Source: a virus. From it: a DNA stretch of 29,924 nucleotides. Below the pieces are notes generated by a model that ran no database searches, was not told the DNA's origin, and saw only the letters and a program-made list of their open reading frames with translations. The stretch covers positions 1 through 29,924 of the IMG/VR virus record IMGVR_UViG_3300027980_000085. One strand, given 5' to 3'. A program made the position numbers and the translations under genes. Below, in pieces: positions 1 to 29,924 of this stretch (positions within the stretch are counted from its first letter, which is position 1; the number at the start of each line of letters is the position of its first letter).

Positions 1-344
1 ATATCGTATACAATGATGAGCTGCATGAGATGTCTCTACGAGGTAGTTCAATGTACTCATTCAAATCATACGCACGCAAGACAAATGTACCTGCAGTACT
101 TACTCGCTTTACGTCTGAGCCACAAGAGAAAGGATCAATCGAGTGGAATCAGATGCAGTTCGAGGCAGTACGTCAGCTTGATGCTGATGAGATCAAAGAA
201 AATCTTGAAAAGATTGCTGAGATCAAAGATGGTATCAACCAGATGAGAGAGTTCTTTGCCTCACGCAATCAAGGAGATCAATCTGAAGAAAAGTCAGGAG
301 CTGACGAAGAATTTGAAGCACTTGCAGCAGGAGAGAAGGAGTAA
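1..344 (+). CDS. 3' part of an unrecognised phage protein (left edge)
   Basis: The reading frame is open from the left edge (first full codon at position 3) to a TAA at 342-344, so this is probably the C-terminal part of a longer gene; the first internal ATG is at 30. The first half reads as a folded domain with YSFKSYARK and PAVLTRF stretches. This is followed by an amphipathic helix of about 30 residues rich in K, E and I, and then a very acidic tail (GDQSEEKSGADEEFEALAAGEKE region). Acidic tails are common in phage DNA-metabolism proteins such as single-strand binding proteins, but I do not recognise the family. It lies just upstream of a structured RNA and the helicase gene, so a replication or recombination role is possible but not shown. 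Confidence 0.6.
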   Translation, partial: IVYNDELHEMSLRGSSMYSFKSYARKTNVPAVLTRFTSEPQEKGSIEWNQMQFEAVRQLDADEIKENLEKIAEIKDGINQMREFFASRNQGDQSEEKSGADEEFEALAAGEKE

Positions 345-351
345 GGCAAAA

Positions 352-445
352 CACCAGCAGGAGCTGGTGAGGAGGGGTGATCGACCATGTGAGGGTTTAG
401 GCTTGCACACCGGTTAGATCGTTTCTCCCCACTAGCTTCGGCTAG
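352..445 (+). ncRNA. Three-hairpin structured RNA / leader of the helicase gene
   Basis: The 124-base gap before the helicase folds into three successive hairpins. The first is CACCAGC (352-358) with GCTGGTG (363-369) around the tetraloop AGGA. The second is a long interrupted stem pairing GGGG 374-377 with CCCC 427-430, GATC 379-382 with GATC 417-420, ACC 384-386 with GGT 412-414, and TGTG 388-391 with CACA 406-409. The third is CTAGC (432-436) with GCTAG (441-445) closed by a UUCG tetraloop. No U-tract follows any of them, so simple terminators are unlikely. It could be a cis-regulatory leader for 469-1737 or a processed RNA. I do not recognise a known class, and it does not fit a tRNA. Confidence 0.5.
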
Positions 446-468
446 ATAGAGAGTTTAGATAATAAATA

Positions 469-1737
469 ATGATAGCCCCACACCAACAAGAATTTAAAGA
501 CACTGCAGCACCCTGGACCGGTTGCTGGCATGGTACCGGTACCGGTAAAACTCGAACGTGTACAAATACAGTGCGTGATTGTGAAGGGAGCATAATGGTG
601 GTGGCACCAAAAACAACCACACAAAAAAAACAGTGGCAGGAAGAAGCAAAGACCCTTGGTATGCAAGAGCCTTTTGTTATAAGCAAAGAAATGTTTCGGA
701 GAGATCATAAAACTCTGCCACACTATGATGCGGTAATTTTTGATGAAGGTCATTTCCATTTTGGTGTATCTCCTAACGTAAGGCAGCGCAAAGGAGTGAA
801 GATACCAAAGGCATCGAAATTGTATGAGGCAACAAAATGGTACATCGACACGCATAAACCAAAGCGAGTGATCTTTGCCACCGCTACTCCAAATAAAACA
901 CCAATGAGCATTTGGGCTGCCGGTAGATTGCTTGGTAAAGATTGGGACCATTCCAGGTTTCGAGATCTGTTTTATACTAAACTTCCAATGAATACATGGT
1001 CCCCGGTATATGCTCCAAAGCGAGATCAAAAATCAATGGATGCACTTGCACGATTTACCCTTTCTCTAGGACCATCACTTCGTATGGAGGACATCAAAGA
1101 TGTCCCTGAGCAGTCCTTTATCACTGAGAGTTTTGATTTAACAGCTCAACAGAAGGAAGTATTAAAGACATTGCCGGGAAGATTCACAGATGATAGTGCA
1201 CTCAGACTGAAGAAGCATCAGGTGGAGAATGGTCTTTTATATGAGGATGTCTTTAATCCAGATACCGGGAAGGTGTCTCGCAATACTGAATTTTTTGCAT
1301 GCGAGAAATTAAATTACATCCTGGAGCGCGCGTATGAATTTCCAAAAATGACCATCTTCACTAACTATATCGATCAGGTAGATCAGATTGCAGACATGTT
1401 GGAGAAAGAGGGCAAGGTTGTATATAAAATGGATGGAAGGACAAAGGATCGAAAAGCTGTGGAGAAAGCTGTGGAGAGTGTGGACAGTGCATACATTGTG
1501 GCGCAAGCATCTGTTTCAAGTGAGTGGGAATTCAAAACGTGTCCGGTTATGATCTTTGCTTCCCTATCAAACAAAAGCCTAGACTATATCCAGGGCAAAG
1601 GGCGCATTCAAAGGTATGATGCAGTGAAGAAAAATCTTTATATACACTTAGTCACCGATCATAAAGAAAGTGTGGATCGTAAGTGGTACGATACAATCAT
1701 GTCAGGTAAAGATTTTAATGAGGCACTGTATGATTAA
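469..1737 (+). CDS. SF2 superfamily (SNF2/DExH-like) phage helicase
   Basis: This 422-residue protein has the two-lobe layout of a superfamily 2 helicase or translocase and probably remodels DNA during phage replication or recombination in the cytoplasm. Motif I (Walker A) is GTGTGKT at residues 22-28. Motif II is DEGH at 92-95, a DExH box. Motif III is ATATP near 137-141. A motif VI-like QGKGRIQR lies at 375-382, with the second RecA-like lobe starting around IFTNYIDQVDQIADML. No extra domain is visible, and the short N-terminus (Walker A by residue 22) is typical of compact phage helicases. The start has no Shine-Dalgarno; the leader is AT-rich (AATAAATA before the ATG). The stop overlaps the start of the next gene by 8 bases, so the two are probably translationally coupled. 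Confidence 0.88.
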   Translation: MIAPHQQEFKDTAAPWTGCWHGTGTGKTRTCTNTVRDCEGSIMVVAPKTTTQKKQWQEEAKTLGMQEPFVISKEMFRRDHKTLPHYDAVIFDEGHFHFGVSPNVRQRKGVKIPKASKLYEATKWYIDTHKPKRVIFATATPNKTPMSIWAAGRLLGKDWDHSRFRDLFYTKLPMNTWSPVYAPKRDQKSMDALARFTLSLGPSLRMEDIKDVPEQSFITESFDLTAQQKEVLKTLPGRFTDDSALRLKKHQVENGLLYEDVFNPDTGKVSRNTEFFACEKLNYILERAYEFPKMTIFTNYIDQVDQIADMLEKEGKVVYKMDGRTKDRKAVEKAVESVDSAYIVAQASVSSEWEFKTCPVMIFASLSNKSLDYIQGKGRIQRYDAVKKNLYIHLVTDHKESVDRKWYDTIMSGKDFNEALYD

Positions 1738-2116
1738 ACACGAAGCAAAAGATCATACATTAGTAGAGGCGTGGATGCGCAATTTTTTGAAAGAGAGGCA
1801 TGGGTGTGCTGTTGAGTTAAAACATTTGAGGGGGCGCAATGCGCTTCCTTTTTCAGATCTGGATCCGGAGCAGAAGGAGAAACTGATCTCCTATAGTCAG
1901 TGCTTCGTGTGGAAACTCGATGATGCTGGATATAGAAAGAAGCCGTTTGATATTGTGGGAGCAAGTGGTGGTGCTGCATTTGTGGCAGTGCGATTCCCTA
2001 AAGTGATTACTATTATTTTGATACAGGATTGGATAGAGGAAGAAGAGAGATCATCACGCAAATCTATTACAGAAGAGCGCGCAAGAAAGATTGCTTTTGA
2101 CGTTATCAACACGTAG
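1730..2116 (+). CDS. Small phage protein of the MIKHE...ELK type, possible PD-(D/E)XK-like nuclease
   Basis: The frame begins earlier, but I place the start at 1730 because that ATG overlaps the helicase stop (ATGATTAA) and the protein then begins MIKHEAKDH, an N-terminus I associate with a family of small phage proteins next to helicases. It has 128 residues. A Glu in the first helix, an AVELKHLRG segment around residue 27, a PFD near residue 72 and a C-terminal KSITEERARKIA helix are visible. The alpha-beta pattern recalls compact Holliday-junction-resolvase or PD-(D/E)XK nucleases. However, the expected E-x-K after the PFD strand is not obvious (it reads FVAVRF), so nuclease activity is only a suggestion. 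Genomic pairing with an SF2 helicase fits a recombination or replication role. Confidence 0.7.
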   Translation: MIKHEAKDHTLVEAWMRNFLKERHGCAVELKHLRGRNALPFSDLDPEQKEKLISYSQCFVWKLDDAGYRKKPFDIVGASGGAAFVAVRFPKVITIILIQDWIEEEERSSRKSITEERARKIAFDVINT

Positions 2117-2117
2117 C

Positions 2118-2146
2118 TTCACTAACGTGCTTGGTTGGTGTATACT
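2118..2146 (+). promoter_or_regulatory. Promoter giving a leaderless transcript for 2153
   Basis: A TTCACT at 2118-2123 is followed after exactly 17 bases by TATACT at 2141-2146, a good sigma70-type pair. Only six bases separate the -10 box from the ATG at 2153, so transcription should start at or next to the initiation codon. The spacer contains CTAACGTGC (2122-2130), also present in the spacer of the promoter before 12155. Confidence 0.55.
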
Positions 2147-2152
2147 ACATGC

Positions 2153-2296
2153 ATGGACAAAGATTGCACAAATTGTGATGGCGAAGGCAAGTACCCTGTT
2201 TCATACAATGATCCGGGTGCTTCTGATGGATATGGAGAGGACATGATCACCTGTCACGTTTGTGGAGGGTCAGGAAAATTAACATGCAATTCATAA
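2153..2296 (+). CDS. 47-residue zinc-binding protein with two DnaJ-type CxxCxGxG motifs
   Basis: This small gene encodes 47 residues with two CxxCxGxG motifs: C5-TN-C8-DGEG at 5-12 and C34-HV-C37-GGSG at 34-41. That is the signature of one zinc site in DnaJ zinc-finger modules, so it should bind one zinc ion. The intervening loop contains Tyr, Pro and Asp. Similar short zinc ribbons are frequent in phages, and their partners are generally unknown. It has its own promoter six bases upstream of the ATG, predicting a leaderless mRNA. Its stop region overlaps the next ORF (ATGCAATTCATAA). The function is not known from sequence. Confidence 0.72.
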   Translation: MDKDCTNCDGEGKYPVSYNDPGASDGYGEDMITCHVCGGSGKLTCNS

Positions 2297-2397
2297 ACAC
2301 AAAAACAGGCGAAGATGTATCCGATCACGTGATGGATCTGATGCAGAAGAAGATCACACAGGATCAGTTCGAGGCAATTACTGGATTACGTAAGTAG
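2284..2397 (+). CDS. 37-residue hypothetical protein
   Basis: The ATG at 2284 lies inside the end of the preceding zinc-protein gene (13-base overlap) and the frame runs to TAG at 2395-2397. The next gene starts after a single T, giving the TAG-T-ATG junction seen elsewhere in this genome. The peptide is charged and likely helical after a short beta strand (MQFINTKTGE, then a K/Q/D-rich helix containing DLMQKKITQDQFEAITG). That ending resembles short helical hairpins of the SHOCT type (ITQDQFEAI followed by a Gly and basic end), which may mediate oligomerisation. No catalytic residues are visible. Confidence 0.6.
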   Translation: MQFINTKTGEDVSDHVMDLMQKKITQDQFEAITGLRK

Positions 2398-2398
2398 T

Positions 2399-2689
2399 AT
2401 GAAAATAACAATAGACGGAAAAGAGTACGAGGGGTTGGAAACAATGGGGAACGGTGTAAGGCCTGGTGTAGATTCTATAAAACTAGATGGGAAACTCTAT
2501 ATTCTCACACCAATAAACCCAAAGCACACAGAACTCACGCAAGAGTTTGAGGAGTGGGCAAAGTATAAACACTGCATTATACGTGATGAAGATAACAATG
2601 AGATTGTAACTACACTATATGCTAGTGACGTTTACCCAGACATCGAAGAAAAAGTATCCTCTCTTATTAGTAGGGCTTTAGATGTATGA
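2399..2689 (+). CDS. 96-residue hypothetical phage protein
   Basis: The start follows the previous stop by one base (TAG-T-ATG at 2395-2401) with no Shine-Dalgarno. The protein begins with a beta hairpin (MKITIDGKEYEG), has more predicted strands around KLYILTP and EIVTTLYA, and ends in an acidic helix. No motif is recognised. The stop overlaps the next start as ATGA. The MKITIDGKEYEG opening is common in small phage beta-sheet proteins but gives no function. Confidence 0.72.
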   Translation: MKITIDGKEYEGLETMGNGVRPGVDSIKLDGKLYILTPINPKHTELTQEFEEWAKYKHCIIRDEDNNEIVTTLYASDVYPDIEEKVSSLISRALDV

Positions 2690-2886
2690 GAACACGAGAA
2701 GAAATAGAAGCAGTAGGAAGAGAGAAAAGTAGTACTGTCAATCTTGCAATCGCAAAATATGCACAATTACAACTCGAAGTACTCCTAGATATCAGGGAGA
2801 AGCTGTATGAGGAGGTGAAACCAGAAGGTTTGGACATAGAGTACGGAAGTGATGCGTTACCTCACAAACACAATATAAACCTATGA
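2686..2886 (+). CDS. 66-residue hypothetical helical protein
   Basis: It starts at an ATGA overlap with the preceding gene and ends with a second ATGA overlap with the next, so it is embedded in a tightly coupled array. The 66 residues are mostly helical (REEIEAVGREKS, then a hydrophobic/charged helix with LQLEVLLDIREKLYEEV). Overall it is acidic with a short unstructured tail. No membrane segment, cysteine pair or catalytic motif is visible. Function unknown. Confidence 0.65.
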   Translation: MRTREEIEAVGREKSSTVNLAIAKYAQLQLEVLLDIREKLYEEVKPEGLDIEYGSDALPHKHNINL

Positions 2887-3014
2887 AAACACTACAGAAA
2901 AGTAATATGCCCCACAATAAACACAAACAAATGTCATCATTCTTTAGGAGAAACGGCTTTGAAGGACTGTCAGATGTAGTTGATTATTGCCTATTAAAAG
3001 TAACTAACGATTAG
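2883..3014 (+). CDS. 43-residue hypothetical protein
   Basis: The ORF runs from an ATGA overlap at 2883 to TAG at 3012-3014 and encodes a basic 43-residue peptide with two histidines and several lysines in its first half. The second half is a helix (FEGLSDVVDYCLLKV). Placement in an unbroken chain of overlapping or abutting ORFs is the main support. Another in-frame ATG at codon 9 could be the true start. No function can be assigned. Confidence 0.5.
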   Translation: MKTLQKSNMPHNKHKQMSSFFRRNGFEGLSDVVDYCLLKVTND

Positions 3015-3017
3015 CGT

Positions 3018-3176
3018 ATGGGAAATCAAACATTTATTTCAAAGGTAAAAAACGTAGTCTACAAATTAGTATTGCCAGTGTATTTGTGGAGCATTGGTTT
3101 CCAATCTTTGGATGATTATGTAGAAGCTATCGTATTATCAGAGGGACTTAATGGACATGGCAAACATGGAATGTAG
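3018..3176 (+). CDS. 52-residue hypothetical protein with a hydrophobic centre
   Basis: It starts three bases after the previous stop and encodes 52 residues. Residues 12-28 are strongly hydrophobic and aromatic (VVYKLVLPVYLWSIGF), which could be a short membrane helix or a buried amphipathic helix. The C-terminus is Gly/His-rich (GLNGHGKHGM). The end overlaps the next reading frame by up to 26 bases. Unknown function. The gene is supported by its fit into the array rather than by homology. Confidence 0.5.
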   Translation: MGNQTFISKVKNVVYKLVLPVYLWSIGFQSLDDYVEAIVLSEGLNGHGKHGM

Positions 3177-3486
3177 AACACCCCACGACATATATCTTGA
3201 GAGTGTAGAGGAGTTGAAGAAATGGCAAATGTTTCCAGAAGATGAGCACAACCCAATCATAGATTATCAATCCTACGACTATGAAGATTTGTTAGACTTC
3301 ATCAAATCCCACACCATCAGTATGCTGGAGGCAGATATTGAGAGGTTGGAGGAGGAGAAATCACCATACCGACCAAATGATAGAGAATACTACAACGATA
3401 AACACAGAGAGTGCGGTTGGCAGGCATTCAAGCAGAGGCAAATAGATTACAAGAAAGAACAGATTAAAAAGATACAAGGCGTATGA
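3151..3486 (+). CDS. Hypothetical acidic phage protein, about 106-111 residues
   Basis: There are three in-frame ATGs at 3151, 3157 and 3166. The last gives the smallest overlap with the previous ORF and is perhaps the real start, yielding 106 residues (MECRTPHD...). The protein is acidic and aromatic in its first half (EDEHNPIIDYQSYDYEDLLDF) and becomes a long charged coiled-coil-like helix (MLEADIERLEEEK, then KQRQIDYKKEQIKKIQ). No known domain is recognised. The stop overlaps the next start as ATGA. Confidence 0.7.
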   Translation: MDMANMECRTPHDIYLESVEELKKWQMFPEDEHNPIIDYQSYDYEDLLDFIKSHTISMLEADIERLEEEKSPYRPNDREYYNDKHRECGWQAFKQRQIDYKKEQIKKIQGV

Positions 3487-3869
3487 ACAAAACAAACACA
3501 CAGCCTGTAGGGGTGGAGGAGATGACATCAGAAAAACTAGCGGTTATTTTCCATGATGTGTACGAAATGCTTGCACCGTTTTATGGATATGAGACTCGAA
3601 AAGAGACAAGAGAGTTTGATCCTGAAAGTAATAACGGGAAACTAATGAGAGCGTGCTGCCACTTTATTATTAAAACAGAGATTAACCCACTACTCTCCCA
3701 AGCAAAGAGGGAGGGTGCAGAGGAGGCATATATGGTATTAGACGATATAGATTCTCTACCAGATATGATCCACCCAACAACAGGAGAGGATTATAAGAAG
3801 TTGTGGCGAATGATACAGAAACGTATTGACGCTTTCAAAGCATTATCAGCACCTAACACAGAGAAATAG
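3483..3869 (+). CDS. 128-residue hypothetical phage protein
   Basis: Start is by ATGA overlap with the preceding gene; the stop is followed by CC and the next ATG (TAG-CC-ATG). The protein is predicted all-helical, with a region rich in aromatic residues (VYEMLAPFYGYETRKETREF), a CC pair near residue 58 and a C-terminal helix (WRMIQKRIDAFKAL). No catalytic motif or membrane segment is seen. Function unknown; context suggests an early accessory role. Confidence 0.72.
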   Translation: MNKTNTQPVGVEEMTSEKLAVIFHDVYEMLAPFYGYETRKETREFDPESNNGKLMRACCHFIIKTEINPLLSQAKREGAEEAYMVLDDIDSLPDMIHPTTGEDYKKLWRMIQKRIDAFKALSAPNTEK

Positions 3870-3871
3870 CC

Positions 3872-4051
3872 ATGCTCACAGTTTCAATCAGTATCAACGG
3901 AGAACCAATATATACACGAACAGTTGTAAATCGACTTAAAGAAAAAGGTGTATATGTTTGCGATGATGGAAGCGAAATACAACACGACCCAAAGAATGGA
4001 GCTGTAGCACTCGCAAAGAAAGCACTCGATACCATAAATGAAATAAAATAA
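3872..4051 (+). CDS. 59-residue hypothetical protein with a beta-hairpin fold
   Basis: The ORF begins two bases after the previous stop (TAG-CC-ATG) and ends two bases before the next ATG (TAA-CC-ATG). It encodes 59 residues: two beta strands (LTVSISING and IYTRTVVNRL), a loop with VYVCDDGSEI, and a C-terminal helix (AVALAKKALDTINEI). The small beta-beta-beta-alpha pattern and regular junctions argue that it is a real gene. No function is recognised. Confidence 0.68.
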   Translation: MLTVSISINGEPIYTRTVVNRLKEKGVYVCDDGSEIQHDPKNGAVALAKKALDTINEIK

Positions 4052-4053
4052 CC

Positions 4054-4329
4054 ATGAATAATACACCAGAAAAGAGTAGTGAGGAGAAGTTGGTAGAGGA
4101 GAAGTTTACCGACCAATATTTAATGGGAAGACGCGGTTATAACAATTTACTTAGGGAGGACATAGTACAAGCCCTCAAACAAACAAAAGCAGACACCATA
4201 CAGGAGGTGAGGGATTGGGCTGAAGAGAATGTAGAATATGCAAAGAACGCTAGAGAGTTTATGGAGAGAAGTAAACACAATGAACTCCTTACAAAATTAG
4301 AGGTTTTCCTCACAAGTATAGAGAAGTAG
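4054..4329 (+). CDS. 91-residue helical hypothetical protein
   Basis: This is the last gene of the tightly packed array, starting two bases after the previous stop. It is almost entirely charged helix (SSEEKLVEEKF, REDIVQALKQ, IQEVRDWAEENVEYA, a C-terminal LTKLEVFL helix), with an ARG-GY loop after residue 25. No motif indicates activity. An extended -10 promoter for the downstream small RNA begins three bases after its stop. Confidence 0.72.
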   Translation: MNNTPEKSSEEKLVEEKFTDQYLMGRRGYNNLLREDIVQALKQTKADTIQEVRDWAEENVEYAKNAREFMERSKHNELLTKLEVFLTSIEK

Positions 4330-4331
4330 CG

Positions 4332-4340
4332 TGCTATACT
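4332..4340 (+). promoter_or_regulatory. Extended -10 promoter for the small RNA
   Basis: TG at 4332-4333, one base, then TATACT at 4335-4340 makes an extended -10 element directly behind the last gene of the array. I see no convincing -35 hexamer, which extended -10 promoters can do without. Predicted start is about 4347, exactly where the first hairpin of the RNA begins. Confidence 0.55.
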
Positions 4341-4346
4341 ATAAGA

Positions 4347-4456
4347 GTCGCAAGGCATTTCGCTACCTTATGACAAACAGAAAGGATGGTGATCCTTTTC
4401 TAACCGTCAGGCTAACCCCCTGACATGGAGCAGATTAAAACCCTGCTCCTTTTTTT
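4347..4456 (+). ncRNA. Candidate phage small RNA with four hairpins and intrinsic terminator
   Basis: About 110 bases between a promoter and a rho-independent terminator fold into four consecutive stems. H1 pairs GTCG 4347-4350 and AAGG 4352-4355 with CCTT 4366-4369 and TGAC 4371-4374. H2 pairs AAAGGAT 4381-4387 with ATCCTTT 4392-4398 (loop GGTG). H3 pairs GTCAGG 4406-4411 with CCTGAC 4419-4424 (loop CTAACCC). H4 is the terminator stem. A 17-codon ORF at 4370-4423 exists but overlaps the stems. Promoter, compact fold and terminator together suggest an independent non-coding RNA expressed from the end of the early block. I do not recognise an Rfam class; its target or protein partner is unknown. 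Confidence 0.6.
4427..4456 (+). terminator. Rho-independent terminator of the small RNA
   Basis: GGAGCAG (4427-4433) pairs perfectly with CTGCTCC (4443-4449) around a nine-base loop and is followed at once by seven T (4450-4456), a textbook intrinsic terminator on the + strand. Confidence 0.85.
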
Positions 4457-4458
4457 AG

Positions 4459-4467
4459 TGCTACAAT
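4459..4467 (+). promoter_or_regulatory. Extended -10 promoter for gene 4490
   Basis: TG-C-TACAAT at 4459-4467 lies two bases after the terminator U-tract. The predicted transcript would start near 4474 and carry AGGAG at 4479-4483, six bases before the ATG at 4490. This is the only strong Shine-Dalgarno I see in the window. Confidence 0.5.
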
Positions 4468-4489
4468 AAAATACAGAAAGGAGAATGCC

Positions 4490-4678
4490 ATGACCATTGT
4501 AAAAAAACTTGCAGATCATCTGGATATGACTGAATATGAGCTTTTTGAACTTGCTGCAAAAGCAAGCGAGGGTTCTCAGTTTATCAATGTCGTTACTGAC
4601 TACACGCTCTACGTGCGCCGCGGATTCATTCCCACGTATGTCTATGGGTATGATCGGAAGGTCAGATGCGCCGCATAG
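4490..4678 (+). CDS. 62-residue hypothetical protein, possible HTH-like
   Basis: This gene has its own promoter and a clear AGGAG ribosome-binding site, unlike its neighbours. That suggests separate and efficient expression. The N-terminal half (VKKLADHLDMTEYELFELAAKASEG) has the spacing of two short helices with a turn, as in small helix-turn-helix or Arc-like proteins. The second half is beta-rich and aromatic (DYTLYVRRGF, TYVYGY) with a basic end. It could be a small regulator, but no family is recognised. The stop overlaps the next small ORF. Confidence 0.65.
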   Translation: MTIVKKLADHLDMTEYELFELAAKASEGSQFINVVTDYTLYVRRGFIPTYVYGYDRKVRCAA

Positions 4679-4734
4679 GCATTGCTATTGTTGTGATCAT
4701 TTATGCACTTCTATGGTTCCTACGTAATAAATAG
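4666..4734 (+). CDS. 22-residue single-pass membrane micropeptide
   Basis: An ATG inside the end of the previous gene opens a 22-codon ORF ending at TAG 4732-4734. It has two arginines, then a hydrophobic run of about 15 residues (IGIAIVVIIYALLWF) and a basic tail (RNK), an ideal short transmembrane helix. The terminator stem overlaps its last codons. Such peptides in phages can inhibit host membrane proteins or modulate lysis; nothing here shows which. It could be chance, but the composition is markedly non-random. Confidence 0.45.
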   Translation: MRRIGIAIVVIIYALLWFLRNK

Positions 4735-4746
4735 GGACCATTTTTT
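4713..4746 (+). terminator. Intrinsic terminator at the end of the + strand block
   Basis: ATGGTTCC (4713-4720) pairs with GGGACCAT (4734-4741) with one G-U pair and is followed by a T-run through 4746. It overlaps the end of the 22-residue ORF and should end + strand transcription from the promoter at 4459. Confidence 0.7.
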
Positions 4747-4747
4747 A

Positions 4748-4871
4748 TGCTACTATAAATAAGGCAAACTCCTGTGTACTTACCATAACTGTATGTAAAT
4801 TCGCTTGTGTTAAATCTTTTGTTTAGATCTCCAACCCCAAGTACACGTAAAAACTCCCCGGAAGGGGAGTT
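4748..4871 (+). ncRNA. Possible second structured RNA in the convergent intergenic region
   Basis: An extended -10-like TG-C-TACTAT (4748-4756) could start a transcript near 4763. Downstream, GTGTACTT (4774-4781) is perfectly complementary to AAGTACAC (4839-4846), enclosing a hairpin at 4780-4798 (TTAC-c-ATA with TATGTAA, loop ACTG) and an AU-rich region. The 4852-4871 hairpin would close it. No coding sequence is visible. The fold may instead just be an artefact of AT-rich intergenic DNA. Confidence 0.35.
4848..4871 (-). terminator. Terminator of the late (minus) operon
   Basis: Read on the minus strand, AACTCCCC (4871-4864) pairs with GGGGAGTT (4859-4852) around TTCC and runs directly into a T-tract, about ten bases after the stop of the last lysis gene. 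On the + strand it lacks a T-tract, so it mainly serves the minus strand. Confidence 0.75.
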
Positions 4872-4880
4872 GCCATTTAC

Positions 4881-5216
4881 CTAGTACCAATTATTTTCTA
4901 TATGAAATTTCCAGGCCGCTTCTGGATCGCCATACCTCTTTTCAATATATAACGTAGTACACCTGATTTGGACATATGGATCATCAGTTTTCTCACACCC
5001 CACAGTTTCCCATGTCATATCCAGGAATCCACCTAGCCCATGTGCTGAGGACTTGCCATCTTTATAGTGCGCATCATATATTACCCACCCACTCTCCTGA
5101 TTCACAATAGAATCAAAGTATTCAAAGTATTCTTCTCCCCATTTTTCTATTACTAAAGATCGAGCAAAACTATATAAGTGTATGTCTACGTCATGAGGAT
5201 AAGGATCTTCAACCAA
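4881..5216 (-). CDS. Lysozyme-like / lytic transglycosylase endolysin domain (start uncertain)
   Basis: This is a small peptidoglycan-cleaving lysozyme-fold protein. The catalytic Glu is at residue 41 in IVNQESGW, followed by the AHGLGGFLDMTW segment (58-69). It ends with YGDPEAAWKFHIENNWY, the usual C-terminus of this superfamily. Two cysteines (74 and 86) may pair. The only conventional start in frame is a TTG at 5216. However, the frame is open and looks coding right back to the holin stop at 5367-5369, adding about 50 residues with a hydrophobic N-terminus (LILEPLLLTLLFL) and a Pro/Glu linker. This would be a signal-anchor type endolysin of 161 residues beginning at the ACG codon 5366-5364. 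It is last in the lysis operon and is followed by the terminator. Confidence 0.75.
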   Translation of the reverse strand: MVEDPYPHDVDIHLYSFARSLVIEKWGEEYFEYFDSIVNQESGWVIYDAHYKDGKSSAHGLGGFLDMTWETVGCEKTDDPYVQIRCTTLYIEKRYGDPEAAWKFHIENNWY

Positions 5217-5366
5217 TTCTGAACCTAACCGTTTTACTGCAAGCGGTTGTTTGGTAGCCGGTTTTCCTATTGAAGTTTCAATAGATACGGTCTGAATGTG
5301 AATCTCCGGTTCCTCAACTGGTTTAAGAAACAGGAGGGTAAGTAAGAGAGGTTCTAATATAAGCGT

Positions 5367-5618
5367 TTATCGAATGGTTGCAACCTTGCGCAGTAGTGCC
5401 ATAAGTGCTCCCCATACCGCCCATATTGATCCTCCAAGAGTTCCTATTAGTGGGACAAGTGTTACGAAATTATCAACAGTTATTTCTAGGTTGAAAACAG
5501 TAACAAGAAACCAAACAATAGCACCAGACCCTGCGAGTAATACTCCCTTGATCCTATTTGATACCTCTTCAGGTGATGCTGAACTTGCAGCCCACCCTTT
5601 TAGTCGTTTATTTTCCAT
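5367..5618 (-). CDS. Holin-like two-span membrane protein
   Basis: The 83-residue protein has a charged N-terminus, then two hydrophobic helices at about residues 25-43 (VLLAGSGAIVWFLVTVFNL) and 52-75 (VTLVPLIGTLGGSIWAVWGALMAL). It ends in a short basic tail, the layout of small phage holins. It sits between two peptidoglycan hydrolase genes, which strongly supports a role in permeabilising the inner membrane for endolysin release. A TATAAT lies eight bases upstream of the ATG, and no Shine-Dalgarno is present. Its TAA stop is in the same frame as the downstream lysozyme ORF, so read-through would fuse them. Confidence 0.8.
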   Translation of the reverse strand: MENKRLKGWAASSASPEEVSNRIKGVLLAGSGAIVWFLVTVFNLEITVDNFVTLVPLIGTLGGSIWAVWGALMALLRKVATIR

Positions 5619-5626
5619 ATATGAGT

Positions 5627-5632
5627 ATTATA
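5627..5632 (-). promoter_or_regulatory. -10 box close to the holin start
   Basis: A perfect TATAAT (read on the minus strand, 5632-5627) lies eight bases before the holin ATG and includes the TAA stop of the upstream gene. The transcript would have a leader of zero to three bases. There is no clear -35, so this is moderate evidence only. Confidence 0.4.
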
Positions 5633-6155
5633 CCTTAATTCTAAAGATGTGTGTATCTAAATCACCTCTCACTTCATAGCGTTGATACCATGTTTCATGT
5701 GTAAACGAAGCATCCCATAACGAAGTATATGAGTTGTTTGACATAATGTTGTGATTCCCAAGGATACCAACGTGTCCTCTAATCCTTCCATTACCTGAAC
5801 CTGTAGGACATAGGATAATGTCCCCAGGTTGTCCTTTTGATACCTCCTCAAATCTATCATCTTTACGTAGAGCATCTAGGAATATCCACGTTGCAAGGAT
5901 AGGTGTTTTACCTCCCACATAGAAGCCAAAAGCCTTTTTAATAACTCCCTCCAGGCTCTCCACGCAAGCTACCTCGTCATCTGCAAGGTCTTGTGGAGAC
6001 ATCTCCTTACCAAGACTATCAACTGACACTTTATACAGTATCTCTCTAGCTGTGGGTTCTACAACAGGAGGTTTAGGAGGTGCCATTGGCTCCTCTACTT
6101 GCTCCTCCCAACCGAGTATTTTGCTAAGCCATTTAATTATTTGTTCCAAAAACAT
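5628..6155 (-). CDS. NlpC/P60-like peptidoglycan hydrolase (endolysin candidate)
   Basis: From the ATG at 6155 the protein has 175 residues; an upstream ATG at 6197 would add 14 but overlaps the previous gene by 65 bases. The N-terminus is an amphipathic or hydrophobic helix (MFLEQIIKWLSKILGW). A Pro-rich linker follows, then a domain with the papain-like pattern: Cys in DEVACVESLEGV (residue 64 from this start), His in RIRGHVGILG (128), and a downstream Asn-rich strand (NHNIMSNNS). The GDIILCPTGSG segment before the His is typical of NlpC/P60 or CHAP hydrolases, which cut peptide bonds in peptidoglycan. It lies between the cysteine peptidase and the holin. Confidence 0.75.
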   Translation of the reverse strand: MFLEQIIKWLSKILGWEEQVEEPMAPPKPPVVEPTAREILYKVSVDSLGKEMSPQDLADDEVACVESLEGVIKKAFGFYVGGKTPILATWIFLDALRKDDRFEEVSKGQPGDIILCPTGSGNGRIRGHVGILGNHNIMSNNSYTSLWDASFTHETWYQRYEVRGDLDTHIFRIKV

Positions 6156-6933
6156 ATTTTTCAAGCCAACTGATAAACTTTTGCCAAGGACTCTCATTTA
6201 CAATCTGACGGTCAAGTGTGTATCGCATAGCCACCTGGAACTTTGTGTCCCATTTTACCTTTTTAATATGAGTACTTTCATCAAAGTGTGATGGATAGCT
6301 ATCGTATACCAGCCAGTATTCGCCCTCTTTATATCCTATAAGGGTAGTCCAGTGTGAGTCCTGCCAACCCTCAGGCTTGTAGTACATTCCATCCTCTCCT
6401 GGCATCAGTGCTACAGAAATACACAATGGAGAGTACATAAGTGCATTCATTAGGTTTACGTCATTTGTGTTTGTTATGAAGTCATACCCGAAGCTCCACT
6501 CTGCACCTCTACCTAGTGCTAGGAGTTGTAATCTCTTTGGTACTTCTGCATAGAAATCTTCTACTGTTTTAATACTCTCATCAAACGGCCACTCATGCTC
6601 GTACACACTCCACTTCTTTCGCAATGTCTCAGCAGGTGCCTTAGGGTAGTTTCCTTTTTTTGGGTCTGTGCCTGAGAGTTTGTTGAGGAACCTATCACTA
6701 AAGTTGAGAGCGCGACCAAACTTCCTAAGTGTTAGAATCTCCAACATGTTAAGCGTACCGAATCCAGTACACCCGTTAGTTTCAAAGCTATCTCGATACT
6801 GTCGTTCTGCCTCTGGTATAAAATCTATCCATTGCCCATTAGGTTGTAGGATTTCTCCTTTGAGTTGTGTTTCACTTCCAAAGATATAGTCCTCAGGGTC
6901 AAGAGGTTTCAATATTAGCCCACGATTGTGCAT
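6133..6933 (-). CDS. Papain-like cysteine peptidase (phage)
   Basis: The protein has 266 residues from the ATG at 6933, chosen because it follows the upstream stop by two bases (TAG-AA-ATG); an ATG at 6948 would add five residues. The active-site Cys is in ETNGCTGFGTLN (residue 55). The His is in WQDSHWTTLIGYK (194), and an Asp in YWLVYDSYPSH (211) sits where papain-like enzymes have the third residue. The opening, GLILKPLDPEDYIFGS, looks like a conserved leader arm. The substrate may be a virion protein, host protein or cross-bridge peptide. Its place in the lysis region is unusual for a peptidase of this size. The ending (FISWLEKYVFGTNN) resembles a membrane-associated helix. Confidence 0.78.
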   Translation of the reverse strand: MHNRGLILKPLDPEDYIFGSETQLKGEILQPNGQWIDFIPEAERQYRDSFETNGCTGFGTLNMLEILTLRKFGRALNFSDRFLNKLSGTDPKKGNYPKAPAETLRKKWSVYEHEWPFDESIKTVEDFYAEVPKRLQLLALGRGAEWSFGYDFITNTNDVNLMNALMYSPLCISVALMPGEDGMYYKPEGWQDSHWTTLIGYKEGEYWLVYDSYPSHFDESTHIKKVKWDTKFQVAMRYTLDRQIVNESPWQKFISWLEKYVFGTNN

Positions 6934-6935
6934 TT

Positions 6936-7304
6936 CTATATTTTGCATAGTTCTTTTCGTTTATTAGCTTCTGCTCGTAATGCCTTATCAATAGAACCAG
7001 CTTTTACAAGCTCCTCTGTAGTAACTCCAAGCTCCTCTAGTTTTGCGATACCTGCCTCCTGCCATTCCTCTGACGTTCCAACAGACACATCAATAGTAAG
7101 CTCATCTCCAAGCCGATTCTGTAGGTATATGTTTTCTGAGAGTAGCTTTTTCTTTGATACCTTTTCTTTTTTTAGCTTACGTTCTGCTCCGAGTAGTTGG
7201 TCTTGTGCTCCTGATAGTCGAGCATCATGCTGTGGCGTTGCTAGTGCGATACCTGACACAAACGCTAGGACTATAAGAGGTAGTGTGTAAAAGATTTGTT
7301 TCAT
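6936..7304 (-). CDS. Exported coiled-coil protein of the lysis region (spanin-like?)
   Basis: The 122-residue product begins with a Sec signal or anchor (MKQIFYTLPLIVLAFVSGIALA) with a plausible cleavage site at ALA-T. This is followed by a charged coiled coil (LLGAERKLKKEKVSKKKLLSEN) and an acidic helical C-terminus with one Cys near the end (ELCKI). Small exported coiled-coil proteins next to holins and endolysins are often inner-membrane spanins. A partner outer-membrane lipoprotein is not seen, so that reading is tentative. The start follows the preceding 25-codon ORF by two bases (TAA-AT-ATG). Confidence 0.65.
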   Translation of the reverse strand: MKQIFYTLPLIVLAFVSGIALATPQHDARLSGAQDQLLGAERKLKKEKVSKKKLLSENIYLQNRLGDELTIDVSVGTSEEWQEAGIAKLEELGVTTEELVKAGSIDKALRAEANKRKELCKI

Positions 7305-7306
7305 AT

Positions 7307-7384
7307 TTATATTTTATCACGACAGTATGCACAAATACCACATTGTATGCTTCCTTCTGTTGCTGGTTGAAATGGATGAGACAT
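7307..7384 (-). CDS. 25-residue CxxCxxC peptide
   Basis: The ORF fills the gap between two genes and is joined to both by the junction style of this genome: TAA-T-ATG upstream and TAA-AT-ATG downstream. It begins MSHPFQPA and ends with CGICAYCRDKI, so a His and three Cys could bind a metal ion. Similar H-x-F...CGxC micro-proteins occur in many phages, in my recollection, with no known role. The chain of junctions is the main reason to accept it despite its size. Confidence 0.55.
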   Translation of the reverse strand: MSHPFQPATEGSIQCGICAYCRDKI

Positions 7385-7385
7385 A

Positions 7386-7721
7386 TTATGGGAAGTGAGA
7401 GAAGCGGTCGTTGGGGTGTCGTGCTGAGTATCCACATCCCGTCAATTTACCAATCATACTTACTGCCATCATTAAAGTTACGGCACTAAGGAAATTGAGT
7501 ATGTCCCACACATTCTTATTTGCGAACTCTCCCGTTATCATTTGTATAAATGTCTGATATATGTAGATTGCTGAGACAATACACACAAAAAGGAAGAATA
7601 TACGCCCCTTTGTAAGTGATTGTTTACGTGAATACCACAGCGCAGTCAGGGCGTGTGCAAAAGCACCAAGCATAAATATCGCCCCGATTGTGTCTATGAT
7701 TATGTCTGATTGTTCTACCAT
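7386..7721 (-). CDS. Three-span membrane protein, holin-like candidate
   Basis: The 111-residue protein has three hydrophobic stretches at about residues 8-29, 40-60 and 73-92, with basic loops (SRKQSLTKGR between the first two). It ends in a short soluble tail with one Cys and HPNDRFSHF. Position between another membrane protein and the exported coiled-coil gene, in the lysis region, suggests a holin, antiholin or other membrane-active protein. It starts at a TAG-T-ATG junction with the upstream gene. Confidence 0.65.
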   Translation of the reverse strand: MVEQSDIIIDTIGAIFMLGAFAHALTALWYSRKQSLTKGRIFFLFVCIVSAIYIYQTFIQMITGEFANKNVWDILNFLSAVTLMMAVSMIGKLTGCGYSARHPNDRFSHFP

Positions 7722-7722
7722 A

Positions 7723-8040
7723 CTATTTATCTAGCAATTTCTTTCTTAATAATGACATACCCTTTAGTTCGATTAGGTTGAGTATCTGATATACCAAAAA
7801 ACCAGATATAAGGATAATTCCATCCCGATACTCAAAATCTAATGAGAGGAAACTTCCTAATACCTGCCCTATAAAGATACCGAGCACTAGGTTTATTGCG
7901 AAAATTGGTAGGTTAAATTGCTTTGCGTCATCACGTACTATCTCGTACAGATAATGCACCACACTACCAAACGCCCCGTAGAAACCAGCTACGATTGCTG
8001 TGATAACTCCGTCTGGTAGTTGTGGGAAATCTGGGGACAT
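7723..8040 (-). CDS. Three-span holin-like membrane protein
   Basis: The 105-residue protein has hydrophobic segments at about 11-32, 45-65 and 72-91 and a strongly basic C-terminus (LLRKKLLDK), the class I holin layout. The sequence between TM1 and TM2 (EIVRDDAKQFNLP) is charged. Together with genes 7386 and 5367 the operon holds three small membrane proteins, so holin and antiholin roles may be divided among them. The start lies two bases after the upstream stop (TAA-TT-ATG). Confidence 0.68.
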   Translation of the reverse strand: MSPDFPQLPDGVITAIVAGFYGAFGSVVHYLYEIVRDDAKQFNLPIFAINLVLGIFIGQVLGSFLSLDFEYRDGIILISGFLVYQILNLIELKGMSLLRKKLLDK

Positions 8041-8042
8041 AA

Positions 8043-9041
8043 TTAAAAAGTTGAACCAATCATGGCTGCTGCTCCTGCGTTAGAGGTTGCTACTGCAGCA
8101 GGAGCGATAAGTAATCCTGTTAAATAACTATCACCACCCGTTACAGTCATGCTAAGCGTTTCGCTTCCAGTTCCACCTAGTGAAGCGTTGGTGTCCGCAA
8201 GACCCAGAGAGTTTGATACTGCACGAATATCAAGTGTGCCGTCTGTTGGCGCTGCGTCTGTATTTCTAAAGAGAGCAACGCCCCATGTGTCTGAAACGGT
8301 TGAAGTTATGCTGATTGAAGGCGTTGTCCCTGTTAATCCTTCTCCTTTACCGCTTGCGTCAATAGGAGTTGTTTGGTCGACTCCAGTGTATGAGGCACAC
8401 GTACCACGAATGGTGGCTGAACTAGAAAGAGACATAACTACATTATTTGAGCCTGTCGCAGGAGCAACAAGTCTCCACCACCTATGAATACGTGAAGCAT
8501 CATCGGTCATTGACACACCAGAGCTTGTCATTGAAACACCATTGTAAGTTACTCCAGTTACCGTGGTATCAGATATTGAACCACACAAAAGGAGTGTGTT
8601 ATCTATTGCTCCATTTGTATGAGAAAAAGTAATAGACGTTGCAGTAATCTGTTGAATATCTGTAAACCCATCACGTGCTATTGCTGCCCTAGCCACTTTC
8701 CCTGAAATAAAAGAGCGAAACTCGTTTCTTTTTGGATTATCTTTTTTACCATCAACAAGCCCCATTCTATGATATTGAGCATCAGGTATTTGTTCATAAA
8801 CGTATTCATTCCTTGCATTTTTAAATACTGCAACAGAAACAACTCCGTTCTTATCTTTGTCTTTAAAAAATAGAGAAGATTCCTCTGGTGTTGTTGTGGC
8901 ACTCTCATTAGAAATAAACTGGTCTCCATACGGTATTTGATATGCGAATTGCCACTCCATGTCTTCTGGTAGAATCGGAGCACTTACACCACCAACAAGC
9001 AGCGTTCCTGCAATTCCGATTGTGGCGATAGTTTTCTTCAT
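8043..9041 (-). CDS. Exported virion/fibre-associated protein
   Basis: The frame extends upstream, but the ATG at 9041 is right. It follows the previous stop by one base (TAA-T-ATG) and begins a Sec signal peptide (MKKTIATIGIAGTLLVGGVSA). The mature part has an N-terminal region with EDMEWQFAYQIPYGDQF, then from about residue 125 a long Ser/Thr/Gly-rich beta region (DTTVTGVTYNGVSMT, DDASRIHRWWRLV) resembling phage tail and surface beta-sandwich proteins. Two cysteines (LLLCGS and RGTCAS) could form a disulfide after export. It probably contributes to adsorption or to altering the host surface; the specific role is unknown. Confidence 0.65.
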   Translation of the reverse strand: MKKTIATIGIAGTLLVGGVSAPILPEDMEWQFAYQIPYGDQFISNESATTTPEESSLFFKDKDKNGVVSVAVFKNARNEYVYEQIPDAQYHRMGLVDGKKDNPKRNEFRSFISGKVARAAIARDGFTDIQQITATSITFSHTNGAIDNTLLLCGSISDTTVTGVTYNGVSMTSSGVSMTDDASRIHRWWRLVAPATGSNNVVMSLSSSATIRGTCASYTGVDQTTPIDASGKGEGLTGTTPSISITSTVSDTWGVALFRNTDAAPTDGTLDIRAVSNSLGLADTNASLGGTGSETLSMTVTGGDSYLTGLLIAPAAVATSNAGAAAMIGSTF

Positions 9042-9042
9042 A

Positions 9043-11256
9043 TTAGTCGGCGAAACGGGCGTGAATTGTGGCAGTACTTGTTGCTGCCCAGAAAGTGATA
9101 ATGTCAGTTGAACCTGCTGCGGTATCAAGTGTTGGTGTCCCTGCACTTCCAAAGGTTACTGCGGCAGGGTAGGCAAGTGTGCGGCTTCCTGTAGCGTCTT
9201 GTGTTACTGCAAGAGTAATCTTCTGTCCCACTACAAGGTTAGAGAACGCAAGAGTACGGTTTCCTCCAAGTGTTACGGTGTGGTTGTTACCAACAGAAGC
9301 GTCAATGGTTACAGTTGCACCATCTGTAACAGTTCCTGTTGCTGTTCTAGCTCCTCCGTTGATGTCGAGAGTTGAAGCAGGTGTTGAAGTACCAATACCT
9401 ACGCTTCCAGCAATACTTCCCTCAAGCCCAACAGTAAGATACGGATTTGTACCAATTGTGGCTCCTGCTCCAATCTGAAATGCGTTTGCATCCTTATGGT
9501 TTGCAAGCCATCCGTATGTCCCTGCATCTCCTGGCGTGAAAATAAATCCATAATCGCTACCACCACCAAATCCTCCAACCTGCACATTTCCATCACGAAC
9601 ATCTAACCTTTGTTGTGGACTCGCAGTACCAATACCTACGTTTCCAGTTGCATCTGTTTGAAGAAGAAGGTCTCCAGAACCTTTGGCATTTATTATAAGG
9701 TCGGTATTAGCGGTAGTACCTATTTTGCGAATCTCATTCCACCCCAAAGCAATACCTTGCGCAAGGTTGTTTGCCCGTACAGCGAATATGTTTGTTCCTT
9801 GAGCATTGTCGTCAGACAAAATTGAAAGTTTTTCTGCAGGCGCATCAGTACCAATACCTACGTTTCCTGAAGAATCAATGAAAAGTGCTTCATTCGTAAT
9901 ACCTGAACCGTAACTGTTGCTTGTTCCAAAAGAAAGATTTGACCCTCCTCCATCATACATGGCTGCAATACGCACATTTGCAGATGCATTAGAGTCATCA
10001 TACGCTCCTTCAATGAGAGATACGTAGTTCCCAGAAGTGTAATCTGTCTGCGTCACCCGCACCCCCTCTCCGTTTGTTGTTCCTGTAAAGGTGCTCCCCA
10101 ACTTATTTGTCGTGTTTATCTCAAGAAGTGTACTTGGCGTAGTGTCTCCAATACCTACGTTTCCAGAGGAGTCTACAATAAGCGAATTGTCAGGTGCGGT
10201 TGCTTCAATAAAGAATGGTGTGGTACCTCCTGTTTCATCTTTAAACTGCAGACGGTCTCCACTTCCTCCGTTGTTCCCCCAAGACCATGTCTGTGCGTCA
10301 TTTTGTAAAAAGAATCGCGCATTTGAGTTTACACCTGTTGATTCAAAGCGACCTACTGAACCCGTTGAAGACTGTACGTGAAGTGGTGTATTAGGTGATA
10401 CTGTACCGATACCTAGACGATTATTTGCATCATCCCAGAAGAAGTTAGTGTTGTCCTGTGTGAGAATAGAACCGTTAGAAAAGGGAATTGAGCCTGCGGT
10501 AAATGATGTGCTTCCCGTTCCCCCGTTTCCCACAGGAAGGGTTCCTGTTACGTCTGCGGTTAGGTCTACGCTTGCACAAGTGGCAATACCTAGTGCTGAC
10601 AATGCTCGTACAAATTGGTTCGTACAAGTAGTTCCTGCGTATTCTGCAACTGTACCGTCTGCCTCAGCTTGTAAGAGTGCTGAGGTAAGCCCCGTAGCCA
10701 CCACAGACGCATTAAGGCGTGCAGCACCATCTACTTCAAAGTCCCCATCTACTTTAAGGTTGTGTGCGATTGTACTTGTTCCTGTACCATTTGAGAGTGT
10801 TAAATTAGCCCCGTCATAAACAAACTCTGTATCTGATGACAATGTATCTGCTGATGTAGTAAATAACACAGTGTTTGTTCCACCGAATGTAGTAACCCCT
10901 GTCCCTCCGTTAGCGATTGGGAGAACGCCTGTAATGTCCGCTGTGAGGTCTATAAGGGCTGTTGCAACAACTCCTGCGGTTGCCTTCAAGAATCCTGAAA
11001 GTGATCCTATTGTTAGGTTACTTGTGAAAAGATTCGTACTTGTAGCGTTTGTAGTTGTACCGTTTGTAGCAGTAAAATTAGGGAATGTAGAATCCTGTGT
11101 GGTTGAGGTTGCCGTAAAGATGTTTCCCTTTACCGTATCAAGAATATAAATAGGATTAATCTCTCCAACTGTTGATCGATCCCAAGGTACAGATATAGCA
11201 AGAGCACTTGAAGGAAGTGCTGCAAGGATCAAAAGTGAGATAAGTATTTTTTTCAT
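9043..11256 (-). CDS. Large tail-fibre-like protein with signal peptide and VGIGT repeats
   Basis: The product has 737 residues from the ATG at 11256, which follows the upstream stop by one base (TAA-T-ATG) and begins MKKILISLLILAALPSSALA, a full Sec signal peptide. The mature part is repetitive. Two copies of a TAD-TG-LP-NGGTG module occur (encoded near 10889-10951 and 10507-10565), and five of a GN-VGIGT-SP-LL type motif (encoded near 10402, 10150, 9850, 9630 and 9390) of the kind found in phage fibres and fibre-tip proteins. The C-terminus (about the last 100 residues) has a TVTLGGNRTLAFSN beta-sandwich typical of phage receptor-binding ends. It has only two Cys, 20 residues apart. It is likely the host-recognition fibre; a signal peptide on such a protein is odd. 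Confidence 0.75.
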   Translation of the reverse strand: MKKILISLLILAALPSSALAISVPWDRSTVGEINPIYILDTVKGNIFTATSTTQDSTFPNFTATNGTTTNATSTNLFTSNLTIGSLSGFLKATAGVVATALIDLTADITGVLPIANGGTGVTTFGGTNTVLFTTSADTLSSDTEFVYDGANLTLSNGTGTSTIAHNLKVDGDFEVDGAARLNASVVATGLTSALLQAEADGTVAEYAGTTCTNQFVRALSALGIATCASVDLTADVTGTLPVGNGGTGSTSFTAGSIPFSNGSILTQDNTNFFWDDANNRLGIGTVSPNTPLHVQSSTGSVGRFESTGVNSNARFFLQNDAQTWSWGNNGGSGDRLQFKDETGGTTPFFIEATAPDNSLIVDSSGNVGIGDTTPSTLLEINTTNKLGSTFTGTTNGEGVRVTQTDYTSGNYVSLIEGAYDDSNASANVRIAAMYDGGGSNLSFGTSNSYGSGITNEALFIDSSGNVGIGTDAPAEKLSILSDDNAQGTNIFAVRANNLAQGIALGWNEIRKIGTTANTDLIINAKGSGDLLLQTDATGNVGIGTASPQQRLDVRDGNVQVGGFGGGSDYGFIFTPGDAGTYGWLANHKDANAFQIGAGATIGTNPYLTVGLEGSIAGSVGIGTSTPASTLDINGGARTATGTVTDGATVTIDASVGNNHTVTLGGNRTLAFSNLVVGQKITLAVTQDATGSRTLAYPAAVTFGSAGTPTLDTAAGSTDIITFWAATSTATIHARFAD

Positions 11257-11257
11257 A

Positions 11258-12118
11258 TTATGCGTTATAGAAACTTGTAATTGATTGGGTCGGTGGAGTA
11301 AGTGCATCAACCTCAATAGTACCTGCAGTATATGTGTACCCATATCCATCAGTGCGCATTAGTCCATCAATAAGAACAAACAAAGGCTCATTCGATACTG
11401 TGTATGTGGTATTAGATCCATCAACAACTCCAACCGGAGTCTCCTTTGCGAATCCAGCACTTGTTGCTGATACAGTGTATCCTCCATCAGATTTTTGAGT
11501 AAGTGTTACGTTGCTCCCGGCAGTTAATGACGGTACTCCGGATCCACTGAGATATCTTCCTCCTTTTGCTTCACCAATCTGGCTTGCAAGCACCCGGAGG
11601 TTATCAGCAAGTCCTGGAATATCTTCAATAGTTAGCAGCCTCCTATCTTTTATAAGATCAACAACATCTTTTGGATCAAGCTCTTCTGCATCCTTTCCAT
11701 CCTCCGGAGTAGGAATAAGCTCAAGTACTTCAGATGCAATGTATTTAATATCTTCATCTGTAAAATAATCGACACCCCGGATCGGTGTCTCACCGTCTTT
11801 TGGTTTAGGGATCTGACTCAGAACATTGTTCACTATCAAATCAATATCCTCTTTTACAAAGTAATCCACACCCTTGATCGGCTTGTAAAATGGATCTCCA
11901 CGCTCTCCTTTCTCTCCCTTGGGACCTTGAGGTCCACGCTGTATTTTTTCTATTCTCTCTAACTCTGAAAGGGCTTTGTTAAGCGCGATTTCAGTGTTTT
12001 TCTTTACTAAATTAAGTTGCTGTACGAGACGTACCACTTCATTTAAACCACCAAGATTAACCCCCTGCTGTCGCGGTACACGTATAGGAGATCGTACTGG
12101 TTTTTTAGGAGGTAGCAT
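11258..12118 (-). CDS. Tail fibre with collagen-like stalk
   Basis: The 286-residue protein has a basic N-terminus, a coiled coil at about residues 24-60, and a short collagen-like segment (GPQGPKGEKGERGDP, 62-76). Two copies of an R/K-GVDYF-x3-DI motif follow (82-92 and 114-124), then further helical hairpins. The C-terminal beta domain is of the receptor-binding type, with the TYTVSNEPLFVLIDGLM pattern common at phage fibre tips. Collagen-like stalks in phage fibres form trimers. No signal peptide is present, unlike the next gene. It is probably the stem or adaptor for the larger fibre at 9043-11256, to which it is joined by a TAA-T-ATG junction. Confidence 0.78.
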   Translation of the reverse strand: MLPPKKPVRSPIRVPRQQGVNLGGLNEVVRLVQQLNLVKKNTEIALNKALSELERIEKIQRGPQGPKGEKGERGDPFYKPIKGVDYFVKEDIDLIVNNVLSQIPKPKDGETPIRGVDYFTDEDIKYIASEVLELIPTPEDGKDAEELDPKDVVDLIKDRRLLTIEDIPGLADNLRVLASQIGEAKGGRYLSGSGVPSLTAGSNVTLTQKSDGGYTVSATSAGFAKETPVGVVDGSNTTYTVSNEPLFVLIDGLMRTDGYGYTYTAGTIEVDALTPPTQSITSFYNA

Positions 12119-12119
12119 A

Positions 12120-12148
12120 TTGACTTTCTTACCTAACGTGCATAGTAT
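12120..12148 (+). promoter_or_regulatory. Sigma70-type promoter for the inverted gene 12155
   Basis: TTGACT (12120-12125), a 17-base spacer and TAGTAT (12143-12148) form one of the best promoters in the window, on the strand opposite to the late operon. Only six bases lie between the -10 box and the ATG, predicting leaderless mRNA. The spacer shares CTAACGTGC with the promoter before 2153. Confidence 0.6.
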
Positions 12149-12154
12149 GTGTAC

Positions 12155-12286
12155 ATGACAGCAATACTTAACATCATAGGAATCCTATTTATTATAACAG
12201 GTTTAGTCGCTCTAGCTATAGTATTTCCACCAATGTGGATACTATATGCATTAGCAATGGGAGCATTTTTACTAAACCTTGGATAG
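12155..12286 (+). CDS. 43-residue double-span membrane protein on the opposite strand
   Basis: This small gene lies on the + strand in the middle of a long minus-strand operon and exactly fills the space between two minus-strand genes (the next minus stop is at 12289). It encodes 43 residues that are almost all hydrophobic, with probable membrane helices at about 4-23 (ILNIIGILFIITGLVALAIV) and 26-42. The PP at 25-26 breaks them. It has its own strong promoter six bases upstream. Independent control suggests expression at a different time from the virion genes, for example early superinfection exclusion or lysis timing, but no family is recognised. Confidence 0.62.
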   Translation: MTAILNIIGILFIITGLVALAIVFPPMWILYALAMGAFLLNLG

Positions 12287-12288
12287 TA

Positions 12289-12489
12289 CTATCGTCTGAA
12301 GTGAGGTTCGTAACTCTCCATTATTTCTTCTGTAGTATCAAGCGCAGACTCGAGAAGTTTTCCTTGTGGAGCTTTTCCTTCTTTTGCTATACGCTCTAGC
12401 ACCTCTAAGAATAGAGGGTTGTGGGGTCTTCTTCGCGCGAGGAACTTTGCATATTCCTCAGCTTCTTTTGTTCCGTTCATTATAGCCAT
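12289..12489 (-). CDS. 66-residue hypothetical protein
   Basis: The small helical protein opens MAIMNGTKEAEEYAKFLARRRPHNPLF and ends basic (HFRR). It could start at either of two ATGs (12489 or 12480). Located between the large internal virion protein and the fibre genes, it may be a minor virion or assembly protein. The sequence is charged, with no membrane segment. It starts 17 bases after the upstream stop with no Shine-Dalgarno. Confidence 0.65.
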   Translation of the reverse strand: MAIMNGTKEAEEYAKFLARRRPHNPLFLEVLERIAKEGKAPQGKLLESALDTTEEIMESYEPHFRR

Positions 12490-12506
12490 ACTACGTACAT
12501 GGTAAC

Positions 12507-15440
12507 TTAATAATACTCTTCAGGCAATAGGCCTGTTTTTTGATCTGCATACGCTCGATCCTTAGGTCTTAGGTATCCAGGCTCACCAGGTTTTATCAAT
12601 TCTCCTTGTGCATTGCGCATCTGTGGACCAAAGTTTACCCATGAGTTTTGACCTCTGGTCTCAGTGGTCATTGCCTTGCGAGCCTCTGGAGAGAACATCT
12701 GAGAGTGAATGCGCCATGCATTTTCTTCTCCAAGTGCTCCAAAATTATTACCCATCTTTGCGTGACCAAACATGTCATGCACTCCTCTGAAGAGATCGTT
12801 ATACTTTAGGTTTACTCCATCTACGATGATTCCAGTCTCTTTTAGTAGAGGATGTGAGGCACTTACACCACTTCCAAATCCTTCATCAGTGAGGAAGAAA
12901 TATAGATGTTTATTGTCAGCAATATCTTTTACAACAGCTTCGCTGTTTGGATATGGTTGTCCCTTGCCCTTCCAAGGCTCTATCTTATATCCCTTTGATA
13001 CCAACCACTCGTACTGCTCCTTGGTTTCCTTTGCAAGTGCATCGTATGCTTTAACAACCTTTGGATCAGTTGGATTGTCCGGCATACGCTCAAATGCATC
13101 AGCAATTTTCTTACCTTGCTCCTTATCTATATAGAATGTGAGATTGTTTTCGATCTCCGGCATTCCCTTTGATTGTGCAAAATCATTAGCGAGTTTGCGT
13201 ACTGCAGGATTATCCCGGTTGAAGAATTTTACTGACTCCAGGATCTGCTCGATCTCTGTATCTGTAAGTTTTTGTACTCCAGTTCCTCCTGTGTCTATAG
13301 CCTTACCAATCTCGGCATCCCAATATGAATCCTGGTTGTTGAGTTTTGCAATACGCTCTGATACTGCTCTGTTTTGAGTTGATACGTTTATGTCAAGAGA
13401 CACCTGACCATTCGGCATCTTAAATACCCCATACTTCACTTCGTCAGGGTACTTATCAAATATGTATGCTTTCTCAGATAGGAACTCTGCGATCCTCTCA
13501 GGTGTCGCATCAGCAGCTGCAATATTCTGACTTCGTAGTGTAGCTACTGCATCGGTACCGGTCCATTTAGTTCCATCAGCATTTAATGTTTCACCAAATA
13601 TCTTACCGGAAACAATGTCATCGATTTGTGTACGAAGCTCTGTTGCAACCTCCGCAGTTTTAGGAGCTGCAGCTCCGTTAGCTTTTGGGAGGGTTTCATC
13701 AGCATTTTCTCTTATAATCGCCTGAAGTCCTTTAATTAAAGCAGCTTCATCTTCAAGCTCTATAAGTTTATTGATTTTTTTCAGATTCTTAGAAAGTACA
13801 CTTTCAATATCAATAGCATTCATTGTTTTAAGACCAACATTGCTTGGCAACATCCGAGCAAGAAATCCTGAAATAGTATTGAATGTTAATACATTCACAA
13901 GATCAGCAAGTCCTCTTGCTGCTTTTTCCAGCACCCCACGCTTCTTAACCTTTTGATACAAAGCATTCACTCGCTCTTCTAGTTTTTGAGTGAGTCTACG
14001 TGTTGAAATAAGATCACTGAGTTTTGAGTCGAGTGTTCTTGCAACATCAGTATCAAGCGTTTCTCGTACAGTGTTTTTTACCCCCTTTCTTGTATTTTCA
14101 TACGCCTGTGCGTTGATACTTGTAAGAGGATCTCCATTTGTTTTACTAAATGCTTTCTGTCCAAATTCTTGGTTATACTCGATAGCTAGATCGTTTAGCT
14201 CTCTCCTACTTATATTTCCTGCAGCAAATCGTTCACTGAGATTTTCAATCCTTGCTGCATTTGGAGCATCATTTGTTTTTGTGTACAACTCAGAAAGATG
14301 GTTTATTGCATCTTCAACAAAATTTTGTGTAACTGTTTTTTCACCCACCTTTGTGGTCACAATAAGATCTTCAGGGTTCAGCCGACCAAGCCGGGTGTCA
14401 GCTTCATCAAGATATGTTCCAAGTTCATCTGAAATTGCACTAACACGATCTTTAATTCGTGCGTTTAGATCTTCATATGTTTTAACACCAGTTGTATCAA
14501 TATCAGTAAGAGCACGCTTTGCTTGCTCAATATCTTTTGGTTTCCCTTGTACAATCTTTCCTGTTATTTCTTTTATTTTTTCTTTTGCCTTCTCTAACCG
14601 TGCGATTCTCGACTGAGCAGCAATGTCTGCAGCAGCTTCTCCAACCTGTCCGGCAACTTTCTTAGTAGTGTCAACCGCAACATCTGTTGCTTCTCCTGCC
14701 ATTCGTACAGCTGGCGCAGCTTTCTCTAGCACCGCTCCTGCTGCATCAGCAGTAGCTTTTGCAGTAGCACGTGAAACTCCAGGAGCTATTTTTATTCCCA
14801 TTGCATCTAGCAGGAACTGTGCATAATCCCCGGCTGTTTGAAGGTTAGATGCAGCTTCAGGATTCTTTTCTGCAAAGTCATTGAATCCTTGAACCATGCT
14901 TTTTACAGCATCTGTATCTACTAGGGTTTCTGCTCCTGCCTGTACTGCACCTCCAATCATCTTCTCCTGCTCTGGAGTAAGTGTTGCTTTTACGACTCCA
15001 AGTCCTGCCTGGAAGATAGAATCAGCAAGTGTTGCAAGAGTCGCACCTCCTACATCAAGTGCATTTGCGGCCATCTCAAGAGGCTGTGTTCCACCTTCAG
15101 CACGCCTTGCAATGTTTCCCCCTATTCGATCTGTACGCCTGTTAAAACCTTCAACAATATTTTCTCCTACCTCTGCAAAATCATTTCCAAGATCACCCAA
15201 CCTACCTCCTATATCCTGAGGTCTTGTCCCCATAACTTCCCCAGCTTTATCAAAGAATCCTCCACCCTGCTCAGGCACAGCAGAAGGCTCAGGAGTAGGA
15301 ACAACAACAGGCATTGTCACCTGTGACTTGTATTGAGGATATTTGGTAGTAATCTTATTCACCAAATCCATATCACTCATACTGTCGTATGAGCCTGGAT
15401 ACTTCTCTCTTATTTTTGCAGCAAATTGTTCTGGAGTCAT
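12507..15440 (-). CDS. Giant internal virion (ejection-type) protein with conserved HDxFGH C-terminal domain
   Basis: The 977-residue protein opens with MTPEQFAAKIREKYPGSYDSM, an N-terminal motif I associate with phage internal or ejected virion proteins. It continues with a region of alternating Ala-rich helices and amphipathic segments (about 90-260), then long helical and mixed domains. The C-terminal part, about residues 790-977, is a conserved phage domain with FFLTDEGFGSGVS, HDMFGH (888-893), GEENAW (904-909) and GQNSWVNFGP (930-939). The His/Glu arrangement suggests a metal- or substrate-binding site, but catalysis is not established. In podoviruses such proteins are ejected with DNA and form a channel. 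It is joined to the upstream gene by TAA-T-ATG. Confidence 0.75.
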   Translation of the reverse strand: MTPEQFAAKIREKYPGSYDSMSDMDLVNKITTKYPQYKSQVTMPVVVPTPEPSAVPEQGGGFFDKAGEVMGTRPQDIGGRLGDLGNDFAEVGENIVEGFNRRTDRIGGNIARRAEGGTQPLEMAANALDVGGATLATLADSIFQAGLGVVKATLTPEQEKMIGGAVQAGAETLVDTDAVKSMVQGFNDFAEKNPEAASNLQTAGDYAQFLLDAMGIKIAPGVSRATAKATADAAGAVLEKAAPAVRMAGEATDVAVDTTKKVAGQVGEAAADIAAQSRIARLEKAKEKIKEITGKIVQGKPKDIEQAKRALTDIDTTGVKTYEDLNARIKDRVSAISDELGTYLDEADTRLGRLNPEDLIVTTKVGEKTVTQNFVEDAINHLSELYTKTNDAPNAARIENLSERFAAGNISRRELNDLAIEYNQEFGQKAFSKTNGDPLTSINAQAYENTRKGVKNTVRETLDTDVARTLDSKLSDLISTRRLTQKLEERVNALYQKVKKRGVLEKAARGLADLVNVLTFNTISGFLARMLPSNVGLKTMNAIDIESVLSKNLKKINKLIELEDEAALIKGLQAIIRENADETLPKANGAAAPKTAEVATELRTQIDDIVSGKIFGETLNADGTKWTGTDAVATLRSQNIAAADATPERIAEFLSEKAYIFDKYPDEVKYGVFKMPNGQVSLDINVSTQNRAVSERIAKLNNQDSYWDAEIGKAIDTGGTGVQKLTDTEIEQILESVKFFNRDNPAVRKLANDFAQSKGMPEIENNLTFYIDKEQGKKIADAFERMPDNPTDPKVVKAYDALAKETKEQYEWLVSKGYKIEPWKGKGQPYPNSEAVVKDIADNKHLYFFLTDEGFGSGVSASHPLLKETGIIVDGVNLKYNDLFRGVHDMFGHAKMGNNFGALGEENAWRIHSQMFSPEARKAMTTETRGQNSWVNFGPQMRNAQGELIKPGEPGYLRPKDRAYADQKTGLLPEEYY

Positions 15441-15441
15441 A

Positions 15442-17526
15442 TTATGGTGAATTAATTCCTAATGGATCATTTGCATTAGCAGCAGATTCGTTACTAAATA
15501 TTCCAAGTGGATCTCCACTTTGAGAGTACAGACCAACACGTAGATCTTTATTCAAGAGACTTTCTTTATCGAGTCGAGGCAATAAATATGTGTCTCGGAT
15601 ATTGTTCATGCGCATCAAAGGATCTGACTCAAGCTGAGCTAGCTTCGTCATAAACACATCAGGTCGATCAGATAGATCTGGAATAAGTGGCTCAAGGAAT
15701 CGTGCCTCAGATTCTGTAACCGCAGTACCAGATAGTCTGTTACGCATCTCGGCAACAAGTGTCGTGAATGATGCACGAATCTCTGCAGCTTTCTTTCCCT
15801 TAAAGCGGCGAATCCAGTTTTGCATGGTTCCTGAGACAACTCCAATAGGTTCCTCTCCTCCCATTGCAGTAATTTTTTCTCGAATCTCGTCTGTTTTCTC
15901 TGCTGCGTATCTCACAGATGCCTCACTCATATATATATCACTTTGTTCTTCACGCGCCTTGTCCATTACAAGATTTTCAACACGAGTGATTGCATTTACA
16001 TCCTTACCATCTTCAATAAGTCGTGCAAGTCCAGGCATATCAAAATCAATAAGCCCCTTGCTACTATCTGTGATCGTAAGAAGCACATTGCGCAGATTGT
16101 CCGCAAGATCTTGGTTTCGAGACACGGAATATCCCAATGTTGTATCAAAAATCTCTGCGTATGTTTTACCTTGAGCAATTCCTTGCTTCGCAATACTTTC
16201 AATTCGTTCACTCTCATCATTAGAAATACGGCCTCCGTAAATCTTAGGCCCAACCTGCACAGTAAATAGATTTGCGTCAGTTGGCACTTTATTCCAGTTA
16301 AACTCAAGTGATCCTCCAGACCCACTGCCAGTTCCTACACCACCTGAGCGAGTACTTGTTCCACCATTCTCCATATAGTTAATGTACGCAGCGAGTTGCT
16401 GATCCTCTGGTAGTGCTGCAACAGCAGCTGGAAGATACTGAGGGTAGTTATCTCGGATAGTGAAGAAGTTCTTAGCATCACCTGTAAGTGCTCCAGCACT
16501 TGATGCTCCATTTTCCTTTGCAATATACTCAAGCGTTTCACTAATCTCCTTTGCGGTAAAGTCACTAGGACCATATCCTCCTGCTACTGATGCTTCATTA
16601 AGAGCCTTCATAATTTCAGCAGGATCAGTAATACCTTGCTCCACAAGTCCGGCAATAGCGAAGTCGCGTGTTGCTTGCATCTGCTTTGCCTTAGCATCTT
16701 CAATTTCTTTAGCAAGAGTCTTTGCAAGAGCTTCCTGTACCTTTGCTTTCTCTGCACGCTTTGCATCTACGCGATCAAGCTGCTTTGCAAGCAGTTCAAA
16801 GTTCTGAGCCTCCTGAGCGTTCTTAGCGTTAGCAATCAGCTGTTGCTCCTCTGCCTCAAGTGCAGCAAGTTCCATGATCCCTGCGCGCTCCTGTGCGCTT
16901 GAGATGGATCCTGCAGTGATTGGTGCATAGCGTGAAGTACCTGCCAAAAGTAGTACTTTTTCTACACCTTGCTGCTGTCTTTTATTTATATCCTCCTGTT
17001 GAGACCTCAACACCGCGTACTTATTTTCAATAGATGAAATAATTGACTTTGTCACTCGATCTGATGAAAGTCGCATCTCATTTAGAAGGCCATTGTATTC
17101 ACGATCTTCATCTGACACGCCAGTTACCGGAGATGCAGTAATTCCTGCTTCCTGCAACTGATCAAAGGTATCGTTAAAATCGTACTGTACATCAGGTGCA
17201 TCAGTGTAGTACTCACCATTTGGAGCCACGAAGAATCCAGCAGATGACTGCTTTGATCCTTCAGGTGCCATTCCTTCGATAATCCCCTGTGGATTGCGTT
17301 TCTTCCCCGGCTCTGGAAGAGCATTTGCTCTTGCAGTATTCTCTGGATTTACTTCGTTCCTAATTGTTTCGTCTGTAATAACAGTGGGAGAACTAAATGC
17401 CTCCTGCACACCTTTAAAAGCAGCTTTCTGTTGCGGTGTAAGATCATCAGATGGTCCTACAGCAAAAGCCTCACCAACTGCTGCTGCTGCTTTTGTCTGC
17501 TCTTCTGTAGGTGTCATTGTTGGCAT
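15442..17526 (-). CDS. Large helix-rich internal virion / ejection protein
   Basis: The 694-residue protein is dominated by helix. A coiled coil spans about residues 215-310 (Glu/Lys/Ala/Gln-rich, including AEEQQLIANAKNAQEAQNF) and a Gly/Ser-rich break lies near 390-402. The C-terminal helical region contains RNRLSGTAVTESEARFLEPL, a pattern seen in phage internal proteins. An N-terminal region with a PNGEYYTDAPDVQYDF segment precedes these. Cysteine appears absent. Its position between the nozzle/fibre genes and the giant protein fits a podovirus ejection apparatus. The function is inferred from order and composition. The start follows the previous stop by one base. Confidence 0.68.
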   Translation of the reverse strand: MPTMTPTEEQTKAAAAVGEAFAVGPSDDLTPQQKAAFKGVQEAFSSPTVITDETIRNEVNPENTARANALPEPGKKRNPQGIIEGMAPEGSKQSSAGFFVAPNGEYYTDAPDVQYDFNDTFDQLQEAGITASPVTGVSDEDREYNGLLNEMRLSSDRVTKSIISSIENKYAVLRSQQEDINKRQQQGVEKVLLLAGTSRYAPITAGSISSAQERAGIMELAALEAEEQQLIANAKNAQEAQNFELLAKQLDRVDAKRAEKAKVQEALAKTLAKEIEDAKAKQMQATRDFAIAGLVEQGITDPAEIMKALNEASVAGGYGPSDFTAKEISETLEYIAKENGASSAGALTGDAKNFFTIRDNYPQYLPAAVAALPEDQQLAAYINYMENGGTSTRSGGVGTGSGSGGSLEFNWNKVPTDANLFTVQVGPKIYGGRISNDESERIESIAKQGIAQGKTYAEIFDTTLGYSVSRNQDLADNLRNVLLTITDSSKGLIDFDMPGLARLIEDGKDVNAITRVENLVMDKAREEQSDIYMSEASVRYAAEKTDEIREKITAMGGEEPIGVVSGTMQNWIRRFKGKKAAEIRASFTTLVAEMRNRLSGTAVTESEARFLEPLIPDLSDRPDVFMTKLAQLESDPLMRMNNIRDTYLLPRLDKESLLNKDLRVGLYSQSGDPLGIFSNESAANANDPLGINSP

Positions 17527-17527
17527 A

Positions 17528-18949
17528 TTAGTTTACCTTGAGCATCATATTATTAATCGTACAATTTGCTCCTCCTCCTCCTGAAGTAAGTACACCCTTT
17601 AGGGTTACTGCACTACTAAAGTCTATTGAAGATGTATTTTCTGAGAATGAAGATGCTCCTGCACGAGTAGCATTTGTTATAGAATTCTTACCAGAATTAC
17701 TGTACCCCAGTGTGGTCTGAGAACTTACAGAACTATTGAACAATGTCATAAACTCACCGTTAGCTATATAAGTATTAGTTCCATCCATTGTTCCAAGTCC
17801 AATCCCCCCAAGGGTTACATCTCCACTTGTTTTAAGTGCGAAACTACATTCAGTATCTGCTCCTACGTCTACTCCTGTAATAGAGAATAGTGTTCGGATT
17901 GTAGAACTAGCATGAATAGTTCCTGCAGGAATAAGGAAAGTAGTCGTATCAATACTTCCGTTATTAACCAGAGCATCGGTTGTTGTCGAGAACGTAAGGT
18001 TGACAGGAGGGTAATCTGTACCTGCTACAGCACCACTTACAATTCCACTTGCATCAGTCTTTAGAAGAGATGAAACTGTTCCTGAAATAGTGAGGTTTGT
18101 TGTTGTAGCATTTGTTGCTGTAAGAGAGCCAAATGCGTACTCAAGCGCAGAACTTATCCATCCAATCCCTAAGAATCCATTTGAGTCTGCAATGATTGTA
18201 TGATTTGCAGCTACGTTGTTAGCACCTGGAGTTGAGGTTGCGTGCTCTGCAGTAAGTGCATAGGCAAGATTTGCAGTGTTCGCAGTACCTGCTGCTTGCT
18301 CTGCTGCAGTAGCAAGCTCTACGATACCGGATACTGATTCAGTTGAAGTAGCAGCACCTTGGTTTACTACGTTGTCTACATAGTCCTTACGACAATATTC
18401 TTCTGCTGAAGAACAGTTGCTTGTAGATGTCGCGTTTGATGAGAATCCCCATGTACCAGTGATCCACTCGTTGCTCCTTCGCTTTGTGTACTCATCAAAA
18501 AGCTGAGGTGAGTCAGATAGGATGAAGATAGATTGTCCGGGATGTGCCTTACGATATGTAGCAGATGCAGCATATGGATACTGGAATCCAAGACCTCGAG
18601 TCACACCTGTAAGAGTCGCAGTACCATTAGCATTTTGTGTAATACCAGTGAAGGAGATAAACTCCTTACGAGTTGAAGATTGTGGATCAAGCGTACCGTA
18701 TCCAATATCTGAGCCAAGAGTGCTCATCGTGATGTTTGTTTCAGAAATAGGCTCTTTAAATGAAGAGAGTGTAATACTGGTGTTTGTTGTACCAATAGAG
18801 CTTTGTAGGCGGTATGTACCTCCAGCTGCAGGATTAAATCCTCCAAGCACGACAAGTCCATCATTTTGTGGTGCAATAAAATTGTGATATGCACCAATCC
18901 CCCCAAGGGTTACAGCAGCAGCGATTAGTATAGAGAAGAGAAATTTCAT
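17528..18949 (-). CDS. Signal-peptide-bearing virion or surface fibre protein
   Basis: The 473-residue protein begins with a Sec signal or anchor (MKFLFSILIAAAVTLGGIGA) and then a Thr/Ser/Gly/Asn-rich beta region. Features include a GIVELATAAEQAAGT segment (about 210-224), a classic phage tail-fibre motif, and repeated small strands such as TNATTTNLTISGTV. Four cysteines (SNCSSAEEYC, DTECSF, GANCTI) are consistent with disulfides after export. It lies in the virion cluster between the nozzle and internal proteins, where a non-exported tail protein would be expected. A TATAAT lies eight bases before the ATG. Confidence 0.68.
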   Translation of the reverse strand: MKFLFSILIAAAVTLGGIGAYHNFIAPQNDGLVVLGGFNPAAGGTYRLQSSIGTTNTSITLSSFKEPISETNITMSTLGSDIGYGTLDPQSSTRKEFISFTGITQNANGTATLTGVTRGLGFQYPYAASATYRKAHPGQSIFILSDSPQLFDEYTKRRSNEWITGTWGFSSNATSTSNCSSAEEYCRKDYVDNVVNQGAATSTESVSGIVELATAAEQAAGTANTANLAYALTAEHATSTPGANNVAANHTIIADSNGFLGIGWISSALEYAFGSLTATNATTTNLTISGTVSSLLKTDASGIVSGAVAGTDYPPVNLTFSTTTDALVNNGSIDTTTFLIPAGTIHASSTIRTLFSITGVDVGADTECSFALKTSGDVTLGGIGLGTMDGTNTYIANGEFMTLFNSSVSSQTTLGYSNSGKNSITNATRAGASSFSENTSSIDFSSAVTLKGVLTSGGGGANCTINNMMLKVN

Positions 18950-18957
18950 ATGATTAA

Positions 18958-18963
18958 ATTATA
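18958..18963 (-). promoter_or_regulatory. -10 box close to the start of 17528-18949
   Basis: A perfect TATAAT (minus strand 18963-18958) sits eight bases before the ATG, with TG immediately upstream. The geometry matches the promoter-like boxes before the holin and the terminase small subunit. No -35 is clear. Confidence 0.45.
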
Positions 18964-18965
18964 CA

Positions 18966-20831
18966 TTACTTTTTGATAAATACAGGCTTTGTCTGTGTGT
19001 TTTGTACATTCGGACCGATTGCTAAGATCTCCCATCGGCTATTTGCTTCACTTGAGAAAACTCGAAGTTGTGACTCAAAAGCATTCTGAGCGTTTATTGT
19101 TCCTATTGCTCTAAACTTCGGCAGCAACTCCTGCTCAAGTTCCTCATCAGTAGTTTTATCCCCAAGCGGATTATCTCCAAGTGATGCGTCTCCAAGTGAG
19201 ATACCCACGTCACCTGTGAAGAGCTGTGTTGGATTGTCAATGCTATTAATGGTCACAAGCTGGACTGTATTAGATCCTTGGTACTCAAACACCACTGCGC
19301 TTTGCAGGTCTGATCCAGCAGCAATATACCCTTCGTAATACACCTTATCGAAGGTGTGATATTCCCCCCTCTTGCCATACTGCTGGTATGCGAGAGCAAG
19401 TACTGAGTCATATGGAATATCCTCATCAGAAGGTGAGTCATCGTGCCATTGTAGTGTGTTCCACATCTGGTACAGCTGAGGATTTGCATTACTGTGGCCA
19501 TATTCTACCCCTGAAATCAGGGCAATTCGTGCAATATTCCAGATAAATGGTGAGTGCCATATTCGTTCCTGAGTGATGTTTCCAAGCGCATTTACACGTG
19601 TACGAGTCTCATGTAGCCATACACGACCATTGTTTGGGGCTGTAATGTATACAAAATCACCAATGGCACGCAAATGACCCCCTGTTACATCCTCATTTGC
19701 CAATTCTTCTTTAATTCCTTCGGATAAAGTAGGGAATTGAGGCTGATTTATGTTTCTGAAGGTACCGAATACCGTTAATTGCTGATCTGCAGACAAATAC
19801 ACAATATCATCGCCCACATTGTCAATAAATTCATGTGCTTTCGCACCTTTAAGTCCAGCCATTGGTATTTTCTGCACATTTGACCTCTCAGTAAGTGTAG
19901 ATCCTACTGTTATTTGATCAAATGACACGACATACCACGAATCAAGCGTGGAGATATGTGCTTTACCTTGCCTAGAGGCGATACCGGTTGGTATTTCATC
20001 AAGTGTAAGTAAATCAGCATCTCCAGGTACACGCGGAGAGGCCGGTGTGAAGTCTGTGTAGTCAGCATCATCAGATATATAAATCAATCGAGAGCTATCT
20101 GAACCACAATATAGTTGGTTATTAATAACCTTAATAAAATCAATTTCAAAATTAGCAGCTGGTGTGTCAGAAACAATATCTGGCTTATCAATAACCACTG
20201 ATCCATCTGCCTCCCCGGTAGGGTCAGAACCAACACCCGTTAGTGTGGATGCTGATGTTCCTGTATACGTATATTCAGTACCATTAATAATCACTGTCCC
20301 TCCACTAGATCTAAATCCAAGAGAAGCCGCTGTTGCGGTAAGAGCGATAGTATTAGAGGTTGAGTTTCCCTGATCAAAGATTCCTAGTGCTCCACTCCAG
20401 GTACGCAAGTCATCTGCACCATCGCACATAATAAGTAGGTCTTTTTTCGCAGTATTGTCCCACCATGGGGCAAAATTGAATCGTGTGCGAGTAAGAGAGT
20501 CAAGAAGCGTATACCATACATATGTGCCGTTTTCTGCAATGTCACTTTCTACTTGCAGCTCTCCATTCACAACACGCAAAGGCCGAGTGAATCCAAGTGA
20601 CATCACCCACTCGAATGACGATTTGATCCCTGCTTCTGTTGCATCTGCAGCACCACGCCTTTTTAGTCCAGGGCGGTTTGCAATCGTACCTGAATCTTTT
20701 ACATATACATTTTTTGATCCCCGGACCATCAGCCTTCCGGATGCAATGGTCTTGTCTATAGCAGAAGAGTAACCTTTAAAAGGCCTTTTATCTCCTCCTA
20801 CAAGATTTTTGAAATCAAAGTTACTAATCAT
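18966..20831 (-). CDS. Tail nozzle / tail tube B-like protein
   Basis: The 621-residue beta-rich protein starts with a motif shared by podovirus nozzle proteins (T7 gp12-like): NVYVKDSGTIANRPGLKRRG at about residues 41-60. This is followed by alternating strands with WVMSLGFTRPLRVV and other blade-like repeats, and two Cys in unrelated positions (IMCDG, LYCGS). It lies immediately downstream of, and overlaps by 8 bases, the adaptor-like gene, as tail tube A and B genes do in T7-like phages. It probably forms the distal tube that contacts the host surface and channels DNA. The family assignment rests on motif and gene order. Confidence 0.7.
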   Translation of the reverse strand: MISNFDFKNLVGGDKRPFKGYSSAIDKTIASGRLMVRGSKNVYVKDSGTIANRPGLKRRGAADATEAGIKSSFEWVMSLGFTRPLRVVNGELQVESDIAENGTYVWYTLLDSLTRTRFNFAPWWDNTAKKDLLIMCDGADDLRTWSGALGIFDQGNSTSNTIALTATAASLGFRSSGGTVIINGTEYTYTGTSASTLTGVGSDPTGEADGSVVIDKPDIVSDTPAANFEIDFIKVINNQLYCGSDSSRLIYISDDADYTDFTPASPRVPGDADLLTLDEIPTGIASRQGKAHISTLDSWYVVSFDQITVGSTLTERSNVQKIPMAGLKGAKAHEFIDNVGDDIVYLSADQQLTVFGTFRNINQPQFPTLSEGIKEELANEDVTGGHLRAIGDFVYITAPNNGRVWLHETRTRVNALGNITQERIWHSPFIWNIARIALISGVEYGHSNANPQLYQMWNTLQWHDDSPSDEDIPYDSVLALAYQQYGKRGEYHTFDKVYYEGYIAAGSDLQSAVVFEYQGSNTVQLVTINSIDNPTQLFTGDVGISLGDASLGDNPLGDKTTDEELEQELLPKFRAIGTINAQNAFESQLRVFSSEANSRWEILAIGPNVQNTQTKPVFIKK

Positions 20832-21981
20832 ACCAACTATCTAATGTGCGTATTTCAGCACTTGGATTTGAAGATTCGTATTCCGGGATAAGACCCATTT
20901 GGCTACCTCCTCCGTACAATACCGTTTCCAGATCTTTTACTTTCGGATCTTTTCCACTTGCTCCATCCTGCATAACGATTTCTAGTGCTGCTAGATTTTC
21001 ATAAATCACGTATGCAGCATCGTTAAGCACAATCTCGTCATCATCATCGGTAATTGTCTTAGACAATGCGCCATCATTTAGGAAGATTGCTGCAGTCTCA
21101 TAAATTAATTCGTATGGAGTTGGAAGCGATAGCCATAGTCCCCCAACATACACATTCTGGATTGTTGCAGTATGTGCAAATTGAAGTTGTACATAATCAA
21201 TTGCGGTCCAGTCTGGAGTTCCTGTTGAAGTTGCTCCTGACATATCGAAGGCCACAAGTACCCACTCTCCCGCCTTCCATGCTCCAAGAAATCCTTCTGT
21301 TACTGCTACTGAATCGTAGTTTGAGCTATCTGACCCTATAAGAAGTGTTGCAGAAGTAAGATCTGCAACAGCTGATGCTCTGAAGGCCAGGAGTGCTACT
21401 GCGTTATTCTCATACTTTGCAATAGAAAGAGCATTTGTAAGTGTTTTGGTTAGGGTTCCAGTTGAAGATCCTGTAAGTGTAAACCGTAGTGACTTTGGAG
21501 AGTCATAGAATACAGTGTCATCTTCAGTAAGAGCACTCGCACTTCCTGCAGCTGTCCACCCTGTATCTTCAGCCATGGTGTCTAGTACCGCGCGCTTTGT
21601 TGGTGCTGCACTTGAAACACGAAGGATCGGAGTACCTTTGTCATACTCAAACGTAAGACCAACACCTGATCCAAGCATTTTCTTGGTGCGATCAAATGTA
21701 GTGATAGGAATTTTGTACGGATAGTTGATCGGACTACGAGAATTACCTTGTGGCCTAAAGTCCAGCAAGGTTGTGCCAAATATATTTGTAGGTGCAGCGT
21801 AATCGAATACACCATCATAGAGAGTAATTGCCTGAACAGCGGTAGCCTCTGGAATACTTAGTTTTGTAAGCAGTTTTCGAGCAGTACGCTCGAGTGCGCC
21901 ATTGACATTGGTAACATTATCAAGGTTAGTACTCGAGAGTATTCCTGCCACTCCGTCTTTTAAGTTTCCTACTGTATACAT
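20824..21981 (-). CDS. Head-to-tail adaptor (tail tube A-like) with inserted beta-sandwich
   Basis: The 385-residue protein combines an N-terminal helical/mixed part (about 1-130; LERTARKLLTKLSIPEA) and a C-terminal helical part (about 287-385; PYELIYETAAIFLNDG) that together resemble podovirus adaptor/tubular A proteins. Between them, about residues 132-286, lies a jelly-roll-like beta-sandwich with carbohydrate-binding-module character (DSPKSLRFTLTGSSTGT, GEWVLVAFDMSGA, TIQNVYVGGLWLS). Such an insertion in an adaptor is unusual and may decorate the tail base or bind glycans. The gene lies just before the nozzle gene and overlaps it. Confidence 0.65.
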   Translation of the reverse strand: MYTVGNLKDGVAGILSSTNLDNVTNVNGALERTARKLLTKLSIPEATAVQAITLYDGVFDYAAPTNIFGTTLLDFRPQGNSRSPINYPYKIPITTFDRTKKMLGSGVGLTFEYDKGTPILRVSSAAPTKRAVLDTMAEDTGWTAAGSASALTEDDTVFYDSPKSLRFTLTGSSTGTLTKTLTNALSIAKYENNAVALLAFRASAVADLTSATLLIGSDSSNYDSVAVTEGFLGAWKAGEWVLVAFDMSGATSTGTPDWTAIDYVQLQFAHTATIQNVYVGGLWLSLPTPYELIYETAAIFLNDGALSKTITDDDDEIVLNDAAYVIYENLAALEIVMQDGASGKDPKVKDLETVLYGGGSQMGLIPEYESSNPSAEIRTLDSWYD

Positions 21982-21984
21982 AGG

Positions 21985-22407
21985 CTAGTAAAGACATTCA
22001 GTAATAAGAACAGTTGTCGTTGCGTTTGCGGTAATTCCAGTTACCGCTCCGGTATATGGAAGATCTGTATTAAGCCCAAATGCAATTGATGGACTTGATG
22101 AAGCAATAAGCACTCCGCTTCCTGTAGCTGCAGCGGCTCCTTCATCAAATGATAGGTAGAATTCATCAGTTGCGTTTGCAGGAATTTCGATCTGCGCCCA
22201 TGCGCGATTTGCAGCTGCACTAAGAAGTGAAGATGAGATGTCATCCCCGATTGCTACATTTGAAGAAGTTGTGACATTGCAAGAGCTTGAGTACTTTCCT
22301 CCTTGTAGTGCCACATCTTTTTGTCCATCACCTTTTATTACAAATACATATCCAAGTATTGCAACAATCAAAAGTGGTAGAAGTATTGATAGTGAGAGTT
22401 TATTCAT
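21985..22407 (-). CDS. Small exported or anchored virion-region protein
   Basis: The 140-residue protein begins with a strong hydrophobic N-terminal segment (MNKLSLSILLPLLIVAILGYVFVI), either a signal peptide or an anchor. The remainder is Ser/Thr/Ala-rich beta structure (SNVAIGDDISSSLL, FGLNTDLPYTGAVTG) with exactly two Cys, one just after the leader (SSSCNV) and one near the C-terminus (ITECLY), suited to a disulfide. It sits between the capsid and adaptor genes. The function is unknown. The upstream 70-base gap contains two small hairpins. Confidence 0.62.
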   Translation of the reverse strand: MNKLSLSILLPLLIVAILGYVFVIKGDGQKDVALQGGKYSSSCNVTTSSNVAIGDDISSSLLSAAANRAWAQIEIPANATDEFYLSFDEGAAAATGSGVLIASSSPSIAFGLNTDLPYTGAVTGITANATTTVLITECLY

Positions 22408-22428
22408 ATTTTAATGTTACCAGTAAGA

Positions 22429-22463
22429 GGGCTACCTGCCCTATCCCAATCCCCAGAAGGGGA
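22429..22463 (-). other. Two short hairpins in the gap upstream of 21985-22407
   Basis: TCCCC (22450-22454) pairs with GGGGA (22459-22463) and GGGC (22429-22432) pairs with GCCC (22438-22441), making two small consecutive stems in a 70-base gap between two exported-protein genes. No T-tract follows on the minus strand. They could be weak terminators or mRNA processing sites. Confidence 0.35.
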
Positions 22464-22476
22464 CTGAGTAGAACAA

Positions 22477-22899
22477 TTAGATCCCTGCCGGACAAGTAAC
22501 GCTTTTAGACGTTAATGTTCCATTAAGGGCTACAGTCTCAGTACATCCAGCACCATCGTGATCCTCAAGGATCAATCGGCCTCCTACAGAAGCTGCTCCT
22601 GAAGAGATCGCTGCTGTTGAAGTTGCTGAAGCGTCTTCTACATGAAGAAGCTCTGAAGGTGAGGTTGTACCAATACCTACGTCTCCGGTGAATGATCCTG
22701 TACTTGAAGTAACAGGAGCATCCAAGTTTCCAGAACCATCGATTACGGTAGTTCCATCCACTGCATATCCATCAGTTGTATCCAACAGATCGAAGTTTGT
22801 TGTTCCTCCCAACATTCCTGCAGGTGACGGAACAATCCATGTGGCGATGATTGCTATTAACGCAATCATTCCTGCCCATTCTTTGATTTGTTTAATCAT
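22477..22899 (-). CDS. Small exported fibre-like protein with VGIGT motif
   Basis: The 140-residue protein begins with a membrane or signal segment (MIKQIKEWAGMIALIAIIATWIV). A fibre-type region follows, containing GDVGIGTTSPSELLHVED, the same motif repeated five times in the 737-residue fibre, and ends in a small beta unit. Two cysteines in the C-terminal unit (GAGCTE and VTCPAG) could pair. It sits directly after the major capsid gene. It may be a small fibre or decoration element, or a secreted host-surface protein. Confidence 0.62.
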   Translation of the reverse strand: MIKQIKEWAGMIALIAIIATWIVPSPAGMLGGTTNFDLLDTTDGYAVDGTTVIDGSGNLDAPVTSSTGSFTGDVGIGTTSPSELLHVEDASATSTAAISSGAASVGGRLILEDHDGAGCTETVALNGTLTSKSVTCPAGI

Positions 22900-22926
22900 A
22901 GTGGTTGATTGCGATTACGTTAATAA

Positions 22927-23868
22927 CTAAGCACCTGTTGATCCAACAAGTCCTGAGTACTCAATTGAGTCTACCTCTTCTCGAGCACGCATCTTGTACT
23001 TGTAGTGATCGTTGTCATCTGTTTTCCAGTCTACTAGATCAGTGAAGAAAGCCTCTCGCTCAAAGCGCATGATTCCATGTCCTGCTGATCCTACGAAGTA
23101 GGCAGTACTTGAAGTGTCATCTAGGAACTGATTGTATTTCACAATCATTCCAGGATATAGCTCTGAGTAGTAGTTTAGATCATTGTTTCCAGTTCCTGAT
23201 CGAAGTACAGACTTTGTGATCTGCATAGCATCCTTGTGAAGTACGTTAGGTACTAGAAGGAAGTCAGGCTCATATCCAACCTTTACACCAACCTGGTTCT
23301 TCTGATTTCGTAGAGAAACAATAGTTGAGTTAAGTGTTGAATCTGCTAGAGCACCTGTCTCTAGGTTGTCTACAGTATCTCCGTTCTCATTTTCGTGAGA
23401 GTTTGAGAATACTACGACATTGTCAATAGTCTGCTGAGTTGAGAATCCATTTGCATATACTGCAAAAGCATTCTGGTCCCGGCTCGCAGCCCAAGATTGA
23501 ACTTGCTGACGTACAGCTCGAGAAACAGCATTCTGCTGCTGATCGGCCATAAATGTACGTGTAATAGGAAGGTTCTTCTTGAACTCTGCGATAAGAGTTG
23601 TCTTAGGACTTGGAGAACTTGGTGCTACGTTCTTAGCTGGAGAAGCATCATCGATACTCTTTTCAAAGTATCCACCTCCTCCGATAACTGAGGTAACAAC
23701 AGCCGCATTGTCTGCTCCTGCTTGTGTGAACACAACAGGGTCAAGCGCAGTTGCTTTACCAACTCGAGCCTCCTTCATCATTTGATCATCCTTGATCTTG
23801 TCCAGAGCTGTTTTTACCAACTCGAGATTTGGACTCGCGTCACGGTTTAAACCATATACATTACTCAT
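22927..23868 (-). CDS. Major capsid protein
   Basis: The 313-residue protein, with no cysteine, is in the right place (after scaffold and decoration genes) and has the mixed alpha/beta composition of HK97-fold capsid proteins. It contains an N-terminal arm, a central PDFLLVPNVLHKDAMQI stretch (about 200-215) and a C-terminal segment with FFTDLVDWKTDDNDHYKYKM. Those stretches recall the Mu gpT-like capsid group, although I cannot check similarity. Its leader shares TTAATC(A)CTAAAAC with the preceding decoration gene, in keeping with high expression. It is self-assembling in the prohead and guided by the product of 24408-25043. Confidence 0.8.
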   Translation of the reverse strand: MSNVYGLNRDASPNLELVKTALDKIKDDQMMKEARVGKATALDPVVFTQAGADNAAVVTSVIGGGGYFEKSIDDASPAKNVAPSSPSPKTTLIAEFKKNLPITRTFMADQQQNAVSRAVRQQVQSWAASRDQNAFAVYANGFSTQQTIDNVVVFSNSHENENGDTVDNLETGALADSTLNSTIVSLRNQKNQVGVKVGYEPDFLLVPNVLHKDAMQITKSVLRSGTGNNDLNYYSELYPGMIVKYNQFLDDTSSTAYFVGSAGHGIMRFEREAFFTDLVDWKTDDNDHYKYKMRAREEVDSIEYSGLVGSTGA

Positions 23869-23895
23869 AATGTTTTAGTGATTAATTAATAAAGA

Positions 23896-24366
23896 TTACT
23901 CGAAGTAGATACCAGTTGCTGATACTACGAAGTAAAGCACATCCTCCTCTGGCTGACCGCCAACAATCACTACTGTGTTTGTGGCTCCATCGGCTGCTGC
24001 TGAATCAATTGTCCAGGTTGTAGAAGTAAGATCGAAAACTACACGCTTACCTTGAAGCGCGTCAATCTCAGCCTGTGTATCGGCTGCTCCTGCTACTTTT
24101 GGACTTCCCTTGTATACGATTCCAGGTAGCGGATTGATTGTATATACAATTCCGTTTGCTGAAGCTGTATCAGTTGATACGCTTTTAGCAAGACCTGTAA
24201 ATCGCTCTGAAGTAGTACCTTCACCGTCTGCCATGATGGCTACGGCTCCGTTACTTCCCTGCTTTGTAGGAGTACCGCGAGCAATTGTCGCTGCACCTCC
24301 TGATTCCACAATTCTGCGTGTACTAGACACCGCATCAAGTGGGTTTACAACACTGAAAGTTTTCAT
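23896..24366 (-). CDS. Probable head decoration/stabilisation protein
   Basis: The 156-residue protein is mostly beta strands and small residues (SGGAATIARGTPTKQGSNGAV, GTTSERFTGLAKSVST). Its spacing resembles phage head decoration or stabilising proteins, and it lies directly between the scaffold-like and capsid genes. No cysteine is present. No enzyme motif is seen. The leader before the ATG shares a motif with the capsid gene. Confidence 0.6.
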   Translation of the reverse strand: MKTFSVVNPLDAVSSTRRIVESGGAATIARGTPTKQGSNGAVAIMADGEGTTSERFTGLAKSVSTDTASANGIVYTINPLPGIVYKGSPKVAGAADTQAEIDALQGKRVVFDLTSTTWTIDSAAADGATNTVVIVGGQPEEDVLYFVVSATGIYFE

Positions 24367-24407
24367 TGCGTTTTAGGATTAAGTAGTAATCCTTCACAAT
24401 GAGTTAC

Positions 24408-25043
24408 CTATTCTCCGCGAGCCTTTAGAATATCTTCTTTTGTAAGATTAAACGGAGGTCGCATGAGCGATGCTTCTTGTGGTGATGGCTCAAATACTCC
24501 TTCTGGAGATGGTGCCGGATTACCGGGAGCACTATCGTGCTGGTTGATCTTGATTGCTTCTTTACGAGCAATCTCCTCAATTACCATCCCATTTCGTACT
24601 GAGTTCACCGCAAGTCGCGCAAGGCGTACATCTTCTTCTGCATCACCTGAAGGTACGATTCGTTCCAAGTACTGAAGAGTGAGCTTTCGCTCCTTCTCAT
24701 CCTGGATACTGCTGGCAATATCAACTGACTTCTTGCGTGCGCTCTCCACGTTAAACTTTTTCAAGTCTCCACGCGTAAGAGGTGCAGCATCATCAGCATC
24801 ATCGTCAGTATCCTCATCCTCGACACCAAGTTCGGCAAGTTGTTCCTCTACACGCTTTTTTGTATATAGGAGCTTGTCTTTCTTAGATCGTTTCTGAGTA
24901 TTACTTTCGTTCCTTTTGAGTTCTGCATCAATAGGATCTTCATTTTGTGAAGGTGCAGATGAATTATCTTCATCCTTTGGTGCATCTGCTCCAGGTGCAT
25001 CTGCTTCCTCGTTCTTTATATCTGGATTTTTTTCTTCATTCAT
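24408..25043 (-). CDS. Scaffolding protein (candidate)
   Basis: The 211-residue protein is highly charged. It has a disordered acidic N-terminus with repeated Ala-Asp-Pro, a central acidic DEDTDDDADDAA stretch, a long helical part (LKKFNVESARKKS, DEKERKLTLQYLERIV) and a Pro-rich C-terminal tail with a short basic end. This composition and the position directly upstream of the decoration and capsid genes are typical of phage scaffolding proteins, which are removed or released after capsid assembly. No protease motif is present. Confidence 0.7.
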   Translation of the reverse strand: MNEEKNPDIKNEEADAPGADAPKDEDNSSAPSQNEDPIDAELKRNESNTQKRSKKDKLLYTKKRVEEQLAELGVEDEDTDDDADDAAPLTRGDLKKFNVESARKKSVDIASSIQDEKERKLTLQYLERIVPSGDAEEDVRLARLAVNSVRNGMVIEEIARKEAIKINQHDSAPGNPAPSPEGVFEPSPQEASLMRPPFNLTKEDILKARGE

Positions 25044-25101
25044 AGTCGTTTTTATGGCAAACGGTGCCTTATAAGTAATCTACCTAGGGGGTAGTTCCCG
25101 T

Positions 25102-25491
25102 TTATTGTTCCAAATCTTCCTGCCCAGCAAGCAGCTTGAGGAGATCATCCTCCTGCTGTCCCCACCATATTGCCGCTTTCGCAAAATATAGCTCATCTAT
25201 ATCTTTTGATTTATGCACACCCATTGTCACCGCCTTGTATGCAACTTGTGATTTTACAAGATTGCGCACCTGCGAGTTCAGAGCAGCGCGAGCACTATCG
25301 CGGAGCTGGATAGTTTTTTCGTGATCTAAAGGAACATTATTAACGAGAAGCCTTCCTTCTTCGTTAAGAGTAATAATATCACGCGTTGGTATTGCATACA
25401 ATTTATCAAGTATCGCATTTGTTAATAGCATGCGATCTTTCTTTGATAAATTACTGCGCTTCAGTAACCAAGTTGTGAGTTTTACGATCAT
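25102..25491 (-). CDS. 129-residue hypothetical head-region protein
   Basis: The gene overlaps the previous one in TAATG fashion. The protein has an N-terminal helical hairpin (WLLKRSNLSKKDRMLLTNAILDKL), an extended strand region (TRDIITLNEEGRLLVNNV) and a C-terminal amphipathic helix with a WWGQQEDD motif. The layout is common in small proteins of phage head modules, but I do not recognise a family. It is probably involved in capsid assembly or portal contact, by location only. Confidence 0.65.
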   Translation of the reverse strand: MIVKLTTWLLKRSNLSKKDRMLLTNAILDKLYAIPTRDIITLNEEGRLLVNNVPLDHEKTIQLRDSARAALNSQVRNLVKSQVAYKAVTMGVHKSKDIDELYFAKAAIWWGQQEDDLLKLLAGQEDLEQ

Positions 25492-25697
25492 TATTCTTTA
25501 TCTTCCTTCTCCTTCTTAGCCTCCTTCTTAGCCTTTGGCTCTGCCTCTACTTGATCAATAACAAGTCCAGCATATCCAACGTACTTTTCTCGTACAGCCT
25601 CATCTGTAACCTTTGCTCCTTCATCCTGCAGAGCTTTGATAGCTCGCGCAAGTTTCTCTTTATTTACTGCCCAAGGGTAGTTATCCATAGTTTTCAT
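25491..25697 (-). CDS. 68-residue hypothetical protein with KE-rich tail
   Basis: The short protein consists of a small helical domain (VNKEKLARAIKALQDEGAKVTDEAVREKYVG) and a low-complexity C-terminus of about 18 residues rich in K and E (KAKKEAKKEKEDKE). It could begin at either of two ATGs, 25697 or 25688; no Shine-Dalgarno precedes them. It has its own leader with a strong hairpin (25729-25753). The role is unknown; it lies between the portal and head genes. Confidence 0.6.
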   Translation of the reverse strand: MKTMDNYPWAVNKEKLARAIKALQDEGAKVTDEAVREKYVGYAGLVIDQVEAEPKAKKEAKKEKEDKE

Positions 25698-25728
25698 TAC
25701 TAACTTTTAATTTTTGGCTTGTAGCCAC

Positions 25729-25772
25729 ATGCCACTTTTTTATGCAGTGGCATCTTGCTTTTTATTTTAGCA
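25729..25772 (-). promoter_or_regulatory. Promoter-like element and hairpin in the leader of gene 25491-25697
   Basis: On the minus strand, TG-C-TAAAAT (25772-25764) is an extended -10 element. The expected transcript would start near 25757 and run at once into an 8-bp perfect stem, ATGCCACT (25729-25736) with AGTGGCAT (25746-25753). No T-tract follows on the minus strand, so it looks like a structured leader or stability element for the head operon. Confidence 0.45.
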
Positions 25773-25795
25773 CCTTTTTCATCGTATATGTACGT

Positions 25796-27814
25796 TTATC
25801 CAATAAACTCTGCTCCAGGTTCTGCCACTGCTTCCATTCCTCCTGTCTTAGTTCCAGCCTGAGCCATCATTCCATTCAGTAGCTCATCAGGTAGATTTCC
25901 TTTACGCTTGTAGCGATCAGGATTACCATTTGAGAATTCATCAATAACAAAGTCATTGACAACAGCTTCTTGATCAGTGAATGGAGCAACACGCGAATCA
26001 GTAAGTATATTGAAGGCAAGGATACTCTGATCTCGATCAGTACCCATAGACTTCTGTACGATCTGATCAGCATCCACATACATGAAGTACTTCCTTCGCG
26101 CAAAAAGATATGGATTTACCTCGAAGATCCTCTGGTCTCCTTTCTCCTTTCCAGTTTTATTATATAGCTCCCATTCACGCTTTCGTATTTCCTCCTTTGT
26201 CATGTCGTATCCCATGTTCTTATCTGTAAAGATAATCTTATGAGTGATACTTCTTCCCTTTTCAGTAGATCGAGAAGTAATAGTTTTAAACTTCATTCGT
26301 ACTGATTCAGGTGTAGTAAGATCAACATCACCAACAGTCGCAGTTGCGACAACACAATCAGTAGTCAGCTCTCCGATCTGTTCAACAAGACTTGCAAGCA
26401 TGAGACCAAATACTCCCAAGAAGATCCGCGCATTCTTTTCTGCTCTGTTTGTAGCATATGCAGTAACACCCTTTTCAACATTACCTTGCATGATTTTGTC
26501 CTGAGTACTCTCAGACAATGCATTCTCTCGTTCCCGGATCGCATTGTATGCAGCAGCAAGATTCGATCCAACACTGTACGGAGTCACGCTCGCATCTGCT
26601 GGAAGTGCAACTGAAGCTCCTGGAACAACAACAGTGCTGTCGATCTTTGCAGCACCTGAAATAAAGATAGGCTTGATCACCTCAAGATACGATCCATCCA
26701 TCATCAGACGATCCATCTGGTTGATTCCCTTATCATCCCAATACTCCTTGAATGCTCCGGACTTGTAGTATGCGAATCGACACGAAGGATCAATAGGCTC
26801 AAATCCAGTTTTTGCAAATGGATATACTGGTACAGTCACCCATTTATTTTTATGCAGTGTAGCTCTCCGGTGTGAGAATGGATTACCATTCCAGACATCC
26901 TCCTCATTACCCATAAATACTCCACCAACCAACTTCACCTCCATATCATCTGCCAAGTAATATGCAGTGATCTCTTGTACAAAATTAGAATCAGCTTCGG
27001 TCCAGTCCACATCAAATAGCTGCTGTTCTCCATCTTCACCATTAATAAGCACATGAGTCATACCTGGTTGTACGTACTCAAAATTCTTGTTGTCACCGTA
27101 CACACTTCGAGCTTTCTCGTATGAGATCCTTCGTACCCGGAGGATGAACGGTTGCCTACGAATATCGAATGTATAGAAGTCTCCAAGCATTACCTCATCA
27201 ATAGGCAAGATGTTTAGATTCAGTCCTGAAAGAAATTCATCCAGCACTTTCTCCACCTCATACTTTCCTGAATCTGTTTTAACTTTAATACGCTGATACG
27301 CTTCAACAAATTCAACATTCACGAATACAGCAGGATTTACAAGTGCTGAGAGCACAATGTACATAAACTTCATCTCATAGTCTGCCTTGCGTAGATATTC
27401 CTCAACAAGAATTGCCATTGCTCGCGCTGCTCCCTTATCCTCCTCATCGCTTTCATCCTGAGCACGTACAACAGGAAAGAGCATTGCTGCCAACATGTGC
27501 GAAAGGATACCGATCAACTTATTACGCGCAGTGTTTCGCCTTCCGCGCCATCGCCACTTCTTATGCGCTGGTAGATATTCAATTCCTACAAAAGAACTAA
27601 ATGTTTCCTGATCCATCTTAGCTCGCTGCAGCAATGAGTATCCATCGAACTCATTGAAACTCCGGTTCTGCAACATGTATGCAGTCTGATAGTCAGTCTG
27701 CACCTTTTCAAATAGTTTCATCACCTCCTCTGAAGGCTGATACTTAGATTTAGAAAGGGTTTTGTACTGCTCCTTCAGCTCCCCTTTATCATCAATTAGA
27801 GATTGTCCGATCAT
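25796..27814 (-). CDS. Portal protein (podovirus-like)
   Basis: The 672-residue protein is in the portal position next to the terminase and is of portal size. It has a helical N-terminus (LFEKVQTDYQTAYML, RNRSFNEFDGYSLL type region). A basic patch (KWRWRGRRNTARNKLIGILSHMLAAMLFP, about 86-115) is where portal wing regions often lie. A long mixed central part and a helical C-terminus follow. It forms the ring through which DNA is packed and ejected, and binds TerL and the adaptor. A TAGTAT box lies six bases before the ATG, predicting leaderless mRNA; the preceding gene ends 24 bases upstream. Assignment is based on size, order and composition. Confidence 0.78.
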   Translation of the reverse strand: MIGQSLIDDKGELKEQYKTLSKSKYQPSEEVMKLFEKVQTDYQTAYMLQNRSFNEFDGYSLLQRAKMDQETFSSFVGIEYLPAHKKWRWRGRRNTARNKLIGILSHMLAAMLFPVVRAQDESDEEDKGAARAMAILVEEYLRKADYEMKFMYIVLSALVNPAVFVNVEFVEAYQRIKVKTDSGKYEVEKVLDEFLSGLNLNILPIDEVMLGDFYTFDIRRQPFILRVRRISYEKARSVYGDNKNFEYVQPGMTHVLINGEDGEQQLFDVDWTEADSNFVQEITAYYLADDMEVKLVGGVFMGNEEDVWNGNPFSHRRATLHKNKWVTVPVYPFAKTGFEPIDPSCRFAYYKSGAFKEYWDDKGINQMDRLMMDGSYLEVIKPIFISGAAKIDSTVVVPGASVALPADASVTPYSVGSNLAAAYNAIRERENALSESTQDKIMQGNVEKGVTAYATNRAEKNARIFLGVFGLMLASLVEQIGELTTDCVVATATVGDVDLTTPESVRMKFKTITSRSTEKGRSITHKIIFTDKNMGYDMTKEEIRKREWELYNKTGKEKGDQRIFEVNPYLFARRKYFMYVDADQIVQKSMGTDRDQSILAFNILTDSRVAPFTDQEAVVNDFVIDEFSNGNPDRYKRKGNLPDELLNGMMAQAGTKTGGMEAVAEPGAEFIG

Positions 27815-27820
27815 GTGTCA

Positions 27821-27829
27821 ATACTATCA
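27821..27829 (-). promoter_or_regulatory. Extended -10 promoter giving leaderless portal mRNA
   Basis: On the minus strand TG-A-TAGTAT (27829-27821) lies six bases before the portal ATG at 27814. The sequence AAATAATGTGNTA around it is also found before the terminase small subunit. A 9-base TAGTATTGA occurs at the box (27826-27818) and again at 27850-27842. Confidence 0.5.
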
Positions 27830-27837
27830 CATTATTT

Positions 27838-29292
27838 TTAATCAATACTATAGTCATGCAGCGTAACCTGTACATTACCCATCGATGCTGCAGTCGTATC
27901 TGCAAGCTGCAACTGATATGCAAGTGCATCGAGCACATCGTCATGCGTACCTACCGGGAAGCTCATCATCTGCTCTTCAAGATCGTTACACTGTCCTTTC
28001 ACGTGGAAGATTGATCGAGCGGCATAGCGTGGAATGAGTCCACGAATACGAATCTCTTTTGCCGTCTGCCGGTGACTTAGCTCAACAATAGGCAAGAACT
28101 TGCCTCGCTTGCGCTGCTCTGCATCCAGATATGGCTTCAGTCCCTCTGTATATGTAGTCTTTTCAATACCAATAGCTTCGTACTGATTCTGAGCGTGCAA
28201 TGCAAATAGAGCATCAATAAGTTCCTCTGGACCGATCTTGCTTTGCCACGCTTTTACGTGCCAAAAGTTTTCTTGATTCACTCGATTGTCTACAAAGCCC
28301 GTGTAGTCTGCGGTGCTCTTCTTGCTCATCGCCGTATCAACCGTCAAGAAGTTGCGCGTATTCATACTAAGCAACTGCACACCATCAATGTGCTGTATCC
28401 ACTCAGGCTTGAACTCCTGATTCTCATTTAGCACCGGAGATCCCTGATAGAGTGAGGACCAATCGTATGGACCAACCAATCTTTTTATCTCCTCCAGCTT
28501 CTCAATATTAAAACGTGTAGACCACAACGGATCACCTTCCATCCGGTATGCATCATTCTGAGTGGCAATAGCAGGAAGGTGAATGTGCTTTACACGATCA
28601 GCAAACTCAGGATGGCTTTTGATCATTCCTACTAGATCACCATTGTGCCAACGTGTGTGCATAACTACCATCACACCATTCGGTTCGAGTCGAGTGAATG
28701 CAGTAGAAGTAAACCATTGCCACAACTTCTTTCGTACCACTTCTGATTCTGCCTCCTCTCGGTTCTTCAAAGGGTCATCGATAATAAACACTCTCGCACC
28801 TCGCCCGGTGATAGGTCCTCCAACTCCAACTGAAGTATAGGATCCTCCTGATTCCCATGAGTCTCCTTTCTTTTGTTCGATCCTCCACTTCCCTTTTGAT
28901 TTTTCATCCGCCTTTAGGCGCACTCCAGGAAAGATGAATTTGTAGATGTCACTATTTACCTTCTCTCGAGTTTTTGTACCAAAGTCTATAGCAAGATCAC
29001 CTGAGTATGATGAGGTGATAATCTCTGCATCAGGATTCCGGCCAAGGTACCACGCTGGATAGTCAATAGAGATCTGCTGACTCTTCCCATGTCGAGGAGG
29101 TTCATCGATGATCAAGATCTTATAATCTCTATCCCCAAATGCCTCAATATGCTGAAGCTCCCTGGCTACAAGGTCATGATGCCAATTAGCTTCATACTTA
29201 TCATTAGTCGCAATCTGGAATGAGATCAGATCATTCTTTGCTTGCTGCTTTACCATCAAGTATTCGGGCGGCAATTGTTGAGATTTGCTCAT
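27838..29292 (-). CDS. terL: Terminase large subunit (TerL)
   Basis: The 484-residue DNA-packaging motor has the full set of motifs. Walker A PPRHGKSQ is at residues 65-72. Walker B VFIIDDPLKN is at 168-177. A coupling motif VMVVMHTRWH is at 207-216. A C-terminal RNase H-like nuclease has D319 (FLTVDTAMS), E377 (AIGIEKTT) and the D451/D452/D455 cluster (THDDVLDALAYQL). It translocates DNA into the prohead with ATP and cuts it at the end. The first ATG overlaps the small-subunit gene by 62 bases; an in-frame ATG at 29256 would shorten the overlap to 26. This is the most secure assignment in the window. Confidence 0.95.
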   Translation of the reverse strand: MSKSQQLPPEYLMVKQQAKNDLISFQIATNDKYEANWHHDLVARELQHIEAFGDRDYKILIIDEPPRHGKSQQISIDYPAWYLGRNPDAEIITSSYSGDLAIDFGTKTREKVNSDIYKFIFPGVRLKADEKSKGKWRIEQKKGDSWESGGSYTSVGVGGPITGRGARVFIIDDPLKNREEAESEVVRKKLWQWFTSTAFTRLEPNGVMVVMHTRWHNGDLVGMIKSHPEFADRVKHIHLPAIATQNDAYRMEGDPLWSTRFNIEKLEEIKRLVGPYDWSSLYQGSPVLNENQEFKPEWIQHIDGVQLLSMNTRNFLTVDTAMSKKSTADYTGFVDNRVNQENFWHVKAWQSKIGPEELIDALFALHAQNQYEAIGIEKTTYTEGLKPYLDAEQRKRGKFLPIVELSHRQTAKEIRIRGLIPRYAARSIFHVKGQCNDLEEQMMSFPVGTHDDVLDALAYQLQLADTTAASMGNVQVTLHDYSID

Positions 29293-29767
29293 CGTCTAGT
29301 TGCGTTTCACTGATAATGTTTGCGTCAAGTTCAACCTTTGAAGCAGGTTTACCAAAGGTTCTATCAAACAGAGAATCAATAGCTCGGATGTCGGGCTTGT
29401 CGGTTGTGATGTAGTAATAGTCATCACCTGATGTTCCAATACCATCAGTATCATCAAGCACCGCCTGGATCTCGTCTGGATCAGTAACAAGAACATGCTT
29501 TCGGATCTTTCTTCCTTTGCTGTCTTCAGTTTCATCAATTCGGTACATGTATGTTGCACCAAGAGCTACATTCAAATGAGCGTTGAGGATTTTGTTTGCA
29601 TGCTTCAAAACACGATTGCGAAGTTCTTCTTCAACAATCTTAGCCTCCTTAGTTTTAGCGTTCATCCCTCCCTTCTTTCTTCCAGCCCCAGGCCTTGCAC
29701 CTCCTAGATTCTTACTTTTCGTCACGCGCTTTTTAGGAGTAGATTTTTTCAGTTTTTCATCTGCCAT
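29231..29767 (-). CDS. Terminase small subunit-like protein
   Basis: The 178-residue protein lies directly before TerL and begins with a basic Lys-rich region followed by GGARPGAGRKKG (about residues 22-33), an AT-hook-like motif often found at the N-terminus of terminase small subunits. A helical region (VEEELRNRVLKHANKILNA) and an acidic C-terminus with ISETQLDDEQISTIAARIL follow, which may contact TerL. It recognises the packaging site and recruits the large subunit. A TATATT with extended TG lies eight bases before the ATG. Confidence 0.8.
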   Translation of the reverse strand: MADEKLKKSTPKKRVTKSKNLGGARPGAGRKKGGMNAKTKEAKIVEEELRNRVLKHANKILNAHLNVALGATYMYRIDETEDSKGRKIRKHVLVTDPDEIQAVLDDTDGIGTSGDDYYYITTDKPDIRAIDSLFDRTFGKPASKVELDANIISETQLDDEQISTIAARILDGKAASKE

Positions 29768-29775
29768 ACATTTTC

Positions 29776-29784
29776 AATATAGCA
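29776..29784 (-). promoter_or_regulatory. Extended -10 promoter of the terminase operon
   Basis: TG-C-TATATT (minus strand 29784-29776) lies eight bases before the ATG at 29767. The first possible transcript base falls at about the start codon, so the mRNA would have almost no leader. It shares AAATAATGTGNTA with the portal promoter. Confidence 0.5.
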
Positions 29785-29786
29785 CA

Positions 29787-29876
29787 TTATTTCTTCTTTT
29801 TAGGCAATACTTGCTTCTCAACAAGTTTATCCAACATTTCCTCCCCCTTCATATGTTTATAAGTTTTCCCCATCAT
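29787..29876 (-). CDS. 29-residue basic peptide ORF
   Basis: An ORF of 29 codons (second in-frame ATG at 29873) lies between the partial right-edge gene, whose stop it overlaps, and the terminase small subunit. It encodes MMGKTYKHMKGEEM..., a helix and a very basic end (KKKK). An AGGAGG-like GGGGGAGGA occurs inside it, not before it. Support is only the fit in the gap. It could be chance or a small DNA-binding peptide. Confidence 0.35.
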   Translation of the reverse strand: MMGKTYKHMKGEEMLDKLVEKQVLPKKKK

Positions 29877-29924
29877 CCTGTTTGTCTACCTCCTGCACAT
29901 ATCGAGCCTTAGGTCGCGGCTGCG
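29857..29924 (-). CDS. 3' end of a gene running off the right edge
   Basis: Read on the minus strand from the right edge, one frame stays open for 22 codons and ends at TAA 29859-29857; its final residues are RYVQEVDKQDDGENL. The other two frames close sooner. It is probably the C-terminal end of a gene upstream of the terminase; nothing can be said of its function. Confidence 0.45.
   Translation of the reverse strand, partial: QPRPKARYVQEVDKQDDGENL

Follow-up and report, generated by a model that had tools for sequence, protein, structure and literature searches.

A candidate phage small RNA with complementarity to helix 70 of 23S rRNA

Phages produce short regulatory RNAs, exemplified by the OOP RNA of phage lambda, which possess their own promoter and terminator, are located between phage genes, and act on mRNAs or proteins. 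In archaea, C/D-box guide RNAs are small RNAs harboring an antisense element directed against rRNA. Phage proteins acting on host ribosomes are also known. To our knowledge, no phage RNA is known to pair with the ribosome's own RNA core, and neither phage RNAs directed against rRNA nor rRNA mimics in phages were found in the open-access literature searched. Association of the ribosomal subunits, as well as contacts with tRNA and with the recycling factor, requires the helix/loop 70 region of 23S rRNA (PMC5408214). This region is cleaved by MazF-mt3 and MazF-mt6, the latter enzyme cutting it when the 50S subunit is free and leaving it uncut in 70S, and MazF-mt3 also cleaves the anti-Shine-Dalgarno sequence of 16S rRNA (PMC5408214).

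The locus described here is located in a 29,924-nt stretch of DNA from a phage of uncultured microbes; this stretch, a fragment of a virus record, is referred to as the window. Its predicted RNA resembles phage regulatory small RNAs in layout but differs from them in that its best match is rRNA. In comparison to archaeal C/D-box guides, inspection revealed no C/D box pair around the antisense element, and the promoter and terminator are of the bacterial type. The likeness to MazF-mt3 and MazF-mt6 is a target analogy only, since these nuclease proteins act at the same rRNA places, including the 16S anti-Shine-Dalgarno sequence in the case of MazF-mt3 (PMC5408214). We propose, with a probability of about 0.5, that the product of this stand-alone gene most likely acts by base-pairing with helix 70 of 23S rRNA, the predicted RNA resembling anti-helix-70 elements scattered in other viral contigs.

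Promoter, fold, and terminator of the small-RNA unit

The late genes of the phage, the terminase gene (29292) being the first and a lysis-type gene (4881) the last, are borne by the minus strand, and the early genes, including a helicase gene, by the plus strand, the last one ending at position 4329. The small-RNA locus is located between these two sets of genes. A second virus record, L004/G003, is 100% identical to positions 11534 to 29924 of the window and also contains positions 1 to 123, in addition to 7.6 kb missing from the window; it does not contain the 4.3-kb region. This overlap and the additional 7.6 kb show that the genome is circular or permuted, with a size of about 37.5 kb. The large terminase is of the phrog_38 type, and the nearest terminases in genome collections were found in an Ignavibacteriae MAG (57%) and in Pacearchaeota and Patescibacteria MAGs (42–46%). 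Upstream of the terminase genes, this phage (L015:6290-7810, 506 aa) and a relative (L013:13601-15133, 510 aa) encode a GroEL-like chaperonin, a label assigned from reading the sequence. The relative also harbors two very stable multi-stem noncoding stretches (L013:1338-1480 and L013:13222-13392; z-scores of -6.2 and -8.1), one located 3' of the lysis gene and the other ahead of a promoter-terminator unit and groEL.

An extended -10 promoter-like site, TGCTATACT (4332–4340, plus strand), starts 3 bases past the stop codon of ORF 4054-4329 and places the predicted transcription start at about position 4347. This site, which the original prediction had reported, was confirmed in the sequence and is the sole exact match to TGNTATAMT on the plus strand of the window; no good -35 sequence was found upstream from it. 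Four plus-strand hairpins are predicted in the following 110 nt. H1 (4347–4374) is a weak hairpin consisting of 4 + 4 bp flanking a C-A mismatch and of a 10-nt loop, CATTTCGCTA (4356–4365), predicted to be unpaired. H2 (4380–4399) contains 8 bp, and H3 (4406–4424) contains 6 bp and a C-rich loop. H4 and a run of seven T form an intrinsic terminator (4427–4456) with a 7-bp stem at 4427–4449, T7 at 4450–4456, and a stability of -11.7 kcal/mol. Folding and shuffling thereby confirmed the four hairpins, the 7-bp terminator with T7, and the length of 110 nt between genes that had been predicted. H1, described as an 8- to 9-bp hairpin, has 8 pairs with a mismatch, and H2, described as a 7-bp hairpin, has 8 pairs.

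The predicted fold of positions 4347 to 4456 (-34.8 kcal/mol, z-score of -4.38) was equaled by none of 200 shuffled sequences. Ranked by stability against window segments of equal length, H2, H3, and H4 were among the best 1.4%, 0.9%, and 0.1%, respectively, and H1 was ordinary (14%). An extended -10 sequence followed by a strong terminator within 60 to 160 nt occurred once in the window and in one of 60 dinucleotide-shuffled windows. A stand-alone small-RNA gene, whose putative transcript of about 110 nt would start at about 4347 and end at about 4456, is supported by these features.

A possible 17-codon ORF (MTNRKDGDPFLTVRLTP; 4370–4423, plus strand) inside the RNA bears solely on a different explanation, according to which the locus would be an attenuator leader of ORF 4490-4678 and a ribosome translating the 17-codon ORF would block the terminator. 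The ORF ends 3 bases ahead of H4, as this explanation would have it, but it has no good Shine-Dalgarno sequence, and folding revealed no antiterminator structure competing with H4, on which basis a riboswitch or attenuator leader was rejected. In addition, ORF 4490-4678 has its own extended -10, TGCTACAAT (4459–4467, plus strand), past the terminator. An attenuator is thus very unlikely. The latter two observations, together with the promoter-like site and the terminator of the RNA itself, support the initial view that the RNA is autonomous and not a leader.

Comparison of the RNA with Rfam 15 returned sub-threshold chance matches only, no family reaching the gathering threshold, in agreement with the earlier remark that no known class was recognized. 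A packaging RNA of the phi29 type was rejected because the phage has a phrog_38-type terminase instead of the phi29-type packaging ATPase and because Rfam gave no match. A CsrA decoy was dropped since inspection revealed two GGA motifs only, one of them within a stem. No DNA homologue of the region was found in cultured phages, in viral contigs by exact 30-mer search, or in terminase and helicase relatives. ORF 4490 and ORF 3483 had no relatives in viral contigs, and ORF 4054 had none in cultured phages. The short units of relatives L013 and L028 display the same promoter style and terminators and have no sequence in common with the RNA of the window.

The region could also be devoid of function, as a spacer with a terminator at the junction of early and late transcription, the -10 sequence having arisen by chance. 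The early plus-strand genes indeed end, and the late minus-strand genes converge, at this site, and the sequence is conserved in none of the relatives found. Such a spacer is nonetheless highly improbable in view of the exact extended -10, the fold (z-score of -4.4), the rarity of the unit in shuffled windows (1/60), and the 23S complementarity of H1.

The site at 4332 is the first of three promoter-like TGCTAnnnT sites in a row, the second being that of ORF 4490-4678 (4459) and the third, at 4748, that of a second possible small RNA. The latter (4748–4872; TGCTACTAT; z-score of -2.3) has a 9-bp outer stem and a terminator-like hairpin, which may equally well terminate the late operon. A 23S match in this second candidate (4800–4848) was discarded as a long G-U-rich purine-tract alignment. 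A possible 22-aa membrane peptide (MRRIGIAIVVIIYALLWFLRNK; 4666–4734) overlaps the 3' end of ORF 4490-4678, and its stop codon is covered by a terminator-like hairpin.

Complementarity of H1 to 23S rRNA

When related genomes were searched at the DNA level with positions 4330 to 4500 of the window, two short matches to H1 were obtained, both corresponding to 23S rRNA genes. Reverse-complemented, H1 reads TCATAAGGTAGCGAAATGCCTTGCG and matches TCCTAAGGTAGCGAAATTCCTTGTCG, a universal segment of 23S rRNA, and positions 4350 to 4374 of the plus strand are antisense to helix 70 (positions 1957 to 1981 of Neobacillus 23S rRNA), with 22 Watson-Crick pairs, one G-U pair, and two mismatches out of 25. 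This match ranked first when the entire 30-kb window was compared with 16S and 23S rRNA by a sensitive search (E-value of 0.029 for the whole window). The predicted duplex (-36.0 kcal/mol) exceeded those of all 5980 other segments tried, with a net gain of about -21 after opening of both partners, and the loop of H1 was predicted to be unpaired. As helix 70 forms a hairpin (AAGG/CCUU), its complement does so too, and some of the matching positions are therefore not independent of each other; a hand estimate allowing for this brings the probability of a chance match to about 10–3 for the RNA, instead of 10–4.

An ordinary phage regulatory small RNA, pairing for example with phage or host mRNAs, would account for the promoter, the terminator, and the stable fold, which are typical of any small RNA, the match between H1 and 23S rRNA being then coincidental. 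The related phage G002 contains short promoter-terminator units that do not match rRNA. Furthermore, the core AAGGNATTTCGCTACCTT, present at positions 4352 to 4369 of the window, contains a mismatch, C4356, at a position where all 20 of the phage elements described below keep the 23S base and two chance matches do not, so that the window follows the pattern of chance matches. Its flanks resemble 23S rRNA no more than expected by chance (6/14 on the helix-69 side and 2/14 on the other). Against a coincidence, none of 1500 dinucleotide shuffles of the RNA reached the antisense score of H1 against 23S rRNA (G-U allowed), and the matched segment is one repeatedly carried by phage elements of the same polarity. 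We consider an ordinary small RNA to be rather unlikely and favor pairing with helix 70. The protein-sequestering role that had also been suggested received no support; the best evidence favors RNA-RNA pairing.

The 5' arm and loop of H2 (AGAAAGGATGGTGATCC) are similar to an extended Shine-Dalgarno sequence, which is complementary to the 3' end of 16S rRNA. As extended Shine-Dalgarno sequences account for such stretches, this match was considered weak; an equally strong pairing with the 16S tail was obtained for 38 of 5980 segments of the window. In a terminase relative, a 34-nt stretch (L115:1539-1572) is 82% identical to positions 2453 to 2486 of 23S rRNA (Neobacillus numbering) and scores slightly above the window's own match in the same search.

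Anti-helix-70 elements in other viral contigs

The 18-nt core AAGGTAGCGAAATNCCTT, a pattern taken from the window's own match, was searched for in 2.9 million viral contigs, and 24 loci were obtained. These comprised two true 23S rRNA genes (L189 and L198), two chance matches inside ORFs (L181 and L201), and 20 short elements outside rRNA genes (L182 to L188, L190 to L197, L199, L200, and L202 to L204), 16 of which are distinct. In the helix-69-side flank, which is outside the search pattern, 7.4 of 14 bases were 23S-like, compared to 3.6 for random sequences (p = 2 × 10–8). In L188, an 81% likeness to 23S rRNA extends over 53 nt. The opposite flank displayed no likeness to 23S rRNA and often contained an unrelated hairpin. 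In 13 contigs compared with Rfam, the elements were covered by no family, and RNAalifold revealed little covariation because the flanks of the elements do not align. Five elements (L182, L187, L190, L193, and L197) are located on contigs containing several tRNAs, and two (L184 and L194) beside phage head and packaging genes. Eleven (L182, L183, L185, L186, L187, L191, L193, L199, L200, L202, and L203) are compact, each adjoining a terminator, and match, in complement, the part of 23S rRNA that extends from helix 69 across helix 70 to the GGCGUAA segment.

Read antisense to 23S rRNA, 13 of the 16 distinct elements are followed by a strong intrinsic terminator, versus 2 of 16 for the sense strand and 14% for random stretches of the same contigs. 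The tRNA arrays share the antisense direction in L182, L187, L190, and L193, L197 being an exception. In view of the 13 antisense-strand terminators, the RNAs of the elements are likely to be antisense to 23S rRNA, as is the plus-strand RNA of the window, whose promoter-to-terminator direction has the same polarity and which also has a downstream terminator on this strand (H4 and T7, 4427–4456). The 18-nt core and the AAGG/CCUU hairpin with a 10-nt loop are common features as well. In contrast, most elements keep more complement to the helix-69 side of 23S rRNA and perfect identity at the position of C4356, and H2 and H3 are additional in the RNA of the window. The latter departs from 23S rRNA at the N of the core (C4356) and in the helix-69-side flank (6/14), and the claim is therefore that it works like the elements, not that it descends from them. 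The evidence is stronger for the existence of a broader group of phage elements with complementarity to 23S helix 69-70 than for the inclusion of the RNA of the window in this group.

Transcription of the minus strand would lead to a different interpretation, namely an rRNA decoy that imitates both helix 70 of 23S rRNA and the 3' end of 16S rRNA and diverts an enzyme targeting the ribosome, for example a toxin of the MazF type. The minus strand has the more stable predicted fold (-42.1), G-U pairs replacing the C-A mismatches of the plus strand; H2 reads on this strand GGATCACC-A-TCCTTTCT, which is close to the 16S 3' end; and both mimicked places are cleavage sites of MazF-mt3 (PMC5408214). 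However, the promoter and terminator of the window face the opposite way, as do the terminators of 13 of the 16 elements, and inspection of the minus strand revealed no T-run past the last hairpin and no good promoter. The U^UCCU site would moreover be UGCCU in the minus strand of the window, and the 16S-like match is no better than that of the 38 segments mentioned above. A decoy is accordingly quite unlikely in comparison to an RNA antisense to helix 70.

A search for contigs in which the 16S tail precedes helix 70, as in the window, returned none. As for H2 in the window, a 16S 3'-end-like stretch is close to the helix-70 motif in L184 and L194, where both are present within about 100 nt between head or packaging genes (L184:3380-3710 and L194:4990-5100). 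L184 additionally resembles 16S GUCGUAACAAGG and contains repeated TTTTAAGACTTACCTAGGTC-like units.

Proposed action on the 50S subunit

The fold, the complementarity, and the recurrence with the same polarity in other phages were computed; transcription, pairing in the cell, and the effect on the ribosome are inferred. The exposed loop of H1 would make the first contact with 23S rRNA, and the entire hairpin would then pair with the helix 70 segment at the 50S subunit interface. Since this segment is largely buried in the finished 70S ribosome, and since MazF-mt6 cleaves helix/loop 70 in free 50S and not in 70S, the target would most likely be nascent or free 50S, the maturation of which, or its joining to the other subunit, would be hindered. 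Fewer new host ribosomes would be produced, and the existing ones would go on serving the phage.

By extension, many phages, including this one, may produce terminator-ended small RNAs that control the assembly or activity of host ribosomes by pairing with the helix 69-71 core of 23S rRNA, a tentative but plausible generalization. If true, this would reveal a new route of host takeover, based on an RNA that attacks or takes over the ribosome. It would also account for the intergenic phage elements resembling 23S rRNA and would provide a natural antisense tool to reach a universally conserved site of the ribosome.
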